A DNA stretch of 64,000 nt, from positions 214,717 to 278,716 of the forward strand of contig CALWVM010000001.1 in NCBI GenBank assembly GCA_944384985.1. The letters are read 5' to 3'. Both the position numbers and the translations under genes were made by a program. Numbering within the stretch: position 1 is the stretch's first letter; every line of letters begins with the position of its first letter. Below the pieces are notes generated by a model. It was not told the origin of the DNA. It made no database searches and saw only the letters and a list, made by a program, of their open reading frames with translations. Positions 1 to 64,000 of the stretch are shown piece by piece. The DNA is from an uncultured Clostridia bacterium (GTDB lineage: Bacteria > Bacillota > Clostridia > Oscillospirales > Acutalibacteraceae).

Positions 1-141
1 GAAACGGGGCCCGACCACGACAAGCATTTTGAGGTCGAAGTGCACTTGAACAGCAACGTCATCGGGCGCGGCAGCGGCCCGAGCAAGAAAAAGGCGGAAC
101 AGGACGCCGCGCGCGAAGCACTCGCGCTTATGGGGCTATAA
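1..141 (+). CDS. rnc: Ribonuclease III, C-terminal end (partial)
   Basis: Only the last 46 codons are in the window, ending with TAA at 139-141. They read as the end of a double-stranded RNA-binding domain: a beta strand with HFEVEVHLNSN, a G-R-G-S-G turn, then the basic helix SKKKAEQDAAREAL, which is the typical RNase III finish. RNase III cuts double-stranded RNA in rRNA maturation and antisense regulation. The position directly upstream of smc and ftsY is the classic Gram-positive order, which supports the call. The catalytic domain lies outside the window. Confidence 0.9.
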   Translation, partial: ETGPDHDKHFEVEVHLNSNVIGRGSGPSKKKAEQDAAREALALMGL

Positions 142-243
142 GTCCTGCAAAACGCGAAAAGGCGTTGCAAGCGAAGGCGTTTCGTTGTAAAATAAAGGGA
201 AACCGGCGTTTTTGTACGCTGAACGGATAAAGGATACGGATAC

Positions 244-3200
244 ATGATTTTAAAGTCGCTGGAAATGCAGGGGTTCAAGTCCTTCCCGGACAGGACCGTG
301 CTGGAATTCAATCAGGGCATCACGGCGGTCGTCGGGCCGAACGGCAGCGGCAAAAGCAATATTGCCGACGCGGTGCGCTGGGTGCTGGGCGAACAGTCCA
401 CCAAAAGCCTGCGCGGGTCGAAAATGGAGGACGTCATCTTCATGGGTACCGACCTTCGCCGCGCGAAGGGCTTTGCCGAGGTGACGCTGCGCTTTGACAA
501 CCGCGACCGCACACTCCCGAAAGATACGGACGAGGTCTGCGTCACCCGCCGCTACTACCGCTCGGGCGAAAGCGAATACATCATCAACGGCGAAACTTCA
601 AGGCTTCGCGACATCAATGAGCTGTTTATGGACACGGGCCTCGGGCGCGACGGGTATTCCATCGTCGGCCAGGGGCGCATTGCCGATATGGTGTCGTCGA
701 AAGCGGGCGAGCGCCGCGAGATGCTCGAGGAGGCGGCGGGGATTTCGCATTTCCGCTACCGCCGCAACGACGCGAACAAGCGCCTTGCCGCAGCGGAGGA
801 AAATCTGCTGCGCCTGCGCGACATTTTGACCGAGCTCGAAGGGCGCGTAGGCCCCTTAAAGGCGCAAAGCGAAAAAGCGCAGAAATTTCTTGTGCTCGCC
901 GAAGAGAAAAAGCAGCTCGAAATCGGGCTGTGGCTCCACACCATTGAACGCACTGACGACCGCCTGCGCGAGCAGTCGCACAAAATCGCGACCGCCGAAG
1001 CGGCACACAGCGAAGCGGCGGCACAGCTGGAGGACCTTGGTACACAGATCGATAAGGCGGCCGAAGAGACGCAGGCGCTGCTTGTCAAAATCGAAGAGGT
1101 GCGCGCCGAAAGCGCGAAGTTTGAAGAACAGGCGGCAGCGCTCGACGCGCAGGTGCAGGTCGAGGAGACCTCCATCCGCCACAATGCGGAGGCGATGGAG
1201 CGCCTTGCGCGCGACCGCGCCGAAGAGGAAGAGACAGCGGGGCACTTGGACGCGCGCATTGCCGAAGCGCAAAAGCGCATCGCCGAAAGCACCGAAAAAC
1301 GCGACGCGCTCAAAGCACAGCTCAGCCGTCTTACCGCCGAGCAGGAGGCGCGGCTTTCCGACAGCACGCGCTTCTCCGAGGAGGCGGCGCAGCTTTCCGC
1401 CGCCGTTTCGGCGCTGTCCGTGCAGATTGCCGACAACCGCGTCACCGCCGAAACGGCGAATTCCTCCGTCGAGGAGATCAAGACGCGCATAAGCACCATT
1501 GACGAAACGCTCGGCCACCGGCAGGAAAGCTATCAGGCGCTCGTCGCGGCGCACGACAAAGCGAAAGCCGCGCTCGAAGAGAGCAACACGAAAATACAGG
1601 AACTGCAAAACGCCATGGACGGCTACACCATGCGCTTTGCCTCTCGCTCGAAAAAGGCGGAGGAGATGCGCACGGCACTTTCCGAAAAAGAGCGGGAGCT
1701 GCACAAAACACAGGACCGCATCCGCCTGCTTTCCGACCTCGAAAAGAACATGGAGGGCTACCAGGGCGCCGTTAAGGCGGTCATGCGTGAAGCTTCGCGC
1801 GGCGCGCTTCGGGGCATCCACGGGCCGCTTTCGCAGCTGATTTCCGTAAAACCGAAGTACACCACGGCGGTGGAAACGGCTTTGGGCGCGGCGGTGCAGT
1901 TTATTGTCACCGATACGGAAAACGATGCGAAACGCGCCATCGCCTATTTGAAAGAAAACCGCGCCGGCCGCGCGACCTTTCTGCCCATTGCCGCCATCCG
2001 CGCGCGGGATTTCCGCGAATCGGGGCTGGAGGACCAGTACGGCTTCGTAAGCCTTGCGGCGGATCTTGTGTCCGCGGACGCAAAATATACCGAAATCATC
2101 CGCGCCCAGCTCGGGCGCACCGTCGTGGCGGAGGATATGGACGCTGCCATCGCCATGGCGAAAAAATACAACTACCGCTTCCGCATCGTAACCTTGGACG
2201 GGCAGGTCATCAACGCGGGTGGCTCGATGACGGGCGGCTCGCGTGCGCAGAGCGTCGGCATTTTGAGCCGCGGCAACGAGATCGAAAAGCTCAAAGCCGC
2301 CGAAAAAGCCGCGCAGACCGAGCTTGCCGCCATGCAGGCGGACTGCAAACAGCTGACCGAAGATGCCGCCGCCGCGAAAGCCGACCTCGACGGCGCGCAG
2401 GGCGACCTTTTGCGCGCGGGGGAAGAAAAGATCCGCCGCGAGGGCGAATTCAAGCTTGCAAGCGAGCAGCTTTCGTCTGTGTCAGGCGCGGTCAAAGAGC
2501 TGGTTGAAGAAAAGGAAACGCTGCGCACGCGCGCCGACCGCATTTTGCAAAACGCCGCCGAGGCGCGAGCTTCGCTTGAGACCCTGAACGGCGAACTGCA
2601 CGAAAAGGAAACGGCGCTCGAAAAGCTGACCGGCGACCGCGCGGCACTCGATTCGGCACGCGAAGAACTTTCGTCGCAGGCATCGGATTTGAGCATGCAG
2701 ATTTTGACGCTCGAAAAGGATATGGAGACCGCCGCCGACGACATCGCGCACCTCGAGAACCGCAAGGCCGGCCACGCGGACAAGCACACCGCCCTCGAGC
2801 AGGAGATCGCGGCATACAGGCAGAAAAACGCGGCGCTCGAACAGAGCATCGAAACCCTGCGCGAAAACGCGCGGAAACTTCGCGAAAACACAGCAGGCTC
2901 GCGCGAAAGGATCGATGCACTCATCGCCGAGCGCGACGCGCTTACCAAACAGCAAAACGACCTGCGTCTGCTTGAACGCTCGAAATCCGAGGAGCGCGAA
3001 CGCTTGAGCGGTGAGCTTGCGCGCCTGGAAGAACGCAAGACCGCCATGCGCAAGGAATATGACGATTTGACCGCGAAGCTGTATGAAGAGTACCAGCTCA
3101 CCCGCCGCGAGGCGGCGGCCATGGGGATCGAGATCGAGGATTACGCGAGCTCGAACAAACGCCTGACGGAGCTCAAAGGGCAGATCCGCGCGCTCGGGTC

Positions 3201-3813
3201 CGTCAACGTCGCGGCGATCGAGGAATACAAAGAGGTCGCCGAACGGTATGAATTTTTGTCCGGGCAGATCGCGGATGTCGAAAAATCCCGCGACGAGCTC
3301 AACCGCATGATCGGCGAATTGACCGAAAAAATGGCGCAGCAGTTCCGCGACCGTTTCGCACGCATCAACCGGGCGTTCGGCGAAACGTTTTCCGAGCTGT
3401 TCGGCGGCGGCAGCGCGCAGCTGCTGCTCTCCGACGAGCACGACATCCTCGAATGCGACATCGAGATCAAGGTGCAGCCGCCCGGCAAGAACCTCAAAAG
3501 CATCGAACCGCTTTCCGGCGGCGAGAAAGGGCTTTCGGCCATTTCCCTGCTGTTCGCGATTCTGAAGGTCACACCCGCGCCGTTCTGCATTTTCGACGAG
3601 GTCGAGGCGGCGCTCGACGACGTGAACGTTTCGCGCTACGCGCAGTATGTGCGCCGCATGACGAAAAACACACAGTTCATCCTGATTACCCACCGCCGCG
3701 GCACCATGGAAGAGGCGGACGTCCTCTACGGCGTGACGATGCAGGAGAGCGGCGTTTCCAAGCTCTTGGAACTCAAGACTGCCGAAATGGCGAAGCAATT
3801 AGGGCTGGCATAA
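244..3813 (+). CDS. smc: Chromosome segregation ATPase SMC
   Basis: At 1189 aa this is full length for a bacterial SMC. The Walker A motif GPNGSGKSN lies at residues 31-39. Long coiled coils follow on both sides of a hinge at about residues 515-670, which ends in the glycine-rich GGSMTGGS. The C-terminal head carries the signature LSGGEK near residue 1090 and Walker B FCIFDEVEAALDD near 1115. SMC dimers with ScpA/ScpB load at parS and organise the chromosome. The start at 244 follows AAAGGAT. The gene sits 102 bp after rnc and 52 bp before ftsY, so one transcript is likely. Several long antisense reading frames inside it come from its regular codon pattern. Confidence 0.98.
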   Translation: MILKSLEMQGFKSFPDRTVLEFNQGITAVVGPNGSGKSNIADAVRWVLGEQSTKSLRGSKMEDVIFMGTDLRRAKGFAEVTLRFDNRDRTLPKDTDEVCVTRRYYRSGESEYIINGETSRLRDINELFMDTGLGRDGYSIVGQGRIADMVSSKAGERREMLEEAAGISHFRYRRNDANKRLAAAEENLLRLRDILTELEGRVGPLKAQSEKAQKFLVLAEEKKQLEIGLWLHTIERTDDRLREQSHKIATAEAAHSEAAAQLEDLGTQIDKAAEETQALLVKIEEVRAESAKFEEQAAALDAQVQVEETSIRHNAEAMERLARDRAEEEETAGHLDARIAEAQKRIAESTEKRDALKAQLSRLTAEQEARLSDSTRFSEEAAQLSAAVSALSVQIADNRVTAETANSSVEEIKTRISTIDETLGHRQESYQALVAAHDKAKAALEESNTKIQELQNAMDGYTMRFASRSKKAEEMRTALSEKERELHKTQDRIRLLSDLEKNMEGYQGAVKAVMREASRGALRGIHGPLSQLISVKPKYTTAVETALGAAVQFIVTDTENDAKRAIAYLKENRAGRATFLPIAAIRARDFRESGLEDQYGFVSLAADLVSADAKYTEIIRAQLGRTVVAEDMDAAIAMAKKYNYRFRIVTLDGQVINAGGSMTGGSRAQSVGILSRGNEIEKLKAAEKAAQTELAAMQADCKQLTEDAAAAKADLDGAQGDLLRAGEEKIRREGEFKLASEQLSSVSGAVKELVEEKETLRTRADRILQNAAEARASLETLNGELHEKETALEKLTGDRAALDSAREELSSQASDLSMQILTLEKDMETAADDIAHLENRKAGHADKHTALEQEIAAYRQKNAALEQSIETLRENARKLRENTAGSRERIDALIAERDALTKQQNDLRLLERSKSEERERLSGELARLEERKTAMRKEYDDLTAKLYEEYQLTRREAAAMGIEIEDYASSNKRLTELKGQIRALGSVNVAAIEEYKEVAERYEFLSGQIADVEKSRDELNRMIGELTEKMAQQFRDRFARINRAFGETFSELFGGGSAQLLLSDEHDILECDIEIKVQPPGKNLKSIEPLSGGEKGLSAISLLFAILKVTPAPFCIFDEVEAALDDVNVSRYAQYVRRMTKNTQFILITHRRGTMEEADVLYGVTMQESGVSKLLELKTAEMAKQLGLA

Positions 3814-3865
3814 AACAGAACCATCGAGTACATAGAGACAAAACGATACGAAAAGGATGAAGCGC

Positions 3866-5077
3866 ATGGGTATTTTCAGTAAGATCAATTTCGGGCTTTC
3901 CAAGACCCGCAACAAAATGGCAGGCGCCATCGACAGCCTGTTTGCGGACGGCGGCGAGATCACCGACGACCTGTACGCCGAGCTGGAAGAGATCCTTGTG
4001 ATGAGCGACGTCGGCATGGTTACGGCGGTCGAGATCACCGACCGGTTGAAAAAGCGCGTTTCCGAAAAACATCTGCGCGGCGCGGACGCCGTGAAAAATG
4101 AGATCAAGGAAATCGTTGCCGAGCTCTTGGACGGCGGCGAGGATATGGGCCTTGTCACCGTGCCGAGCGTGGTGCTCGTCATCGGCGTCAACGGCGTGGG
4201 CAAGACCACGACCATCGGCAAGCTTGCCGCGATGTATAAAGCCGAGGGCAAGCGCGTCATTTTGGGCGCGGCGGACACCTTCCGCGCGGCGGCGATCGAT
4301 CAGCTCGGCGTCTGGGCCGAGCGCGCAGGTGTGGAACTCGTCAAGCACTCCGAGGGTGCGGACCCTGCCGCCGTGGTGTTCGACACGGTCAACGCCGCGA
4401 AAGCGCGCAACTGCGACATCGTCATCATCGATACCGCTGGGCGGCTTCACAACAAGAAAAACCTGATGGACGAGCTTGCGAAAATTTACCGTGTCATCGA
4501 CCGCGAACTGCCCTATTCTGACCGCGAAGTGCTTTTGGTGCTTGACGCGACCACGGGGCAGAACGCCGTTAACCAGGCGCGCGAGTTCATGCATGTCGCC
4601 GAGATCACGGGTATCGTGCTTACGAAGCTCGACGGCACGGCGCGCGGCGGCGTGGTGCTCGCCATCAAAAACGAGCTGGGCATCCCGGTGAAATTCATCG
4701 GCGTGGGCGAGCAGATGGATGATTTGCAGCCCTTTAATCCCCGCGCCTTTGCCGAGGGGCTGTTTGAGCAGAAAACGTATGACGAGGAGGAGAGCACGCA
4801 TGCGCAAGTGGAGAAAGACGATGTGGCGCCTCGCGCTTCGGACGTTTCAGGCGTTCGACACCCCGCCGCATCACGACCTGAACCCGAAAACGAACCCGCC
4901 GGCAAGACATCGGACGCTGCGCCACCCGAAGCGGGGCGTGCCGGTGCCGGTGCTCCAACAGATGAAAACGGAGTTCCGGGCATGGAACCGGGAGCGGACG
5001 AAGTGACCGAGGATCAAGCGACCGAAAAGCCGAAAAAGGAGAAGAGACGCTTTGGATTTTTTAATCGCCACACATAA
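3866..5077 (+). CDS. ftsY: Signal recognition particle receptor FtsY with unusual C-terminal tail
   Basis: FtsY is the SRP receptor GTPase that docks ribosome-SRP complexes at the membrane. The N-domain begins MGIFSKINFGLSKTRNK, the short Gram-positive form. G1 GVNGVGKTTT is near residue 107, DTAGR near 189 and TKLDG near 252. I prefer ATG 3866 over 3857 because AAAGGA then sits about 8 nt upstream. The GTPase fold normally ends at about residue 293 (RAFAEGLF), but here about 110 more residues follow. They are Pro/Glu/Ala/Gly-rich and end in a basic-aromatic KKEKRRFGFF. In that tail only about half of the third codon positions are G/C, and another frame (4800-5006) fits the genome's codon use better. 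The 3' end overlaps rdgB by 26 nt. Confidence 0.96.
   Translation: MGIFSKINFGLSKTRNKMAGAIDSLFADGGEITDDLYAELEEILVMSDVGMVTAVEITDRLKKRVSEKHLRGADAVKNEIKEIVAELLDGGEDMGLVTVPSVVLVIGVNGVGKTTTIGKLAAMYKAEGKRVILGAADTFRAAAIDQLGVWAERAGVELVKHSEGADPAAVVFDTVNAAKARNCDIVIIDTAGRLHNKKNLMDELAKIYRVIDRELPYSDREVLLVLDATTGQNAVNQAREFMHVAEITGIVLTKLDGTARGGVVLAIKNELGIPVKFIGVGEQMDDLQPFNPRAFAEGLFEQKTYDEEESTHAQVEKDDVAPRASDVSGVRHPAASRPEPENEPAGKTSDAAPPEAGRAGAGAPTDENGVPGMEPGADEVTEDQATEKPKKEKRRFGFFNRHT
4800..5006 (+). CDS. Possible 68-aa overlapping protein inside the ftsY tail
   Basis: An ATG at 4800 is preceded by GAGGAGGAG with a 7-nt spacer, a very strong ribosome binding site lying inside ftsY. The frame runs 68 codons to TGA and encodes a basic, Trp/Arg-rich protein starting MRKWRKTMWRLALRTF. 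By my count 57 of 68 codons end in G or C, as expected for this genome, against 36 of 69 in the overlapping ftsY frame. This suggests the small frame has been under coding selection and that the FtsY extension is the younger reading. I recognise no family. Conservation in relatives is unknown, so this stays a candidate. Confidence 0.4.
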   Translation: MRKWRKTMWRLALRTFQAFDTPPHHDLNPKTNPPARHRTLRHPKRGVPVPVLQQMKTEFRAWNRERTK

Positions 5078-5666
5078 TCTCAAAAAACGCGACGAATTGC
5101 AACGCATTCTCTCGCCTTTGGGCGTGCATGTCCTGACCGCCGACGAAGCGGGCGTGGACCTTTCCGACGTGGATGAGACAGGCACGACCTTCCTCGAAAA
5201 TGCGCTTTTGAAAGCCCGTTCGGGGTGCAAAGAGAGCGGTATGCCCTGCATTGCCGACGATTCCGGGCTTTGCGTGGACGCGCTCGACGGTGCGCCCGGC
5301 GTCTATTCCGCGCGCTTTGCCGGCGAGCACGGCAACGATAAAAAGAACAACGACAAGCTTTTGGGACTGCTCGAAAACGTCCCTGACGAAAAACGCACGG
5401 CGAAGTTCGTGAGCGCTGTGGCGTGCGTGTTCCCCGACGGGCGCGAATGCACCGTGGAGGGCGAATGTAAGGGCAAGATCGGCTACGCGCCGAAGGGCGA
5501 GGGCGGCTTTGGCTACGACCCGCTGTTCTTTGTGGGCGAACGGTCGTTTGCCGAGCTTCTTCCCGAAGAAAAGGACGCTGTAAGCCACCGCGGCAACGCG
5601 CTGCGCGCGCTGGCGGACAAGCTGCCCGCTTATTTAGAGGATACGAAAGGAACCGAGACCCTATGA
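5052..5666 (+). CDS. rdgB: XTP/dITP diphosphatase (RdgB/HAM1 family)
   Basis: The 204-aa protein hydrolyses non-canonical purine triphosphates (dITP, XTP) to monophosphates and so cleans the nucleotide pool. The N-terminus DFLIATHNLKKRDEL has the family's T-x-N-x-x-K nucleotide-binding loop. IADDSGLCVDAL and GVYSARFAG form the active site, and GFGYDPLFF and SHRGNALRAL are the late signature motifs. The start is TTG at 5052 with AAGGAG about 10 nt upstream, inside the end of ftsY. It overlaps yhbY by 4 nt (ATGA), indicating translational coupling. Confidence 0.96.
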   Translation: MDFLIATHNLKKRDELQRILSPLGVHVLTADEAGVDLSDVDETGTTFLENALLKARSGCKESGMPCIADDSGLCVDALDGAPGVYSARFAGEHGNDKKNNDKLLGLLENVPDEKRTAKFVSAVACVFPDGRECTVEGECKGKIGYAPKGEGGFGYDPLFFVGERSFAELLPEEKDAVSHRGNALRALADKLPAYLEDTKGTETL

Positions 5667-5962
5667 CCGGAAAAGAACGCGCCGCACTGCGCGCGCAGGC
5701 CAATTCGCTTACGCCGCTCTTTCAGGTGGGCAAAGGGGGCGTTTCCCCGGCGCTTATCCGCCAGACGGACGACGCGCTCACCGCGCGAGAGCTCATCAAA
5801 CTGAAAGTGCTGCTGGAGACCGCGCCCGCCCGCCCGCGGGATATCGCCGACGAGATCGCTGCCGCGACAAACGCCGAGGTCGTCTCCGTTGTGGGCGGCA
5901 GCATGGTGTTTTACCGGTACAGCGAAAAGCTGCACCAAAAAGAGAAGCAGAAAAGCAAATGA
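5663..5962 (+). CDS. yhbY: YhbY-type CRM-domain RNA-binding protein
   Basis: The 99-aa protein is a single CRS1_YhbY (CRM) domain. The GKGG loop in LFQVGKGGVSPALI is the GxxG RNA-binding loop, and the domain ends with a strand, VVGGSMVFYRYS. YhbY homologues associate with pre-50S ribosomal particles. The gene is coupled by a 4-nt overlap to rdgB and by an ATGA to the possible upstream start of nadD, so it belongs to a ribosome/nucleotide housekeeping operon. A short lysine-rich tail follows the domain. Confidence 0.93.
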   Translation: MTGKERAALRAQANSLTPLFQVGKGGVSPALIRQTDDALTARELIKLKVLLETAPARPRDIADEIAAATNAEVVSVVGGSMVFYRYSEKLHQKEKQKSK

Positions 5963-5973
5963 CGGGGGCGCCA

Positions 5974-6603
5974 ATGAAAATCGCTCTGTACGGCGGGACG
6001 TTCAACCCGCCGCATCTTGGGCATGTGCGGCTCTTGGAGGCCGCCTGCCGGGAGATCGCATTTGACAAGGTGCTCATTGTCCCCGACAAGCGCCCTGTCC
6101 ACAAGATCTGTGAGGACTTGGCGCTCGACGAGGAACGGCTCGAAATGTGCCGCCTTGCTTTCTCCGATCCGCGCTATGAAGTCAGCCGCATGGAGATCGA
6201 CCGCAAAAGCGACAGTTACACGGTGCTCACCGTGCGCGAGTTGGATGCCCGATACCCGCACGCGGAAATTTTTCTGCTGATGGGGTCGGATATGTTCCTT
6301 TCCTTCCACAAGTGGTACCATTACCGCGAGCTGTTAGAGCGCTGCACGCTGCTTGTCGCTGCGCGGCAAAATGCGGACGACCTGCAGGTCTTACGCAGCT
6401 ATGCGTTTTCACGCTTGCGCATCTATATGCAGGGCCGCACCGCGCCGCACCTGCGGTTTCTCGACGCAGAGCCGCTGGAGATCAGTTCTTCTGCGCTTCG
6501 CGAGGCGATCCGAAGCGGGCGGGATACAAGCCGTTATCTGCCGCAAGGGGTGGCACACTATATTCAGGAAAAGGGATTGTATGGATACCGAACGCAACGC
6601 TGA
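5974..6603 (+). CDS. nadD: Nicotinate-nucleotide adenylyltransferase
   Basis: NadD adenylates nicotinate mononucleotide to NaAD in NAD synthesis. The N-terminal GGTFNPPHLGH is the nucleotidyltransferase HxGH region, and SSSALREAI near the C-terminus corresponds to the ISSTxIR ATP motif. I chose ATG 5974 (MKIALYGG), which is the family's usual start; a GGGGG stretch lies 6 nt upstream. An alternative ATG at 5959 overlaps the yhbY stop. The 3' end overlaps yqeK by 23 nt, the normal Gram-positive arrangement. Confidence 0.96.
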   Translation: MKIALYGGTFNPPHLGHVRLLEAACREIAFDKVLIVPDKRPVHKICEDLALDEERLEMCRLAFSDPRYEVSRMEIDRKSDSYTVLTVRELDARYPHAEIFLLMGSDMFLSFHKWYHYRELLERCTLLVAARQNADDLQVLRSYAFSRLRIYMQGRTAPHLRFLDAEPLEISSSALREAIRSGRDTSRYLPQGVAHYIQEKGLYGYRTQR

Positions 6604-7186
6604 ATTTTTGGAAGCGATCAAAGCCAAACTGAATCCGCAGCGGCTGCATCACTCGCTGTGCGTGGCCGAGTCCGCGCGCGAACTCGCAACGCAGTACGGC
6701 GCAGACGTCGAAAAAGCCTACACGGCGGGGCTCGTGCACGACATCATGAAAAACACCCCGCCCGACGATATGTTGAAATTCTTCCGGGACAATGGTATAA
6801 TGCTCACAAAAACACAGCGCAAAAGCCCCAAAACGTGGCATGCGGTAGCGGGGGAAGCCTATTTGCGCAATGTGCTGCATGTGACGGACGAAGAGATTTT
6901 GACGGCGGTGCGCTACCACACCACGGGGCGCGAAGGGATGACGAAGCTCGAAAAGGTCGTGTTCATTGCGGATTTCATTTCCGCCGACCGCGATTATCCC
7001 GGCGTCGAGCATATGCGCGAGACTGCCAAGCGCTCGCTGGAAGAAGCGATCGTCGAGGGGCTGCAATTCACCATCGCTGAACTTGTGGAAGCCGCCGCGC
7101 CCGTGGACCGCGACAGCATTGACGCTTACAATGACGCGGTGCTGGCTGTGCAAAGCAGAGGTCAGAAGTTAGAAAACAGAAATTAG
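6581..7186 (+). CDS. yqeK: YqeK-type HD-domain phosphohydrolase (Ap4A hydrolase)
   Basis: This is a 201-aa HD-domain protein. Metal ligands are seen as H in RLHHSLCVAE, HD in GLVHDIMKN, H in HAVAGE and H in AVRYHTTGR, followed by FIADFISADRDYPGVE, a YqeK hallmark. Members hydrolyse diadenosine tetraphosphate symmetrically to ADP. ATG 6581 is chosen because it gives the standard N-terminus and lies within the end of nadD; the frame is open further upstream, but that part reads as a nadD shadow. The gene is followed by a repeat-bearing gap before rsfS. Confidence 0.93.
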   Translation: MDTERNAEFLEAIKAKLNPQRLHHSLCVAESARELATQYGADVEKAYTAGLVHDIMKNTPPDDMLKFFRDNGIMLTKTQRKSPKTWHAVAGEAYLRNVLHVTDEEILTAVRYHTTGREGMTKLEKVVFIADFISADRDYPGVEHMRETAKRSLEEAIVEGLQFTIAELVEAAAPVDRDSIDAYNDAVLAVQSRGQKLENRN

Positions 7187-7193
7187 ATGCGGT
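7163..7193 (+). repeat. Degenerate TTAGA-type repeat tract
   Basis: The end of yqeK and the bases after it hold AGAAGTTAGA and AAATTAGATG, short units related to the TTAGATGT tracts at 47143, 47260, 52506 and 52962. It lies just left of the 146-bp inverted-repeat element. Confidence 0.45.
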
Positions 7194-7240
7194 ACAGGTG
7201 GGTTTCACGCATTGCTGCGGCTACAATGAAATGATCCTCC

Positions 7241-7386
7241 CGTAGTGGCAGGCTTCCACGCCTGCCTGTAAGAAAGTTGGTTTTTGCAATCGGTTCAGTA
7301 GAAGGCGGAATTGCGGTTTTCATCATAGACGATAGGTGCTGCTGCGTCGCACTGTGCTGCGGCAGGCGTGGGAGCCTGCCACTACG
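7241..7386. repeat. 146-bp inverted-repeat element, copy A
   Basis: The left end CGTAGTGGCAGGCTTCCACG is matched in reverse complement by the right end, 7361-7386 (one substitution in the shared part). Each end is itself a small palindrome (GGCAGGC...GCCTGCC). A second element of identical length lies at 52587-52732 and a lone end at 27872-27900. The interior is not conserved between copies. It fills most of the yqeK-rsfS gap and could fold into a long hairpin in RNA. Confidence 0.7.
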
Positions 7387-7451
7387 CGAACGCCCCGCCT
7401 TGCTTCTGACCATAGATTTTGATATACAACAGAAAGGATGAACCGCCTTAC

Positions 7452-7805
7452 ATGGAACCGAAGGCCATTCTTGAAAACGCCGTAAAAATATTGGATGCGA
7501 AAAAGGGTATGGATTTGACTGCTCTGGAGATCACGGAAGTCAGCTCTATTGCAGACTACTTCCTGCTTGTAACAGGCACGTCCACCACGCATATCCGCGC
7601 GCTTGCCGAGGAGCTGGAAGAAAAGCTCGCAGAGCTCGGCGTGGAGCCCGACCACATTGAGGGCAAAAGCACGGGCTGGATCTTGCTCGACTACAAAAGC
7701 GTGGTCGTGCATGTGTTCACGCCCGCCGACCGTTCGCTGTTCGCGCTCGAAAAGCTCTGGGGAGACGCGAAGCCGGTCGATCTCTCCGCGTGGATAACCG
7801 CATAA
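7452..7805 (+). CDS. rsfS: Ribosomal silencing factor RsfS
   Basis: This 117-aa protein binds L14 and prevents 30S-50S joining under starvation. The family pattern is clear: AKKGMDLTALEITEVSSIADYF, then VTGTSTTHIRALAEELEE, and the C-terminal GWILLDYKSVVVHVF and LEKLWGDA. ATG 7452 is chosen because GAAAGGATG lies about 11 nt upstream; the frame extends 11 codons further but without homology. It follows nadD-yqeK as in most Gram-positives, separated here by the inverted-repeat element. Confidence 0.95.
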   Translation: MEPKAILENAVKILDAKKGMDLTALEITEVSSIADYFLLVTGTSTTHIRALAEELEEKLAELGVEPDHIEGKSTGWILLDYKSVVVHVFTPADRSLFALEKLWGDAKPVDLSAWITA

Positions 7806-7852
7806 TTTATAAATAGTTAAAAATCATCTACCGCATAAAAAGGGTGAAAGCA

Positions 7853-10264
7853 ATGGAGTACAATTTTAAGGCTGTGGAGCCGAAATGGCAGAAAAAATGG
7901 GAGGACGCGGGCGTGTTCCACGCCGTGGACAATTCCGATAAGCCGAAGTATTATGCGCTGGTCGAATTCCCGTACCCGTCGGGCGCGGGCATGCACGTCG
8001 GGCACATCAAGGCGTACAGCGGGCTGGAAGTCCTCTCGCGCAAGCGGCGGTTACAGGGCTACAACGTCCTGTTCCCCATCGGGTTTGACGCCTACGGCCT
8101 GCCGACGGAAAACTACGCCATCAAAACGGGCATCCACCCGCGCAAGGTGACCGACACGAACATTGCGAAATTCACCTCGCAGCTTAAAAAAGTCGGCTTC
8201 TCGTTCGACTGGACACGTGTCATTGACACGACCGAGGAAGGCTATTACAAATGGACGCAGTGGATCTTCTTGAAGATGTTCGAGCACGGCCTTGCGTTCC
8301 GTGACAAAACGCTCGTCAACTATTGCCCGTCGTGCAAGGTCGTCCTTTCCAACGAGGATTCCCAGGGCGGCAAGTGCGACATCTGCCACAGCGAAGTGGT
8401 GCAGAAATCGAAGGACGTCTGGTACCTGCGCATCACCGAATACGCCGACAAGCTGCTCGACGGCTTAAACCATGTGGACTACCTGCCGAACATCAAACAG
8501 CAGCAGGTCAACTGGATCGGCAAATCCCGCGGCGCGTTCGTGAATTTTGAAATAAGGGGCATTCCCGAAAAGCTGCGCATCTACACCACGCGCCCCGACA
8601 CGCTGTTCGGCGTGACGTTTATGGTCATGGCGCCGGAGCATCCGCTCATCGACCAATATAAAGAGAAGATCGCCAACATGGACGCCGTGGAAGACTACCG
8701 CGCGGAATGCGCGAAAAAGACCGAATTCGAGCGCACACAGCTGGTTAAGGATAAGACCGGCGTGAAGCTCGAAGGCTTCACCGCCGTCAATCCCGTGAAT
8801 GGGAAAGAGATCCCGATCTACATTTCCGACTATATCATGATGGGTTACGGCACGGGTGCGATCATGGCGGTGCCCGCGCACGACCAGCGCGACTATGAAT
8901 TTGCCAAAAAGTTCGGCATCGACATCATCGAAGTCATCCAAGGCGGCGACATCTCCAAGGAAGCCTACACGGGCGACGGCGAAATGGTCAATTCCGGCTT
9001 CCTGAACGGTTTTACGAACAAGGCCGACTCCATTGCCAAAATGATCGAGTATCTGACCGAAAAGGGCATCGGCGAAGGCGGCGTGCAGTACAAGATGAAG
9101 GACTGGGCGTTCAACCGCCAGCGCTACTGGGGCGAACCGATCCCGATCGTCTACTGCCCGCACTGCGGCATGGTCCCCGTGCCGTATGAGGAACTGCCGC
9201 TGAAGCTCCCGAAGGTGGAGAACTTCGAGCCCGGCTCGGACGGCGAAAGCCCGCTTGCCAAAATCGACAGCTTTGTCAACTGCAAGTGCCCGAAATGCGG
9301 CGCAGACGCGAAGCGCGAGACCGACACCATGCCCCAGTGGGCGGGGTCGTCGTGGTACTATCTCCGCTATGTGGACCCGCACAACGACAAGGCGTTAGCC
9401 GATTATGATAAACTGAAATACTGGATGCCCGTCGACTGGTACAACGGCGGCATGGAGCACGTTACCCGCCACCTGATCTATTCGCGGTTCTGGCACCGGT
9501 TCCTCTACGACATCGGCGTGGTGCCCTGCCCGGAACCGTACCAGAAGCGCACGGCGCAGGGGCTGATCTTAGGCCCCGACGGCGTGAAGATGTCGAAATC
9601 CCGCGGCAACGTCATCGACCCCAATGAGGTCGTGGAAAGCTACGGCGCGGACGTCCTGCGCACCTATGTGCTCTTTATGGGCGACTATGAAAAGGCGGCG
9701 CCCTGGTCGGAAAACAGCGTCAAGGGCTGCAAGCGCTTCATCGACCGCGTGTGGAATTTGCAGACGATCCTGAAAGACGGCGACGCGTATTCCGAAAAGC
9801 TCGAAAGCGCGTTCCATAAGACGATCAAAAAGGTCTCGGAGGACATTGAACAGCTCAAATACAACACGGCGATCGCCGCAATGATGACGCTCCTCAATGC
9901 GATCTATGACGCCGGCAGCATCAACCGTGCGGAGCTGCGCACGTTCCTTCTGCTGCTCAACCCCTTTGCCCCGCACGTCACGGAGGAAATGTGGGAGACG
10001 CTCGGCTACGGCGAAATGCTCGCGAAAGACGGCGTTTGGCCGGACTTCGACGAAGCAAAGTGCGTGGATGCGACCATTGAGATCGCGGTGCAGGTCAACG
10101 GCAAGCTGCGTTCGAAGCTGACCGTTCCCGCGGACATTGCCGCCGCCGACGCCATCGCCGCGGCGAAAGCGGACGAAAAGACGCAGACGTTCTTAGACGG
10201 CAAAACCGTCGTCAAGGAGATCTATGTCCCCGGCAAGCTCGTGAACCTTGTTGTCAAGGGCTGA
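7853..10264 (+). CDS. leuS: Leucyl-tRNA synthetase
   Basis: The 803-aa class Ia synthetase charges tRNA-Leu. The HIGH-type motif lies within PYPSGAGMHVGH (about residues 41-52) and KMSKS near residue 579. A zinc knuckle CPSCKVV...CDIC lies near 160, and a large CP1 editing insert carries TTRPDTLFGVTF and a GTGAIMAVPAHD patch. A second Cys cluster (CPHC, CKCPKC) lies near 440-485. The start ATG 7853 has AAGGGTG 8 nt upstream; GTG 7844 is in frame but lies inside that site. It is 47 bp after rsfS. Confidence 0.98.
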   Translation: MEYNFKAVEPKWQKKWEDAGVFHAVDNSDKPKYYALVEFPYPSGAGMHVGHIKAYSGLEVLSRKRRLQGYNVLFPIGFDAYGLPTENYAIKTGIHPRKVTDTNIAKFTSQLKKVGFSFDWTRVIDTTEEGYYKWTQWIFLKMFEHGLAFRDKTLVNYCPSCKVVLSNEDSQGGKCDICHSEVVQKSKDVWYLRITEYADKLLDGLNHVDYLPNIKQQQVNWIGKSRGAFVNFEIRGIPEKLRIYTTRPDTLFGVTFMVMAPEHPLIDQYKEKIANMDAVEDYRAECAKKTEFERTQLVKDKTGVKLEGFTAVNPVNGKEIPIYISDYIMMGYGTGAIMAVPAHDQRDYEFAKKFGIDIIEVIQGGDISKEAYTGDGEMVNSGFLNGFTNKADSIAKMIEYLTEKGIGEGGVQYKMKDWAFNRQRYWGEPIPIVYCPHCGMVPVPYEELPLKLPKVENFEPGSDGESPLAKIDSFVNCKCPKCGADAKRETDTMPQWAGSSWYYLRYVDPHNDKALADYDKLKYWMPVDWYNGGMEHVTRHLIYSRFWHRFLYDIGVVPCPEPYQKRTAQGLILGPDGVKMSKSRGNVIDPNEVVESYGADVLRTYVLFMGDYEKAAPWSENSVKGCKRFIDRVWNLQTILKDGDAYSEKLESAFHKTIKKVSEDIEQLKYNTAIAAMMTLLNAIYDAGSINRAELRTFLLLLNPFAPHVTEEMWETLGYGEMLAKDGVWPDFDEAKCVDATIEIAVQVNGKLRSKLTVPADIAAADAIAAAKADEKTQTFLDGKTVVKEIYVPGKLVNLVVKG

Positions 10265-10377
10265 CGCGCCGAAAAATCATTTTTGCCGCAAGACGGAAGC
10301 GACAGCGATTTGCGCGGCTCGGCTTCCCTTGCAAAGGGATGTTGCCGCTTGCCGCGGCAGAAACGGAGAGAGGAACC

Positions 10378-10500
10378 ATGAAAACCCTGCGTGACCGCGT
10401 GGAGGATATCTCCAACTACTTCCGCAACCGCCGCAGCTCCGACTTTTTCCTGCTGGTCGGCTCGCTGTTCGCGGCGCTGTTTCAGGGAAAAGCGAAGTAA
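10378..10500 (+). CDS. 40-aa micro membrane protein
   Basis: A short gene with a good ribosome site (GAGAGGAACC before ATG 10378) encodes 40 residues. A charged N-terminal half, MKTLRDRVEDISNYFRNRR, precedes a hydrophobic segment, FFLLVGSLFAALF, and a short GKAK tail. Nearly all codons end in G/C, as in its neighbours, and an intrinsic terminator follows 17 bp later, so it looks genuine. It is probably cotranscribed with leuS or made from its own promoter in the 113-bp gap. I recognise no family. Confidence 0.6.
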   Translation: MKTLRDRVEDISNYFRNRRSSDFFLLVGSLFAALFQGKAK

Positions 10501-10517
10501 ACGGATAGATAAAACGC

Positions 10518-10550
10518 CCGCCCGCATCCAAACGGATACGGGCGGTTTTT
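10518..10550 (+). terminator. Intrinsic terminator after leuS and micro-ORF
   Basis: CCGCCCGCATCC pairs with GGATACGGGCGG (one mismatch) around an AAAC loop and is followed by TTTTTG. Confidence 0.85.
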
Positions 10551-10570
10551 GTCTCGCTTTTGCCGCACGA

Positions 10571-10599
10571 TTGCTTTTTTCGGGGAAACGGGTTACAAT
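10571..10599 (+). promoter_or_regulatory. SigA-type promoter for the lipoprotein block
   Basis: TTGCTT (10571) and TACAAT (10594) are 17 bp apart. Transcription would start near 10606, which argues against the in-frame GTG at 10606 as the start of the next gene. Confidence 0.55.
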
Positions 10600-10659
10600 G
10601 GGGCTGTGGTTGCCGTAGGCGGCAACCCGCGGCAAACTGCTTGCGAAGGGGATTTATAC

Positions 10660-11460
10660 ACGAAACGAAAAATTGTGCACCTTGCAGCCTTGGGGCTTGC
10701 GCTGCTTCTTTTTGCAACGGGCTGCGGGAAAAGCGGACTTTCGGAGATCCCGCCGACGGACATCGCCATGCAGACGGTTACGCAGGGAAGCCAAGGGGAT
10801 GTGCTCACGCTCCGATTTCAAGTTCCAAACGATTGGACACTTAAATCTCCCGAGGCATACGCAATTTATGCCGTGAATGAGACGGCGTATCAGGAGGGCG
10901 AACGCTTCGCGGAAGAGACGCTTCCGTATGTGCTTGTCATTGAAAACTATAATTACATAGATGGGGATCCTGCAAGCCCTGTTTCAGACGACGCCAAGGC
11001 GGCGTTCCACGAACTGTTTCAGGGGGATCCGGAAAAATACAAAGCATATCTGAACGCGAATGTCGGCGCAGCGATTTTGGGGGAACAGCTCGCGGATTCC
11101 GCCGGGCAATTTGATACACTTTCGCCGGGCGAAGCGGTGCAGGGCTATTTCGATTTGCTGACAACGTCGGCGGAACAGCAGAATCAGGCGGAAGATGCAA
11201 ACTATTTAACATCCTTTTCCTGTATGTATTATGACGGAAAAAACGGAAAGATCGCTGAAGTCCGATATACTTTTACGTATGAAGACGCGACATACGGCGG
11301 GGTGTACTATATTCGTGAAGACATTCCGTATCAGGTCTGGGGCGGGTTTGACGAAACCGTTGCGCTCTCCTCCGGAGACGTTGCGTTGTATGTTGCGGAT
11401 TCGCTGGAAGTGACCGAGCATTTTACGATGGAGGATGGGAAGATAGAAAAGGCGGAATGA
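10660..11460 (+). CDS. Lipoprotein of unknown function with no canonical start codon
   Basis: The protein is 266 aa if translation starts at ACG 10660. The signal reads KRKIVHLAALGLALLLFATGC, with basic residues, a hydrophobic core and a lipobox ATG|C whose Cys is about residue 22; the remainder is hydrophilic and probably extracytoplasmic. GAAGGGG lies 8 nt before the ACG, exactly where a start is expected, while the nearest in-frame GTG (10606) coincides with the predicted transcription start. So either ACG is used, or an ATG has mutated to ACG and expression is reduced. I do not recognise the family. Its neighbours are other small membrane proteins and a second lipoprotein. Confidence 0.65.
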   Translation, partial: TKRKIVHLAALGLALLLFATGCGKSGLSEIPPTDIAMQTVTQGSQGDVLTLRFQVPNDWTLKSPEAYAIYAVNETAYQEGERFAEETLPYVLVIENYNYIDGDPASPVSDDAKAAFHELFQGDPEKYKAYLNANVGAAILGEQLADSAGQFDTLSPGEAVQGYFDLLTTSAEQQNQAEDANYLTSFSCMYYDGKNGKIAEVRYTFTYEDATYGGVYYIREDIPYQVWGGFDETVALSSGDVALYVADSLEVTEHFTMEDGKIEKAE

Positions 11461-11584
11461 AAGCTATCGCTTTTTTCTATGGAAGAGAAAGAAAAGGATA
11501 ATATTTCTTTTCCTTCTACCGATGTCGATCAAAGGATCAACGGGAACACTGTAAAGCAGCACATAGGCTACAGGAGGGATAACC

Positions 11585-12189
11585 ATAAAAGAAGAGACAA
11601 AAGCGGCAAAGACACGGAAAACGAAGAAAGGGTGGATCGTCGTAGGGGCGTGGGCGGCATTTTTGGCGCTCTATTTCGGCTGAACGCAATACTCGGGTTG
11701 TTTGACCTTAAGTTTGCACGCTATGTGACCTATGCCGTTTGTATCGTTGGGACGGTCTGGGCGTTGCTTTTGCTGCTTTACGCTGTTGGCTGGTTTTATG
11801 CAACCGCTATCGAAACAGATAAGTATCCGCTGAAGCGATTTGTGTGCGCGGCTTTGGGCGTGTTGCTGTCCCTGCTGTGGATTGCAGTATTGGGAAGCGG
11901 TTTTATATTTGCGGTTTTCGGAGTTTACCCGACACATATCGTGGAACGGGATGGAAAGAAGTATGTGGCGGAAGTGATGATTTTCTTAAGTACACGGTAT
12001 GTGGAATATTATGATTACAAAAACATCTTCGTATGTGGGGAACAGGTGCGCATTAAAGAGGACTATTGTGATGGCACGGAAGATCCGTTAAAAGAAGATA
12101 CCCCTGTGTTAGAAGCTCTATATTATGATGAAAATGGGCGTTTGACCGACTGGTATGAGAATCCTGATGCATGGCAGTATCCGAGATGA
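11585..12189 (+). pseudogene. Frameshifted copy of a duplicated small membrane protein
   Basis: This is a near-identical partner of the gene at 13715. Bases 11651-11969 match 13781-14100 with two substitutions and one missing G at about 11678 (TTCGGC here, TTCGGGC there). The first part begins IKEETKAAKTRKTKKG after AGGAGGG, but the codon at the expected start is ATA 11585, and the frame ends at TGA 11681 because of the deletion. The second part (three or four membrane segments, then a soluble C-terminus) stays open to 12189. That frame can also be read from ATG 11479, but the extra N-terminus is out-of-frame hydrophilic sequence. Confidence 0.65.
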
Positions 12190-12282
12190 GAAGGACAGGG
12201 GATGGCTCCTCGCACAAGCAACTTCTGGATTTTCTGTGCGCAGGACATAGAACCGCCCCCGGCCTTAGTGAGGAGGTCGTTT

Positions 12283-13068
12283 ATGGATCGTCGAAAATTA
12301 AAACCGCTCGGCTTTGCGGAATTGGCAGTGGGCGTGCTGTTTATCTTCGTCTTTTTTGCGTTTTGTGAACCGCACACGATGTCAGCGGAACTTGCCTTTG
12401 TGCTTTTGTATGTTCCGATTCTGCTCGTGTGGCCGCTTGTGGTCTGTCCGATTTTGGGCGTGCACCTGCGGGACGAGGAGGGCGTCACACGCAAAGAAAG
12501 TGTTGTGTTTCCTCTGCTTGTATTTTTGCGCGGTTGCATTTTGTTTGCCATCCCGGCTTTGCCGCTGCTCTTCCGGCGCCCGGCCCCGCTTTTAGCGCTT
12601 CTTATCTTTCTGCCCGCAGCGGTGGGGGCCTTGGCGTTCGGCGTGGGGCTTTGGGTACGCAGGCGCATTTTTACGCTGGAGATCTTCTTTATCTATGCTG
12701 CGGTGCTCGCGCTCTTATGGCTTCCGAGGCACCTGTATGCCATGTCGGAAAACAGGGACCTGCTGCTTGTGCACATGGTCGTTCTGTATTTCCCGCTCCT
12801 GATTTTGACACCGCTGGTGGCCTGCCCGGTTTTGGGACGAATCACACAGATGCGGTACGCGGTGACCGAAGCGAAAGACGCGGCGAAATATACGGGTATC
12901 GTGTTTGTGACGCTGCTTGCCGTGTGCGGCTTATCCGTAGAACCATCCGTCTTTTCCCGTCTGCTGTGGACGGATTACCGAATGAGCCTGCTTTTGTGCG
13001 TCCTGCTGCCCGCATTGGTCGGGGCGCTCACCTTCGGACTAACCGTCGCCCCGCCAAGGCAAAACTGA
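12283..13068 (+). CDS. Polytopic membrane protein with internal duplication
   Basis: The 261-aa protein has about eight hydrophobic segments. AGGAGG lies 6 nt before ATG 12283; the open frame extends 81 nt upstream, but only this start has a ribosome site. Two halves repeat: YVPILLVWPLVVCPILG followed by FLPAAVGALAFGVGL, and YFPLLILTPLVACPVLG followed by LLPALVGALTFGLTV. The repeat period is about 130 residues. No family is recognised. It lies between the two copies of the duplicated membrane protein and upstream of a lipoprotein, so the block may form one envelope unit. Confidence 0.7.
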   Translation: MDRRKLKPLGFAELAVGVLFIFVFFAFCEPHTMSAELAFVLLYVPILLVWPLVVCPILGVHLRDEEGVTRKESVVFPLLVFLRGCILFAIPALPLLFRRPAPLLALLIFLPAAVGALAFGVGLWVRRRIFTLEIFFIYAAVLALLWLPRHLYAMSENRDLLLVHMVVLYFPLLILTPLVACPVLGRITQMRYAVTEAKDAAKYTGIVFVTLLAVCGLSVEPSVFSRLLWTDYRMSLLLCVLLPALVGALTFGLTVAPPRQN

Positions 13069-13140
13069 GCTCCTGCCGCCTTTTGCAACCGATATAGAAA
13101 AGCGATAAAAAACACAGCGCTAAAAACGGAGGGGATTCCC

Positions 13141-13668
13141 ATGCGCAGAAAAATGATTTGTGTTCTGTTGTGCATAGCTGTTTTATGCGGTCTCAGTTCT
13201 TGCAAAGAAAAAGACGATTACCAGTGCCAGGGGCAGAACGCAGAGAAAATGATCGCCTTGTTTCAACAAGACCCCGAGATGTTTCAGGAGATTGCGGTTA
13301 TATTTATAAACAACCGGGCGTTTTGGGAAAAGGCGAGACGATACGAAGACGATGTGCATGCGTTCCTCATGTCCCCGAACGAAACAGAAAAAATGCATAC
13401 ATTTTCCGAAGACGAGCAGGCTGCTATCCGAACCTTTTTTGAAAAGACAACGCCTTATATGATTATAGTAAATGCGGAACCGTATTTTGTGATCGATTAT
13501 GTCAACGAAGAAAGGACTGCCGGATTTACGTTTGCTTATTATTACGGGGACAAGACGACCAAAACAGCCAGTGGTACAACGGAATATGAAGATTGGGTTT
13601 CCCTATATAAACATAGATATACGGACTTTCGGGAGTTGGGAAATGATTGGTTCTTCTATGCCGCTTGA
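13141..13668 (+). CDS. Small lipoprotein of unknown function
   Basis: The 175-aa protein has a clear lipoprotein signal, MRRKMICVLLCIAVLCGLSSC, with the lipobox LSS|C at residues 18-21, followed by a charged soluble domain. GGAGGGG lies 6 nt before ATG 13141. It is AT-richer in codon use than the housekeeping genes. No family is recognised. Sequence similarity to the other lipoprotein (10660) is not obvious beyond the lipobox and small size. Confidence 0.75.
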   Translation: MRRKMICVLLCIAVLCGLSSCKEKDDYQCQGQNAEKMIALFQQDPEMFQEIAVIFINNRAFWEKARRYEDDVHAFLMSPNETEKMHTFSEDEQAAIRTFFEKTTPYMIIVNAEPYFVIDYVNEERTAGFTFAYYYGDKTTKTASGTTEYEDWVSLYKHRYTDFRELGNDWFFYAA

Positions 13669-13714
13669 CCTCGGCCGATTATAAAAAATACAGGCGCTGG
13701 AGGAAGGTGTAGCT

Positions 13715-14311
13715 ATGCATGAAAACGTAGGAAATACTGCGCGGCGAAAAAAGAGCAGGTTCTTGTGTGCGGTAGGTATTTGGGCGGCATTTTTGGCGCT
13801 CTATTTCGGGCTGAACGCAATACTCGGGTTGTTTGACCTTAAGTTTGCACGCTATGTGACCTATGCCGTTTGTATCGTTGGGACGGTCTGGGCGTTGCTT
13901 TTGCTGCTTTACGCTGTTGGCTGGTTTTATGCAACCGCTATCGAAACAGATAAGTATCCGCTGAAGCGATTTGTGTGCGCGGCTTTGGGCGTGTTGCTGT
14001 CCCTGCTGTGGATCGCAGTATTGGGAAGCGGTTTTATATTTGCGGTTTTCGGAGTTCACCCGACACATATCGTGGAACGGGATGGAAAGAAGTATGTGGC
14101 AGAAGTGACGATTTTTCTGGGCACACGATACGTGGATTATTTTGATTACAAAAATATTTTTGTGTGCGGGAAAGAGGAGAAAATTTCTGAAACGTATTCC
14201 GACGGTTCCGAAGACCCGTTGGAAGAGGACAATCCGCAGGAAAGCTTGCAGGATGCCTATTATGCGGACGGCAGACCGTCTTATCATTCGGGAAAGTGGT
14301 GGCGGTATTAA
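13715..14311 (+). CDS. Small membrane protein, intact copy of the duplicated pair
   Basis: The 198-aa protein has an N-terminal basic stretch, three to four membrane segments between residues 18 and 115, and a soluble C-terminal part with HPTHIVERDGKKYVAEV. GGAGGAAGG precedes ATG 13715. Its central 320 bp are almost identical to 11651-11969, whereas both ends differ, which suggests gene conversion between tandem paralogues. The acidic C-terminal tail (DGSEDPLEEDNPQE) is paralleled in the other copy (DGTEDPLKEDTP). Function is unknown. Confidence 0.75.
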   Translation: MHENVGNTARRKKSRFLCAVGIWAAFLALYFGLNAILGLFDLKFARYVTYAVCIVGTVWALLLLLYAVGWFYATAIETDKYPLKRFVCAALGVLLSLLWIAVLGSGFIFAVFGVHPTHIVERDGKKYVAEVTIFLGTRYVDYFDYKNIFVCGKEEKISETYSDGSEDPLEEDNPQESLQDAYYADGRPSYHSGKWWRY

Positions 14312-14316
14312 AAGAT

Positions 14317-14351
14317 AAAGCGGAATACGAACAATATTCGCATTCCGCTTT
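14317..14351. terminator. Bidirectional terminator between convergent genes
   Basis: AAAGCGGAATACGAA and its near-perfect complement TTCGCATTCCGCTTT form a 15-bp stem flanked by A-rich and T-rich sequence. It separates the plus-strand gene ending at 14311 from the minus-strand frame ending at 14363. Confidence 0.8.
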
Positions 14352-14362
14352 GTTCATTTTCT

Positions 14363-15007
14363 TTATAGGTTCATGGAATAAATGTAATTGGCAAAAGATT
14401 TACAGCAATATTCAATCACTTCTCTGCTTGGTTTTTTGCCCTGTGAAGCCAACAACCCAAAACCAGGGGCCTGTTCATCAACACCCGTCATGGCTTTTAA
14501 GATAGCCTGGTACAAGTCGCGAACGTTTAGAGAGCAATTTAATTCTTCTGCGAGCCATTTGAATCGTTGCTGAAATATGTTCCCGTTATAGTACCATTCG
14601 AGTGCGTCGGAAAGCGGGTGAGACGTTTCCGTTTGATCCAGCAAAGCATGCACCTTTTCTTGTGTTTTATATGCGTCAAAATCCGAACAGAAATCGTTGT
14701 AACTGCAACTGGAATCCCCGCCAATCGTCATTTCGGCAATTTCCTGATCCGTCATGCCCCAATAACCATCACCTTTATCTCTGTCAGAAATGCGCTTAGT
14801 CGTGTCCGCCATACCGGTTGCTAAATCACCGCCCCAGCTTGCCCAGAAATTCGAAGGGATACCACCAAAATACGCAGACATGGTTGCAGCCATATGACAA
14901 AAGTCTATGATACCGTTTTTGCCGTCTGTGACCATGAGGTTGTGTTCTCTGATATATGGGTCAAGTGCGAAATACAACTTAGATGCATTGGTTCTTACAT
15001 ATTTCAC
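14363..15007 (-). CDS. Orphan domain fragment, unknown (toxin-type C-terminus?)
   Basis: This frame encodes 214 aa from GTG 15007 without a clear ribosome site. It reads like the C-terminal part of a larger protein: no signal, then VTDGKNGIIDFCHMAATMSAY and FWASWGGDLATGMADTTK, followed by mixed helices. The D-F-x-H-M-A and W-G-G-D-L-A patches look catalytic, but I cannot assign a family. It is in the same frame as the gene ending at 15050, and that frame is open between the two except for the TGA. Codon use is more AT-rich than that of the upstream gene, suggesting an acquired piece. It may be a polymorphic-toxin tip or an unrelated enzyme remnant. Confidence 0.5.
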   Translation of the reverse strand: MKYVRTNASKLYFALDPYIREHNLMVTDGKNGIIDFCHMAATMSAYFGGIPSNFWASWGGDLATGMADTTKRISDRDKGDGYWGMTDQEIAEMTIGGDSSCSYNDFCSDFDAYKTQEKVHALLDQTETSHPLSDALEWYYNGNIFQQRFKWLAEELNCSLNVRDLYQAILKAMTGVDEQAPGFGLLASQGKKPSREVIEYCCKSFANYIYSMNL

Positions 15008-15049
15008 AAAGTCCTCGTCTGCAGGTTTGCCGTTTCGCGCGGCTTTTCG

Positions 15050-15619
15050 TCACTCCGTCTTAAAGTCAAAAATCTGGATAATATTTTCAACCTCTTCTTC
15101 GGTGAGGTTGAACAGGCGTTTGCCGAGTTCCACGAACTCCGGATCATCCTCCTTGCCGCAGAGCATCGAAAACGTCCGGCCGATCTCAAGGATCACACTC
15201 GGGGCATCCTTGCGCATGGCGAGATAATAAAAGCTGTACTCGCCGCCGTCGGAAAACTCTTCGTAAAACGCGGCATCGCCATATTTTATGTTGCCGTACA
15301 GGGCGTTGATCGCCGTGCTTTTGAGGATCGTGTTCGGCAGCACGCGGTTGATGCAGTATTCCGCTGCGAAAAACATCAGGATCTTGATTTGGTGGATGAC
15401 GGCGGCCGGGTAATCGAGCGCGCCGACTTCTTCCGAAAGACGGCGCAGCAGCTCGTCCTCGTTTAAGAAGATGTCCGAAAGATAGTCGCCGAGCTTGGCG
15501 GCCTTGTCAATGTTGCCGTTTGCGCGCTGCGCTTCCATGAGCGCGATCAGCTGCAATTCGTCGGCATCGCCGCTCTGCTTCGGCTCTTTCCCGAAAATTT
15601 TGATGTCACTGTCTTCCAT
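15050..15619 (-). CDS. Conserved hypothetical protein, 189 aa
   Basis: This is a soluble, mostly helical protein starting MEDSDIKIFGKEPK. The middle has LDYPAAVIHQIKILMFFAAEYCINRVLP, which could be a buried helix pair, then YGDAAFYEEFSDGGEYSFYY. The end, LTEEEVENIIQIFDFKTE, is helical. I recognise no named domain. A 15-nt gap and matching codon use place it in an operon with the PHP phosphoesterase upstream. No function is proposed. Confidence 0.75.
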   Translation of the reverse strand: MEDSDIKIFGKEPKQSGDADELQLIALMEAQRANGNIDKAAKLGDYLSDIFLNEDELLRRLSEEVGALDYPAAVIHQIKILMFFAAEYCINRVLPNTILKSTAINALYGNIKYGDAAFYEEFSDGGEYSFYYLAMRKDAPSVILEIGRTFSMLCGKEDDPEFVELGKRLFNLTEEEVENIIQIFDFKTE

Positions 15620-15634
15620 AAAATCCTCCCGCGG

Positions 15635-16516
15635 TCAGCCCGCGCTTTCGCTCGCCGCTTTCTGCGCTTTTTTGGCAAGCCGCTTCTGCCGCGCCTTGTA
15701 GCCGAGCAGCTTTTGCAGCGCGTCGTCCGGCGTGACAATATCGCCGACACATACGCGCGTTTTATTGTAAAGGCCGTGGAAATCCGTCCCGCCGACCATA
15801 AGAAGCTTATGTTTCGCCGCCAGCTTTTTCAGTTCCGCCGACGCCGCCTCGTCCGCCGACGGGTGCCAGACCTCCAGCCCATCGAGCCCGTGCTCCAAAA
15901 GGCGGGGCAGGGAATCGAGGTTGTCGTTTAAGCACGGGTGCGCGAGCACTGCAATGCCGCCCGCCGCGTGCACGGCGTCCACCACTTCGCCGATGTCGGG
16001 GAATTTCGGGGCGATATAGATGCTGCCGGGAACGCCCGGATCAAACAGGCGGTGATACAGATCCCCGTACAGCGAATCCGTGCAGCCGCACTCCATGAGC
16101 GCCTGCATCATGTGACAGGAGAAAATATTGGTGGAACCCGTCGCGCATTTGACGATCAGTTCGGCGCTGACGGGGTAGCGCTTGGCAATTTGCAGCATCA
16201 TGTAGTGCGCCGTCTTTTTGCGCGCGAGCGTATTGCGGTGGCAAAGCCCCTCGAGCCGATCGGGAAATTCGCTTAAATAGCCGAGGATGTGCACACTCTT
16301 GCCGGTCTGCGTGTCCGTCGCGGAAAGCTCCACGCCCTGGATCACCTGCACGCCGAGGCGCTCGCCGATGATCCTGCCGCGCACCGTGCCCGCAAGGCAG
16401 TCATGATCCGTGATCGCGATCGTTTCTATGTTGCGCCGTTTGGCAAGCGAAATCAAATCCTCAATTCCCAAAGAACCGTCCGAAAGTTTGGTGTGGCAAT
16501 GTAAATCTCCGCCCAT
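15635..16516 (-). CDS. PHP-domain metal-dependent phosphoesterase
   Basis: The 293-aa PHP protein resembles the RNase AM/nucleoside 3',5'-bisphosphate phosphatase group. Metal ligands appear in order as DLHCHTKLSDGS (residues 4-15), ITDHD, GVELSA, then AHPCLND and GTDFHG late in the chain. Members of this group hydrolyse phosphate esters on small nucleotides or trim RNA 5' ends; the exact substrate is inferred only. The start is the ATG at 16516, because AGGAGGA lies 9 nt upstream; the ATG at 16525 touches that site. A promoter lies on this strand at 16679-16651. Confidence 0.9.
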   Translation of the reverse strand: MGGDLHCHTKLSDGSLGIEDLISLAKRRNIETIAITDHDCLAGTVRGRIIGERLGVQVIQGVELSATDTQTGKSVHILGYLSEFPDRLEGLCHRNTLARKKTAHYMMLQIAKRYPVSAELIVKCATGSTNIFSCHMMQALMECGCTDSLYGDLYHRLFDPGVPGSIYIAPKFPDIGEVVDAVHAAGGIAVLAHPCLNDNLDSLPRLLEHGLDGLEVWHPSADEAASAELKKLAAKHKLLMVGGTDFHGLYNKTRVCVGDIVTPDDALQKLLGYKARQKRLAKKAQKAASESAG

Positions 16517-16650
16517 GGTACGCATTCCTCCTAACCGAATTTTTTTACGAAAAGCAGCGGTGGCATATCCTGCGCGTATACGGCGCGCATCCCCCAAAAC
16601 CAAGGCTTTTTGCACGTAAAATACCGCAATATAGCATATCAAACATATTT

Positions 16651-16679
16651 ATTATACTCTCTTTCGACAGGCGTTGCAA
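16651..16679 (-). promoter_or_regulatory. Promoter for the PHP phosphoesterase operon
   Basis: On the minus strand TTGCAA (16679-16674) and TATAAT (16656-16651) are separated by 17 bp, about 130 nt upstream of the chosen start. Confidence 0.7.
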
Positions 16680-16807
16680 GCAGTTTTTACCGCCCGACGC
16701 GGAAAACGGCAAAACCCGGGAGTCCACTCACCTTATGCCCCGATTTTGCAGGTTTTATGCGGAGAACGGAAAAATTCGGAAAAAACGCGGCGCCGGTGAA
16801 AAAAACA

Positions 16808-16836
16808 TTGACAAGCCGCGCGGCGGTTGGTATAAT
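16808..16836 (+). promoter_or_regulatory. Consensus SigA promoter for tRNA-Thr
   Basis: TTGACA and TATAAT match consensus exactly with a 17-bp spacer; transcription would begin about 35 bp before the tRNA. Confidence 0.88.
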
Positions 16837-16877
16837 AATATCCGCCGCACGCAGACCGAATGTGCGGCGGCAGATAA

Positions 16878-16953
16878 GCTGCTATGGCTCAGGTGGTAGA
16901 GCACGTCCTTGGTAAGGACGAGGTCACCAGTTCGAATCTGGTTAGCAGCTCCA
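16878..16953 (+). tRNA. tRNA-Thr (anticodon GGT)
   Basis: The cloverleaf is complete. The acceptor GCTGCTA pairs with TAGCAGC, the D arm is GCTC/GAGC, the anticodon stem CGTCC/GGACG has loop TTGGTAA giving anticodon GGT (threonine, ACC/ACT codons), and the T stem ACCAG/CTGGT has a TTCGAAT loop. CCA is encoded at 16951-16953. The last 48 bases recur at 20077-20124 with one mismatch, marking this tRNA as the integration site of the phage-like element downstream. Confidence 0.96.
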
Positions 16954-16956
16954 CGG

Positions 16957-17006
16957 AAAACCCGCAGAATCCTTGATACAGAAAGGTTTCTGCGGGTTTT
17001 TCTTTG
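16957..17006 (+). terminator. Terminator after tRNA-Thr (element-derived)
   Basis: AAAACCCGCAGAA pairs with TTCTGCGGGTTTT and is followed by TCTTTG. It lies inside the element; the original tRNA terminator is probably the one at 20147-20182 beyond the right att copy. Confidence 0.75.
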
Positions 17007-17138
17007 TCTTGAAAACGCAAAAGTAAAAAGACACAAGCGTTAAAAACGTCGAAAAACTGCGTGCAACTTTTTCGGTTGCTAACACGGTTGCTAACAATTT
17101 TCAAAGCTTTTTACAGCGAAAACAGGCGGAGAAAAGGG

Positions 17139-17450
17139 CTATTCTTGGATCTTTTCAAGCTCTTTGCGCAGATCCTCCACGGAAAATCGTTCGTAGTAGT
17201 TGACCGTTGTGGCGTAGTCCTCGTGCCCCATAAGGGCTTGGAGGATTTCGAGCTTGATGTCTGCGAGCGATGCGAGGGAAGCAAAGGTATGTCTTGTGCA
17301 ATACGGCGTGAGCCGCGGCGGGTGGGCTTTGGAAAAGGCGGTCTCGCCCAGCGGCAGCGATAAAATACCAAGCTCCAGCAAAAGCGGATAAAACTGCCGC
17401 GCACGAAAGTTTTTCACGTCCGGCTTTCCGCCGTTCTGGTTGGTAAGCAA
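17139..17450 (-). pseudogene. Tyrosine integrase, C-terminal fragment
   Basis: About 105 residues remain. They include the catalytic RHTFAS box (Y-C-T-R-H-T-F), the helix IKLEILQALMGHEDYATTVNYY with the conserved H and catalytic Tyr, and the end LRKELEKIQE. The arm-binding and N-terminal catalytic regions, including the first Arg, are missing: upstream of about 17450 the frame runs into sequence that is the complement of the phage head gene. Its position against the tRNA end is the usual one for an integrase. Confidence 0.85.
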
Positions 17451-17483
17451 GTCTCGGACGACCTGCAAACGCGCATCCCGGAG

Positions 17484-18386
17484 ATGGAACGGGTAAGCGC
17501 GATCCGCACCGCGCGCACGGCGGTGACAGGTGCGGAAAACGCAGGCAGGCTCGACGGGCTTTTGAAAGCGCGGGACAGAGGAATTGACGTGCAAAAAGAG
17601 TGGGTCGCCACGATGGACGGCCGCACAAGGCATTCGCACCGCACGGTGGACGGCGAAATCGTGGATCAGGACAAGAAGTTCTCGAACGGGCTTCGCTATC
17701 CGGGCGACCCGGCAGGCCCGGGACGGGAGGTATACAACTGCCGCTGCACGATGATCGGCGCGCTGAAAGGCGTCCGCGAAGCGGAACCGACCATGCGCCG
17801 CGTCCGCAACCCGGAAACAGGGGAATATGAGCTGATCCCGGATATGAGCTATACGGAGTGGGAAGCGAGAAAACGATCTGAAAAGATTCTCCAAAACGCG
17901 AAGGATACATACGGTACGGGTTTGACAATGAGCGCCAGCGATGGTATATTGAACGAAAAGGATGTGTATGCACTCAATCAGTACAAGAGCTCGCGTATCG
18001 CTTTTAAGTTGAATGCTATGCTTCGTGGGGAAGATAAATTAACGGACGAATACAGAGAGATCGCCCGAAACATTGATACAGCCTTAACAAAATTGCCAAA
18101 ATATGAGGGAGCGGTGTATCGTTCTCTTAGAAGCGATTATATGACCAATTTGGAAGCCTTTTGGGATGAGTATATCCCTGGGGCAATCGTAAATGAGGAA
18201 TCCTTTACCTCTACAAGTACAGAAGTGTATGATGAAGCAATGGATGTTCAGATGATAATTCAGAGCAAAAACGGAAGAGACATGCGGAAGCTTAACTCAC
18301 TGGAAAATGAAATCTTATTTAGACGAGGAACTATGTTTTACGTTCTGAAACGGGAGGGAAACACGTTATGGCTGGAGGAAATTTAA
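17484..18386 (+). CDS. Phage minor head protein C-terminus fused to ADP-ribosyltransferase
   Basis: The first about 95 residues match the C-terminal part of SPP1 gp7/Mu F-type head morphogenesis proteins: IRTARTAVTGAENAGR, KEWVATMDGRTRHSHR, YPGDPAGPG and NCRC. After a linker, residues 150-300 form an R-S-E class ADP-ribosyltransferase: YRSLR near 212, SFTSTST near 240, and ENEILFRRGT near 275 giving the E-x-E pair. Such fusions are injected or packaged toxins in some phages. The head gene is 5'-truncated: its frame is open back to about 17455, where the integrase fragment ends, and ATG 17484 has GGAG-like sequence before it. Whether this remnant is expressed is unknown; the ART half looks intact. 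It overlaps the next gene by 19 nt. Confidence 0.8.
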   Translation: MERVSAIRTARTAVTGAENAGRLDGLLKARDRGIDVQKEWVATMDGRTRHSHRTVDGEIVDQDKKFSNGLRYPGDPAGPGREVYNCRCTMIGALKGVREAEPTMRRVRNPETGEYELIPDMSYTEWEARKRSEKILQNAKDTYGTGLTMSASDGILNEKDVYALNQYKSSRIAFKLNAMLRGEDKLTDEYREIARNIDTALTKLPKYEGAVYRSLRSDYMTNLEAFWDEYIPGAIVNEESFTSTSTEVYDEAMDVQMIIQSKNGRDMRKLNSLENEILFRRGTMFYVLKREGNTLWLEEI

Positions 18387-18658
18387 CGGCAGATGAGTTT
18401 TGGAAGCTGCCGCCTGAAGAGCGTTGGAAGAGGTGTGGAGAACTGTCGGAGCATGAGGCGTTTGTAATGCGCCTTACTGATCCGGGCAACGCCAAAAAAC
18501 GCGTGTACATTCCATGCAATGATTGTGTGCACAGGATCGAGAAAAAGCTTGCGTGCAAAGCGCATCCAAACGGGATGACACAAGAGGATATACGGGCGGT
18601 TATCGACGACCATAACTATGACTGCGGAAATGGATACAAGTTTGAGAAAAGAAAATGA
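18368..18658 (+). CDS. Small Cys-containing protein coupled to the ADP-ribosyltransferase
   Basis: The 96-aa protein starts inside the end of the ADP-ribosyltransferase gene, with GGGA upstream. It is hydrophilic, with PCNDCVHRIEKKLACKAHP and a later YDCGNGYKFEK, so four cysteines could bind a metal. The tight overlap is typical of a toxin with its antidote, or of a phage accessory protein. No family is recognised and the antidote idea is inference only. Confidence 0.6.
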   Translation: MAGGNLTADEFWKLPPEERWKRCGELSEHEAFVMRLTDPGNAKKRVYIPCNDCVHRIEKKLACKAHPNGMTQEDIRAVIDDHNYDCGNGYKFEKRK

Positions 18659-18801
18659 ACGCACATTTTGAAGGTCATGCGGGTGAGATCCTATCTAAAT
18701 ACGGAGCCCAAAGTGAAAAGGAAGCATTTGCAGAGGCACTCAGTGATGTTTCGGGCAACAGACTGTCCGAAGAAATAAAGAGAATTGCGAAAGGATGGTA
18801 G
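18655..18801 (+). CDS. 48-aa phage-element protein fragment
   Basis: ATG 18655 overlaps the previous stop by ATGA, and TAG is at 18799-18801. The N-terminus MNAHFEGHAGEIL is almost identical to that of the gp10-like gene at 18968 (MNAQFEGHADEIL). The rest, SEKEAFAEALSDVSGNRLSEEIKRIAKGW, resembles the tail end of phage head-associated proteins. It looks like a chimaeric remnant but is a clean, coupled reading frame. Confidence 0.5.
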   Translation: MNAHFEGHAGEILSKYGAQSEKEAFAEALSDVSGNRLSEEIKRIAKGW

Positions 18802-18971
18802 TTGTGGTCAAAGCGAGTAAAGAGGTTTTTTCAATCGGGAAACTTGAGTATGATAAAAACACAGGGGAACCGATTTTCCCGCCCGGTACAACAGAAAAGC
18901 AAAAACGGGCGTACTACAAATGGCGGGAAGATATAGAAAAGTATTGTTATCGGGTTGAAATCATCGAGTGA
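18795..18971 (+). CDS. 58-aa protein of the phage-like element
   Basis: ATG 18795 lies inside the end of the preceding frame with GCGAAAGG upstream; the stop TGA at 18969-18971 overlaps the next GTG. The protein MVVVVKASKEVFSIGKLEYD... is charged and tyrosine-rich (KRAYYKWREDIEKYCYRVE) with no recognised family. Overlapping ends on both sides fit a compact phage gene string. Confidence 0.5.
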   Translation: MVVVVKASKEVFSIGKLEYDKNTGEPIFPPGTTEKQKRAYYKWREDIEKYCYRVEIIE

Positions 18972-19372
18972 ACGCACAATTTGAAGGTCATGCGGATGAG
19001 ATATTGTCCGCCATGCACGAAGCAGTTGAACTTGCGTTGACAAGAGTCGGCATACAAGCCGAAGGATACGCAAAAAAGCTTGCACCTGAGGATACAGAGC
19101 GGCTACGCAACAGTATCGCGTGGAAGCTGGATACAAGGGCGCAGGAGGTCTACATCGGGACAAATATGGAACACAATTTATCGAAAAGTGAGATAGAAGA
19201 ATTAAAGGCAATCGCTTCAAAGGCTGTTCCGTATTCAGAAAACGACCCGATTTTAGGCGAGTATGACGGTGAGTTGGATAGTGACAGGGTGGCGGCAAGT
19301 TTCGCAAAAAGAATTTTAGATGAATATTACGCGGAGCAGAGACAAGGAGAAGCGGAAAATGGCAAAAGATGA
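18968..19372 (+). CDS. HK97 gp10-like head-tail protein, altered C-terminus
   Basis: The 134-aa product starts at GTG 18968. ALTRVGIQAEGYAKKLAPEDTERLRNSI and EVYIGTN match the HK97 gp10/head-tail joining family core. After that the usual E-Y-A...E-x-G-T segment is absent and is replaced by NLSKSEIEELKAIASKAV and an acidic stretch, so the C-terminus appears recombined. The first 35 nt are duplicated from 18655 (three differences). Confidence 0.65.
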   Translation: MNAQFEGHADEILSAMHEAVELALTRVGIQAEGYAKKLAPEDTERLRNSIAWKLDTRAQEVYIGTNMEHNLSKSEIEELKAIASKAVPYSENDPILGEYDGELDSDRVAASFAKRILDEYYAEQRQGEAENGKR

Positions 19373-19544
19373 TTTCCACGTAGTCGTGTATCAGCTTTTC
19401 GCGTACCTGTATACCTGTCTGAAGCGCGGGGAAGACCCTGACCCGAAGCGGCTTTGTGCGGACAGCAACTTTTTCAAGGCGAACGGGCAGACGCTGAACG
19501 CCAGATATTGGGCATATATCGTGTATAACATACACATGCATTAG
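19359..19544 (+). CDS. YjcQ-like phage protein, truncated
   Basis: The 61-aa product, MAKDDFHVVVYQLFAYLYTC, matches the N-terminal half of YjcQ-family phage proteins and ends early at YIVYNIHMH, where the family normally continues with a winged-helix-like half. AAGGAG lies about 10 nt before ATG 19359, and the gene overlaps the preceding one by 14 nt. Its early end supports deletion of the element's distal part. Confidence 0.65.
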   Translation: MAKDDFHVVVYQLFAYLYTCLKRGEDPDPKRLCADSNFFKANGQTLNARYWAYIVYNIHMH

Positions 19545-19583
19545 ACCTCCCGCCGCGGGATGCGTCCATGCATGGGGCTTTTT

Positions 19584-19865
19584 TTATTTGAGCGAAGCAA
19601 CAGCTTCTTCTTTCTCTTCTTTGCCGGGTTTGTGGTAATTGCCGAATTCATCGGGCGTCTGCATGTCCCGCAGTGCGTTCAAATCGATTTGCAGCACTGC
19701 CGCGATCCGCATGGCGGTGCCCAGTGTAGGCTGCGCCGCGCCGATAAGATAATATTGGTATATCCTGTCGGAGATTTCCACACGCGTTGCAAACTGTTCA
19801 ATCGTCAAGCCAAGCGCTCTCCGCCGTTGTTCCGCAAGGCGTATAAATTCAATTTCGATCACCAT
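19584..19865 (-). CDS. XRE-family helix-turn-helix regulator of the element
   Basis: The 93-aa Cro/CI-type protein has helices AEQRRRALGLTIEQFATRVEI and a recognition region ISDRIYQYYLIGAAQPTLGTAMRIAAVL, then an acidic-lysine tail. AGGAAGGAAG precedes ATG 19865. A TATAAA-like -10 and a palindrome AGTGC-N7-GCACT (19905-19921) lie just upstream on the same strand and could be its operator. It probably once controlled the element's integration or lytic genes. Confidence 0.85.
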   Translation of the reverse strand: MVIEIEFIRLAEQRRRALGLTIEQFATRVEISDRIYQYYLIGAAQPTLGTAMRIAAVLQIDLNALRDMQTPDEFGNYHKPGKEEKEEAVASLK

Positions 19866-20076
19866 AAAAATCTTCCTTCCTAATCATTATGAAAGGAATT
19901 TTATAGTGCCAAAACAGCACTTTCCTACGAAACACCTTGCAGATTGGTAAAAATAACGTATTTTTTTGCAGAAATAACACGAAAAATCGGAAGTAGGTAA
20001 ATTGTTACCTTGTTTCGGTTGCTAACACATTGCTAACAACATACCTTTATTCCGCGCTATATCAACAAACTTTAAC

Positions 20077-20124
20077 TCCTTGGTAAGGACGAGGTCACCC
20101 GTTCGAATCTGGTTAGCAGCTCCA
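20077..20124 (+). repeat. Right attachment site (copy of tRNA-Thr 3' end)
   Basis: 48 bp from TCCTTGGTAAGG to TAGCAGCTCCA repeat 16906-16953 with a single A-to-C change in the T stem (ACCCG). The rest of a tRNA is absent, so this is the attachment-site scar. Confidence 0.92.
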
Positions 20125-20146
20125 GCGGCAGGCTGCCGCAGACAGA

Positions 20147-20182
20147 CGCGCACCTCACAATGTGGGGTGCGTTTGCTTTTTG
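20147..20182 (+). terminator. Terminator beyond the right att site
   Basis: CGCACCTCA pairs with TGGGGTGCG, followed by TTTGCTTTTT. It was probably the original tRNA-Thr terminator before insertion. Confidence 0.7.
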
Positions 20183-20474
20183 CCCGCGCTGCGGCGGCGC
20201 TTCCCGCACTTTTCGGCGCACGAGCCGTGCGCGGGGCTTCTTCTTTTGCTGCCGGGGCAGGGATACTATATAGAATAGAGCGCCCGCACGGCATATTTCT
20301 CTGCTTTCCCGATCAACGGTCTGTTGCACAAAAGCGCAGATGCAGCAGAATTTTCGCATGAGAAGCGGGAAAAATCGATGTCTTCCAAAAGAAAAGAAAA
20401 TCACCTTTGGATCCGGTCTGTTTTTTTGCGCTAAAAATTCGGCCAAAAATTTATAAAAATCTGTGTTTTTTCGG

Positions 20475-20503
20475 TTGACTTTTACAAACGACATTGATAT
20501 AAT
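20475..20503 (+). promoter_or_regulatory. SigA promoter for the secreted protein gene
   Basis: TTGACT (20475) and TATAAT (20498) with a 17-bp spacer; the start codon is about 60 bp downstream. Confidence 0.85.
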
Positions 20504-20562
20504 AGCAAGCGTAACATGGTGAATTACCCTAATCTTTTGTATGAGAAAGGATTTGGACAGAC

Positions 20563-21246
20563 ATGAAAAAGCTTTCGGCTTGCCTTTTGGCTTTGGTTAT
20601 GATGGCGGCTTTGTGCGTACCCTCCTTTGCGGGGAACGCGGTCAACGCGCTGCCGGATGCGAACGCGAAGGAAATCGGCGACGCGGTTGTTACATATGTG
20701 ACGGCCAACGGCGCGACCGTCTTTGCGGATGACGCACAGCGCGGGCAAATGGTGACCGCCGTTGTGCGCGGCCTGTCGATCGCGAATTACAGCAACGAGG
20801 TTGCCAACGCGACTTCTATTGCGCTTGCCGTGGAAGCGCTGCAGGCGGATTATCCGGATGACCTGACGGCGGACGTTGCCGCGACGCTGCAAACGGAACT
20901 GCTGACTGCGATCCAGAACGCGTATGCTGCAAGACCGGGTGTGAGCACGTTTGACCCGAGCGAGGTTGGGGACAATATCGCAGACGGCTTCTCTGACAGC
21001 GACCTTTCCGGCCTGTTCGACTCCCTGCGCAATGCGGTCAGCGATCTCGGCGACCGTCTGGAGGGCGTGTTCCGTCAGAGCGGCGGCGGCAGCTCGAGCA
21101 CCGGTGGGGATGACACCACGCCGACCGAGTCCACGACCTTTGCAGGCGAACCGGCGACCGGCGACACCGCGATCTATGCCATTGCCGGCGTAGCGGCGGC
21201 TTCTGCGATCGCGCTTGTGCTGACCCGCAAAAAGAAGAGCAAATAA
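20563..21246 (+). CDS. Secreted protein with probable cell-wall sorting signal
   Basis: The 227-aa protein has a signal peptide, MKKLSACLLALVMMAALCVPSFAG, an Ala-rich helical domain (about residues 25-150), a Gly/Ser/Thr linker, and a C-terminal PATGD (about residue 197) followed by a hydrophobic segment and KKKSK. This order (P-x-T-G, membrane segment, positive tail) is that of sortase substrates, although the first residue is E rather than L or N. It is monocistronic, with its own promoter and terminator. The helical domain is not recognised. Confidence 0.8.
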   Translation: MKKLSACLLALVMMAALCVPSFAGNAVNALPDANAKEIGDAVVTYVTANGATVFADDAQRGQMVTAVVRGLSIANYSNEVANATSIALAVEALQADYPDDLTADVAATLQTELLTAIQNAYAARPGVSTFDPSEVGDNIADGFSDSDLSGLFDSLRNAVSDLGDRLEGVFRQSGGGSSSTGGDDTTPTESTTFAGEPATGDTAIYAIAGVAAASAIALVLTRKKKSK

Positions 21247-21266
21247 AGCGGACAACGTGTCCAAGT

Positions 21267-21298
21267 AAAACGCACCCCGATGCGGGGTGCGTTTTTTG
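21267..21298 (+). terminator. Strong intrinsic terminator
   Basis: CGCACCCC/GGGGTGCG stem around GATGC, followed by TTTTTTG. Confidence 0.93.
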
Positions 21299-21503
21299 TT
21301 GCCCTTTGTGCCGGCAGCCGGGGCACGTTTTTTTGTGCCGATGTTTACGGCCTTTTACCCGTTCCGAGCATCGAGAGTCCGGCTTTACGGGCTGGAATAT
21401 TTGATGTTGGCGACCCGGCAGAAGCCGGAAACGCGAAGCCGCAAGCCAGCCAAGGCTTTACACGCCAATATGATTCCGGCGGCGCGACAATGTCAGCATC
21501 CTT

Positions 21504-21767
21504 TTAAACCAGCAGAATCGCTGTCACAACAGCGCCCGCGCACGCCGCTCCCACCGCGCCAAGGACGCGCAAAAGGATCTCCCGCACACGCTTACGCCGT
21601 GTCCGCGGCAGGTGGTCCGCTCCGGCGAGCGAATCCTCGGCAGCACGGCGCAGCGTCTGTTCGCTTGTAAACGCATATTCCGGCTTCACAAAGAAAAACG
21701 CCCGCTCAAAATACGGGGAGCCGGGATCCCGAATTTCCAAAACCTGCCGATTGATGCCTTTGACCAT
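21504..21767 (-). CDS. Small conserved hypothetical with C-terminal membrane segment
   Basis: The 87-aa protein starts MVKGINRQVLEIRDPGSPYFERAFFFVKPEY, a pattern I associate with small uncharacterised proteins in Ruminococcaceae relatives. A basic patch (RTRRKRVREILLRV) precedes a C-terminal membrane helix (GAVGAACAGAVVTAILLV). The start chosen is ATG 21767; the frame continues upstream without a ribosome site. It is transcribed alone, opposite to the flanking genes. No function is known to me. Confidence 0.65.
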   Translation of the reverse strand: MVKGINRQVLEIRDPGSPYFERAFFFVKPEYAFTSEQTLRRAAEDSLAGADHLPRTRRKRVREILLRVLGAVGAACAGAVVTAILLV

Positions 21768-22587
21768 AGCTGCGCCCCCGCGTCCAAAAATTCGGGTGCG
21801 CGTTTTCGCGAACCCGGATTTTAGTATGGAACACGGCGCTGGAAATATGCGGCGCAAACAGCGAAAAAAGTGCAGAAGTCCGGCTTGTTTTTACGCGAAA
21901 TCTGTCAAGATGGAAAAATAGACAAAGTTGTATATTTGGAAAATTATACGGACAGTATATTTTTAAAATGTTTAAAAATGTTCAAAACCATGTTCAAAAT
22001 GTTAAAAAGTAGCCCAAAAAGCGCGTGTACAAGCATAAAAGACGAGGTTTTGAACAATGTTTATAAACTTTGTGAAAATAATGGCAAACTACTCTTTGTT
22101 GCGATGTCTTTACAAAATATACAGCCCGGAGTGCTTTGTAGTCAGAAATTAAGATTTTTTCTTGTGCATTTTGCCATTGTGAAAACTCCCCAGTTTCTGT
22201 GAAATTTTTTGTGGGAAACGTGCCGCGTCCGCACAGAAAAAGGGTATGCGGCGCGTAATGCCGAAGACGTATCTGGGTGTACTCGAGACGGCGCGTGCCT
22301 GGGCGGGACAAATGTAGGGGGAGCGATGGCAAGGCGCGGTCGCGCAGAGCGGGCAGGTCGGGCAGGGTGTGCAGAGCGGGCAGGGCGTGCGTCAGGTGGT
22401 GTGCGCCGTGCGGGATGTGCACCAAGCAGGGTGCGTTTTAGGCGCGCATATCGGTCGGTGTGTATCGGATGCGCATTAACAGACGTCGCGCGGCGCAGAC
22501 GAGGCGAATACGCGGCTGCTGTCCGGCAAAAAGCGGGAAAGAAAAAGCTACGAATTATTAACTATATATTAAACATTGAAAAGTATA

Positions 22588-22616
22588 TTGCATTATATGG
22601 TAGCTTGTGTTATAAT
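22588..22616 (+). promoter_or_regulatory. Promoter for the PadR operon
   Basis: TTGCAT (22588) and TATAAT (22611), 17 bp apart, about 295 bp before the padR-like start, so the transcript has a long leader. Confidence 0.7.
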
Positions 22617-22622
22617 TTAGCC

Positions 22623-22905
22623 GTCCGAAAGAGAAACCGCAAGGCGGCTGCGCGTTGGCAAGCGGGTAAAATGCGTTCGGCGCAGAACGACGAGCGCCGC
22701 CACAGCTGATCCGGTGCGCTGCGGCGAGCGCAGACGGCTTACCGTCCGCCGCCCTTTTGCCGTGCCGCCCTTCGACCGCAGAAAACCTGCAATCGGGCTG
22801 TAGTTAGTCCCGGCTTGAGATGGTGGAAAGGACCACCGCCGGGGCGTGTGGCGGCAGGCGGTTTCGGCTTTCAAATTTGGCGGTGCGTGCCGCCGGAAAG
22901 GAGCG
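22623..22905 (+). promoter_or_regulatory. Structured 5' leader of the PadR operon
   Basis: Successive hairpins are visible: GGCGC/GCGCC (22679-22698), GCGCT/AGCGC (22716-22731), GACGG/CCGTC (22733-22746), a composite stem CCCGGC/GCCGGG enclosing GGTGG/CCACC (22809-22843), and GGCGGCA/TGCCGCC (22850-22894). The last ends directly before the ribosome site GGAAAGGAG. I recognise no Rfam class. It could be a cis-regulatory RNA or a separate small RNA. Confidence 0.5.
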
Positions 22906-22909
22906 CGTT

Positions 22910-23227
22910 ATGAACACACAATTCAAAAAAGGTGTGCTGGAGCTTTGTGTGCTGTCCCTCTTAAAGCAGGGCGACAAGTACGGCTATGAGCTTGCGGACA
23001 CGGTCGGGCGGGAGATCGACATTTCGGAAGGCTCGATCTATCCGCTGCTCAAACGGCTTCGCGCCGAAGGCTATTTTGAAGTCTATCTGCGGGAATCCCC
23101 GTCGGGCCCGGCGCGTAAGTATTACCGTCTTACACAAAAGGGCGCGGATATGCAGGCGCATTTAGAAGGGGAATGGAAAGAATTCACCAAAAGCGTTTCT
23201 ACAATATTAGGAGGTGAGCCGCAATGA
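22910..23227 (+). CDS. PadR-family transcriptional regulator
   Basis: The 105-aa winged-helix protein begins MNTQFKKGVLELCVLSLL, with the wing helix QGDKYGYELADTV and recognition region SEGSIYPLLKRLRAEGYFE, then the strand pair ESPSGPARKYYRLTQKG. It is a compact PadR without the extra C-terminal helix bundle. AAAGGAG lies 7 nt before ATG 22910. It is coupled by ATGA to a DUF1700 gene, the usual partner. These PadR proteins typically repress their own envelope-related operon in response to an effector. Confidence 0.93.
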   Translation: MNTQFKKGVLELCVLSLLKQGDKYGYELADTVGREIDISEGSIYPLLKRLRAEGYFEVYLRESPSGPARKYYRLTQKGADMQAHLEGEWKEFTKSVSTILGGEPQ

Positions 23228-23793
23228 CAAAACAGGAATTTTTACAGCATCTGCAAGCGCACTTACAGCCTTTGCCTGCGGCGGAGCGTGAGGATATCCT
23301 TGCGGATTTTGAAGAGCATTTCCAGGCGGGCGCGGAATCCGGGAAAACGGAAGAGCAGATCTGCGCGGAACTGGGCAACCCGTATACCTGCGCGCTGCAA
23401 TATCTGCGCAGCGCCCCGAATTATGCGCCGAATGCCGGGGCACAGGCAGCAAATCCCGTGCCGCCCGCCGGCAATCCCGCCCAGCAAAGCCGTGTGAACC
23501 CCGTGCAGCAGGCGAAAAACCGCAACGACAACCGGCTGAACCGCACGCTTTGGGGCGTGTTCTTCTTCGTGCTGGTCTTTATCGCCATCGGCGCGTATCC
23601 GCTCTTTGCCGCACTGCTGCTCTCACCGCTCGTTGTGCTGGTGATTTCGATCTTCGCCGTGGCGGCGGTGCCGACGGGGCTGATGGTCGCGTTTCTCATA
23701 TCGCTTTCCGTCTTTTTGTTTGTGGCGGGGCTGCAGGGCATCATCGAGCTGACATGGCTGCTTCGGTACAGCTACCGCAAAGCCGGGTTTTAA
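23224..23793 (+). CDS. DUF1700 family membrane protein
   Basis: The 189-aa protein has an N-terminal DUF1700 helix region, MTKQEFLQHLQAHLQPLP...EREDILADFEEHF, with the G-x-P motif in AELGNPY. A Pro/Ala/Asn-rich linker (residues 70-100) and three hydrophobic segments follow. It overlaps padR by 4 nt. In relatives, DUF1700 is cotranscribed with PadR and DUF4097 and is thought to work at the membrane. The molecular role is not established. Confidence 0.88.
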   Translation: MTKQEFLQHLQAHLQPLPAAEREDILADFEEHFQAGAESGKTEEQICAELGNPYTCALQYLRSAPNYAPNAGAQAANPVPPAGNPAQQSRVNPVQQAKNRNDNRLNRTLWGVFFFVLVFIAIGAYPLFAALLLSPLVVLVISIFAVAAVPTGLMVAFLISLSVFLFVAGLQGIIELTWLLRYSYRKAGF

Positions 23794-23811
23794 GAGAGGA
23801 GCGTGCACACC

Positions 23812-24684
23812 ATGAAAAAAGCGATGATTATCACGAGCGTTCTGCTGGTCGTTTCCTTTATTGCGACCCTGTGCTTTGGGGTCGCGCTCGGCTCGCAGGG
23901 CTTGCGCGCCTTGTTCCGCGACGGCGGCGTGCTGGACCGCTATGTCTCGGACCGCGCGGATATTTCCATGTATACAAATGGCGACCACGACGAAGAGGAC
24001 CGCCGCAACCTGTTCCAAAGCGACAGCGCGACGCTGGACGCGACGGATACGCTGAGCATCACGGCCGAAGCCGGCAACGTCTACATCCGGCCTGCGACGA
24101 GTAACACGGTCGAGGTCGTGCTGGAGCAGTATTCCCGCCGTTCGAACCCCACGTCCCGCTATACGCTGGAAACGGCGAACGGCGAGATCCGCGTACTCGC
24201 GGAGGACGATCTCGAGGGCGTGGAGGCCGTTTTGACGGTCTATGTGCCTGGCACGCTGACAACGTTGTGGGCGGAGACGCTGCTCGGGAAACTTCAAATC
24301 ACCGGGATCACGGCTTCGGCGCTTTCGGCGCATGTCGACATGGGAAGCCTGGAAGTGGAGCGCGTGACGGCGGACACCGCGCAGCTTCGCGTGGAAACCG
24401 GGGAGCTGGATGTGGACGGCAGCGTGGCGGTGACGCAGTCGCTGACGGCGGAAACGGTGACCGGCGATGTCAATCTGGAACTGCCCGTAAGCACCCCGTT
24501 TGCACTTACCTATACCGTGGACACGGGTTCGGCGGAGCTGGACGAGGATATTCCCACCGCGTGGCTGCGCGAAGTCCAGCGCAGCGGAACCGGCGCGGCC
24601 GGCACGCTGCAGCGCGACACGGGCGGCGCGCAGTACACGGTTCACGTTGCGCTCGGCAATCTGGAACTGGACCGCGGCGACTGA
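23812..24684 (+). CDS. DUF4097-type anchored adhesin-like protein
   Basis: The 290-aa protein has one N-terminal membrane segment (MIITSVLLVVSFIATLCFGVAL) and an extracytoplasmic beta-rich domain with repeating short strands from about residue 85 to the end (ITAEAGNVYIRPA..., VETGELDVDGSVAV, VTGDVNLELPV, VHVALGNLELDRGD). This beta-solenoid-like pattern is DUF4097/DUF4098. ATG 23812 is chosen because GAGAGGAG precedes it and the GTG at 23803 is too close. It is third in the PadR operon. Confidence 0.85.
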   Translation: MKKAMIITSVLLVVSFIATLCFGVALGSQGLRALFRDGGVLDRYVSDRADISMYTNGDHDEEDRRNLFQSDSATLDATDTLSITAEAGNVYIRPATSNTVEVVLEQYSRRSNPTSRYTLETANGEIRVLAEDDLEGVEAVLTVYVPGTLTTLWAETLLGKLQITGITASALSAHVDMGSLEVERVTADTAQLRVETGELDVDGSVAVTQSLTAETVTGDVNLELPVSTPFALTYTVDTGSAELDEDIPTAWLREVQRSGTGAAGTLQRDTGGAQYTVHVALGNLELDRGD

Positions 24685-24753
24685 CGCGCCGCGTCGAAAA
24701 AAATACCGTTTGCGGTTTGCAGACGGAAAAACAAAGAACAGGAGTGAATTCAG

Positions 24754-24957
24754 TTGCAAAAGAAACTGTACAGAAGCAATACGGATAAAATGTTATGCGG
24801 CGTGCTTGGCGGCATCGCGGAGTATTTCGGGATCGACTCCACGCTTGTGCGCATTTTATTCGCGGCGGTTGCCGTGTTCACGGCAGCGTTCCCGTGCATT
24901 GTGCTGTATATCATCTGCGCGCTCGTCATCCCCTCGCGCCCGATCGATATCGAATAA
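24754..24957 (+). CDS. PspC-domain envelope stress protein
   Basis: The 67-aa protein begins QKKLYRSNTDKMLCGVLGGIAEYFGIDSTLVRILF and then has a hydrophobic segment, a whole PspC domain. The start is TTG 24754 with AGGAG 9 nt upstream. It ends the PadR-DUF1700-DUF4097 operon, a grouping common in Clostridia and linked to membrane stress. Confidence 0.93.
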   Translation: MQKKLYRSNTDKMLCGVLGGIAEYFGIDSTLVRILFAAVAVFTAAFPCIVLYIICALVIPSRPIDIE

Positions 24958-25387
24958 CGCGCAGGCAAAACGCAGGGACACAGGGCGGCTTTCCTTTGGA
25001 GAGCCGCCCTGTTTTTATGGCAGCTTAGAGGGCAGGCACGATGTGCGGGTACAGAAAGCCGCGGCTGTTCCGGGGGAAAGAAAAGACCGCGCGCAGTTGC
25101 GGACTTCCACCTTTGCCGGAGGAGCATGGGGCATGAAAACAACGTATGCTTCTCTGAATATACGGCAAACCTCCCTTCCGGCTGATCTAATGTCTATTGT
25201 CTAACCTTTAGCATCCAGCACCTGACATCGAATGCCTGAAATCTACCGCCTAAGTGCGCGCTTCCCGCAAAAAACGGCGTTTTCAACAGCAGGAAGCGAC
25301 AGAACCTGCCCCACTGCCTGCCGTATAATTTTTCTGCAATGCGGGCTTGTCCCGCAAGGCAGTAAACGACAAAGTGTGGTGATCGTT
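24958..25387. other. Intergenic region between PspC and spoIIE
   Basis: It holds the terminator at 24982-25016, a degenerate tract of CTAA-type units at 25185-25250 related to the TTAGATGT repeats, and a TATAAT at 25324 that may be the spoIIE -10. I see no gene. Confidence 0.55.
24982..25016 (+). terminator. Terminator of the PadR operon
   Basis: AGGGCGGCT pairs with AGCCGCCCT and is followed by GTTTTT. Confidence 0.92.
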
Positions 25388-27712
25388 TTGCAGACGTTGG
25401 CTTCTGCCGAGGAAAAAATGGTGCAGGCGGCGCGTGCCCTGCCGAACCCCATCAAGGGCGTCATAACCCATACGGCGGCATTTTTGTGCGGACTGCTGCT
25501 TTCATCGGTGCGGCTGGACGACGCGGCACCGTTTGGTGTGAGCTTCCTTGCCGCCATGCCCGTGCGGTACCTGTTTTCAGCGGGTGCGGGCGCGGCAGCC
25601 GGCTGCCTTTTGACGCTGGACAGCGTTTCGGCACTGCGTTATATCGCCGCTATCCTTTCCGCCGGGGTGCTCGTCCGCCTTTCCCGCGAATTTGAACGGC
25701 TGCGCGACCTGCGGCTCCTGCCTTCGTGCATCGCGTTCCTCGTCTGCTTCCTGACGGGCGTTGCGGCATCGGCGGCGGGCGGCTTTTCGGGCACGGCGTT
25801 TTTAGCGGTCCTGGGCGAATCGGCGGCGGCGTTCGGCGCGGCCTGGTGCTTTGCGGTATCGCTTGCGGCGGGAAAGCGCGCGCTCGCGCAGGAAACGCTT
25901 GAAACACAGCTGTTGCCCGGCGTTTGCGTGACGGTGTTTATGCTGCTTTTGTCGGTGGCGGACGCCGACGTGTTCGGTGTATCGCCTGCACGCATCATTA
26001 CGGTGTATCTTCTGCTGCTGTTCGCATGGCTGTTCCGCGAGACCGGCGGCGCGGTGGCGGGGCTTGCGGCAGCGGGCGTATTTCTTTTGGACGGGTCGCT
26101 TGGGATTGCGGCGTGCGCCTACGGGGCGGCCGGGCTGCTTTGCGGGGTTGCCATGCGTGAAAAACGGCTTGTCGGCACGGTTGTGCTGCTGTGCACCTAT
26201 GCAGCGGCGCTGCTGTTTACCTCCGGCGGCTGGCAGCAGGTGCTTGAAGCGCTTTTAGGGGCGGGTCTGTTTGCCGCGACGCCGGCAAGCGTGCTGCGCA
26301 GGATGCAGCGGCGGGCGTCCGAGACGATCAATTCCGCGCAGGATAACCCCCAGCGGCGCGAGATCTTATCCAGACTGTCCGGCGCAGTGCACGCGGTGGA
26401 CGAAATGGCGCAGTCCGTAAAATCTGTATCCGCCATGCTCGAAACGCCTGTCGCACCGCAGGGCAGCGAGGTAACGGCGCGCGCACACGAAGAGGTCTGC
26501 ACCGATTGCGGGCGACAAACGCTTTGTTGGGAAAAACACCGCGACGAGACGCTGCATGACTTTTCCGAGCTATATAGGATGCTTTCGCGCGGCGAGACAC
26601 CGGACGTACAGCATTTGCCGTCCGCCCTGCATGGCAGGTGCATCCGGCAGACGAGCCTTTGTGAGAGCTTCGCAAGGCAGTATATCCGCGCGACAGAGCG
26701 CGGGGCGGCGCAGGTAAAGATCAACGAGGTGCGGCAGGTCACCGCCGAGCAGTTCGACAGCCTGTGCGATATGCTGCGGGATTTTTCAACCGAGCTTTCC
26801 ACGGAGCTTTGCTTTGACGAGACGGCGGCGCAGCGCGCCAAAGACTGCCTGCGTACACAGTTCGGCATTCTGCCGCAGGACGTAAACTGCGTCTGCGGCG
26901 AGACGGACCGCCTGCGTCTGCGCGTCACCTTTGCCGACGCCGTAAAAGCCCCGCCGCAGGCAGAGCTTCGCGAAGCGCTGGAAGAAGCGATCGGCCGTCC
27001 GCTGGAACTGCCCTGCATCCAGGCGGGCGAACAGGGACTGCAGGTCACCTTCTGCGAGCGGACGGAATTCTGCGTCGAGGCGGGCGCAGCGCGGCGCGCG
27101 GCGGACCGGGAGCGCCGCTGCGGCGACAGCTATGAAAGCTTTTATGATGGGCGCGGCGGCTATGTGGCGGTGCTCAGCGACGGCATGGGCCAGGGCACGC
27201 GCGCGGCGGTAGACAGCACGCTCGCTGTGGCGCTGTTCACAAAGCTTTGTAAAGCAGGCGTGCATTTTCACAGCGCGCTGCGGCTGGTCAACGCTGCGCT
27301 GATGCTCAAATCTGCTGAGGAATCTTTAGCGACGCTCGATGTGCTGCGCGTGGACCTTTACACGGGCAAGGCCGAGTTCTACAAGGCGGGTGCGGCAAAA
27401 TCCCTGCTGCTGCGCAATGGGACATGCCGCGAGATCAAGCGCGCGTCGCTGCCCGCGGGAATCTTAAAGGAGGCACGGTTCGCCGTCGCGGAGGGCAAGC
27501 TTTTGGATGGCGACGTTGCAGTGCTCGCGTCCGACGGAGCGTTCGATGCGGACGAAGGTGCGTTGCGCCGCAGCTTACCCGCCCTTCGCGAAAAGCCCTG
27601 CGACAAGATCGCCGAACGGCTTTTGGAAGTCGCGACGCAGAAAAAGGTGCCGCACCGCGACGACATCACGGTGCTGGTGCTGCGTATTCGCAAAAATCCG
27701 AGGGACAATTAG
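25388..27712 (+). CDS. spoIIE: Stage II sporulation protein E (membrane PP2C phosphatase)
   Basis: The protein is about 774 aa. The first about 300 residues form some ten membrane helices. A central cytoplasmic region with CTDCGRQTLCW follows, and the last about 210 residues are a PP2C phosphatase: YVAVLSDGMGQGTRAA with metal Asp, LATLDVLRVDLYTGKAEFYKAGAA, DVAVLASDGAFDAD and RDDITVLVLRI. SpoIIE dephosphorylates SpoIIAA to release SigF in the forespore. The start is uncertain: TTG 25388 with a GGTG-like site is preferred, with GTG 25376/25379 and further upstream starts possible. Its presence implies a sporulating lineage. Confidence 0.95.
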   Translation: MQTLASAEEKMVQAARALPNPIKGVITHTAAFLCGLLLSSVRLDDAAPFGVSFLAAMPVRYLFSAGAGAAAGCLLTLDSVSALRYIAAILSAGVLVRLSREFERLRDLRLLPSCIAFLVCFLTGVAASAAGGFSGTAFLAVLGESAAAFGAAWCFAVSLAAGKRALAQETLETQLLPGVCVTVFMLLLSVADADVFGVSPARIITVYLLLLFAWLFRETGGAVAGLAAAGVFLLDGSLGIAACAYGAAGLLCGVAMREKRLVGTVVLLCTYAAALLFTSGGWQQVLEALLGAGLFAATPASVLRRMQRRASETINSAQDNPQRREILSRLSGAVHAVDEMAQSVKSVSAMLETPVAPQGSEVTARAHEEVCTDCGRQTLCWEKHRDETLHDFSELYRMLSRGETPDVQHLPSALHGRCIRQTSLCESFARQYIRATERGAAQVKINEVRQVTAEQFDSLCDMLRDFSTELSTELCFDETAAQRAKDCLRTQFGILPQDVNCVCGETDRLRLRVTFADAVKAPPQAELREALEEAIGRPLELPCIQAGEQGLQVTFCERTEFCVEAGAARRAADRERRCGDSYESFYDGRGGYVAVLSDGMGQGTRAAVDSTLAVALFTKLCKAGVHFHSALRLVNAALMLKSAEESLATLDVLRVDLYTGKAEFYKAGAAKSLLLRNGTCREIKRASLPAGILKEARFAVAEGKLLDGDVAVLASDGAFDADEGALRRSLPALREKPCDKIAERLLEVATQKKVPHRDDITVLVLRIRKNPRDN

Positions 27713-27795
27713 AGTTCGGGGGGCAGAGGATAGAAGGGATTGCCTTAGGCTTTGCGCACAGCCACAGACGGGTTGAGTTTTCGTACAACCACGCG

Positions 27796-27858
27796 TTTTT
27801 CTCTCCCTCCGGCTTTTCCTTTGGCAAAACCCACCTCCCTCGGAAGACGGGAGGAAAA
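27796..27858. repeat. CTCCCTCC/ACCTCCCTC repeat, copy 1
   Basis: TTTTCTCTCCCTCC, then a variable middle, then CACCTCCCTC and GGGAGGAAAA. The same frame of conserved ends occurs at 45381-45436 with a different middle. Confidence 0.5.
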
Positions 27859-27871
27859 GTCCGATCAAACG

Positions 27872-27900
27872 CGTAGTGGCGGGCTTCCACGCCCGCCCGC
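27872..27900. repeat. Solo end of the GTAGTGGC inverted-repeat element
   Basis: CGTAGTGGCGGGCTTCCACG plus CCCGCCCGC matches the ends of the elements at 7241 and 52587 with compensating changes (GGCGGGC/GCCCGCC), so the stem is preserved. Confidence 0.6.
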
Positions 27901-28135
27901 GAACAGAGGTTAGAAGTTAGAGGGCAGGAACCGTTTGGGAGAGTTTCATTAAAAACGAAAGTCCGTATCATTTTTCGGCTGCGAAAGAAAATAAAATTTT
28001 GCTGAAATCCGCAGGGCAGTCTCGGCTGACCGAAAAACCGCTCGTCCCGCTTCTGCCCTCTGTTTTCTCCCGTCTGATATTCGAAAACCCCCGCACTGCG
28101 GGGGCTTCTTGCATATAGGCGCGCAAAATTTCCGG

Positions 28136-28164
28136 TTGAGAACTTCGCGGGAGTGTGCTATACT
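28136..28164 (+). promoter_or_regulatory. Promoter for proBA
   Basis: TTGAGA (28136) and TATACT (28159), 17 bp apart. A hairpin ATGCCCG/CGGGCAT (28181-28208) follows in the leader, just before the ribosome site. Confidence 0.75.
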
Positions 28165-28226
28165 GAATATACTTATAACTATGCCCGCCGGCAGGGCCTT
28201 CCGGGCATAACGGGGAGAGCAGGATT

Positions 28227-29021
28227 TTGGCGATTCTAAAGGATGTCAAGCGGCTGGTCGTTAAGGTGGGCACGTCCACTTTGACCTACGAGACCGGCAA
28301 AACGAATATCCGCCGGATGCACAAGCTCGTGTCGGTTCTGTCCGACATCGTGAATTCCGGCGTGCAGGTGGTGCTGGTCACCTCGGGCGCCATCGGCGTG
28401 GGCGTCGGCAAGCTGGGGCTTGCCGCACGGCCGGAGGACACCCCGGGCAGACAGGCTGCCGCGGCGGTCGGGCAGTGCGAGCTGATGTTTATGTACGACA
28501 AGCTGTTCGGCGAATACGGCCACACGGTCGCCCAGCTTTTGATGACGAAAAGCGATGTGGAAAACCCGGAACGGCGGGAAAACCTTTCGAACGCGTTTGA
28601 AAAGCTGCTGGAATACGGCGCCGTACCCGTCGTCAACGAAAACGACTCGGTCGCCGTCGAAGAGATCGTCTACGGCGACAACGACAGCCTTTCCGCCATT
28701 GTGGCAAAGCTCATCGGTGCGGATGCGCTGATCATCCTGACCGACACCGACGGGCTTTACGACGCCGACCCGACCGAAAACGAGGACGCGCGCCTGATCC
28801 CCGAAGTGCGCGAGATCACCGATGCGCTCTTGCGCGTTGCGGGCGGGCACGGCACGCGCTTTTCAACGGGCGGCATGGTGACGAAGCTGCACGCCGCGTC
28901 GCTCGCGACGGAAGCGGGTATCGACGTGATCGTGATGAACGGCGCGTCGCCCGAGGCAATCTATAAGGCACTCGACGGCAAGCAGGTCGGCACATTTTTT
29001 GTTGGGAAAAAAGACAGATAA
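28227..29021 (+). CDS. proB: Glutamate 5-kinase
   Basis: The 264-aa amino-acid kinase phosphorylates glutamate as the first step of proline synthesis. VVKVGTSTLTY begins the fold; VTSGAIGVGVGKLGL, VPVVNENDSVA, LTDTDGLYDADP and GTRFSTGGMVTKLHAA are the substrate and ATP motifs. The C-terminal PUA domain of longer ProB proteins is absent, as in many Firmicutes. The start is TTG 28227 with GGGGAGAG upstream. It lies 15 bp before the chosen proA start. Confidence 0.96.
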   Translation: MAILKDVKRLVVKVGTSTLTYETGKTNIRRMHKLVSVLSDIVNSGVQVVLVTSGAIGVGVGKLGLAARPEDTPGRQAAAAVGQCELMFMYDKLFGEYGHTVAQLLMTKSDVENPERRENLSNAFEKLLEYGAVPVVNENDSVAVEEIVYGDNDSLSAIVAKLIGADALIILTDTDGLYDADPTENEDARLIPEVREITDALLRVAGGHGTRFSTGGMVTKLHAASLATEAGIDVIVMNGASPEAIYKALDGKQVGTFFVGKKDR

Positions 29022-29036
29022 GAACGGGTGATGGCG

Positions 29037-30281
29037 ATGACAAATCTGGAAATGCTCGGCGCGCGGGCAAAGGCGGCTTCGCGTGTGCTGATGACCGCGC
29101 CCACAGCAACGAAAAACGCCGCGCTCGAAGCGGCGGCGCAGGCGCTTGAAGCGCAGACATCGGCGATCCTTGCGGCAAATGAAAAGGACCTTGCGGCAGC
29201 CAAAGAAGCCGGCATGGCGAGCGCCATGCTCGACCGTCTGGCGCTTTCAAAAGAGCGCATCCGCGGCATCGCCGACGGCGTGCGCGAGGTCGCAGACCTC
29301 CCCGACCCCGTGGGCGCGGTGCTCTCTGAAACGGTGCGCCCCAACGGGCTGAAAATTCAAAAGGTTTCCGTTCCGCTGGGCGTTATCGCGGTCATCTTCG
29401 AAGCGCGCCCGAATGTTTCGGCGGACGCGGCGGCGCTCTGCCTGAAATCGGGCAACGCCGTGCTGCTGCGCGGCGGCAAAGAGGCGATCCGCTCCAACAC
29501 CGCCATCGTCGCCGCCATGCGCGGGGCGCTGGAAAAAGCGGGGCTGCCCGCCGACTGCATCTGCCTAATGGAAGACACCTCCCGCGAAGGCGCACGGGAA
29601 CTTATGCGCTTAAACGGGTATGTGGATGTGCTCATCCCGCGCGGCGGGGCGGGTCTGATCCGCTCCGTGGTGGAGAATGCGACCGTCCCCGTCATTGAAA
29701 CGGGCGTGGGCAACTGCCATATCTATGTGGATCAAGATGCCGACATCGACATGGCGGCGGAAATCGTTTACAATGCCAAGACCTCGCGCGTGTCGGTGTG
29801 CAACGCGGCGGAAAGCCTGCTGGTGCACAGCGCCGTCGCCGAAAAAGCCCTGCCCGAAATCTACGCGCGGCTTTCCGAAAAGCACGTGACGATGTACGGT
29901 GACGAGCGCGCACGCGCGATCCTGCCCGGCATAGAAGCGGCCACGGAAGACGACTGGGGCAGGGAATACCTCGACTATAAGATGTCGGTCAAGGTCGTCG
30001 ATTCGCTCGACGAAGCAATCGCGCACATCGCGCGGTATTCCTCCGGGCACAGCGACTGTATCGTGACCGAAAACGAGGCGGCGGCTGAACGCTTCTTAAA
30101 CGAAGTGGATTCTGCGGCGGTTTACTGGAACGCGAGCACGCGCTTTACGGATGGCGGCTGCTTCGGGTTCGGCGCGGAGATCGGCATCTCGACGCAAAAG
30201 CTGCATGCGCGAGGTCCCTTGGGGCTGCCGCAGCTGACCAGCTTTAAATATAAGATCTACGGCGACGGGCAGGTCCGCTGA
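29037..30281 (+). CDS. proA: Glutamate-5-semialdehyde dehydrogenase (gamma-glutamyl phosphate reductase)
   Basis: The 414-aa NADPH-dependent enzyme makes glutamate semialdehyde from the ProB product. VPLGVIAVIFEARPNVS, SGNAVLLRGGKEA and IPRGGAGLIR are family signatures. ETGVGNCHIYVD precedes the catalytic Cys in RVSVCNAAESLLV, and GFGAEIGISTQKLHARGPLGL closes the protein. ATG 29037 is chosen (GGGTG 8 nt upstream); GTG 29028 and ATG 29031 are also in frame. Confidence 0.97.
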   Translation: MTNLEMLGARAKAASRVLMTAPTATKNAALEAAAQALEAQTSAILAANEKDLAAAKEAGMASAMLDRLALSKERIRGIADGVREVADLPDPVGAVLSETVRPNGLKIQKVSVPLGVIAVIFEARPNVSADAAALCLKSGNAVLLRGGKEAIRSNTAIVAAMRGALEKAGLPADCICLMEDTSREGARELMRLNGYVDVLIPRGGAGLIRSVVENATVPVIETGVGNCHIYVDQDADIDMAAEIVYNAKTSRVSVCNAAESLLVHSAVAEKALPEIYARLSEKHVTMYGDERARAILPGIEAATEDDWGREYLDYKMSVKVVDSLDEAIAHIARYSSGHSDCIVTENEAAAERFLNEVDSAAVYWNASTRFTDGGCFGFGAEIGISTQKLHARGPLGLPQLTSFKYKIYGDGQVR

Positions 30282-30314
30282 CCGCGACGGAACAATATGG
30301 ATCGGGGGAAGCAT

Positions 30315-31109
30315 ATGGCTAATACCAAACTGAAACATAAAAAAGGCGCGCGCCGCTGGGCGTTCCCCTTGGGGCTCGCCATCGCGGTGCTCGCGCTCAT
30401 CGGCGTGGTCACGGTGATCGTCGCCGGCGTGACCGCCGTGCGGCAGGCGGTGGAAAAAAGCCGCAATTTCGATGAATACAACACGCTGCTCACGCCCGTG
30501 GTGATGAACGATCCGGACGCATTCGACGACCTGACGCAGGCGAATCCCGAGCAGCTGATCGACATTTCGATCTGGTCGATCCTTCGAAGCAACCTTGCGC
30601 CCGACACGTACACCTATGATGACAACGGCATGGTCATCCCCGAAGCGGATGTGACCGCGGAATTCCAGCGGTTGTTCGGTACGGAGGTGCAGCCGCAGCA
30701 CATGACGGTCGAAGGGTACGGCTACACGTTCGCCTATGATGCGACCAAGCAGACCTACACCATCCCCTTGACGGGCGTTGTGCCGACCTATACGCCGCGC
30801 GTCGTGGCGAAAGAAGAACGCGGCGACACGATCGTGCTTACCGTCGGCTACATCGGCGGCGACCAGTGGGCGCAGGACGAAGAGGGCAACATGGTTGCGC
30901 CCGAACCCGACAAGTATATGCGCGTGACCCTGCGCGAAAAGGACGGCGCCTACTATATCAGCGCGCTGCAAAATACGGCCGCGCCCGAAACGGCGACCAC
31001 CGCGGCGGCGCAGACCACGGCTGCCGCTGAAACGACAACCGCCGCGCCGACCGTTCCCGCAACCGCCGCGCCGACCGCTGCGCCGGAAACCACTGCCGCC
31101 GCAAGCTGA
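30315..31109 (+). CDS. Membrane-anchored hypothetical protein with Thr/Ala-rich tail
   Basis: The 264-aa protein has a basic N-terminus (KLKHKKGARR), one membrane helix (WAFPLGLAIAVLALIGVVTVIVAGV), an extracytoplasmic domain of about 190 residues, and a low-complexity tail of Thr, Ala and Pro (TTAAAQTTAAAETTTAAPT-like). GGGGGAAG precedes ATG 30315. A similarly built protein is encoded at 60524. Domain family unknown. The gene lies between proA and rpe, without an obvious promoter of its own. Confidence 0.75.
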   Translation: MANTKLKHKKGARRWAFPLGLAIAVLALIGVVTVIVAGVTAVRQAVEKSRNFDEYNTLLTPVVMNDPDAFDDLTQANPEQLIDISIWSILRSNLAPDTYTYDDNGMVIPEADVTAEFQRLFGTEVQPQHMTVEGYGYTFAYDATKQTYTIPLTGVVPTYTPRVVAKEERGDTIVLTVGYIGGDQWAQDEEGNMVAPEPDKYMRVTLREKDGAYYISALQNTAAPETATTAAAQTTAAAETTTAAPTVPATAAPTAAPETTAAAS

Positions 31110-31126
31110 AAAAGGAGATACACGCT

Positions 31127-31795
31127 ATGAATCGGATCTCTCCCTCCATCCTCTCCGCCGACTATGGTAATCTTGCCGAAGCGCTAAAGCTTTTGACCGC
31201 TTCCGGGGCGGATATGGTGCATATTGACGTTATGGACGGGCACTTTGTCCCGAATATCACGCTTGGCGCGCCGGTGGTGCGCTGCCTGCGGAAATCGACC
31301 GCGCTCCCCTTTGACGTGCATCTGATGATCGACGAGCCCGCGCGCTATATTGCGGATTTCGCCGAAGCGGGCGCAGACCGCATCACATTCCACGTCGAGG
31401 CAAAAAGCGGCATCGAAGAAACGCTCGACGCAATCCGCGCCGCCGGGAAAGAAGCGGGGCTTGCCGTCAAGCCCGGCACGGATATTTCGGAAGTCTACCC
31501 GTATCTTTCAAGGCTCGCCATGGTGCTTGTGATGACCGTCGAGCCGGGCTTCGGCGGGCAGAGCTTCCGGGAGGACATGCTGCCGAAGATCCGCGCTTTG
31601 CGCGAAGAATGCGCGCGGCGCGGCATTCCCGGCTTAGACATCCAGGTGGATGGCGGCATTTCGGCACAGACCATCGCCAAAGCGGCTGCCGCGGGCGCAA
31701 ATGTGTTCGTCTCAGGCAGTGCGCTGTTCGGAAGCCCCGACATGGCGGCGGAGATCGACCGGTTTAAGAAGCTGGCAGACGCGGCGCAGGCGTAA
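31127..31795 (+). CDS. rpe: Ribulose-phosphate 3-epimerase
   Basis: The 222-aa TIM-barrel enzyme interconverts ribulose-5-phosphate and xylulose-5-phosphate. ISPSILSADYGNL, the metal ligands in HIDVMDGHFVPNITLG and DVHLMI, VMTVEPGFGGQSF and DIQVDGGIS with VSGSALFG are all present. AAAGGAG precedes ATG 31127. Its 3' end overlaps the convergent MecA-like gene by 32 nt. Confidence 0.97.
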   Translation: MNRISPSILSADYGNLAEALKLLTASGADMVHIDVMDGHFVPNITLGAPVVRCLRKSTALPFDVHLMIDEPARYIADFAEAGADRITFHVEAKSGIEETLDAIRAAGKEAGLAVKPGTDISEVYPYLSRLAMVLVMTVEPGFGGQSFREDMLPKIRALREECARRGIPGLDIQVDGGISAQTIAKAAAAGANVFVSGSALFGSPDMAAEIDRFKKLADAAQA

Positions 31796-32318
31796 GGCGC
31801 AGCTCCGTTGCGTGCTCGGCGAGGTGCAGCGCGGTGTCGCTCGATACATCGTGCGTTTGCCCGTATTCGGAAAGCAGCCGCTCTGCGCGCGCTGCGTCGG
31901 AGAGGTCCGGGAAGGTGAACAACGCCGCAAAACCCTGCCTTGTGCGAAACAGGCGGATCTCCGCCTTGGCAAGCGGCGGGGCCGAAAGGCGTTTGTATAT
32001 ATCTAAAAAAACGTTTACATCCTGCGTGGAAAAGAACAGCGTGCGCGGTTTGCGCAGCACGCGCAGCCGCGTTTTGTGCGCGGTGAACAGGAAGATGCAG
32101 CCGCCGTTCTTTTCCGGCAGCACATCGATGCGAAGCGTCCCCCGGGCGGGCGGCGCGAAGTCCAACGTGCGGCGGGCGCGCAGCAGGATCTCCCGGACGA
32201 TGCGCACCGTCTGCGCGTTGTCAGCGGAAAGATCCGCAAACGAGAGCCGGAATGCTGAAAGGTCTTCGCGCGTGAGCGCGGCAAGCAGGACGGCGGTAGA
32301 TGTTTTGTGCAGTTCCAT
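31764..32318 (-). CDS. MecA-like adaptor protein
   Basis: The 184-aa protein has the MecA pattern: an N-terminal domain with LTREDLSAFRLSFADLSADNAQTVRIVREILLRA and IDVLPEKNGGCIFLF, and a C-terminal alpha/beta domain with TQDVNVFLDIYKRL. MecA proteins present substrates to ClpC and act in competence and proteolysis. Identity to classical MecA looks low, so the partner is inferred. It converges on rpe and diverges from the Rnf-like genes. Confidence 0.75.
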   Translation of the reverse strand: MELHKTSTAVLLAALTREDLSAFRLSFADLSADNAQTVRIVREILLRARRTLDFAPPARGTLRIDVLPEKNGGCIFLFTAHKTRLRVLRKPRTLFFSTQDVNVFLDIYKRLSAPPLAKAEIRLFRTRQGFAALFTFPDLSDAARAERLLSEYGQTHDVSSDTALHLAEHATELRLTPAPRLPAS

Positions 32319-32465
32319 ACGGTGAAGCCCCCTTCTGCGAACGGTGTTTCGCGCGGGGCGAAGCCGTTCTTCTGTACCGCGCGAGATTTGCGCGGCTACT
32401 ATTTCATCCTATTGCAAAGCCCACGGTTTTGCAATGCCAAATTTATGGAAAACGAGGTGGATTTT

Positions 32466-33539
32466 TTGCGTCAGGATATAGCGCCGCAAGCGGACGGCCG
32501 TTTGTTTACGCCTGAAATGAAAGCGGAGATCCGAACGACACAAAAGCAGATGCTGGACCGCCTGGTGATGTTGTTCGCACCGACGATTATGGCGTGGTAT
32601 TATTACGGCTCGCGCGCGCTGTGGCTCGTGTGCATCGCGGTGTTGACCGCGTTGGTGTGCGAGGGGCTCGGCATGAAGATCCTGGGGCAGAGGACGACAC
32701 TGCGCGACCTTTCGGCGGTGGTCACGGGCGTGACGCTCGCGCTCTGCCTGCCCGCCTCTTCACCTGCGTGGCTCGTCATCCTCGCCGTCGCGTTTGCGAT
32801 CCTTGCCGCGAAACTGCCGTTCGGTACGGCGCGCAGCCTCCTGTTTTCCCCTGCGGCGGCGGGGCTTGCCTTTGTGACGGTCTGCCTGCCGCAGTATGTG
32901 TTTACCTATCCGGCGCTGCCCGCAGCGGGCGAGAGCGCCCCGGTGTATGGCAGCTCGATGTTTACCGCGGGCGTTTCGCTGACGCAGATGCTGCAAAACA
33001 GCGCGTCTTTGGGCGGCGAGCTCGCGAATTACCTGGATGTGCTGGTGGGCGCGCATGCGGGCCCCATGGGCACGGGCTGCATCATTGCGCTGCTCGGCGC
33101 GCTCGTGTATCTACTGGTGCGCCGCCCGAAACAGTTTACGACGGCTGCCGGCTTTTTGGCGGCTGCCGCGCTGATGGCAGTTCTTTTTCCGCGCACCACA
33201 GCCGGGCGCGGGCAATCCGTCGTCATGGAGCTGTGCGGCGGGATGCTGCTGTTCGCAGCGCTGTTCCTGTTGTCGGAAGAGCCGCTTTTGCCGAAAACGT
33301 TTTACGGCCGACTGGCGTACGGGGTGTGCGGCGGCGTGTTCTGTATGCTGTTCCGCATCTTCGGCACGTTTGAAGAAGGCGTGATGTTTGCCGTTTTGCT
33401 CACACAGGCGCTGACAGGCGCGTTCAACAAACTGCCCGACGCCGCGTTCCGGCGCCGCCTGCAGGCACATGCGCGCCGCAAACGCCGCTCGAAAGCCGGC
33501 ACGGCACAAAATGCGGAAGGGGGCTTGACCGATGCGTAA
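32466..33539 (+). CDS. RnfD-like membrane subunit
   Basis: The protein is about 357 aa with around nine membrane helices. AVVTGVTLALCLPASSPAWLVILAVAFAI and AKLPFG match the RnfD/NqrB core, and GAHAGPMGTGCIIALLGALVYLLVRR matches its second conserved region. The flavin-threonine motif S-G-A-T of RnfD is not evident; VYGSSMFTAGVSLTQ lies where it would be expected. TTG 32466 has ACGAGGTGG 5 nt upstream; ATG 32445 is an alternative. It overlaps the next gene by 8 nt. No RnfB, C or G gene is nearby. Confidence 0.8.
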   Translation: MRQDIAPQADGRLFTPEMKAEIRTTQKQMLDRLVMLFAPTIMAWYYYGSRALWLVCIAVLTALVCEGLGMKILGQRTTLRDLSAVVTGVTLALCLPASSPAWLVILAVAFAILAAKLPFGTARSLLFSPAAAGLAFVTVCLPQYVFTYPALPAAGESAPVYGSSMFTAGVSLTQMLQNSASLGGELANYLDVLVGAHAGPMGTGCIIALLGALVYLLVRRPKQFTTAAGFLAAAALMAVLFPRTTAGRGQSVVMELCGGMLLFAALFLLSEEPLLPKTFYGRLAYGVCGGVFCMLFRIFGTFEEGVMFAVLLTQALTGAFNKLPDAAFRRRLQAHARRKRRSKAGTAQNAEGGLTDA

Positions 33540-34671
33540 ACGGGGACAAGCGCTTTGGACGGGGATCCGCGACAGCGCCGTGGTCAAAAACCCCGTCCTG
33601 TTTGAAGCGATCGGCCTTGCGCCCGTCGTGGCGATGGCGGTTTCCTTAAAATCCGCCATCATTCTGGCCGTGGTGTCGTGCGCGGAACTGCTGGTCATCG
33701 AGCTGTTCGCGTGCCTCGCCTTGAAAAAGCTCAAAAGCTATTTCCGTGTCGCCGTGTATGCGGTGCTCGGGGTGTTCATCAATATTCCGATTTTCATGTT
33801 CTTTGAACGCTTCACCCCGAACGAAGCGCAGAACGTGGGCATCTTTTTGCCGCTGCTCGCCGTTAACTCCCTGGTGGCGCTGCACTGCGAGCGGTTCGCC
33901 GTCAAAAACCCGTTCCGGAAAACGGTTGTGGACGCGGTCTCGGCAAGCGCGGGCTACGCGCTGGTGGCGCTGCTTGTCGGCACGGTGCGCGAGATCATCG
34001 GCAGCGGGACGATCTATTCCGTGTCGCTGCACCTGCCTGTGCAATTACAGGGCTTTTTGTTCCCGTTCGGTGGGCTTTTGCTGCTGGGGTTCCTTGCAGC
34101 GGGCATCAAAGCGCTCATTCTGCGCCGCCACCCCGACGCGGACGTCGAGCAGGCGTTTGACATGCGCGAGATCACGCAGTCGCATGTCGGGAAGCTTCGC
34201 AATTTGCTGGATACGGATTTCAACCCCTATGATGAAGAGGAATCTGCGCCGGCAAAGCCGCGCGAACGGCTGAAAAAGGCGGCTGCACCCGCAAAAGAAG
34301 CCGCCGCGCCGGACGACGGCGCCGTGGCAGCGCCGACAGAGCCCGAGCCCTCCCGCCGCGCGCAGAAAGCGGCAGAAAAACGGGCAAAAAAGCAGGCAAA
34401 GGCGCAGAAACCGCCCCGCGAAAAAGCGGCAAGGGCAAAGACAACCCGGGTGAAAACACCGCAGCCGCCCACTGCTTCCGCGGAAACCCCGCCGCGCAGA
34501 TCCCGCGCCGAAGCGGAGGATTATCTGTCGGAATTCGACGAGATCCTGTCGGAGCTCGACGCATACCGCGAAAAATACGGGATGCAAAACGGCACGGACA
34601 CGGCGGACGACGCGCATGCCGCATCCGGCGCGGAAAGCACGGACGAACCGAAAGGCGGGGAAAAGCCATGA
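33532..34671 (+). CDS. RnfE-like membrane subunit with long charged C-terminal extension
   Basis: Residues 1-205 are RnfE/NqrD-like: NPVLFEAIGLAPVVAMAVSLKSA, INIPIFMFFERF and TVREIIGSGTIYS, with six membrane helices. The family normally stops near residue 200-220, but here about 170 residues follow: KLRNLLDTDFNPYDEEE, a Lys/Ala/Pro-rich stretch, and a terminal acidic helix EDYLSEFDEILSELDAYREKYG. The extension is probably cytoplasmic and could bind a partner. ATGA overlap with the RnfA-like gene. Confidence 0.82.
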   Translation: MRKRGQALWTGIRDSAVVKNPVLFEAIGLAPVVAMAVSLKSAIILAVVSCAELLVIELFACLALKKLKSYFRVAVYAVLGVFINIPIFMFFERFTPNEAQNVGIFLPLLAVNSLVALHCERFAVKNPFRKTVVDAVSASAGYALVALLVGTVREIIGSGTIYSVSLHLPVQLQGFLFPFGGLLLLGFLAAGIKALILRRHPDADVEQAFDMREITQSHVGKLRNLLDTDFNPYDEEESAPAKPRERLKKAAAPAKEAAAPDDGAVAAPTEPEPSRRAQKAAEKRAKKQAKAQKPPREKAARAKTTRVKTPQPPTASAETPPRRSRAEAEDYLSEFDEILSELDAYREKYGMQNGTDTADDAHAASGAESTDEPKGGEKP

Positions 34672-35261
34672 GCATTTTAGGCAGTCTCTTTTCGGCGGCG
34701 CTGTATGCCTGCCTGTTCCAGAACCTGATTTTTTCGGGCGGGTACGGTGCGGATGAAGCCATCCGCATGGCGGCAAAGCCCAAACAGCTTTTTCCGCTGA
34801 GTATTTTTATCGTATATTTTTCGACGCTCGGCTCGCTTGTCTGTGTGCTTTTGGAGCAGGCGGCCGCCGTGCGCGCGCTCAATGTGTTTTGGCACGCGCT
34901 GATCTTTGTCGGCGTGCTTACGGGGATTTATCTTGTCACACTGCTCGTGGTGCTGCTGGTGTTCCGCGCAAAGCCGCGCACCGTGCGGCGCCTGGGCGTT
35001 GCGGCGTTCAATACGCTGGTGCTTGCCGTGCCGTTCATCAACTACCGTGCGGCGTTCGGCGTATTTGAAGCCATCGGCGCAGGGGTGGGTGCCGGGATCG
35101 CGTTTGTCATCGCGGTGCTGCTCATCAACTTCGGTCTGCGCGCGCTGGACCGAAACGACGAGATCCCGAAAGCTTTTAAGGGCACGCCCGCCGTATTCAT
35201 TTATGTTTCGATCCTCGCGCTTGCGTTCACAGGGCTTACGGGCACCGGCTTAGGCGTTTGA
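34668..35261 (+). CDS. RnfA-like membrane subunit
   Basis: The 197-aa protein has six membrane helices. The C-terminal half AIGAGVGAGIAFVIAVLLINFGLRALDRNDEIPKAFKGTPA... is the RnfA/NqrE signature (R-x-x-L-D-x-x-x-x-P-x-x-F-x-G-x-P); the N-terminal half has LFQNLIFSGGYGADEA. RnfA and RnfE are homologous subunits with opposite topology that hold an Fe-S centre between them; the usual half-membrane cysteines are less clear here. Coupled to the RnfE-like gene. Confidence 0.8.
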   Translation: MSILGSLFSAALYACLFQNLIFSGGYGADEAIRMAAKPKQLFPLSIFIVYFSTLGSLVCVLLEQAAAVRALNVFWHALIFVGVLTGIYLVTLLVVLLVFRAKPRTVRRLGVAAFNTLVLAVPFINYRAAFGVFEAIGAGVGAGIAFVIAVLLINFGLRALDRNDEIPKAFKGTPAVFIYVSILALAFTGLTGTGLGV

Positions 35262-35274
35262 AAGGGAAAAAAGT

Positions 35275-36459
35275 ATGTTCAGGAACCGGGATGTAAAGCC
35301 GCGGAAAAAAAGCTATTATCCGTTTTCCAAAAACTATCCGAGCCGGCGCACAGGCACGACCTACGCCATCGGCGAAAGCCGCGCGCGCCGCGAAAAGGAA
35401 CGCCGCAACGCCGTCGTGTATGCGGTGGTGCTCGTGGTGGTGTTTTTGGTGGTTTTTGCGGCGGCGTTCGTCGGCATCTCGCTGTATGAGCGTCCCATTG
35501 ACGACGGCAGCGACACGGTGGTCAGTGCGGACGGCGGGCTGCGCGCGCTGTATATCACCGAAGATGAGCTCGGCGGCGGCATTGCTTTCGACCTGTTCCG
35601 CAGCACGCTTGAACAGGCGCAGGCGAACGCGGTGCTTTTGGATTTCAAAAACGAAGCGGGCAGGCTTTGTACCGACACGGGTACGGACACAGCCGGGGAG
35701 ATCGGCGCGTCCGCGGATTCCGCAGCCGCGAAGGATACCGTCGAACAGCTCAAAGCACAGGGCTACACGATCGTGGCGCGGGTGTACTGCTTCCGGGACC
35801 CCCTTGCGGCATCCCTGCTGCCCGGGACGGCGGTGACGGAGGCGGACGGCGTGACCGTCTGGCTGGATGCCAGCGCCCGCAATGGCGGGGAGCCGTGGCT
35901 CAACCCGTATTCCGAGACGGCGCAGCGCTATCTGCTCGATGTCATCGGAAACGCAGTGGAATTCGGCGCGGATGCCGTTCTGCTGGACGGCGTGCAGTTC
36001 CCGACGGGGGAGCTTGCCGCGCGCGCAACTTTTCCGGGCGAAGCGGAAAGCACTTACAGCCGCAACGCCATCCTGCAAAGCTTCATCGAACGTGCAAAAA
36101 CGCAGGTGGGCGACACCCCCCTGATGGTCGCCATGCCGCTTTCGGCGGTGGTCGCAGGGGATACGGCGGCGTACGGCGGCGGGATCTTCGACTCCGCGGC
36201 GGACACGGCGGCGGTCCTGCTCGACCGCACGGGGCTTTCCGACGGTACGATGCTCGGCGGCACTGCGTATTCTTCCGACATGGACGAGGCGGCGTTTGTA
36301 TCGGCTGCGACGGCGGCGCTTGAGGAGCGGCTTGCCCAAAACTACCGTACAGAGAATGTTCTGCCCATTCTTTCGGATACGGCGGATGTATCAAACCTTG
36401 CGAACGCGGGTATAGATAGTTATATAGCCTTGCGCACGGCGGATACTGCGGCGCAATAA
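35275..36459 (+). CDS. DUF4015 putative glycoside hydrolase, membrane anchored
   Basis: The 394-aa protein has a basic N-terminus, one membrane helix (AVVYAVVLVVVFLVVFAAAFVG, residues about 45-66) and an extracytoplasmic TIM-barrel-like domain. ALYITEDELGG, NAVLLDFKNEAGRL, GYTIVARVYCFRDPLAA, EPWLNPYSETAQRYLLDVI and GADAVLLDGVQFP follow the DUF4015 (putative glycosyl hydrolase) pattern. Its position 13 bp after the Rnf-like trio suggests cotranscription, but a functional link is unproven. Confidence 0.8.
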   Translation: MFRNRDVKPRKKSYYPFSKNYPSRRTGTTYAIGESRARREKERRNAVVYAVVLVVVFLVVFAAAFVGISLYERPIDDGSDTVVSADGGLRALYITEDELGGGIAFDLFRSTLEQAQANAVLLDFKNEAGRLCTDTGTDTAGEIGASADSAAAKDTVEQLKAQGYTIVARVYCFRDPLAASLLPGTAVTEADGVTVWLDASARNGGEPWLNPYSETAQRYLLDVIGNAVEFGADAVLLDGVQFPTGELAARATFPGEAESTYSRNAILQSFIERAKTQVGDTPLMVAMPLSAVVAGDTAAYGGGIFDSAADTAAVLLDRTGLSDGTMLGGTAYSSDMDEAAFVSAATAALEERLAQNYRTENVLPILSDTADVSNLANAGIDSYIALRTADTAAQ

Positions 36460-36534
36460 AGGGTCCGCCTTCAAAACAAAAACCTTTCCGGACATAGGCC
36501 TGCGCCCGTCATACGGTGCGCGGCTAAAAAATAC

Positions 36535-36563
36535 TTGACAAGTGTTGATTTTTGTGGTACTCT
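36535..36563 (+). promoter_or_regulatory. Promoter of the riboswitch-controlled ATPase
   Basis: TTGACA (36535) and TACTCT (36558) with a 17-bp spacer, immediately before the riboswitch. Confidence 0.82.
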
Positions 36564-36583
36564 GGAACCAGAGAAAAGCCCTT

Positions 36584-36735
36584 GGAAGGGGAGTAGCTTT
36601 CAGGCGAGCGGGTTTATCCCCCTTACTTGAACCCGCCGGTCAACATCTTGCCGTACACTCGGCTGGCCGACGAGCCTGCTTTTTCAGGTAGCAAGACCTT
36701 CGGCAGCGTCCGCGTTTGCCAGAAGGTCTTTTTTC
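36584..36735 (+). promoter_or_regulatory. yybP-ykoY manganese riboswitch with terminator platform
   Basis: The conserved core GAAGGGGAGTAGC (36585 on) and its partner AGCAAGACCTTC (36690-36701) frame a four-way junction with CCGGTCAACAT and GGCTGGCCGACGAGCC, the yybP-ykoY class. AAGACCTTC also pairs with GAAGGTCTT (36722-36730), which is followed by a T run, making an intrinsic terminator. Aptamer P1 and the terminator are therefore exclusive, so Mn2+ binding should turn the downstream ATPase on. Confidence 0.93.
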
Positions 36736-36761
36736 ACCTATTTTTTCAGGAGGCGAACAGT

Positions 36762-39431
36762 ATGCAGTACTATTTGCAGTCCCCACAGGATGTCTTCCGC
36801 GAAGTGGGCAGCTCCGAAACGGGGCTTTCGCAAAGCGAAGCGGAAAAACGTCTTGCCGAAAACGGTAAAAACAAGCTGCAGGAAGGGAAAAAGAAATCCC
36901 TCATCCGCCGGCTCTTCGAACAGTTTGCTGACCCGATGATCATCATCCTCATCGCGGCGGCGATTGTTTCGGGTATCACGGCGGCGATGGAAAAAGAATT
37001 TCCCACGGACGTCATCATCATCCTCGCGGTGGTTATTATCAACGCGGTGTTGGGCGTCTATCAGGAAAGCAAAGCGGAAAAGGCGATCGAAGCGCTCCAG
37101 CAAATGGCGGCGGCGACCTCCAAAGTCCTGCGCGACGGCGAGGTCAAGCAGGTCCCGAGCGCGGACCTGGTCGTCGGCGATGTGATTTTACTCGAAGCGG
37201 GCGACGCCGTCCCCGCGGACGCGCGCATATTCGAGAGCGCAAGCCTCAAAATCGAGGAGGCGGCGCTGACGGGCGAGTCCGTGCCCGTTAACAAAGCCAT
37301 CAACGCCCTCGGGCTCGGGGAAGAAAAAGACGTGCCGCTCGGCGACCGCAAAAACATGATGTATATGGGATCCTCGGTCGTGTACGGGCGCGGGCGCGCG
37401 GTCGTGACCGCCACCGGCATGAATACCGAAATGGGCAAGATCGCCGGCGCGCTTTCCGCGGCGCAGGAATCCCGCACGCCCTTGCAGCAAAAGCTCGCGC
37501 AGCTTTCCAAGATCTTAAGCTACATTGTCCTGGGCATCTGCGTGTTCATGTTTGTGTTCGACATCATCCGCCGTTATACGACGGGAGAGCCGCTGGACTT
37601 CGACTTCCTGCTGCACTCGTTCATGATCGCCGTATCACTGGCGGTCGCCGCTATCCCCGAAGGCCTTGCCGCCGTGGTGACGGTGGTGCTTTCCATCGGC
37701 GTGACGAATATGTCGAAAAAGAACGCCATCATCCGCAAGCTGACCGCTGTGGAAACGCTCGGCTGCGCGCAGATCATCTGCTCGGATAAGACCGGCACGC
37801 TCACGCAGAACAAAATGACCGTGGTTGAGCACTACGCCGACAATGAAAAACTGCTTGCCGAAGGGATGGCGCTGTGCACAGACGTCAATGTGGACCACGA
37901 CGGCAACCTGGTGGGCGAGCCCACCGAAGCCGCGCTGGTGGCGTATGCGATGAAGCTGGGGCTTAACAAAAACGACCTGCTGAAAAGCGCGCCGCGCGTG
38001 GGCGAAGCGCCGTTTGACTCCTCGCGCAAAATGATGTCCACCATTCACAAGACTTCCGACGGCGTTTTGCAGTTTACCAAAGGTGCGCCCGACGTGGTGC
38101 TGGGGCGCTGCACCCATATTTTCAAAAACGGTGCGGCAGTCCCCATGACCGATGCTGACCGCGAGGCGATCCTCCGGACGAACAAGGCGTATGCCGACCG
38201 TGCGCTGCGCGTACTGGCGGCCGCGTTCCGCACGTATTCGGATGTCCCCGAGGACCAGAGCGCGGAAGCGCTGGAGCACGACCTGATCTTTATCGGGCTT
38301 ACGGGAATGATCGACCCCGTGCGCCCCGAGGTCAAAGCGGCGATCGAAGAATGCCGCAGTGCAGGCATCCGCCCGATTATGATCACCGGCGACCACAAGG
38401 ATACCGCAGTCGCGATTGCAAAAGAGCTGGGCATCATAAAGGATGCGTCCGAAGCCATTACGGGCGCCGAGCTCAACGAACTTTCCGACGAAGAATTCAA
38501 AGACAAGGTCACGCAGTATTCGGTCTATGCGCGCGTGCAGCCTGAGCACAAGGTGCGCATCGTCAACGCCTGGCGCGCCCGCGGCATGGTGACCGCCATG
38601 ACCGGCGACGGTGTGAACGACGCGCCCTCCATCAAGAGCGCCGACATCGGCGTGGGCATGGGCATTACGGGCACGGACGTGACGAAGAACGTCGCGGACA
38701 TGGTGCTTGCCGACGACAACTTTGCGACGATCGTTTCCGCCGTGGGCGAAGGCCGCCGCATTTACGACAACATCCGCAAATCCATCCAGTTCCTGCTCGC
38801 GTCGAACTTAAGCGAGGTTTTGGCGATCTTCTTCGCGAACCTGATGGGCTTCACCATCCTCGAACCCGTCCACCTTCTGTGGATCAACCTCGTCACCGAC
38901 ACTTTCCCGGCGCTGGCGCTGAGTATGGAGAAGGGCGAAAGGAATATTATGAAGCGTCCGCCGCGCAAGACCACAGACGGTATTTTTGCCGGCGGTGTGG
39001 GCGGCGACATCGCCTACCAGGGGCTGCTCATTGCGCTGCTGACCATCGTGGCGTATCTCGTCGGTCACTTTGTCGAAGCGGGCAGATGGGAGATCGTCAA
39101 CAGCCCGGACGGCATGACGATGGCGTTCCTCACCATGTCGCTGTGCGAGATTTTCCACTCGCTGAACATGCGCTCGCAGCGCGGTTCGATCTTTGCGATG
39201 GCGGCGCGCGGCAGCCACAACAAGTATCTGGCGCTTTCGACGATTGCTTCGCTCATCACGACAACCGCCGTGATCTATATCCCGGGCTTGAGCGATGCGT
39301 TCGGGTTTGAACACATCAATCTGATGGAATATGCCATCGCCATTGCGCTCGCGTTCGCGATCGTCCCGCTTGTGGAGCTCATCAAAGCGTGTGAGCGCGC
39401 CGCGGGAAAACGGAAAAAGAAAAAAGCGTAA
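36762..39431 (+). CDS. P2-type cation-transporting ATPase, probably Mn2+/Ca2+ export
   Basis: The 889-aa P-type ATPase has TGES (actuator), PEGL in M4, the phosphorylation loop SDKTGTLTQNKM with Asp near residue 341, KGAPD, TGDH and GDGVNDAPS, then NLVTDTFPALALSMEKGE in M6. The overall pattern is SERCA/PMR1-like. Control by an Mn2+ riboswitch indicates a role in removing excess manganese, though Ca2+ transport is also possible. AGGAGG precedes ATG 36762. Confidence 0.95.
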   Translation: MQYYLQSPQDVFREVGSSETGLSQSEAEKRLAENGKNKLQEGKKKSLIRRLFEQFADPMIIILIAAAIVSGITAAMEKEFPTDVIIILAVVIINAVLGVYQESKAEKAIEALQQMAAATSKVLRDGEVKQVPSADLVVGDVILLEAGDAVPADARIFESASLKIEEAALTGESVPVNKAINALGLGEEKDVPLGDRKNMMYMGSSVVYGRGRAVVTATGMNTEMGKIAGALSAAQESRTPLQQKLAQLSKILSYIVLGICVFMFVFDIIRRYTTGEPLDFDFLLHSFMIAVSLAVAAIPEGLAAVVTVVLSIGVTNMSKKNAIIRKLTAVETLGCAQIICSDKTGTLTQNKMTVVEHYADNEKLLAEGMALCTDVNVDHDGNLVGEPTEAALVAYAMKLGLNKNDLLKSAPRVGEAPFDSSRKMMSTIHKTSDGVLQFTKGAPDVVLGRCTHIFKNGAAVPMTDADREAILRTNKAYADRALRVLAAAFRTYSDVPEDQSAEALEHDLIFIGLTGMIDPVRPEVKAAIEECRSAGIRPIMITGDHKDTAVAIAKELGIIKDASEAITGAELNELSDEEFKDKVTQYSVYARVQPEHKVRIVNAWRARGMVTAMTGDGVNDAPSIKSADIGVGMGITGTDVTKNVADMVLADDNFATIVSAVGEGRRIYDNIRKSIQFLLASNLSEVLAIFFANLMGFTILEPVHLLWINLVTDTFPALALSMEKGERNIMKRPPRKTTDGIFAGGVGGDIAYQGLLIALLTIVAYLVGHFVEAGRWEIVNSPDGMTMAFLTMSLCEIFHSLNMRSQRGSIFAMAARGSHNKYLALSTIASLITTTAVIYIPGLSDAFGFEHINLMEYAIAIALAFAIVPLVELIKACERAAGKRKKKKA

Positions 39432-39464
39432 TGCCGCGCAGAAGCGGCACATAAGCCATGCGAA

Positions 39465-39510
39465 ACGCCCTGCCGGGTTCCGGTTGGAACCCGGCAGGGC
39501 GTTTGCTTTT
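39465..39510 (+). terminator. Strong terminator after the ATPase
   Basis: ACGCCCTGCCGGGTTCC and its exact complement form a 17-bp stem with loop GGTT, followed by TTGCTTTT. Confidence 0.93.
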
Positions 39511-39567
39511 GGAAAGCGGAACAATCCCAGAACGATCTTTGTTTTTTGAAAAATCCATAAAAATAGA

Positions 39568-39596
39568 TTGAAAAACAAAGAAAAAATTGCTATACT
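39568..39596 (+). promoter_or_regulatory. Promoter of the CooC/dehydratase cluster
   Basis: TTGAAA (39568) and TATACT (39591), 17-bp spacer, about 40 bp before the CooC-like gene. Confidence 0.78.
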
Positions 39597-39637
39597 GTTA
39601 TTTAGTTAATTTTTTAACAAGAGGAAGCGTATCTGCT

Positions 39638-40402
39638 ATGAAAGAGAATGCAAAAATCATCGCGGTTGCGGGCAAAGGCGGCGTGGGCAAAACGTCCGTT
39701 TCCGCAACCATCGTAAAACTGCTTACGGAAAAGTATCCGGACAAAAAAATTCTGGCGATCGACGCCGACCCTGCCGTCGGCCTTTCCACGGCGCTGGGGA
39801 TCAATGTGCAGACGACGATCGACGATATCCGCAAGGAGATCGTCTCCACGGTCGAGGATGGGGATACAAAAGCGGCGATCGAACTGCTCGGCGACGCGCG
39901 GTATAAGATTTTCGATGCGCTGGTCGAAACCGACGGTTTTGCGTTTATCGCCGTCGGCCGTCCCGAAAGCGCGGGCTGCTACTGCAAGATCAATTCGTAC
40001 TTAAAAGAAGTCATCAGCCTGCTTTCCGAGGAATTCGACTACGTCGTGATCGACGGCGAGGCCGGCATCGAGCAGATCAACCGCCGCGTCATGGAAAAGG
40101 TGACCCACCTGCTCTTAGTCAGCGACGCGAGCAAAAAGGGGACGCACGTCATCGAGACCATCAAAAGTGTGGCGGATGAGCTGGTCATGTATGAAAAGAT
40201 CGGCGCGATCCTGAACCGGCTGCCGAGCGAGGATGTGATCCCATACATCGACACCGGCGACATCCCGGTGCTTGCCTACATCCTTTCGGATCCCAACCTT
40301 GCCGTCTATGACATCGAAGGGAAAAATATCATGCAGCTTCCGGATGATTCCAACATCGTAAAAGGTGTTGCCGAGGCGCTTCGGAAAATGGAAATCATTT
40401 AA
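39638..40402 (+). CDS. CooC-like nickel-insertion-type ATPase
   Basis: The 254-aa MinD/ParA-type ATPase has a deviant Walker A GKGGVGKT (residues about 12-19), DADPAVGLSTALG and YVVIDGEAGIEQ. A C-x-C pair (Cys114 and Cys116 in GCYCKINSYLK) is the metal-binding feature of CooC, which matures Ni-Fe-S clusters of CO dehydrogenase/acetyl-CoA synthase. AGAGGAAG precedes ATG 39638. No CO dehydrogenase catalytic subunit is in the window; the neighbours are dehydratase-type and ACS-like genes, so the client is probably one of them. Confidence 0.85.
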   Translation: MKENAKIIAVAGKGGVGKTSVSATIVKLLTEKYPDKKILAIDADPAVGLSTALGINVQTTIDDIRKEIVSTVEDGDTKAAIELLGDARYKIFDALVETDGFAFIAVGRPESAGCYCKINSYLKEVISLLSEEFDYVVIDGEAGIEQINRRVMEKVTHLLLVSDASKKGTHVIETIKSVADELVMYEKIGAILNRLPSEDVIPYIDTGDIPVLAYILSDPNLAVYDIEGKNIMQLPDDSNIVKGVAEALRKMEII

Positions 40403-40543
40403 GCTGCCGAGCATCGAACCCGATATGCCGAAAACGCGCCGGCACGGCGGTCTTTCCCTTTTTCGCCCGAGGCCGCGGCAGCCTGCCTGCGTGCTCAAAA
40501 CGAAAATCCCATCCCTGCCGACATCGTTTTCGGTGTGCAGCAG

Positions 40544-40646
40544 TTTTCAGCGAGAGGATTTTTGTGCGGGCAAGGCACAAAAGCGCCGGAATACTGACGT
40601 ATTTCAAGCTTTTTAACGCAGCCCGCGCCTAAAGTACCGCTGAAAA
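40544..40646. repeat. 103-bp sequence with TTTTCAGCG inverted ends
   Basis: TTTTCAGCG (40544-40552) and CGCTGAAAA (40638-40646) bound a block lacking genes in the gap upstream of the dehydratase genes. It looks like a small non-autonomous element. A TTTTCAGCGTAGTGG also occurs at about 52663 inside the second 146-bp element. Confidence 0.45.
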
Positions 40647-40700
40647 CCATATTGTGTTCGATTCCCGGCAGCTTAGCCTTACCGGTTTTAAGGAGGTTCT

Positions 40701-41912
40701 ATGAAAGATTTAAAACATCTTTACGAGTTTGAAAACCTGCTGCAGGAAGCCAACAACGCGCTTGTGCAAGAGGCAAAAGCACAGGGGAAGCTTGCGCTCG
40801 GCTACACCTGCTACCATGTCCCGGAGGTGCTGCTCAACTGCCCCGGCTGCTTTTCCGTGCGGCTGCGCGCCCCGCGGACGGGGTCTTTGGACATTGCGAC
40901 CTATTATATGAGCAATTTCCTGTGCGGCTACTCGAAAGCACTTTTAGAACGGGCGATTGAGGGCGGCTACAACTTTCTGGATGCGCTTCTCGGCTCGGAG
41001 ACCTGCTCCGAGATGAACCGCGCCTTAGAGCATTTTGAGCTGCTGCACCTTGTGGACAATCCGAACTTTTTCGTAAGCTTCATGGACGTCCCCTTTAAGA
41101 TCGAGCCCCACACCGTCAAGCACTATGTCAAGCAGGCGAAGGATAAGATCATCCATCCGCTTTCGGAAAAATACAACGTGGATTTTTCGGACGAGGCGCT
41201 TTTGAAAGCCGTCGCCGAGCACAACGAGGTCTGCCGCCTGATGACGGAGATCGGCAGCTACCGCAAAGAGGAGAACCCGCGCATCACAGGCTATGAATAC
41301 CACGTTTTGAACCTGATTACATACTGCTGCCCGAAGTCTCTCATTTTGGATAAGCTGCGCGAGACCGCCGAGGAGTTAAAAACGCGCGAGCCCGACGAAA
41401 AGAAGAACTACCGCGCGAAGATCGTGGTGGTCGGCTCGGAAATGGATGATCCCGAGTTTACAAAGCTGATCGAAGAAAGCGGTGCGCTGGTTGTGGCGGA
41501 CCGGTTCTGCTTCGGCTCTATCCCGGGCAGGGAGGAGATCCATATCGACCCGAACGAGGACATCCTCACGCAGATCTGTAAGCATTACATGGTCACAAGC
41601 CAGTGCCCGCGGTATATGAGCCACGAAAAGGTGCAGGAACGCCGCGATACCGTAAGGCGGCTTGTAAAGGAATATCACGCCGACGGCGTTTTGTACGAGC
41701 AGATCAAATTCTGTGAGTATTGGGGCTACGAGCGCGCGCTCGCATCGCACATTATGAACGACGAATACGGCGTGCCGTCCGCGTCCGTGGACCGGCAGTA
41801 TACGGCTTCCTCCTCCGGGCAGCTTCGGACGCGCGTGCAGGCATTTGTGGAAAGCCTTGAGATCAAAAAGATCGCAAAGGCGAGGGAGGCGAACGTCCAT
41901 GCTCAAGGATAA
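40701..41912 (+). CDS. 2-hydroxyacyl-CoA dehydratase-family subunit (HgdB/BcrC-like), smaller subunit
   Basis: The 403-aa protein of the HgdB/BadD/BcrC fold contains GYTCYHVPEVLLNCPGCFSVRL near the start, then LLGSETCSEMNRA, YCCPKS, VADRFCFGS, VTSQCPRYMS and LYEQIKFCEYWGYER, giving cysteines spaced as in this family's Fe-S cluster ligands. Family members use an activase and ATP to make a strongly reducing cluster for dehydration or reduction. AAGGAGG precedes ATG 40701. The substrate is unknown. Confidence 0.88.
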   Translation: MKDLKHLYEFENLLQEANNALVQEAKAQGKLALGYTCYHVPEVLLNCPGCFSVRLRAPRTGSLDIATYYMSNFLCGYSKALLERAIEGGYNFLDALLGSETCSEMNRALEHFELLHLVDNPNFFVSFMDVPFKIEPHTVKHYVKQAKDKIIHPLSEKYNVDFSDEALLKAVAEHNEVCRLMTEIGSYRKEENPRITGYEYHVLNLITYCCPKSLILDKLRETAEELKTREPDEKKNYRAKIVVVGSEMDDPEFTKLIEESGALVVADRFCFGSIPGREEIHIDPNEDILTQICKHYMVTSQCPRYMSHEKVQERRDTVRRLVKEYHADGVLYEQIKFCEYWGYERALASHIMNDEYGVPSASVDRQYTASSSGQLRTRVQAFVESLEIKKIAKAREANVHAQG

Positions 41913-43515
41913 GCTAAAAAAACTGAAAAACATCAAAATCGAGCCGGATAAAATCAAAGCGTATGCCGTCGATATGTTCGGGAAACCTGCGGGCTTAGGC
42001 GACCTGTACCGCGAGCACACTGCCCTTTTGAAGCACCGCGAGTGGCGCGGCGCGGGCGACACCTTATATGATTACTACCGTTGGCTTGTCAACTGGAAAG
42101 ACATGATCGCTATGGTCGGCAAAGCCCCCGTGTCGTGTGTGAAGGGCTTAATGCGGTACCGCTGGTTTGCCTCCTATCTTTCCGCACCCGCCTTTGTGGA
42201 CCGCCATGTGATGGGGCTTCGCGGGCCGCAGCTGAGAATGGCGCATCTGCACTACAACATGATCGTCAAGCACACCACGAAGCTCATCGGCATTTCGATG
42301 CGTGCGGACGAGCGGTTCCACCCGGGCAATAAATTGTCCAAAAAAATCGTGCTGATGGATGAGATCGTCCCGAACGAAGTCTTTACGGGCTTCCCGAACC
42401 TGATCCCCATCCCGCTGCAGACGCTGCCGATCTTTTTGGCGTCCATGGTTGACCAGCAGATCACGCCGCCGTATCTCGAGGTCACGGAAAGCTACGGCGT
42501 CCCGGCGGACGTCTGCCCGCTGCCGAGCGGGGAGGCCGGCGTTGCCATTGAAGACGATTACCCGAAGATCGGCTGCTGCATGATCTCCACTAATATGCCC
42601 TGCGACGGCTCCATTATGAACACCTCTTTCCTCGACCGGCGCTTGCAGCTGCCGTCGCACGTTTTCGGCGTGCCGCTGCGCTACAATGACGAGGACGTGC
42701 AGGAATACGGCGTGGAGGAGATCAAGTCTTTGATCGCCTATGTGGAAGAGCAGACCGGCGAAAAATTCGACTGGGACGCTTTCTTCTCCAAAATGCGCGA
42801 TTATAACGAGCAGCTGGATTACGAGCTCCAGAAATGGGACGTGAACAAGACCGATTACCCGCAGATGACCGGCGCGTGCTTCTGGCTGTACCGTATTTTC
42901 TATTTCAATCTGTCGGGCGGCTCGAACAAGCGCTTCTTGAAGGTGGACAAAAAGGTCAACAAGATCATGATGCAGGCGTATGAAAAGAAAACGCCCGTCT
43001 CCAAAGTGATGCGCCACCGCGCCGTCGTGTGGTCCTGCCCGGCGAACTATTATACGAGCTTTGCCAACTGGCTGGAAAACTGCTGGGGCATCAACGTTGT
43101 GATGGATATGGAAACGATGATTTCCTATTTGGAGATCAGCGCGGACGACAAAGAGCAGGCGCTGCGCGACTTAGCCCGGACCTATCAGCGCTCCATCATG
43201 CGCAAGCACACCAAAGGCGGCTACCGCAATGTTGTGGATGAGCTCTGGCGCATCGTCGAGGAATACCATGTCGATACGGTCATCATGTACGACCAGATCT
43301 CCTGCAAGGGCATGGACGGCTTGAACGGCATTTTCGACGATCAGGCGCGCGAGCGCAATGTCCACTTCATCTGGGTCAAGCAGGACCTGATGGACCCGCG
43401 GACGATCTCGCGGCGCGATATGCGCGACCAGGTGAACAAATACATGCAGACTGTTTTGCAGGAAGAGCCCGTCGACCCCACACTGCTGGATTTCGAAGAC
43501 GATCTTGCCTGGTAA
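41899..43515 (+). CDS. 2-hydroxyacyl-CoA dehydratase-family subunit, larger subunit
   Basis: The 538-aa protein belongs to the same superfamily. It contains VCPLPSGEAGVAIEDDYPKIGCCMISTNMPCDGS, a long middle, VVWSCPANYYTSFANWLE and a late TVIMYDQISCKGMDGLN, which is the cluster-domain finish. GGGAGG precedes ATG 41899, which overlaps the smaller-subunit gene by 14 nt. The two subunits are unequal and clearly different, unlike the single-gene double-cubane-cluster reductases, so a heterodimer is expected. Confidence 0.86.
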   Translation: MLKDKLKKLKNIKIEPDKIKAYAVDMFGKPAGLGDLYREHTALLKHREWRGAGDTLYDYYRWLVNWKDMIAMVGKAPVSCVKGLMRYRWFASYLSAPAFVDRHVMGLRGPQLRMAHLHYNMIVKHTTKLIGISMRADERFHPGNKLSKKIVLMDEIVPNEVFTGFPNLIPIPLQTLPIFLASMVDQQITPPYLEVTESYGVPADVCPLPSGEAGVAIEDDYPKIGCCMISTNMPCDGSIMNTSFLDRRLQLPSHVFGVPLRYNDEDVQEYGVEEIKSLIAYVEEQTGEKFDWDAFFSKMRDYNEQLDYELQKWDVNKTDYPQMTGACFWLYRIFYFNLSGGSNKRFLKVDKKVNKIMMQAYEKKTPVSKVMRHRAVVWSCPANYYTSFANWLENCWGINVVMDMETMISYLEISADDKEQALRDLARTYQRSIMRKHTKGGYRNVVDELWRIVEEYHVDTVIMYDQISCKGMDGLNGIFDDQARERNVHFIWVKQDLMDPRTISRRDMRDQVNKYMQTVLQEEPVDPTLLDFEDDLAW

Positions 43516-43558
43516 TTGCAGAAACAATCCATTGGATAGAAAGGGTATGTGAATCCAT

Positions 43559-44359
43559 ATGAAATATTTCGGCGGCTGTGATGTAGGCTCTACCTACACA
43601 AAATGCGTTATTTTAGACGAGAACGGGAAAATGGTCGCGGCGGTCACGAACCGCAGCAAGATCAATCCCGTCCAGTCTGCACAGATCGCGCTGGACGATG
43701 CGATCGCGCAGGTCGACGACCTGCACAGCGCAAAGGATCTTTCTTATCTCATCGGCACGGGCTACGGCCGCAACAAGGTCCCGTTTGCCGAGGAAAACAT
43801 CTCTGAGATCAGCTGCCACGCCATGGGCGTGCATGTGACCAACCCCGAGGTCAAGGCTATCATCGACATCGGCGGGCAGGACGTCAAGGGCATTTCCATT
43901 GACACGGACGGCACGGTCAAAAACTTTGCCATGAACGACAAATGCGCCGCGGGCACGGGCAGGTTTTATGAGGCGATGGCAAATGCGTTTGAAATGAGCC
44001 TCCCGGAATTCTCCAAGCTCTCGCTGAGCGCAAAGAACACGATCCCCATCACGGCGCAGTGCACCGTGTTCGCCGAAAGCGAGGTCATCTCCCTCGTCGG
44101 CGAGGGCAAGCCGATGGATGAGATCGCCGCAGGCATTCAGCTTGCGGTCGCAAAACGCTGCTTCGTCATGGCGAAAAAGGCCGGCGCGACGGACAGCATC
44201 ACCTTAACGGGCGGGTGCGCGAAAAACGAAGGACTCAAACAGGCGATCGAAAAGGTGCTCAAAATCAAGGTGGTCGAGCTCTCGACCGACCCGCAGCTGA
44301 TGGGGGCGCTCGGCGCCGCCGAATACGCAAGGCAAAAAGGCATGGCGAAAGCCGGTTGA
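43559..44359 (+). CDS. 2-hydroxyacyl-CoA dehydratase activase (HgdC-like)
   Basis: The 266-aa ASKHA-fold ATPase has GCDVGSTYTKCVI (phosphate 1), IDIGGQDVKGI, and NDKCAAGTGRF and TAQCTVFAESEV, the two cysteines that let an HgdC homodimer share one [4Fe-4S] cluster, then TGGCAKNEGL. It is the ATP-driven electron injector for HgdAB-type enzymes, which fits its place 43 bp after the two subunits. The reductant (ferredoxin or flavodoxin) is not encoded here. Confidence 0.94.
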   Translation: MKYFGGCDVGSTYTKCVILDENGKMVAAVTNRSKINPVQSAQIALDDAIAQVDDLHSAKDLSYLIGTGYGRNKVPFAEENISEISCHAMGVHVTNPEVKAIIDIGGQDVKGISIDTDGTVKNFAMNDKCAAGTGRFYEAMANAFEMSLPEFSKLSLSAKNTIPITAQCTVFAESEVISLVGEGKPMDEIAAGIQLAVAKRCFVMAKKAGATDSITLTGGCAKNEGLKQAIEKVLKIKVVELSTDPQLMGALGAAEYARQKGMAKAG

Positions 44360-44373
44360 GGGGAAGGGCGAGT

Positions 44374-44532
44374 ATGATAAAAGCGATTGCAAAGATCCTG
44401 ACCGCTTTGGCAGCATTTTTTGGGCTCACGTTCACGATCTATTGGTTCAATCTGGACATGAAGCTCGTGCGTAAAATCTATGATGCGCTGCAAAAGCACT
44501 ATGACAATCTGAAGAGAGACAAACGGTTATAA
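44374..44532 (+). CDS. 52-aa micro membrane protein in the dehydratase cluster
   Basis: ATG 44374 follows GAGGGGAAGGG, and TAA overlaps the next ATG by one base. A hydrophobic N-terminal segment (IAKILTALAAFFGLTFTIYWF) is followed by a basic amphipathic helix, MKLVRKIYDALQKHYDNLKRDKRL. Tight spacing and native codon use support a real gene. It could tether the soluble enzymes to the membrane. No family is recognised. Confidence 0.7.
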   Translation: MIKAIAKILTALAAFFGLTFTIYWFNLDMKLVRKIYDALQKHYDNLKRDKRL

Positions 44533-45224
44533 TGGATTTCTATAATGATTTGATCCGCGATACGTCAGCCCTGCTGCAAGGGACTAAGAGCTGCGCGTAT
44601 CCGTATACGCCGGGGAAGGCGTGGCCGGACGCGGGCCGCAACGAGGTGATCCTGCAGCGCGACACCGCCTTTGAATTAAACGGCGTCGGCTTCAACCTCA
44701 TCACGTCCGAACCGGTCGAAAGCGGCATCGCTGTTTACGGCGACGAGCTCGGCAGTATCCGCCAAAGCCGGCATTTTGCGCGCGTCTGCCTGATCGGGAT
44801 GCGCGACGACGCCGGGGACGAGCAAAAGACGTATGACCGGATCCGGAAAGTCGAATTTGTAAAATACCACTGCTTCCCGAAAGGCTATATGATCCGTACC
44901 GCTTCGCGCAGCCATAAAGAGGTTGTCCGCGTGAGCAAAAGCGCCGTGCAGGGCGGCATCAGCTTCGAAAAGGTGGGCAACCTGCTTCTATCCGCTTATT
45001 TGGAAAAACCGGCGGTGGAGGGCATCAAGATCCTTTTCCTGACCGACCCGCAGCTCGACTACGCGAAGCTGGAAAAAATCGCGGCAAAGACCCACGCGGT
45101 CACCGAAACGCTCAACCACATTATGAACAGCGTCAACTTCGATTGCAGCACCTGCAACCTGAAGCCGATCTGCGATGAGGTCGAGGGAATGCGCGAGCTG
45201 CATTTCAAACGCGCGGGGATGTAA
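44532..45224 (+). CDS. CO dehydrogenase/acetyl-CoA synthase-like protein
   Basis: The 230-aa soluble protein contains GTKSCAYPYTPGKAWPDAGRNE near the start, KVEFVKYHCFPKGYMIRTASRSHKE in the middle, and a C-terminal SVNFDCSTCNLKPICDEVEGMRELHF with a C-x2-C-x5-C set. I associate this pattern with short proteins annotated as CODH/ACS beta-subunit-like; the Cys-Gly-Cys of an A-cluster is not seen. Together with the CooC-like ATPase it links the operon to Ni-Fe-S chemistry. The assignment is from memory of family patterns, so moderate. Confidence 0.6.
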   Translation: MDFYNDLIRDTSALLQGTKSCAYPYTPGKAWPDAGRNEVILQRDTAFELNGVGFNLITSEPVESGIAVYGDELGSIRQSRHFARVCLIGMRDDAGDEQKTYDRIRKVEFVKYHCFPKGYMIRTASRSHKEVVRVSKSAVQGGISFEKVGNLLLSAYLEKPAVEGIKILFLTDPQLDYAKLEKIAAKTHAVTETLNHIMNSVNFDCSTCNLKPICDEVEGMRELHFKRAGM

Positions 45225-45249
45225 AGTCTGTGGGCAAAAAACAAGGGAA

Positions 45250-45283
45250 AAGGGCAGTAAGCCACAATCGGCTTGCTGCCCTT
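45250..45283 (+). terminator. Hairpin after the dehydratase cluster
   Basis: AAGGGCAG-T-AAGCC pairs with GGCTT-G-CTGCCCTT around ACAATC. The T tract is weak (TTAGAGTG), but the position fits a terminator. Confidence 0.55.
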
Positions 45284-45308
45284 AGAGTGTGTCAAAAAAG
45301 GGACTTTG

Positions 45309-45354
45309 CTCCCCTTGTCAGGGGAGCTGTCGAGCGAAGCGAGACTAAGGGGTA
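45309..45354. repeat. CTCCCCTTGTCAGGGGAG repeat
   Basis: Stem CTCCCCTTGTCAGGGGAG followed by CTGTCGAGCGAAGCGAGACT and AAGGGG; a common style of gut-Clostridia intergenic repeat. It is followed by the related repeat at 45381-45436. Confidence 0.5.
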
Positions 45355-45380
45355 GTCGGAAACCTTGATATTTCACTGAT

Positions 45381-45436
45381 TCTCTCCCTCCGTCACGCGC
45401 AAAGCGCGTGCCACCTCCCTCGTCAGAGGGAGAAAA
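45381..45436. repeat. CTCCCTCC/ACCTCCCTC repeat, copy 2
   Basis: TCTCTCCCTCC, a variable hairpin (CACGCGCAAAGCGCGTG), CCACCTCCCTC and AGAGGGAGAAAA; ends are shared with 27796-27858. A further hairpin, GAGAGCG-CAAGC/GCTTG-CGCTCT, lies at 45456-45489. Confidence 0.5.
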
Positions 45437-45507
45437 AAGACTTAATTGACAGTCTGAGAGCGACAAGCCAAAATCAGCTTGCCGCTCTACGTTTATTTAC
45501 CTGCGCA

Positions 45508-45708
45508 TCATGCGATCTTCTGCATCCACGCGTCGTATTTTTTGAACACTTTTTCGAGGATCTTGGCGCTGTCGGCGCTGACGAACAGCACCTTCACGCC
45601 GCTGTGTTCCCGCCGAACGCGAGCGCGCACCCGCTCGAAAATGCGTGCGCTCGGGCGGTAGGTATCCACTGCCGTTTTCAGCAGTGCGTCTGTGTCATGC
45701 AGATTCAT
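45508..45708 (-). CDS. 66-aa protein downstream of an ECF sigma factor
   Basis: A small soluble, basic protein (MNLHDTDALLKTAVDTYRPSARIFERVRARVRRE...). It overlaps the sigma factor's end by 14 nt, so it is translationally coupled. It lacks a membrane helix and so is not a standard membrane anti-sigma; a soluble sigma modulator is only a possibility. Confidence 0.6.
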   Translation of the reverse strand: MNLHDTDALLKTAVDTYRPSARIFERVRARVRREHSGVKVLFVSADSAKILEKVFKKYDAWMQKIA

Positions 45709-46201
45709 TCGTCTTTGCCTCCCGTTCCAAATTTTCTGAAAATAGGCCTTTTGCCTTTTGCAGCCGCGTGCGCACAGCGGACGCCGTCACACCGAGCAGT
45801 TCGCCGATCTCTTCACTTTTGAAGCCGAAGCTTTTTAAGGTCAGCAGCTCGGCGCAGTCCGCAGGCAGCGCCGCAAATGCGCGCTGCACGGCAAGCCGCG
45901 TTATGTCGTCGGGCGCACTGGCCGGGTCGGGCTGCGCCTCATCGAGCGGCTGCGTCTCGCGCGAAGCGTAGGCGCGCCGCAAAAAGTCATTTTTGAGGTT
46001 CACGGCACAGCGGAACACCCACGCGCGCCAGTTGTCGGGGACCCTTTCGCTGTCAACGGCGCGCCACACACGCAGAAAGATTTCCTGCGTGAGGTCCTCC
46101 GCCTCCTGCGCACCGAAGCAGACGTTAAAATAGGCGAACACATCCGAAAACAGCGCCCCATAAACCGCGTCAAACGCTTCGTTTTTCTCCTGCGCGTTCA
46201 T
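45695..46201 (-). CDS. ECF-type RNA polymerase sigma factor
   Basis: The 168-aa protein has region 2 with EAEDLTQEIFLRVWRAV and WRAWVFRCAVNLKNDFLRR, a linker, and region 4 with LPADCAELLTLKSFGFKSEEIGELLGVTASAVRTRLQKAKG, a helix-turn-helix for -35 recognition. It is a SigW/RpoE-like extracytoplasmic-function sigma without a visible anti-sigma partner. It is coupled by ATGA to the 290-aa gene upstream and overlaps the 66-aa gene downstream. Confidence 0.92.
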   Translation of the reverse strand: MNAQEKNEAFDAVYGALFSDVFAYFNVCFGAQEAEDLTQEIFLRVWRAVDSERVPDNWRAWVFRCAVNLKNDFLRRAYASRETQPLDEAQPDPASAPDDITRLAVQRAFAALPADCAELLTLKSFGFKSEEIGELLGVTASAVRTRLQKAKGLFSENLEREAKTNESA

Positions 46202-47070
46202 CGTCTCCGAATCTTTGCGACGTCATGCGCCAAGAGCTGCACCACGTCAAAGGTGTCTTTCGTCGCGCGGATCTGCGCAACATCTACAATCAGACAGACC
46301 TTTTCGAGCAGCAGCTCGGCGGTCACGTCCTTTTCGATATAGAGCTTTACAATGTCCATCAGCACGAGCCTGCCCGGGACGTTTTCCAAAAGAGTCTTGG
46401 TCAAATGGAATTCATGCAGATCCTTTTTGAAAAGAACGTCCGTGTCTATATTGGCATATGTGACTTCTTTGGCGCTTAAAGAAAGCGCGCTTTTTTGTAC
46501 GCTCGGGTGCGCGACGACCAGATCCGCCGTCACTTCGCCGTGCGCCTCAGCGGGGACAGCCATTACAAAGACGAGACTGCCGTAATAACGGTTTTTGCCG
46601 TCGCCGAGGAACCGCTCGGCGGGCAGGATCGCGCCGTCCGGCAAAAGCTCCACCGCCGAAAGATCAACGGCGTCCACCTTACCGTTGACACACAGGAATT
46701 TAAGCTGTCCGCTGTTCTGGTTGCGCTGGTCGCAAACCACTTTCCCGTTGACGATCAGCGAGACCTGTTTGTTCTCCGAAAGCGGCATAATGATCGCCGT
46801 ACCGTTGATGACGCAGATGCTGTTGTTTGGCAGGTTATTGTTGCTTAAGACAGTTTTGCCGTTGAAGGTGAGCGTTTCGATATCTGCGTCCGCGTAGACA
46901 GTGGACGCGACGTTTTTCATATCGATTTTCGCGAACGCCGCGCGGGTTTGTTCGTCACAGCCTTTCGGCAGGATCACCAGCGCCGCGTTGTGCACCGCCT
47001 CGACAGACGACGCGGCTTCCGGCGTGTTGTAGCTGCGCAGGTCGCAGACCGCCACATTTTGAAATTTCAT
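46198..47070 (-). CDS. Conserved hypothetical protein in the ECF sigma operon
   Basis: The 290-aa protein starts MKFQNVAVCDLRSYNTPEAASSVEAVHNAALVILP. The middle consists of short beta strands with many Asn/Gly turns (LSNNNLPNNSICVINGTAIIMP, VSLIVNGKVV, FLCVNGKVDAV), suggesting a beta-helix or repeated-strand fold like bactofilins. The C-terminal third is helical/beta, with DTDVLFKKDLHEF. AAAGGGA precedes ATG 47070. First gene of the sigma operon, so it may act as sensor, regulator or target. Family not recognised. Confidence 0.7.
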   Translation of the reverse strand: MKFQNVAVCDLRSYNTPEAASSVEAVHNAALVILPKGCDEQTRAAFAKIDMKNVASTVYADADIETLTFNGKTVLSNNNLPNNSICVINGTAIIMPLSENKQVSLIVNGKVVCDQRNQNSGQLKFLCVNGKVDAVDLSAVELLPDGAILPAERFLGDGKNRYYGSLVFVMAVPAEAHGEVTADLVVAHPSVQKSALSLSAKEVTYANIDTDVLFKKDLHEFHLTKTLLENVPGRLVLMDIVKLYIEKDVTAELLLEKVCLIVDVAQIRATKDTFDVVQLLAHDVAKIRRR

Positions 47071-47142
47071 CTCAATTCCCTTTCCATGTGTTTCTGTAAA
47101 GTAAGACGCACCGTGCACGCACTTTGTCCGTTTTAGACGATG

Positions 47143-47297
47143 GATATTAGATGTTAGATGTGCGGGGGGGGGGAGGAAGTGACCGAAAAAACCGAACCGG
47201 GAAATTGCCCGCCCCTACCTGGTTTGCACTAACTTTCGGCTTCGCAGAAAACCCGCCCATTCCACATCTAATATCTAACGTCTAACATCTAAAATCT
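47143..47297. repeat. Inverted TTAGATGT tracts flanking a G10 run
   Basis: TATTAGATGTTAGATGTG at the left and, in inverse, CACATCTAATATCTAACG plus TCTAACATCTAAAATCTA at the right bound about 110 bp that include ten consecutive G (47164-47173). The same inverted arrangement bounds 52506-53000. Confidence 0.6.
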
Positions 47298-47778
47298 ATT
47301 TATGGTATTTCCCGCCGTTCTGAATTTGGAACGCACGGTAAATCTGCTCTAAGAGCATCACGCGCGCAAGACGGTGCGGAAAAGTCATTTTCGACATGGA
47401 AAGGCGAAAATCCGCCCGCCGTTTGACTTCGTCGGAAAGCCCAAAAGAGCTGCCGAGCACAAAAACAAGCTCGCTTTTTCCCTCCAAAGCGAGCGCAGAT
47501 ATTTTTTGACTAAGCGCTTCGCTTGAAAGCATTTTGCCCTCAATGCAAAGCGCTAACACATAGGCATTTTTCGGAATCTTCGCCAGGATCTGTGCGCCCT
47601 CGCGTTCGAGCGCTTTTTGGATCTGCGCCTCTGAGGGATTTTCGGGCAGCGGTTCGGGGGAAAGCTCGACCAAATGCAGCCGGCAGAATGCCGAAAGCCG
47701 CTTTTCATATTCCGCGCAGAAGTCGCGCACATACTTTTCCCGGCATTTGCCGGGCGACAGGATCGTTATCGTGAACAC
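47296..47778 (-). CDS. rlmH: 23S rRNA (pseudouridine1915-N3)-methyltransferase
   Basis: The 160-aa SPOUT enzyme methylates pseudouridine 1915 in helix 69. FCAEYEKRLSAFCRLHLVEL, the glycine-rich FVLGSSFGLSDEV knot motif and MTFPHRLARVMLLEQIYRAFQI with the typical ending GGKYHK are present. The start is GTG 47778, which overlaps the upstream metallo-hydrolase gene by 13 nt; coupling of rlmH to this hydrolase is common in Firmicutes. Confidence 0.97.
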   Translation of the reverse strand: MFTITILSPGKCREKYVRDFCAEYEKRLSAFCRLHLVELSPEPLPENPSEAQIQKALEREGAQILAKIPKNAYVLALCIEGKMLSSEALSQKISALALEGKSELVFVLGSSFGLSDEVKRRADFRLSMSKMTFPHRLARVMLLEQIYRAFQIQNGGKYHK

Positions 47779-48569
47779 AGCCGCACCGCTTTCTCTGCCC
47801 AGACAGGGCTTGCGACCGTCAGGGTAATGTCATCGCCGCAGACGGCGCCCGCCGCCTCCAGGGCATCCGCCGTCACACGGTATGCCAGTTCGGGCAGGTT
47901 GTTTTGCTCGCTTAAATGGCCTAAAAACAGGTGCTGCGTGCCGCTTTCCGCCAAAAGGCAGGCTGTTTCGGCGCACACCTCGTTGCATAGGTGCCCGTGC
48001 GTGCCGAGGATGCGCTTTTTGAGCGGATAAGGGTACTGCGGATTGCTTTGCAGCATTCGCACGTCGTGGTTGGATTCCAGCAGCACAGTCTCGCAGCCGC
48101 GGATCGCCGAAAGCACGGTGTCGGTCATTTCGCCGAGGTCGGTGGCAATCGCCACGCGCGAGCCATCCTCCGCCGTGAGCACATAACCGCAGCTCTCACG
48201 GCTGTCGTGCGGGGTGCGGAAATTTTGGACGAACAGCGCGCCGCAGTCCGTGCCCGCCTCGCTCAAGACGAACGCGTCGAACCGACCGTCCAAAATGCGC
48301 ATATCGTCGAGCGCCTCCAGCGTGCCGGCGGTTGCGTAGACGGGTGTGTGGTATTTTGCTGCAAATACGCGAAGCCCGCTGACGTGGTCCGAGTGCTCAT
48401 GCGTGACGAACACCGCGCGGATGCTGTCGGGCGCAACGCTGATGTTGTGCAGCGCCGCCTCCGTCTGGCGGCAGGAGCGCCCAACATCCACGAGCACGCC
48501 GCCGCCTTCGGCGCCGATGTAAATCGAATTCCCTTTGCTGGAAGAAAACAGGGGACAAAACGTAGTCAT
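47766..48569 (-). CDS. MBL-fold metallo-hydrolase (YycJ/WalJ-like)
   Basis: The 267-aa protein begins FCPLFSSSKGNSIYIG, with the metallo-beta-lactamase motif VTHEHSDHVSGL, ATDLGEMTD, SNHDVRML and a late GHLSEQNN. It resembles YycJ/WalJ, linked to cell-wall signalling and DNA repair in Gram-positives. It is coupled to rlmH downstream and follows the GDPD gene by 3 nt. Confidence 0.93.
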   Translation of the reverse strand: MTTFCPLFSSSKGNSIYIGAEGGGVLVDVGRSCRQTEAALHNISVAPDSIRAVFVTHEHSDHVSGLRVFAAKYHTPVYATAGTLEALDDMRILDGRFDAFVLSEAGTDCGALFVQNFRTPHDSRESCGYVLTAEDGSRVAIATDLGEMTDTVLSAIRGCETVLLESNHDVRMLQSNPQYPYPLKKRILGTHGHLCNEVCAETACLLAESGTQHLFLGHLSEQNNLPELAYRVTADALEAAGAVCGDDITLTVASPVWAEKAVRLCSR

Positions 48570-48572
48570 AAA

Positions 48573-49466
48573 TTATCTATTCTCCGAGGCCGTGACTTTT
48601 TCCCGCGCTGCCGATGTAGGCAAAATGGAATTGGTGGTGACGTAGTGCACGCCCGCGTCCATCATCTTTTCCAAAAGCTCTTTGGAGTCTACCGTCCAGC
48701 AGGCGGCGGTAAGGCCGGCGTCATGGATCTGCTTGATCGCCTCGGGGCGCGGGGCGTTGTACTGCGCACAAAACGCCACGCCGGCGTGGATCTCTTTCGC
48801 GGCGTCGATCGTTTTGCCGGTGATGTACTCTACGAGATACCACATTTCAAGGTCCTGGTCGATCTCGCGAAGCTTACGCAGCACCGAGATGTGGAACGAA
48901 ATGATGATGCAGCTTTTCAGGATGCCGTTCTGCGCGAGCAGGTCATAAAGCGACTGCATCTTCTCGATGCGGCGGTCCTTGACCTCGATCATCGGGCGGC
49001 AGCCGTAGGTCTTGCAGATGTCGATGTACTCCTGCAAGGTGCAGATGTGGGCGTTCGGGTAGTTTTCAATGTTCGCGCCGTTGACCATCTTCTTTTCGAG
49101 CATTTCGGGGTAGGAATAGCTTTTCACATCCCCCTTGCCGTCGAACATGGTCTTGATCTGCCCGTCATGCAGCACCACCCACACGCCGTCCGTCGTGCAG
49201 TGCGTGTCACATTCGATTGCGTAAAAGCCCGCTTTTCCCGCCGCGGTGAACGCCTCGGCGGTGTTCTCGGGAAAGACGGCGGAAAGCCCGCGGTGCGCGG
49301 TCAAATGCAATTCTCGCGTATCGTCGGGGCGCAGCTCGTCAAACGCCTTTAGGGGCTTGGGCTTGATCTTCTGGTAGCGCATATGACGGTAGATCACACC
49401 GCCCAGCGCGCTGGAGGCGACGGCCGCCATCCCGGCCATTGCAAGCTTTGTCCATACCGAACTCAT
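48573..49466 (-). CDS. Membrane-anchored glycerophosphodiester phosphodiesterase
   Basis: The 297-aa protein has one N-terminal membrane segment (LAMAGMAAVASSALGGVIY). The GDPD domain has LTAHRGLSAVFPENTAEAF, IECDTHCTTDGVWVVLHD, MIEVKD and a late CWTVDSKELLEKMMDAGVHYVTTN. It releases glycerol-3-phosphate from phosphodiesters, either lipid- or teichoic-acid-derived. GGGAGG precedes ATG 49466. Confidence 0.94.
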   Translation of the reverse strand: MSSVWTKLAMAGMAAVASSALGGVIYRHMRYQKIKPKPLKAFDELRPDDTRELHLTAHRGLSAVFPENTAEAFTAAGKAGFYAIECDTHCTTDGVWVVLHDGQIKTMFDGKGDVKSYSYPEMLEKKMVNGANIENYPNAHICTLQEYIDICKTYGCRPMIEVKDRRIEKMQSLYDLLAQNGILKSCIIISFHISVLRKLREIDQDLEMWYLVEYITGKTIDAAKEIHAGVAFCAQYNAPRPEAIKQIHDAGLTAACWTVDSKELLEKMMDAGVHYVTTNSILPTSAAREKVTASENR

Positions 49467-49566
49467 AACAGACCTCCCGATTCTGCCGCTTTCCTGCGGC
49501 GTAAGTCTTGTTGCCGAATACTACTATACTACATTTTTGGGAAAATGTAAATCAGGGATTGCGGGT

Positions 49567-49595
49567 TTGCATTTGCCCGGCGGAATGTATATAAT
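49567..49595 (+). promoter_or_regulatory. Promoter of the DUF6282-like gene
   Basis: TTGCAT (49567) and TATAAT (49590) with a 17-bp spacer, 50 bp before the start codon. Confidence 0.65.
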
Positions 49596-49645
49596 ACAGG
49601 CCAGAACGGACTTTCGAACGATACAAAAAGGCAGGAGGAAACCGT

Positions 49646-50536
49646 ATGTCCCGATACAAGCCGCGCATGGACCTCAGCAAACAGCAGATCGATGTCCTGT
49701 ATGAGGGCAGTGTGGATATGCACATCCATTGTGCGCCCGACCCTGTGTGGAACAGGCGGGCGAATACCTATGAGATCGCCAAGGCGGCATCTGCAGGCGG
49801 GATGCGGGCGGTCGTGGTCAAAAGCTTTTACTATCCCACGACGACGGAGGCGCAGATCGCCGAGACGCTCGTGGAGGGCGTGCGGGTGTTCGGCAGCGTA
49901 ACCATCGGCTACGGTACGACGGGCGGGCTGACCTGTGCGGCGCAAACCATGGAGAACCATGCCAAAATGGGCTGTAAGGTGATCTGGTTCCCGGCTTTTG
50001 ACGCGGCGTATTGCAGAAAAGGGAACGGGCAGTCCGGTGGGATCGATATTTTAGAACCGGACGGGCGCTTGAAAAAGGAAGCCGAAGCGGTTCTCGAGAT
50101 CGTTAAAAAATACGATATGGTGCTTTGCAAGGGGCACATGTCCTTTGCGGAAACCAAAGCCTTGTTTGCCCGCGCCAAAGAGACAGGCATTTCCAAAATG
50201 GTCGCAACGCACCCGCTGTCGGACACCTGGGGCAGATTTACGGATGCGCAGATTTTGGAACTTGCGGACATGGGCGCCTATATAGAGCTTGTCTGCGGCA
50301 ATCTGATGCCGCGGCTCGGGTCCATAGACCCTGCCGACTATGTGGACCTCGTGAAAAAGGTCGGTGCGAATCGGTGCATTATGAGCACGGATTTCGCACA
50401 ATGCATGGATCCGATCCCCGCCGAGGGGATGCGCTTTTTCATCGGGACCATGCTGCAATTCGGCTGCACGGACGAAGAAGTGGAAAAAATGGTCAAGACT
50501 AACCCGTACAGGCTGCTGGATTTAGATACGCAGTAA
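49646..50536 (+). CDS. Metal-dependent TIM-barrel hydrolase (DUF6282-like)
   Basis: The 296-aa protein has SVDMHIHCAPDPVWNRRANTYE (H-x-H-x-A-P-D metal site), AVVVKSFYYPT, MVLCKGHMSF, MVATHPLSDTWGRF and CIMSTDFAQCMDPIPAEG, an amidohydrolase-like arrangement typical of DUF6282 proteins. The reaction is unknown. GGCAGGAGG precedes ATG 49646. It stands alone with its own promoter. Confidence 0.75.
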   Translation: MSRYKPRMDLSKQQIDVLYEGSVDMHIHCAPDPVWNRRANTYEIAKAASAGGMRAVVVKSFYYPTTTEAQIAETLVEGVRVFGSVTIGYGTTGGLTCAAQTMENHAKMGCKVIWFPAFDAAYCRKGNGQSGGIDILEPDGRLKKEAEAVLEIVKKYDMVLCKGHMSFAETKALFARAKETGISKMVATHPLSDTWGRFTDAQILELADMGAYIELVCGNLMPRLGSIDPADYVDLVKKVGANRCIMSTDFAQCMDPIPAEGMRFFIGTMLQFGCTDEEVEKMVKTNPYRLLDLDTQ

Positions 50537-50619
50537 CCGAGCGTGGGTGTGGTCTTTCAAACCGAGCCATGCCGCAACCGTTCCACGGCATTATCAGTAA
50601 AAGTTCCTATTATCATTTA

Positions 50620-50648
50620 TTGACAAACGGGGAATTTTTCGGTATGAT
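50620..50648 (+). promoter_or_regulatory. Promoter of the TPR/DUF4037 pair
   Basis: TTGACA (50620) and TATGAT (50643), 17-bp spacer, about 110 bp before the TPR start. Confidence 0.8.
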
Positions 50649-50727
50649 GGAAGGCGAAAAAAAGCGGTACCCACGGTTCGCGTTTGCCGAGACGCGCAGG
50701 GCGGCGCGCAAAGTTGCAGAACACCGG

Positions 50728-50762
50728 AAAGGAGCGCGCCGCAGGGCGCGAAAAATACTATG
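50728..50762 (+). promoter_or_regulatory. Ribosome binding site separated from its start by a hairpin
   Basis: AAAGGAG (50728-50734) is followed at once by CGCGCC-GCAG-GGCGCG (50735-50750), then AAAAATACT and ATG 50760. Without folding the spacing is 25 nt; with the 6-bp stem formed it becomes about 9 nt. Confidence 0.5.
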
Positions 50763-51593
50763 GCTACGATCGATGCATTTGACTACAAGGAACCCACCTG
50801 CCCGCTTTGCTCGGGCAAGGATTTTTATTACCCCGACCCGGACGCGCCGGAAGGGCACATCCCCGTCGCGAATATCATGGACAAATTGGACAGCCTGCTG
50901 GCGCACGAAGATTTCAACGGCGCGAAGCGGCTGCTGCAATACTGGGTGAATGAAGCCGTGGCGCTCAAAGACCGGCGCGGCGAGCTTTCGGTGCAAAGCG
51001 AGATCATGGGGCTTTCGCGCAAGATGAATGACCGCGGCTGGGGCATGGGTGCAGTCGAACGGGGCTTGGAGCTGATTGAAAAAGAGGGTCTTGAAGGCCT
51101 TGTCTCCGCAGCAACCATCGTTTTGAACGCCGCGACGACCTGCAAGGCGTTCGGCGACCCCGAACGCGCGCTGACGCTTTATGCGCGCGCCGAAGCGGTG
51201 TATGAAAAAGAGCTGCCCGCGCAGGATTTGCAGCTTGCGGGGCTTTATAACAACAAGGCGACCGCGCTCGCGGAACTCGGCCGCTTTGACGAAGCCGAAA
51301 TGCTGTACGAGCGTGCGTATGCGATCCTGGAGCAAAACGAGCACACCGAGCCGGACCGCGCCGTAACAAAGATCAATCTGGCGGACCTGTATGCCGCCGC
51401 GGGCCGGGACGAAGCGCAGGTGGAAGCGCTGCTCTTTGACGCGCTCGCGCTGCTCGACGACGAACGCACCGTGCGCGATGGCTACTATGCCTTCGTCTGC
51501 CGCAAGGCGGCGCAGGCTTTCGGCTACTACGGATTTTTCAAGATCCGCAAGGACCTTGACGAAAGGGCGGACCGTATCTATGCAGGGGCTTGA
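50760..51593 (+). CDS. Tetratricopeptide-repeat protein with N-terminal Cys pair
   Basis: The 277-aa protein has an N-terminal CPLCSGKDFYYPDPD segment (a possible half zinc site). Residues 35-260 are helical TPRs, clearest in ALTLYARAEAVYEKELPAQD, AGLYNNKATALAELGRFDEAEMLYERAYAILE and KINLADLYAAAGRDEAQVEALLFDALALL. The start is unusual (see the hairpin site). It overlaps the DUF4037 gene by 14 nt; TPR plus DUF4037 pairs occur in other Firmicutes, their role undefined. Confidence 0.82.
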   Translation: MATIDAFDYKEPTCPLCSGKDFYYPDPDAPEGHIPVANIMDKLDSLLAHEDFNGAKRLLQYWVNEAVALKDRRGELSVQSEIMGLSRKMNDRGWGMGAVERGLELIEKEGLEGLVSAATIVLNAATTCKAFGDPERALTLYARAEAVYEKELPAQDLQLAGLYNNKATALAELGRFDEAEMLYERAYAILEQNEHTEPDRAVTKINLADLYAAAGRDEAQVEALLFDALALLDDERTVRDGYYAFVCRKAAQAFGYYGFFKIRKDLDERADRIYAGA

Positions 51594-52512
51594 GCTTTCG
51601 CGCCGCTATTTTGAAGCCTACGGCGTCCCGCTTTTGGAAAACGATTTCGCCGCAGAGAAATCCCGGGTGGCGGCGGGGCTTGTGGGTTTGGGGTCGGAGT
51701 GCTTCGGCTATGACGACGACCTCTCGCACGACCACGATTTCGAGGCGGGGTTCTGCTTTTGGCTGACCGACGAAGCGGATTCCGCGTTCGGTTTCCGCTT
51801 AATGCGTGCCTATAATAAACTGCCGCGGGAATTTCTCGGCGTCAAAATGCAGCAGCACAGCATTTACGGGAACAGCCGTGTCGGGGTGTTCCGCATTTCG
51901 GATTTTTATCGCACGCTCATCGGGATCCCCCGCGCGCCCGAAACGAATGAAGAATGGCTCTATACGCCGGAATATGCGCTGGCGAACGCCTCAAACGGCG
52001 CGGTGTTTTACGATGGCGAGGGCGCGTTTTCCGCGATCCGGCAGACGCTTTTGCAGGGCTACCCGGAAGACGTGCGGCGCAAAAAGATTGCCGCTGTTTT
52101 GAGTTTCGCCGCGCAGAGCGGGCAATATAACTTCAGCCGCTGTCTTCGCCACGGGGAGGCCGGCGCGGCGGCGCTCGCACGTAACGAATTCGTGACGCAC
52201 GCGCTGCACCTGATCTTTCTGCTCGCACGCCGGTACAGCCCGTTTTATAAGTGGCAGTTCCGCGCCGCGCGCGAGACGGGGCTTTTGCCGGAGATCCCCG
52301 GCCGCTTGGAACGGCTTTTGCAGGCGCCGGCGGACGAGAAAGCGGCGGAGGAGATGGAGCAGATCGCTTCGCTTTTTATCGGCGAGCTTGAACGTCAGGG
52401 GCTCTGCGCCCGGAAAGCGGGAGAACATTATTTGGAGCCTTACGCCTTTGCCGTGATGGATACCATCGGGGATCGCAGGCTTCACGCCATGCATGTGATG
52501 GAAGGCATTTAG
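51580..52512 (+). CDS. DUF4037 nucleotidyltransferase-like protein
   Basis: The 310-aa protein contains GSECFGYDDDLSHDHDFEAGFCFWL, an acidic G-S...D-x-D-H-D pattern like a nucleotidyltransferase active site, then YGNSRVGVFRISDFYRTLIG, followed by a helical C-terminal half with FVTHALHLIFLLARRYSPFYKWQFRAAR as in DUF4037. AAAGGGCGG precedes ATG 51580, inside the end of the TPR gene. It could modify a protein or RNA; the substrate is unknown. Confidence 0.82.
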   Translation: MQGLELSRRYFEAYGVPLLENDFAAEKSRVAAGLVGLGSECFGYDDDLSHDHDFEAGFCFWLTDEADSAFGFRLMRAYNKLPREFLGVKMQQHSIYGNSRVGVFRISDFYRTLIGIPRAPETNEEWLYTPEYALANASNGAVFYDGEGAFSAIRQTLLQGYPEDVRRKKIAAVLSFAAQSGQYNFSRCLRHGEAGAAALARNEFVTHALHLIFLLARRYSPFYKWQFRAARETGLLPEIPGRLERLLQAPADEKAAEEMEQIASLFIGELERQGLCARKAGEHYLEPYAFAVMDTIGDRRLHAMHVMEGI

Positions 52513-52586
52513 ATGTTAGATGTTAGAAGATAGAGGTTAGACGTACGGTGTGCGGACTTGTGCGAAGCCGCAAGGATGCGCAACCG

Positions 52587-52732
52587 CGTAGTGGCAGGCT
52601 TCCATGCCTGCCGGAAAAAGTACAGATTTTTGATTATATTTTCCGAAGAATTGGGCAGGAAGTTTTCAGCGTAGTGGAAAGTTGTTTCGGTTTTCGACTG
52701 CCCTTTGGCGGACGTGGAAGTCCGCCACTACG
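52587..52732. repeat. 146-bp inverted-repeat element, copy B
   Basis: CGTAGTGGCAGGCTTCCATG at the left and, in inverse, CGTAGTGGCGGACTTCCACG at the right, giving exactly the length of copy A (7241-7386). The interior differs from copy A and contains TTTTCAGCGTAGTGG. Confidence 0.65.
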
Positions 52733-52837
52733 TGTGGGAAAGAAATATTTTTTCGTCTGGAGCGGCTTCGGTGATTCAACTGCCGCTGCGCCAAATGTGG
52801 TATCCCCTGGATGACGGGATGAAACGAAACCATCTAC

Positions 52838-52915
52838 GGCGCGAGCAGATTCTCCGAATCCCGAACCCTTTTGTCGTTGCGCGACATTTCCCCTATCAGG
52901 GGAAGCTCCCGCGCC
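52838..52915. repeat. GCGAGCAGATTCTCCGAATC repeat, copy 1
   Basis: About 78 bp that recur in reverse orientation at 61511-61592, sharing GGCGCGAGCAGATTCTCCGA, ACCCTTTTGTC, GACATTTCCCCT and AGGGGAA, with different small loops. Confidence 0.7.
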
Positions 52916-53116
52916 CTGCGCCATGAAAGATTCCGCTTCGCATAAAACATGCCCACCCCGCGTCTAATATCCAGCATCTAATATCTAACATCTAATACGC
53001 AACCGCCGGTTGCGGGAATTTGTGCGTTGCAACCCGAAGTGGGTGGCGCAACCGGGTGAAAGGGTCTACTTTATGGGTAGAAACGGCGCAGGCCGTAGAG
53101 AAAGGAGACCTTTCGA

Positions 53117-53788
53117 ATGGGCTATCTGGATAAAATCAAACTTGCAAACTACTCGCGCAAAGAGGACTGGCTCAATTCCATTTCGCATATGGTCGGCGGC
53201 GGGCTTTCCGTTGTGGCGCTGCTTTTGTGCCTGGTGCGCGCGATTCTGGCGCGGCGGTGGGACTATGCGCTTCTGGGGTTTGTGTATGGGATCACGATGA
53301 TCGCGATGTATACCTGCTCCTCCGTCTACCACGCCCTGCGTCCGAACCGCGGCAAGCGCGCCATGCGGCTTGTAGACCACGCCATGATCTATCCGATGAT
53401 CGCGGGGACGATCACACCGTTCGCAGTGCTGGTCATCGCGCCCGTGCGTCCCGCGCTCGGCTGGGTGATCTTCGGCGTAGCGTGGGCGGTCGTGGCAGCG
53501 GCGGTGCCCATCACGCTGACACTCTTTAACAAAACCAAGGTCGTGCAGATGGTGCTGTACCTGGCGCTCGGCTGGATGATCATCGTCGCGGTCAAGACGC
53601 TCTGGGAGCACTTTGACCGCACAGGGACTTGGCTGATGATTGCGGGCGGCCTTGCTTATACGCTCGGGGCGATTTTGTACGGCGTCGGCGCGAAGCACAA
53701 ATATTTTCACAGCGTTTTTCACTTTTTTGTGCTGGCGGGGTCTGTGCTGCATTTTCTCGCTCTGTATTTGTATGTATTTGTAAAATAA
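53117..53788 (+). CDS. Hemolysin III family membrane protein (YqfA-like)
   Basis: The 223-aa protein has seven membrane helices. EDWLNSISHMVGGGLS, MYTCSSVYHALRPNRGKRAMRLVDHAMIYPMIAGT and the C-terminal HKYFHSVFHFFVLAGSVLHF carry the conserved His/Ser metal-site residues of the HlyIII/PAQR superfamily. Members are probably zinc-dependent hydrolases of membrane substrates; haemolysis is not their general role. AGAAAGGAG precedes ATG 53117. Confidence 0.93.
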   Translation: MGYLDKIKLANYSRKEDWLNSISHMVGGGLSVVALLLCLVRAILARRWDYALLGFVYGITMIAMYTCSSVYHALRPNRGKRAMRLVDHAMIYPMIAGTITPFAVLVIAPVRPALGWVIFGVAWAVVAAAVPITLTLFNKTKVVQMVLYLALGWMIIVAVKTLWEHFDRTGTWLMIAGGLAYTLGAILYGVGAKHKYFHSVFHFFVLAGSVLHFLALYLYVFVK

Positions 53789-53820
53789 ACGGGCTTGCGC
53801 GCTTGAAACGCAAAAAAAGG

Positions 53821-53849
53821 TTGACAGAAAGCATAGTTTTTGATAGAAT
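53821..53849 (+). promoter_or_regulatory. Promoter of the rplU operon
   Basis: TTGACA (53821) and TAGAAT (53844), 17-bp spacer. Confidence 0.85.
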
Positions 53850-53851
53850 AC

Positions 53852-53944
53852 CATGTGCCGCATAGGAAAGGTGCGCCCTTTTCGCGCAACAAGCAGGTTT
53901 TCTGCACCTTTCATAGCGAGACTGATCGAAAGCAGGGAAAAACT
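53852..53944 (+). promoter_or_regulatory. Probable L21 leader RNA
   Basis: The untranslated region between promoter and rplU contains GAAAGGTGC and its inverse GCACCTTTC enclosing a small stem (GCGC...GCGC), as expected of the ribosomal L21 leader that controls this operon. The class is assigned mainly from position. Confidence 0.6.
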
Positions 53945-54256
53945 ATGTACGCAGTAATCGAAACCGGCGGGAAGCAGTACAAGGTCCAGCCCGGCGACGT
54001 GCTTTACGTCGAAAAGCTGGCTGTGGAAGCGGACGCCGAAGTCACCTTCGATAAGGTGATCGCAGTCGCCACAGATGACGGCTTCAAGGTCGGCAATCCG
54101 TATGTCGAGGGCGCAGGCGTGACCGCCAAGGTTCTCAAGAACGGCAAGGCAAAGAAGGTCACGGTCTTCACCTACAAGCCCAAGAAGAACGAGAAACGCA
54201 AGAAAGGCCATCGCCAGCCGTACACAAAGGTTGAAATCACAGCCGTCAACGCGTAA
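53945..54256 (+). CDS. rplU: 50S ribosomal protein L21
   Basis: The 103-aa protein [25 protein letters not shown] is unmistakable; it ends with the RNA-binding [22 protein letters not shown] 53945 is chosen; the frame is open upstream through the leader. It is first in rplU-prp-rpmA. Confidence 0.98.
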
Positions 54257-54259
54257 GAC

Positions 54260-54568
54260 ATGATCCGCATCCGTTTTACGCAAGGCCGTGACGGCATGCT
54301 TTCGGGCTTCTGCGTGCACGGGCACGCGGGCTTTGCCGAAAGCGGGCAGGATATTGTCTGCGCGGCGGTCTCTTCCGCCGTTTATATGGCGGCGAACACC
54401 GTAACGGAGATCCTGGGGCTTTCTCCCGAGATCTCACAGCGCGACGGAACGCTTTCGCTTTCGCTTTCCGAAAGTGAGGCGCCGGCGGCGCAGACGGAGC
54501 TTTTCGGCTTGCAGCTGCATTTGCAGTCGCTTTGCGAACAATATCCCGACTACATTACCATGGATTGA
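54260..54568 (+). CDS. prp: Ribosomal-processing cysteine protease Prp
   Basis: The 102-aa protein has GHAGFAESGQDIVCAAVSSAVYMAANTV, with the catalytic His and Cys of the Prp (YsxB) family. Prp removes the N-terminal extension of L27 in Firmicutes. The gene lies between rplU and rpmA, and the L27 encoded next has the extension, so a working pair is predicted. Confidence 0.95.
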   Translation: MIRIRFTQGRDGMLSGFCVHGHAGFAESGQDIVCAAVSSAVYMAANTVTEILGLSPEISQRDGTLSLSLSESEAPAAQTELFGLQLHLQSLCEQYPDYITMD

Positions 54569-54583
54569 AAGAGGTGCTTTGTA

Positions 54584-54868
54584 ATGCTTAAAGTCAACAT
54601 TCAGCTTTTCGCGCATAAAAAAGGTATGGGCTCGACCAAGAACGGCCGTGATTCCGAATCCAAGCGACTTGGCGTCAAGCGCGCCGACGGGCAGTATGTG
54701 CTCGCGGGCAACATCCTTGTGCGCCAGCGCGGCACGCACATCCACCCCGGCGAGAACGTCGGCAAGGGCTCGGATGACACCCTGTTTGCCAAGGTGAACG
54801 GAACCGTCCGCTTTGAGCGCATGGGCAAGGACCGCAAAAAGGTCAGCGTTTACGCCGTCGAGCAGTAA
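54584..54868 (+). CDS. rpmA: 50S ribosomal protein L27 (with Prp-cleaved extension)
   Basis: The 94-aa protein begins [24 protein letters not shown]. The segment [10 protein letters not shown] before HKKG is the Prp cleavage extension seen in Firmicutes, which must be removed for L27's N-terminus to reach the peptidyl-transferase centre. [20 protein letters not shown] is the body. AAAGAGGTG precedes ATG 54584. Confidence 0.98.
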
Positions 54869-54977
54869 GCGAAAAACCAAATAGACAGTTTACGGAACGG
54901 CAGAGCAGAAAAAGCCCATAAGCGGCGAGCAAATGCCGTTCCGTTTTCTTTTCCGCCAAGCAAAAAGGGGGACGCTT

Positions 54978-56072
54978 ATGACGATTTTTCTGCTGCTGGT
55001 CGTGGCGCTTTGCTTTTATAAACTGCGCCTGCCGCGGCCGGTGCTTACCGGGCTCAACGCACATTACCTCGACTTTGACCGCACCACGGCGATCAAGGGC
55101 ATTTTTATTTTGCTTGTGTTTTTGACCCATGTGGTCGGCTATATTCCCGCGTACCCGGGCCCGGCGCTGCTGCAAGAGCCGTATTTTTGGGTGCAGGAGA
55201 AAATGGACCAGGGCGTTGTGGTCATGTTTCTGTTTTACTCGGGCTACGGGGTGATGGAATCCATTCAAAAGAAGGGGAAAGCGTATGTGCGCGCGATGCC
55301 GAAGAACCGGGTGCTGCGCACGCTTCTGCATTTCGATATTGCCGTGCTTTTATATATAGCGCTTGACGCCGCGCTCGGCACGCTGCAGGAGTACAGCCTG
55401 CGCGAGATTCTGCTCTCGTTTACGGGCTGGGAGGCGGTCGGCAACAGCAACTGGTATATTTTTGCCGTCCTGATTTTGTACCTTGCTACGTTCCTTTCTT
55501 TTGCCGTCTTTGGCAGCCGTGGGAAATATATCCCCGCCGTGTGCGCAGTCACAGTGCTTGCGGGAGTTTATATCGCGGTGCTGTTTGACATCAAGGGCGC
55601 GTGGTGGTATGACACCGTGCTGCTGTACCCTCTGGGCATGTGGTTTTCGCTTGCACGCCCGGCGCTCGACCGCGTTCTGCAAAAGCGGAAGTGGCTTTGG
55701 TACGTCCTGTTTGTGTTGTGCGCCGCGATTTTCCTGTATGTACATTATCGAAGACGGGACGCATTCACGTTCTATGTGCTGAAATATCTGTTTATGGGGC
55801 TCATCGTGGTGTTCGCCACGATGAAGCTGGACGTGTGTAACGCCATCCTCATTTTCTTTGGGAAGCACCTGTTTGAGATGTATATTTTGATGCGTATCCC
55901 GATGATGCTGTTACAGCGGTTCGGCGTAACGAACGTCTATGCGTTTGTCCTGATCAGCTTTGCAGCGACCGTACTGCTTGCCGTCGGCTTCAAAAAATTG
56001 ACCGGGGCGATCGACAAGCCGCTGTTTTCTGCGAAAAAGCCAAGCGCAGAGCCGCCTGTGCCTGCGAAATAG
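54978..56072 (+). CDS. Acyltransferase-3 family membrane protein
   Basis: The 364-aa protein has about ten membrane helices. LDFDRTTAIKGIFILLVFLTHVV carries the Asp/Arg and H of acyltransferase-3 proteins; VVMFLFYSGYGVMES and GNSNWYIFAVLILYL match later motifs. These enzymes O-acylate sugars, peptidoglycan or surface polymers. AGGGGG precedes ATG 54978. It is a single gene ended by a terminator. Confidence 0.88.
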   Translation: MTIFLLLVVALCFYKLRLPRPVLTGLNAHYLDFDRTTAIKGIFILLVFLTHVVGYIPAYPGPALLQEPYFWVQEKMDQGVVVMFLFYSGYGVMESIQKKGKAYVRAMPKNRVLRTLLHFDIAVLLYIALDAALGTLQEYSLREILLSFTGWEAVGNSNWYIFAVLILYLATFLSFAVFGSRGKYIPAVCAVTVLAGVYIAVLFDIKGAWWYDTVLLYPLGMWFSLARPALDRVLQKRKWLWYVLFVLCAAIFLYVHYRRRDAFTFYVLKYLFMGLIVVFATMKLDVCNAILIFFGKHLFEMYILMRIPMMLLQRFGVTNVYAFVLISFAATVLLAVGFKKLTGAIDKPLFSAKKPSAEPPVPAK

Positions 56073-56082
56073 AAGGTGTAAC

Positions 56083-56120
56083 AAAGCCCGCCGCCGAGCA
56101 GACCTCGGCGGCGGGCTTTC
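56083..56120 (+). terminator. Terminator after the acyltransferase
   Basis: AAAGCCCGCCGCCGAG and its complement CTCGGCGGCGGGCTTT form a 16-bp stem, but only a short T run follows. A second stem, TGCCCGCCGCAC/GTGCGGCGGGCA (56151-56177), lies beyond and may serve the minus-strand regulator. Confidence 0.8.
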
Positions 56121-56182
56121 GTGCGCGGTATATTCGCAAATCAGCCCATGCCCGCCGCACGTTGTGCGGCGGGCACCGTTCG

Positions 56183-56416
56183 TTAATTTTTCTCCGCGTC
56201 ATCTGCGCGCGGGTACGGGTCCGGGCAGTCCGTCAGGCCGGCGAGATAGTCCATGCTTGTGCCCAATGCGAGCGCGAGACGCCGGCACTGTTCCAAGGTG
56301 AAAAACCGCGTGCCGCGTTCAAGCTTGGAGTAGTCGCTTTGGTCGATGCCCGTGAGCATCTGCATTTTAACCTGTGTGTAGCCGCGTGCCAGGCGCAGCG
56401 CTTTCAAACGTCCCAT
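56183..56416 (-). CDS. Small XRE-family regulator
   Basis: The 77-aa protein MGRLKALRLARGYTQVKMQMLTGIDQSDYSKLERG is a minimal Cro/CI fold: helices 2-3 TQVKMQMLTG and DQSDYSKLERG, then LEQCRRLALALGTSMDYLAGLTD. GAGGTG precedes ATG 56416. A minus-strand promoter (TTGCCA, 16 bp, TAATTT) lies upstream and overlaps the ATTGACCTATT direct repeats, so self-repression is likely. Confidence 0.87.
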   Translation of the reverse strand: MGRLKALRLARGYTQVKMQMLTGIDQSDYSKLERGTRFFTLEQCRRLALALGTSMDYLAGLTDCPDPYPRADDAEKN

Positions 56417-56443
56417 GATAACACCTCGTAAAAATTATGGCAT

Positions 56444-56479
56444 ATTGACCTATTGGCAACAGGGCTAAATTGACCTATT
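56444..56479. promoter_or_regulatory. Direct-repeat operator candidate
   Basis: ATTGACCTATT occurs at 56444-56454 and 56469-56479, a 25-bp period, overlapping the minus-strand promoter of the XRE gene. Confidence 0.55.
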
Positions 56480-56497
56480 TTTTATGGAGGCGCTTTT

Positions 56498-56569
56498 ATG
56501 CCAGAAAACGCAGTGTTAAAGACCTGCGTAAAAAAACATCCGTGCCGATGCAAAAGGATGGCACGGTAG
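56498..56569 (+). CDS. Possible 23-aa basic Cys-rich peptide
   Basis: GGAGG lies 7 nt before ATG 56498; the frame encodes MPENAVLKTCVKKHPCRCKR plus MAR and stops at TAG. It has three Cys and is strongly basic. It is divergent from the XRE gene across the operator repeats. Codon endings are not G/C-rich, so it may be a remnant rather than a gene. Confidence 0.3.
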   Translation: MPENAVLKTCVKKHPCRCKRMAR

Positions 56570-56688
56570 ATAAAAAGTGTTGGATTGTGTAAAGCTGCAT
56601 ATTGTTAGAAAGAAGCGCACAGGATTCCTTTCCAGGACTTGCCGTTTTATGTAAATCCAACAAACCGACAGAAAATCTAACATTCTGC

Positions 56689-56717
56689 TTGCTTTTTTCA
56701 CGGCTTGCCTTTATACT
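56689..56717 (+). promoter_or_regulatory. Promoter of the RlmL-like gene
   Basis: TTGCTT (56689) and TATACT (56712), 17-bp spacer. Confidence 0.65.
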
Positions 56718-56804
56718 TAGGGAAGATTCGACGGCTTTCGCAGCTCTGCCCCGCGCGTAAGGGCGGGCTGCGAAGCGAGCGGCAGAAGAAACGGAGGTGT
56801 GCGT

Positions 56805-57920
56805 ATGAAGCTGGAATTTGCTGCGCCGTGCCTGTTCGGCGTGGAGTCGCTGGTGGCAAAGGAACTGACCGCGCTCGGCGCGGAAAACGTCTCCGCCGAA
56901 AACGGGCGGGTGCGCTTTGCGGGCGACGAACACATTTTGGCACGCGCCAATCTCGGCGTGCGGTATGCCGAACGGATCTACGTCGTGCTCGGCAGCTTTG
57001 CGGCGCATACTTTTGAAGACCTGTTCCAGGGCGTGCGCGCCCTGCCGCTCGAAAACTGGATCGGGCGGTACGACGCGTTCCCCGTCGCAGGGCATACGCT
57101 CAACTCTGACCTGTTCAGCGTGCGCGACTGCCAGTCCATCATCAAAAAAGCGGCGGTCGAGCGCTTGAAAGAAAAATACGGGATTTTGTGGTTTGAGGAG
57201 ACGGGCGCGCGGCGGCAGCTGCGCTTCTCGATCCTCAAAAACCATGTGGATCTGTATCTGGACACTTCGGGCGAGCCGCTTTACAAGCGCGGCTACCGCA
57301 CGGAAGCCGGCGCGGCGCCCATCCGCGAGACGCTTGCGGCGGCGATGTGCGCGCTGTCGCACCTGCGGCCTTACCATACGCTGTATGATCCGATGTGCGG
57401 GTCGGGGACGATCCTCATCGAGGGCGCGATGCTCGCGCAGAACATTGCGCCGGGGCTGCGACGGCGGTTTGCGGCGGAGCGGTTCGAGCAGATCCCCGCA
57501 TCTGTCTGGAAAGAGGAACGCGCCCGTGCACTGGAAGCGATCCGTCCCGCACCGGATTTTGCGGCGATCGGCTCGGACATCGATGAAGCTGCGCTCGAAA
57601 TCGCGCGTGAAAACGCACGGCGGGCGGGTGTTTCGGAAGCCCTGCGCTTCGCTCACGCGGACGTGCGCCGTTTCCATCCCGGAACGCAGCACGGCACGGT
57701 CGTGACGAACCCGCCCTACGGCGAACGGATGCAGACGAAGCGCGAAGCGGCGGACCTTGTGCGCGTGCTCGGGCACGTGTTCCTGCAGCGGCACGGGTTC
57801 AGTTACAGCGTTATCAGCCCGGAACCGGACTTTGAAAAGCTGTTCGGCCGCCGCGCGGACAAAAGCCGAAAGCTCTATAACGGCATGCTCAAATGCCGGC
57901 TATATATGTATTATAAATGA
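56805..57920 (+). CDS. THUMP-domain class I RNA methyltransferase (RlmL/YpsC-like)
   Basis: The 371-aa protein has an N-terminal THUMP region (LEFAAPCLFGVESLVAKELTALGAENV to about residue 160), then a Rossmann methyltransferase with YDPMCGSGTILIEGAM (SAM), GSDIDEAALEIARENARRAGV and the catalytic NPPYGER. The family makes N2-methylguanosine, in 23S rRNA for RlmL. GGAGG lies 7 nt before ATG 56805. It is followed closely by a lipid kinase gene. Confidence 0.93.
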   Translation: MKLEFAAPCLFGVESLVAKELTALGAENVSAENGRVRFAGDEHILARANLGVRYAERIYVVLGSFAAHTFEDLFQGVRALPLENWIGRYDAFPVAGHTLNSDLFSVRDCQSIIKKAAVERLKEKYGILWFEETGARRQLRFSILKNHVDLYLDTSGEPLYKRGYRTEAGAAPIRETLAAAMCALSHLRPYHTLYDPMCGSGTILIEGAMLAQNIAPGLRRRFAAERFEQIPASVWKEERARALEAIRPAPDFAAIGSDIDEAALEIARENARRAGVSEALRFAHADVRRFHPGTQHGTVVTNPPYGERMQTKREAADLVRVLGHVFLQRHGFSYSVISPEPDFEKLFGRRADKSRKLYNGMLKCRLYMYYK

Positions 57921-57954
57921 AACCTGTTTGTACGGATAAAGGAAGGTGCAGACC

Positions 57955-58908
57955 ATGCAGCATATTTTTATTGTAAACCCCGCCGCGGGCAAGGGCAAAG
58001 CCAAGGCGCGCATTATCCCGCAGATCGAAGCGTATTTTGCCGCGCATCCGCAGCTTTCCTATGAGATCTATGTGACCACCGCCCCCGGCGACGGACAGCG
58101 CTTTGTTGCCGAGCGCGCGCAAACGGGCGAGCCGATACGGTTTTACGCCTGCGGCGGCGACGGGACGCTGTATGAAGTCGTCAACGGCGCATACAAGTAC
58201 CCGAACGCCGAAGTCGCCATCATCCCCCTGGGCTCGGGCAACGACTTTGCCCGTATTTTGGGCAAAAGCGAAAAGCTTTACGACATCGGTGCGCAGGTGG
58301 AGGGCGAAACACACCGGTTCGACCTTATCGACGCGGGCGGCAGCGTCGCCATCAACCAGTGCTCCATGGGGCTGGATGCCGAGGTCTGCGCCAAGCAGAC
58401 GTACTTCAAGCACCTGCCCGGCGTTTCCGGTGAGCTCGCTTATACGCTCTCGCTTGTGTACTGCCTGTTCCGCCGGCTCAACAGTGAGTTCCGCATCACG
58501 ATCGATGACGAAAAGGTCTACGAGGGTAAAATGCTTTTCGCCCTTTGCGCGAACGCCCGCTGGTACGGCGGCGGCTACAAGGGCGCACCCAAGGCCGTGC
58601 CGGATGACGGGAAGCTGGATTTCATCCTGGTGCGAAAAGATTTCGGACGCCTCAAGCTCGCAAGCCTTGTGGGCGAGTATAAGCGCGGGGAGCATCTCGG
58701 CTGGGATTTCACCACGTTCGAGCGCGGCAAAAAGATGGTGATTGAAAGCAAACGCCCCGCGGCGGTCAACGTGGACGGCGAGTGCGAATATGTGACCCAA
58801 AGCACGTTCCGGCTGCTGCCCGGCGCCGTTCGCCTGGTGGTGCCGGATGTGCAGGCATACGAACAGATCGTGGGCGCGGACCGCGAACCGCAGGCTGTCA
58901 CTCGTTAA
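57955..58908 (+). CDS. Diacylglycerol kinase-like lipid kinase
   Basis: The 317-aa protein begins FIVNPAAGKGKAKARI and contains the DAGK signature ACGGDGTLYEVVNG and IPLGSGNDFARIL, then NQCSMGLDAEVCAK and a C-terminal beta domain with VNVDGE. YegS/DgkB-like enzymes recycle diacylglycerol to phosphatidic acid, often during lipoteichoic acid synthesis. GGAAGG lies 9 nt before ATG 57955 (GTG 57946 is an alternative). Confidence 0.93.
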   Translation: MQHIFIVNPAAGKGKAKARIIPQIEAYFAAHPQLSYEIYVTTAPGDGQRFVAERAQTGEPIRFYACGGDGTLYEVVNGAYKYPNAEVAIIPLGSGNDFARILGKSEKLYDIGAQVEGETHRFDLIDAGGSVAINQCSMGLDAEVCAKQTYFKHLPGVSGELAYTLSLVYCLFRRLNSEFRITIDDEKVYEGKMLFALCANARWYGGGYKGAPKAVPDDGKLDFILVRKDFGRLKLASLVGEYKRGEHLGWDFTTFERGKKMVIESKRPAAVNVDGECEYVTQSTFRLLPGAVRLVVPDVQAYEQIVGADREPQAVTR

Positions 58909-58948
58909 AATACTGTAAAGCAAATGTAAAGTTTGTGTAAAATGCGCA

Positions 58949-58977
58949 TTGCACGCAATGCCGATTCGTTTTATAAT
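58949..58977 (+). promoter_or_regulatory. Promoter of the GPH transporter operon
   Basis: TTGCAC (58949) and TATAAT (58972), 17-bp spacer. Confidence 0.72.
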
Positions 58978-58993
58978 CTTAATATTGTGCGGA

Positions 58994-59021
58994 AAAGAGT
59001 GTCCGAACGGCACTCTTTTTT
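58994..59021 (+). terminator. Leader terminator-like hairpin (attenuator candidate)
   Basis: AAGAGTG pairs with CACTCTT and is followed by TTTTTG. It sits about 10 nt after the predicted transcription start and 42 nt before the transporter gene, so it could attenuate it. Confidence 0.6.
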
Positions 59022-59062
59022 GATTTTCGTCCGGGGGTGCGCCCCGGAGAAGCGAGGCGGTT

Positions 59063-60520
59063 ATGAAAAAATACATGAAGAGGTCCGAGGTCTGGACTTA
59101 CGGCATCGGGCTGTTCGGCATCGCGCTCTTAACAGGCTGGATGCCGGACTATTCCTACACGTTCTTTAATGACTTTGCCTTTAAGGGTACGGGCATCGAC
59201 TCGGCGCGCATTATGAACATCCTGCCTGCCGTCACGGGCGTGGCGGGCATCGTGGGCGCGGCGTGCGAGCTGATCATCGGGATCCTTGTGGACCGCACGC
59301 GCACCAAGTGGGGCAAGATCCGCCCGTGGATCGGGTTCGGCATCATCCCGCTTGCGATCGTCGCAATGCTCGTGTTCATCGCGCCGAGCACCAACAGCTA
59401 CCTTGGCGCCGTCATTTGGATGTTTGTGATTTATTCGCTGTATACGGCGGTCAGCTGCGCGGTCGAAAGCCCCGCAAACTGCTTCGGCGCGTGCTGCACC
59501 CCGAACCCCACCGAGCGCAGCGACGCGATCTCCATCGCGAGCATCTTCCGCTCCGTCGGGCAGTCCGGCGGCATGGTGGTTCTGCCGGTTGTGGGCTTTA
59601 TTATGAAAGCTGCCATGGGCGAACAGCAGTTCAAGACTGCCGAAGGGCAGGGCCTTGACCTGATGCTTTCAACGGGCGTGTGCGTGCTGGGGCTTGTGCT
59701 GTTCGGCATGATCTTCTTCACGAACAACCGCGAGCGCGTCCCCTACACGTCCGAGCGCGTCAGCCTGCGGGAAAGCCTCAAATTCGTGTTCACGAATAAA
59801 AACCTGCTGATGGTATCGCTTACGAAATTCACCGGCTTTGGGCGCGGCGTTTACAGTACCGTGAGCTTGTACATAGCCGTCTATATGCTCGGCTCGAAAG
59901 ACCTGAAAATCGGGCTTTTGCTGCCGATGGGCGTCGGCACCGTGGTTGGGATGCTGATCGTCAAAAAGCTCTTGAAAATCTGGGACACACGCAAGGTGTA
60001 TATCGTCTGCTGCCTGTACGGCTCTGCGAGCCTTGCCCTTTTGTATATTGTTTCGCGCGTCATCGGCTTCAACCCCGACGTGCTGATGATCCCGTTCCTG
60101 ATCATCAACTTCTTCGTCGGCCTCCAGCACGGCAACACGAACCTGACGCCGAACGTCATGATCGCCGACTGTGTGGACGAGATCGAATGGAAGACCGGCA
60201 AGCGCCAGGAAGGGCTTTGCTACGCGGGCTACGGCTTCTTCTCGAAGGTCGCGGCGGCGCTGACGAAATCCTTCGGGCCGGCGCTTGTGATCTGGTCGGG
60301 CTATGTACAGTCGCAGGATATGAACATCGCGTATGCGACGCAGTCGGATGACACGCTCAACAAGCTGCTGCTCATCTACACGCTCATCCCCGCGATCTTC
60401 GTCATCGGGCAGATGCTGCCGATCCTCTTCTATGACCTGACGGGCAAGAAGAAGGAAAGGATCACCAAAGAGCTTGCCGAGCGCCGTGCGCTCGCCGCAG
60501 AAAAGCAGGAGGAGGCGTAA
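59063..60520 (+). CDS. GPH-family (MFS) sugar/glycoside:cation symporter
   Basis: The 485-aa protein has twelve membrane helices. DRTRTKWGKIRPWI after helix 2 is the D-R-T-x-x-x-W-G-x-x-R-P motif of glycoside-pentoside-hexuronide symporters; MIADCVDEIEWKTGKRQEGLCYAGYGFFSKVAAAL is the later conserved loop. It imports a sugar or glycoside with H+ or Na+; no glycosidase is adjacent, so the substrate is open. GAGGCGG precedes ATG 59063. Confidence 0.93.
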   Translation: MKKYMKRSEVWTYGIGLFGIALLTGWMPDYSYTFFNDFAFKGTGIDSARIMNILPAVTGVAGIVGAACELIIGILVDRTRTKWGKIRPWIGFGIIPLAIVAMLVFIAPSTNSYLGAVIWMFVIYSLYTAVSCAVESPANCFGACCTPNPTERSDAISIASIFRSVGQSGGMVVLPVVGFIMKAAMGEQQFKTAEGQGLDLMLSTGVCVLGLVLFGMIFFTNNRERVPYTSERVSLRESLKFVFTNKNLLMVSLTKFTGFGRGVYSTVSLYIAVYMLGSKDLKIGLLLPMGVGTVVGMLIVKKLLKIWDTRKVYIVCCLYGSASLALLYIVSRVIGFNPDVLMIPFLIINFFVGLQHGNTNLTPNVMIADCVDEIEWKTGKRQEGLCYAGYGFFSKVAAALTKSFGPALVIWSGYVQSQDMNIAYATQSDDTLNKLLLIYTLIPAIFVIGQMLPILFYDLTGKKKERITKELAERRALAAEKQEEA

Positions 60521-60523
60521 GCG

Positions 60524-61333
60524 ATGGCAAAGAAAACGAAAAAGCCGGCGGAAGAGATCGTCGAAAAGGATATGACCACCGCGCGTTTCGATAAAGGCTA
60601 TGCGGTCGTAGCGATCCTGCTGATCGTCGCGTTCCTCGTCACGGTGAGCGCGACCTATTTCCGCTCGCGGTACATCATGTTCTATCCCGAGCGCGTTGCC
60701 GAGCAGTATTGCACGACAGAGGTGGTTGCAAAAGACGATTTCAATTCACTGAAATATACGACGCTCATTCAAAACCTGTATCTCGGCGATTATTTCCGCG
60801 AGAATTACATCAAGCCCGCCTTGCCCAAAGGCGACGTCACAACGGAGCGCACGCCCGAGGAACTCGGCGCGCTCGAACATCAGATGTCCGACGTGATGGA
60901 TGCCTATTATGCCGACATCATCGCCAGCAACACCGAAAAGACGCTCGACACGGTATTGACGCTGTATGTGCAAAAATATGTCGAGACGTATGCGCAGGTG
61001 TTCGGCGAATCCGCGGTCAGCGCCGTTGAGGATGACCTGGTCACCTGTTTTGAATCGAGTGTTGCGGCGTACAGCGCCGAAAACACGGTGGACGCCGAAA
61101 ATGTCACTACGGAAGTGACGCGCGATTTTTCCGAGCAGGAGGTCGCCGCCTACCGCGAAGGGCTTTCCGAAGATGCGAAAGCGGTTTATGCGCGCTTTGG
61201 GATTTCGCCCGACTCGATCGCGGACGTGTGTGAGGTCACATACAGCTATACGGCGGACGGCGAATCGTATGACTACATCTGCACGCTCGTGAAAATCGGT
61301 ATGCAGTGGTATGTGGACATCTCTACGCTGTAA
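60524..61333 (+). CDS. Membrane-anchored hypothetical protein
   Basis: The 269-aa protein has a basic N-terminus, one membrane helix (GYAVVAILLIVAFLVTVSATYF) and an extracytoplasmic domain of about 220 residues rich in acidic helices, ending in a beta-rich part (VTYSYTADGESYDYICTLVKIGMQWYVDISTL). AGGAGG precedes ATG 60524, 3 bp after the transporter, so they are cotranscribed. Architecture resembles the 30315 product. No family recognised. Confidence 0.75.
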   Translation: MAKKTKKPAEEIVEKDMTTARFDKGYAVVAILLIVAFLVTVSATYFRSRYIMFYPERVAEQYCTTEVVAKDDFNSLKYTTLIQNLYLGDYFRENYIKPALPKGDVTTERTPEELGALEHQMSDVMDAYYADIIASNTEKTLDTVLTLYVQKYVETYAQVFGESAVSAVEDDLVTCFESSVAAYSAENTVDAENVTTEVTRDFSEQEVAAYREGLSEDAKAVYARFGISPDSIADVCEVTYSYTADGESYDYICTLVKIGMQWYVDISTL

Positions 61334-61362
61334 GCGGCAGGAACACAAGGATCACACAAAAC

Positions 61363-61404
61363 CAAGGACGGTTTGTGTCTGTATGGACACAAGCCGTCCT
61401 TTTT
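61363..61404 (+). terminator. Terminator of the GPH operon
   Basis: AAGGACGG-T-TTGTGTC and GACACAA-G-CCGTCCTT form a long stem around TGTATG, followed by TTTCG. Confidence 0.93.
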
Positions 61405-61510
61405 CGATCTCAGATTTCAGATGGCAGAAGCGGGGCGGGGGATTCCATCCAAGCCGGGAGCTTTCGTAACCTTTCGACTGCGAAAGCAATAAAAAATCTG
61501 CTTAAACAAG

Positions 61511-61592
61511 GGCGCGGGTGATTCCCCTGTTAGGGGAAATGTCCGCGAAAGCGGACAAAAGGGTTTGGGATTCGGAGAATCTGCTCGCGCCG
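61511..61592. repeat. GCGAGCAGATTCTCCGAATC repeat, copy 2 (inverse)
   Basis: Reverse complement of the 52838-52915 repeat: AGGGGAAATGTC, GACAAAAGGGTTTGGGATTC and GGAGAATCTGCTCGCGCC. Here a stem GTCCGC/GCGGAC replaces the shorter loop of copy 1. Confidence 0.7.
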
Positions 61593-61764
61593 CAATGCAA
61601 AGCAACCTCGAATCGCTGCCGTTTGGAACACGCTGCGTTTTTTACCCCTGCAACATGGCATTTCGCCCTGCGCCCCTTGCAAACACGGCGGCGTGCGCTT
61701 ACAATTTATGGTATTCCTGTGCCTGCTGCGCATAAAAAAGCCCTGCGCAGCGGCGCAAGGCAGT

Positions 61765-61998
61765 TCACGGTTTGGGTGGGTCTGGGTTTTTCTTTTGAAA
61801 TTCGTGCCCCGTGATAAGATAGTGAATCGACACGTCGAAGTATTCCGACATGCGAATGAGCATCTTTTGGCCGGGTTCGCGCCTGCCGTTTTCATATTGC
61901 GAAAGCGCTTCACGGGTAATGTGCAGGTCCATGGCGACCTTTTGTTGATTTAAGCCCCGCTGTTTTCGTATTTCTTTCAAGCCAAGCAAAAAAGTCAC
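61765..61998 (-). CDS. Small XRE-family regulator
   Basis: The 77-aa protein begins TFLLGLKEIRKQRGLNQQKVAMDLHITREALSQYENGRREP, a textbook Cro/CI helix-turn-helix, and ends with MSEYFDVSIHYLITGHEF. Upstream on its strand lies a palindrome CGTAAC-N5-GTTACG and a further GTTACG, likely operator sites. It is monocistronic. No prophage genes surround it, so it probably regulates itself and perhaps the divergent gene at 62376. Confidence 0.88.
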   Translation of the reverse strand: MTFLLGLKEIRKQRGLNQQKVAMDLHITREALSQYENGRREPGQKMLIRMSEYFDVSIHYLITGHEFQKKNPDPPKP

Positions 61999-62017
61999 CT
62001 TGACTTAATTGAAACAA

Positions 62018-62051
62018 TCTGTTACGATAAAAACGTAACGATTTGTTACGA
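62018..62051. promoter_or_regulatory. Operator candidate of the small XRE regulator
   Basis: CTGTTACGA (62019) and TTGTTACGA (62043) are direct repeats 24 bp apart; CGTAAC-GATTT-GTTACG (62034-62050) is a perfect palindrome. Confidence 0.6.
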
Positions 62052-62277
62052 CCCGCTTTTTTCTTTTCCGGTAACGGGCAAACGTTCGATGTCCGGCGCG
62101 GACCGGCGATAGCGGCGCCCACCCCCTGCGGCGCACACTGCCGGTTCGCGTGTATAAAATACAAGCGCGTTGAACGATTTGTGAATTTTTTCAATCGAGA
62201 TTTATGCAATTTACTCAAAAATCCTCAAAGCAGCGCGAAAAAACAAGGATTTTTTCTGGCGATTTTTGAACAATCTA

Positions 62278-62307
62278 TTGACAAATTATGTCCGCGAACG
62301 GTATAAT
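62278..62307 (+). promoter_or_regulatory. Promoter of the 62376 gene
   Basis: TTGACA (62278) and TATAAT (62302) with an 18-bp spacer. Confidence 0.82.
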
Positions 62308-62375
62308 AATACATCCCTAAAATATAGGGGTATTATCTGTATTTTCCATTTTTACCGAATTCGGAGGTAACCACC

Positions 62376-63197
62376 TTGGCAGAACCCCAGCTGTTTCATG
62401 CAGATTTTTCAGGCGCGGGCGAGGCGCGCGGGACGTATAACAATAGCGCCGCAGGCTTTTCCGTCGCCTACATCAAACGCAAGGATATGAAGACGCTGTA
62501 CCCGTCGGGCGGGTTTAATGTCCGCGGGCAGATCGGCGCGGGCCGCGAGCAGCTCGGCGCGCTTGCGGCGGGCGGTGAAAATGAGCCGCAGGAAGTCGTT
62601 TACAGCGTTGCGAAACTTGCGCATAAGCGCGTAGCGGGCTATGTGCCCGTCGGCGGCAACGACTACATCGCAGTCGTGCGGGATACGCTGCTTTTGTGGA
62701 TCCTGCTCATGCTGTTGGCGCTGGCGCTCATCGCGGGGCTTGCGTTCGGCATCCGCGCGGCGGTCACGGCGAACGCAGAACCTGAAACCACCACCAATGC
62801 GGCGGGTGTTGTGGACCCGAATGCGCAGCTTGGCGAAGGGGAGCTCGACGTGCCCGACCATATCGACACCGCCGGCACGAACATCCAGTTCTCGGGCATT
62901 ACGGAAATGCATTTCGTCGCGGGGCAGCGGGAACAGAATTACATATTCTCCAACCCCGAAGTCAATCCCTGTTACTTTAAGATTACCATCATCCTGTCGG
63001 ATACGGGCGAGTCCATTTACACATCGGATCTTCTGCCCCCCGGCTACTCGATCTCCCGTTTCACGCTGGATCGTGCGCTGGCTGCGGGCGAATATAACGT
63101 CGTGGTGCATTTCGACACCTTCAGCTTTGACCGTGAGCAGCGCCCATTGAATAAAATGGACTTCAAAACGGTGATTATCGCGGAAGAAGCGGAGTAA
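62376..63197 (+). CDS. Membrane protein with N-terminal cytoplasmic and C-terminal outer domain
   Basis: The 273-aa protein starts at TTG 62376, with GGAGG 8 nt upstream. About 105 residues precede one membrane helix (LLLWILLMLLALALIAGLAFGI). A Thr/Ala linker follows, then a beta-sandwich-like domain: INPCYFKITIILSDTG-type strands, LLPPGYSISRFTL and AGEYNVVVHFDTFS, resembling small fibronectin-like or assembly folds. No family recognised. It may form a unit with the exported protein downstream. Confidence 0.75.
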   Translation: MAEPQLFHADFSGAGEARGTYNNSAAGFSVAYIKRKDMKTLYPSGGFNVRGQIGAGREQLGALAAGGENEPQEVVYSVAKLAHKRVAGYVPVGGNDYIAVVRDTLLLWILLMLLALALIAGLAFGIRAAVTANAEPETTTNAAGVVDPNAQLGEGELDVPDHIDTAGTNIQFSGITEMHFVAGQREQNYIFSNPEVNPCYFKITIILSDTGESIYTSDLLPPGYSISRFTLDRALAAGEYNVVVHFDTFSFDREQRPLNKMDFKTVIIAEEAE

Positions 63198-63222
63198 CCA
63201 AAACGCAAAATCGAACATTTTG

Positions 63223-63262
63223 AAACGGGACGCGCCCCGTTTCTTCCCGGTACACACCGGGA
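63223..63262 (+). promoter_or_regulatory. Two stacked hairpins between 62376 and 63355 genes
   Basis: GAAACGGG/CCCGTTTC (63223-63244) followed by TTCCCGG/CCGGGAA (63242-63262) share the TTC between stems. No T run follows, so processing or stabiliser stems are as likely as termination. Confidence 0.45.
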
Positions 63263-63354
63263 AGAATACCCTTTGAGCGTTACCGCCTTTGGCGGATTTC
63301 CCAATACCGGAGCTGCGGCTTCCGGAATCCATTTACGAAAGGAGCTTTCAGACG

Positions 63355-64000
63355 ATGCAAGAAAAAAGGATGAAAGTCTGGAAACGCGTCACAGCGCTCG
63401 TGATGAGTGCAATCCTGGTGGCGGTCTCCCTGCCCTTAGCACTTGCGGCCGTGCCGACGGAGGGGTCGTATGACCCCACGCCGACGTTTGCAGAGGATGC
63501 AACGCTGTGGGCGTGGACAACGAACAATGGGGGGGTGCAGGTATCCGTCCCGGAGGCAACGCCCAATCAGGCGTACATCGCGGATAAGTCGATCGCGACG
63601 TATTACGTGACGCTGTATGACCTGGGACTGTATTCGGAGATGCACAAAGACCCTGCAAATGAGGACGTGCCTATGGCGCAGAAAGCGCTGGACGCTTCGG
63701 TCATGACCTTTGCGGCAGGGGACACTTTCGACGTCGTGTTTACTGCCGAGGACCTCGCGCAGGCGGGTATCACGCTGAACGATACGCACCGCTTCAGCGT
63801 GCAGGTCTTGGCGCAGGACAGCACCGGTTGGGTGTCCGAGCCCATTTCCACCATCGTTTCCGACGTGCCGTGGTTCGAATATGACGAGCAGGCGTATCAG
63901 CCGATTCAGGAGAACAGCACCGGCATGCGCGAAATGCTGATGTTCGAAGCGCGCAATAACGACACGGCGAACTATGTTTCGGACAATGGCGCGGGCGGCG
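63355..64000 (+). CDS. Secreted protein, cut by the window end (partial)
   Basis: At least 215 codons are open to base 64000. AAAGGAG lies 10 nt before ATG 63355. A signal peptide (MKVWKRVTALVMSAILVAVSLPLALA) precedes a mature part starting VPTEGSYDPTPTFAEDATLWAW, with beta-rich, Thr/Asp-rich sequence typical of surface proteins. The C-terminus, where a sorting signal would be, is outside the window. No domain recognised in the visible part. Confidence 0.8.
   Translation, partial: MQEKRMKVWKRVTALVMSAILVAVSLPLALAAVPTEGSYDPTPTFAEDATLWAWTTNNGGVQVSVPEATPNQAYIADKSIATYYVTLYDLGLYSEMHKDPANEDVPMAQKALDASVMTFAAGDTFDVVFTAEDLAQAGITLNDTHRFSVQVLAQDSTGWVSEPISTIVSDVPWFEYDEQAYQPIQENSTGMREMLMFEARNNDTANYVSDNGAGG

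Follow-up and report, generated by a model that had tools for sequence, protein, structure and literature searches.

A six-gene cluster, mostly of gut Clostridia, that joins an HgdB-superfamily pair to CooC-like and ACS-like proteins

Introduction

The described systems closest to the locus reported here belong to the BCR/double-cubane/HAD superfamily. The class I BCR enzymes BzdNO and MbdON (8s02, 9g87) are heterodimers of an [8Fe-9S] subunit and a three-cysteine [4Fe-4S] subunit, served by two activases. DCCP and DCCP-R (6eno, 7yyl) have a six-cysteine ligand set and a single activase; an excerpt of PMC11971306 describes DCCP as homodimeric, each chain carrying a double cubane. The 2-hydroxyisocaproyl-CoA dehydratase HadBC/HadI (3o3m, 4eht) shares the superfamily, the activase and the three-cysteine cluster, and the same excerpt states that hydroxyacyl-CoA dehydratases (HAD) have lost the [8Fe-9S] ligand set, with no double cubane in either subunit. 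The excerpt also describes the clusters of BzdNO, one class I enzyme of the superfamily, as forming in E. coli without dedicated helpers.

CooC1 (3kje), a nickel-insertion ATPase, serves CODH. The CooC of Rhodospirillum is not a tight binder of Ni, some CODH operons are without any maturase, and some encode CooJ, a His-rich Ni protein.

Gene content and transcription of the locus

The window is the whole 64,000-nt stretch of DNA that was analysed. A first-pass annotation had described six genes in it as one operon. All six were located, in a cluster at 39638-45224 with the order CooC-like ATPase, HgdB1, HgdB2, HgdC activase, 52-aa one-helix protein and 230-aa ACS-like protein, and their family assignments hold by Pfam, profiles and solved relatives. 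The features are as follows.

39568..39596, + strand: sigma-70-like promoter match, TTGAAA-17-TATACT with extended TG (consensus scan only)
39638..40402, + strand: CooC-like MinD/NifH-type ATPase with GKGGVGKT and C-Y-C (C114, C116) (CooC1 3kje, 2e-15)
40400..40675, no strand: insertion-like stretch of 276 nt between genes 1 and 2, its inverted ends imperfect and 28 nt long
40701..41912, + strand: HgdB1, 403 aa, predicted [8Fe-9S] double-cubane subunit (HGD-D, 1.3e-96; BzdN ligand match)
41899..43515, + strand: HgdB2, 538 aa, predicted active-site [4Fe-4S] subunit with a longer N-terminal region (HGD-D, 1.6e-44)
43559..44359, + strand: HgdC-type ATP-dependent activase, 266 aa (BcrAD_BadFG, 4.6e-57)
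44374..44532, + strand: 52-aa microprotein, a single hydrophobic helix followed by a conserved FNLD-type motif (43 sequences)
44532..45224, + strand: ACS/CdhC-like protein, 230 aa, ACS middle domain with the end DC205-x2-C208-x5-C214 (profiles, fold)

The single promoter claimed at 39568 is present as a consensus match; the scan of 37000-47500 returned 10 such sites, where 5.0 were expected from shuffled sequence. Whether gene 1 is transcribed together with the remaining genes is uncertain in this genome, because a gap of 298 nt separates it from gene 2 and holds the inverted-ended stretch (the median gap is 12 nt in 25 loci, window included). This insertion-like stretch is outside the conserved system. 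The ACS-like gene overlaps the microprotein gene, with a median gap of −1 nt in 36 loci.

The HgdB pair, its activase and the microprotein

Pfam bore out the two unequal HgdB-superfamily subunits (HGD-D values above). The nearest solved relative of HgdB1 is BzdN (8s02, 1.1e-25), and its cysteines C37, C75, C102, C270, C302 and C338, each found in all 30 or 31 covering sequences, align with the [8Fe-9S] ligands 36/73/100/263/293/327 of BzdN. Three cysteines are kept in HgdB2: C206 (36/36), C235 (36/36) and C469 (37/37). They were aligned with DCCP, MbdO and BzdO, the stretch with the third cysteine of BzdO being not significant on its own. Apart from C395 (36/37) and C227 (31/36), no clear extra ligand set was seen in HgdB2. 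The best Foldseek matches of its AF2 model (pTM 0.85) were BzdO, DCCP and HadB. His131 of BzdO, an acid/base residue beside the cluster, has no His counterpart in HgdB2, where CDGS replaces CCSH in a register that is uncertain by one residue and has no His in either position.

The activase scored 210.8 bits on TIGR00241 (cut-off 125.4), with MbdQ as nearest solved relative (2.8e-62). We take C129 and C168 to be its cluster ligands, after known HgdC. The window and the 24 full loci each encode a single HgdC in the operon, whereas distant loci encode two.

BzdNO and MbdON are alike in build: the ligand cysteines of these heterodimers map one to one onto the HgdB pair, and BzdO is the best fold match of HgdB2. 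They differ in having two activases rather than one and a His at position 131, and the longer HgdB2, the microprotein and the CooC and ACS-like partners are found here. With DCCP the locus shares the six-cysteine set, the single activase and the C-D-G of HgdB2. DCCP membership was rejected, since there are two different HgdB genes and both proteins fall below the NF040772 cut-off (150.6 and 49.7 bits, cut-off 350). HAD membership was rejected as well, because HgdB1 retains all six double-cubane ligands. The first-pass annotation had proposed a reductase or a dehydratase; with its full [8Fe-9S] ligand set the pair looks like a reductase, and the retained double-cubane ligands speak against a HAD as defined.

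No Pfam family exceeded its cut-off for the 52-aa microprotein. Its hydropathy maximum (19 residues) is at least 1.87 in 43/43 sequences, window and extra sets included, which suggests that it would lie in the membrane.

The CooC-like and ACS-like proteins

The product of gene 1 matched only generic P-loop families in Pfam, and no NCBIfam model over cut-off among the 25 rows listed of 37. Its closest solved relative is CooC1, with the C-Y-C motif aligned; the two have the deviant Walker A and the C-Y-C-x2-N motif in common. Both marks of a CooC, the deviant Walker A and the metal-binding C-x-C, are therefore present, and the C-x-C is kept in 29/29 CooC-like sequences (window included). A small His-rich protein is encoded nearby in ten loci; no such gene adjoins the window's operon.

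For the 230-aa protein, the assignment as CODH/ACS-like found agreement among profile, hhalign and Foldseek. The single sequence reached 3.1e-4 and 21.1 bits on Pfam CdhC (PF03598), under the cut-off of 24, which the distant member in locus L104 passed with 53.9 bits. The profile of the family matched ACS at 6.1e-6 (hhalign 98.0%), and 22/22 Foldseek matches at E <= 1e-3 were ACS/CdhC chains. Judged by profile and modelled fold, the protein corresponds to the acetyl-CoA synthase middle domain, an assignment weak for the one sequence and firm with the profile. The C-x2-C-x5-C motif was found in 41/41 close members (window included) and 6/6 distant ones, and its C-x2-C aligns with that of the ACS A-cluster, in a region of low model confidence. 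The truncated protein has three motif cysteines and at most 23 residues after them. The full A-cluster pattern C-x2-C-x8-C-x9-C occurs in 0/41 close members vs 28/28 ACS, so a complete ACS was rejected. A C-G-C follows this pattern in 27/28 ACS; 2/6 distant ACS-like proteins have a C-G-C upstream of the motif.

Conservation among relatives

Carriers of the cluster are mostly gut Clostridia. That the six genes stay together was confirmed: the full order was found in 24 of the 28 relatives with enough contig, a count conditional on the ACS-like gene, for which the loci were picked, and including near-copy loci (L022/L024, L035/L036, L041/L042), so that the 28 are not 28 independent events. The same five class genomes matched the HgdB2 profile (5/245) and the ACS-like query (5/291), in two class samples that may differ, the reverse (HgdB2) search having covered 245 genomes. 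On these two results chance co-location was rejected. In the tree, L015, L049, L148, L014, L047 and L011 have long branches, and the window is in no starred clade of up to half of the rows.

In L041, L042, L045 and L048 the CooC, HgdC and ACS-like genes are together with no HgdB pair between them, and sets of HgdB1, HgdB2 and helix protein occur by themselves in L103, L106 and L107, whose genomes have the full operon elsewhere. Taken together, these arrangements suggest two modules. The cooC gene directly follows the ACS-like gene in 6/6 distant loci, and L109 has CooC and an HgdB pair with no ACS-like gene nearby. The helix protein accompanies the HgdB pair in most extra sets. This tie is not strict, since in the standard order the helix gene is placed between HgdC and the ACS-like gene, in L048 it is among the helper genes (no HgdB pair on its 15.6 kb), and in L037 it is with the ACS-like gene, CooC, HgdB1, HgdB2 and HgdC being lost (no HgdB pair on the fetched stretch).

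Clustering of the flanks gave mostly shadow frames of operon genes among the 40 clusters listed, along with the His-rich protein, an FMN oxidoreductase and methyltransferase-like frames, these last in L031-L034.

Genome context

Unlike for CooC1, a CODH was not found in six of the eight carrier genomes searched, the window's genome among the six; the carriers G423 and G680 have a real CODH. The window's genome is 97.67% complete (carrier G251 only 85%), and a CODH elsewhere in it as the client of CooC was rejected. It also gave no match for the [NiFe]-hydrogenase large subunit and one CooC-like match at E <= 1e-6, so CooC seems to need another client, in line with the CooC-type helper that had been proposed. 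Formyl-THF synthetase, a common gene, is present in 8/8 carriers. CdhD (corrinoid Fe-S protein family) was over the cut-off only in G423, G680 and G460 (28.9 bits) and sub-threshold in the window's genome.

The first-pass annotation had noted no CoA-transferase or acyl-CoA dehydrogenase nearby and had named a CoA-transferase/dehydrogenase set in close relatives as the sign of a standard pathway. Near the window nothing was found against this picture. Eight neighbour genes (35275-49466, operon left out) matched no CoA-enzyme family at Pfam E <= 1e-5. Five query proteins, covering two acyl-CoA dehydrogenases together with a CoA-transferase of one class, a ligase and a thiolase, gave a single match in the window and 40 close relatives, a ligase ~6.7 kb off in L039. 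Farther away it does not hold. In the distant relatives L104, L147 and L148 a cluster of this kind is preceded by two genes for acyl-CoA dehydrogenases, and the HgdB pair of L109, which comes with CooC, is surrounded by genes of CoA-transferase, ligase and thiolase type. An absence of CoA chemistry is therefore not generalisable, and a CoA ester is a conceivable substrate of the HgdB pair.

Discussion

Our preferred reading, to which we give slightly less than even weight, is that the operon encodes a low-potential, ATP-driven reductase of the BCR/double-cubane/HAD superfamily, tethered to the membrane, together with a CooC/ACS-like set for maturation of a metal centre, most likely with nickel. 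It builds on computed cluster ligands, folds and gene linkage, and on CODH not being found in most carriers examined. By analogy with BzdNO and HgdC, HgdC would use ATP hydrolysis to charge the [8Fe-9S] cluster of HgdB1 with electrons; this cluster would store them and pass them on to the three-cysteine cluster of HgdB2, where the substrate, whatever its nature, would be reduced. The 52-aa helix protein would hold the HgdB pair at the membrane, and CooC and the truncated ACS-like protein would act as assembly factors, preparing a cluster of the pair or supplying it with metal. We infer that nickel is the likeliest metal to be added, with another second metal as the alternative, and that it would go into the open site of HgdB2. 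Since BzdNO gets its clusters in E. coli (10.9 Fe; excerpt of PMC11971306), the helpers presumably do more than build clusters of that type. A precedent, described in an excerpt of PMC10134865, is a proposed isoprene reductase whose operon encodes the nickel chaperones HypA/HypB. The small His-rich protein near ten loci, set beside the CooJ of some CODH operons, and the two-module arrangement also speak for the reading. The specific proposal of a nickel (or other heterometal) cluster in the HgdB/BCR superfamily, installed in HgdB2 by CooC and an ACS-derived scaffold, we regard as possible and rather doubtful. Counted against the preferred reading are the Ni binding of Rhodospirillum CooC, which is not tight, the CODH operons without a maturase, the lack of a His-rich gene beside the window's operon, the absence of a clear extra ligand set in HgdB2, the loose tie of the helix gene to the HgdB pair, and L109 with its CooC and no ACS-like gene close by. 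CooC could also have the ACS-like protein itself as its client.

That protein might be a working subunit, with a metal or Fe-S centre at C205/C208/C214 loaded by CooC and reductively activated by HgdB/HgdC, and with a role such as holding CoA or an acyl group. The C-x2-C at the A-cluster position, the motif in 47/47 members, the overlap with the microprotein gene and the direct neighbourhood of CooC in the distant loci are consistent with such a role. We still find it unlikely, given the early end of the protein after the motif, the missing A-cluster pattern and following C-G-C, the low confidence of the modelled motif region, and the loci L041, L042 and L045, where the ACS-like gene is grouped with CooC and HgdC away from the HgdB pair. 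Improbable to a like degree is an ordinary CoA-ester reductase or dehydratase whose CooC and ACS-like proteins are lineage-specific accessories (Fe-S repair, CoA handling) and bring no new metal. The acyl-CoA dehydrogenase genes of L104, L147 and L148 and the CoA genes of L109 would suit it, as would the lack of a His at the BzdO His131 position, where HadB has Ala; the one remote ligase among the window and close loci, the window's neighbours without a CoA family and the one activase per operon, not two, argue against it. No CooC or ACS-like partner is known for the BCR, HAD and DCCP systems, which also counts against it.

A member of the Lachnospiraceae without canonical CODH/ACS shows CO2-derived acetate and CODH activity in an excerpt of PMC7000372, and the cluster might replace CODH/ACS in acetogen-like anaerobes of this kind: CooC and an ACS-derived domain are present where no CODH matched (6/8), and formyl-THF synthetase is present in 8/8. 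We judge this highly improbable, as the ACS-like protein has no full A-cluster pattern, CdhD passed the cut-off in three carriers only, and two of these, G423 and G680, have real CODH too. Very unlikely, too, is a membrane-lipid reductase analogous to the anaerobic plasmalogen synthase PlsAR, a superfamily member that makes vinyl-ether lipids with BCR/HAD-type domains (PMC10191378, excerpt). The microprotein would bring the pair to the lipid, for which the existence of HgdB1-HgdB2-helix sets speaks; inspection by eye of the 40 listed flank clusters picked out no lipid gene, which counts against it. No CooC or ACS-like partner is known for PlsAR, a further point against this analogy.

No description of such an operon was found among the literature matches listed, in a search whose scope left out most subscription journals, and none of such a maturation route or metal for ATP-driven radical reductases among the matches listed. 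With this operon, an ACS-derived domain is seen in genomes where no CODH was matched. That a reductase of this type is conserved alongside a CooC-like ATPase and a shortened ACS suggests a route of maturation, and perhaps a metal, and the pairing of reductase and helpers like those of nickel enzymes names specific genes and proteins for bench work. Should the proposal of a nickel cluster in HgdB2 be true, gut anaerobes would have an ATP-driven reductase at the membrane that works with a Ni-Fe-S centre and carries out new chemistry.

Composition and surroundings of the operon

The operon is genuine and conserved, and represents a variant within a known superfamily of reductases. Re-reading of the sequence, combined with family matching, gave six genes spanning 39638-45224 of the window.

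Genes of the operon (39638-45224), in order
Gene 1: CooC-like ATPase
Gene 2: HgdB1, predicted [8Fe-9S] subunit, 403 aa
Gene 3: HgdB2, predicted active-site [4Fe-4S] subunit, 538 aa
Gene 4: HgdC, activase, 266 aa
Gene 5: one-helix protein (TM), 52 aa
Gene 6: acetyl-CoA synthase (ACS)-like protein, 230 aa

The genome (completeness 97.67%) has a single CooC-like match at E <= 1e-6, a single ACS-like match and a formyl-THF synthetase; searches of it found no further HGD-D gene beyond the operon, no CODH and no [NiFe]-hydrogenase large subunit. Among the eight neighboring genes in the window are those for a glycosyl-hydrolase-like protein, a P-type cation ATPase, a sigma factor, a SPOUT methyltransferase, a metallo-beta-lactamase-fold protein and a GDPD protein; two of the eight are without a Pfam family.

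The gap between the CooC-like gene and hgdB1 has a median of 12 nt across loci; in the window it holds a 276-nt stretch (40400-40675) with 28-nt imperfect inverted ends (86%), which resembles a small mobile insertion. The window contains no other complete copy of it; short partial matches occur in loci L020 (49 nt, 88%) and L030 of relatives.

Gene order in close relatives

We compared 40 relatives and used the 28 whose contigs extend 4.8 kb or more upstream for the full-order count. The order CooC-HgdB1-HgdB2-HgdC-TM-ACS-like, on the same strand, was present in 24 of these 28. The four exceptions are L037, with TM and the ACS-like gene only, plus the first codons of an hgdB1 legible by eye; L042 and L045, with CooC-HgdC-ACS-like and, on the opposite strand, TM and HgdB2 (in L045 HgdB1 too); and L048, with CooC-HgdC-TM-ACS-like. 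The reduced operon of L037 (~8700-9720) is either a deletion or an assembly artefact. Among the 12 loci on shorter contigs, L041 is arranged like L045, in L047 the ACS-like gene comes first and HgdB1-HgdB2-TM after it, and the remaining 10 show whatever portion of the standard order fits.

Additional HgdB1-HgdB2-TM sets were found in L013, L038 (plus an HgdC) and L046; in L103, L106 and L107 such sets stand alone, with CooC, HgdC and the ACS-like gene absent from the 14-17 kb examined. Because of these separate sets and the CooC-HgdC-ACS-like groups, we read the operon as a catalytic module (HgdB1 and HgdB2, mostly with TM) joined to a servicing module (CooC, HgdC and the ACS-like protein), although the placement of TM in L048 and L037 conflicts with its assignment to the former.

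A frame for an NADH:flavin oxidoreductase (checked by Pfam for L013 and L049) starts within ~20 nt behind the operon in L013 (10104-12176), L049 (9722-11782) and L044 (1177-3477). Downstream flanks of L031, L032, L033 and L034 carry homocysteine-methyltransferase-like and uroporphyrinogen-decarboxylase-like frames, named by eye.

Cluster ligands and folds

PMC11971306 gives Cys36/73/100/263/293/327 as [8Fe-9S] ligands of BzdN and Cys95/128/380 as [4Fe-4S]-OH2 ligands of BzdO, the subunits of class I benzoyl-CoA reductase. In alignments, the invariant HgdB1 cysteines C37, C75, C102, C270, C302 and C338 matched the BzdN ligands, and HgdB2 C206, C235 and C469 matched those of BzdO. The predicted HgdB2 model (pLDDT 81.9, pTM 0.85) had BzdO, the double-cubane cluster protein and HadB as best Foldseek matches, with all 20 matches at E <= 1e-3 coming from the HgdB superfamily. 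Unlike BzdO, which has His131, HgdB2 has no His counterpart (C235-D-G-S there); since HadB, a dehydratase subunit, carries Ala at this position, the difference cannot tell a reductase from a dehydratase. The intact predicted double-cubane ligand set favours a reductase.

A profile search with the ACS-like protein matched the ACS middle domain (6.1e-6), and hhalign of its profile against 28 ACS sequences gave probability 98.0, E 1e-12 over 218 columns, with C205-x2-C208 falling on the A-cluster C-x2-C. In Foldseek, the predicted model (pLDDT 86.1, pTM 0.80; residues 201-209 of low confidence) had no match at E <= 1e-3 other than ACS/CdhC. The motif C-x2-C-x5-C occurs in all 47 ACS-like members, whereas the ACS pattern C-x2-C-x8-C-x9-C is present in 28/28 ACS and 0/41 close ACS-like members. 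The C-G-C of ACS holds the distal nickel.

Distribution and inheritance

Few genomes carry the ACS-like protein, and its occurrence is patchy: with the window's own genome counted, it was found in 3 of the 245 genomes sampled from the order and 5 of 291 from the class. The HgdB2 profile at E <= 1e-20 matched 5/245 genomes in another search of the class (G000, G251, G423, G440 and G460), the same five that have the ACS-like match among the 291. In G460, a third HgdB2 copy (C19, 187184-188788) has a match running through one in-frame TAG. In the phylum sample, 54 of 398 genomes had ACS-like profile matches; apart from those in G000 and one in G680 (119.5 bits), scores were <= 38.3 bits. The frames with these low-scoring matches are 712-814 aa long, except in four rows where they have 396-416 aa, and all 28 that were translated have the ACS cysteine pattern.

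A genome scan yielded 34 loci, whose titles point mostly to Clostridia and Oscillospiraceae MAGs, many of them of ruminant-gut origin; one Solobacterium and one Acholeplasmatales MAG are also among them. Branching in a tree of 47 ACS-like proteins disagrees with family; horizontal transfer of the gene would fit this tree, which does not prove it.

A short ACS-like protein is present in 6/97 genomes of the class of G680, and in all six distant loci a CooC with C-Y-C directly follows its gene. The three with enough upstream DNA to read (L104, L147 and L148) share the order two acyl-CoA dehydrogenase genes, one or two unknown genes, HgdB1, HgdB2, HgdC, HgdC, ACS-like, CooC. The dehydrogenases were called by Pfam in L104 and by similarity in the other two. 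In L148 a second HgdB1-HgdB2-HgdC set follows, and window-type profiles give it higher scores. In L109 of G423 (4838-15787), HgdB1-HgdB2-CooC is flanked by a CoA-transferase gene on one side and by two activases, an AMP-dependent ligase and a thiolase on the other, with no ACS-like gene near the HgdB pair. The ancestor of the system may have been a CoA-ester reductase.

Proposed metal maturation and mechanism

A ~75-aa protein with a His-rich N-terminus is encoded in ten close loci (L031, L032, L033, L034, L038, L041, L042, L045, L047 and L048), in nine of them immediately downstream of the ACS-like gene; the L038 copy is divergent from the second HgdB set. None of four tested had a Pfam family over cut-off. 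L038 also encodes a CsoR/RcnR-family metal-sensing repressor with a His-rich tail (12469-12840; Trns_repr_metal, 4.2e-26), behind the second HgdC and beside the extra HgdB1-HgdB2-TM-HgdC set. L046 has a His-rich frame with masked letters, similar by eye to this repressor. Neither kind of gene was found next to the window's operon. According to PMC6006190, CooJ is a His-rich nickel protein with an accessory role in some CODH operons, and high nickel rescues a cooC mutant; PMC10134865 places HypA/HypB in the operon of a proposed isoprene reductase.

The cluster ligands, activase, ACS-derived domain, CooC signature and linkage are drawn from sequence and fold. In the mechanism that we propose, ATP-driven electrons would pass from HgdC through HgdB1 to HgdB2, the helix protein would tether the system to the membrane, and CooC with the ACS-like protein would form a maturation pair, the metal served being probably nickel. 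The strongest argument for a putative non-standard metal centre is that BzdNO was obtained in E. coli with its clusters (PMC11971306); the strongest argument against it is the varied function of CooC (PMC6006190). Our literature search found no published description of such an operon. The metal hypothesis is bold, yet testable.
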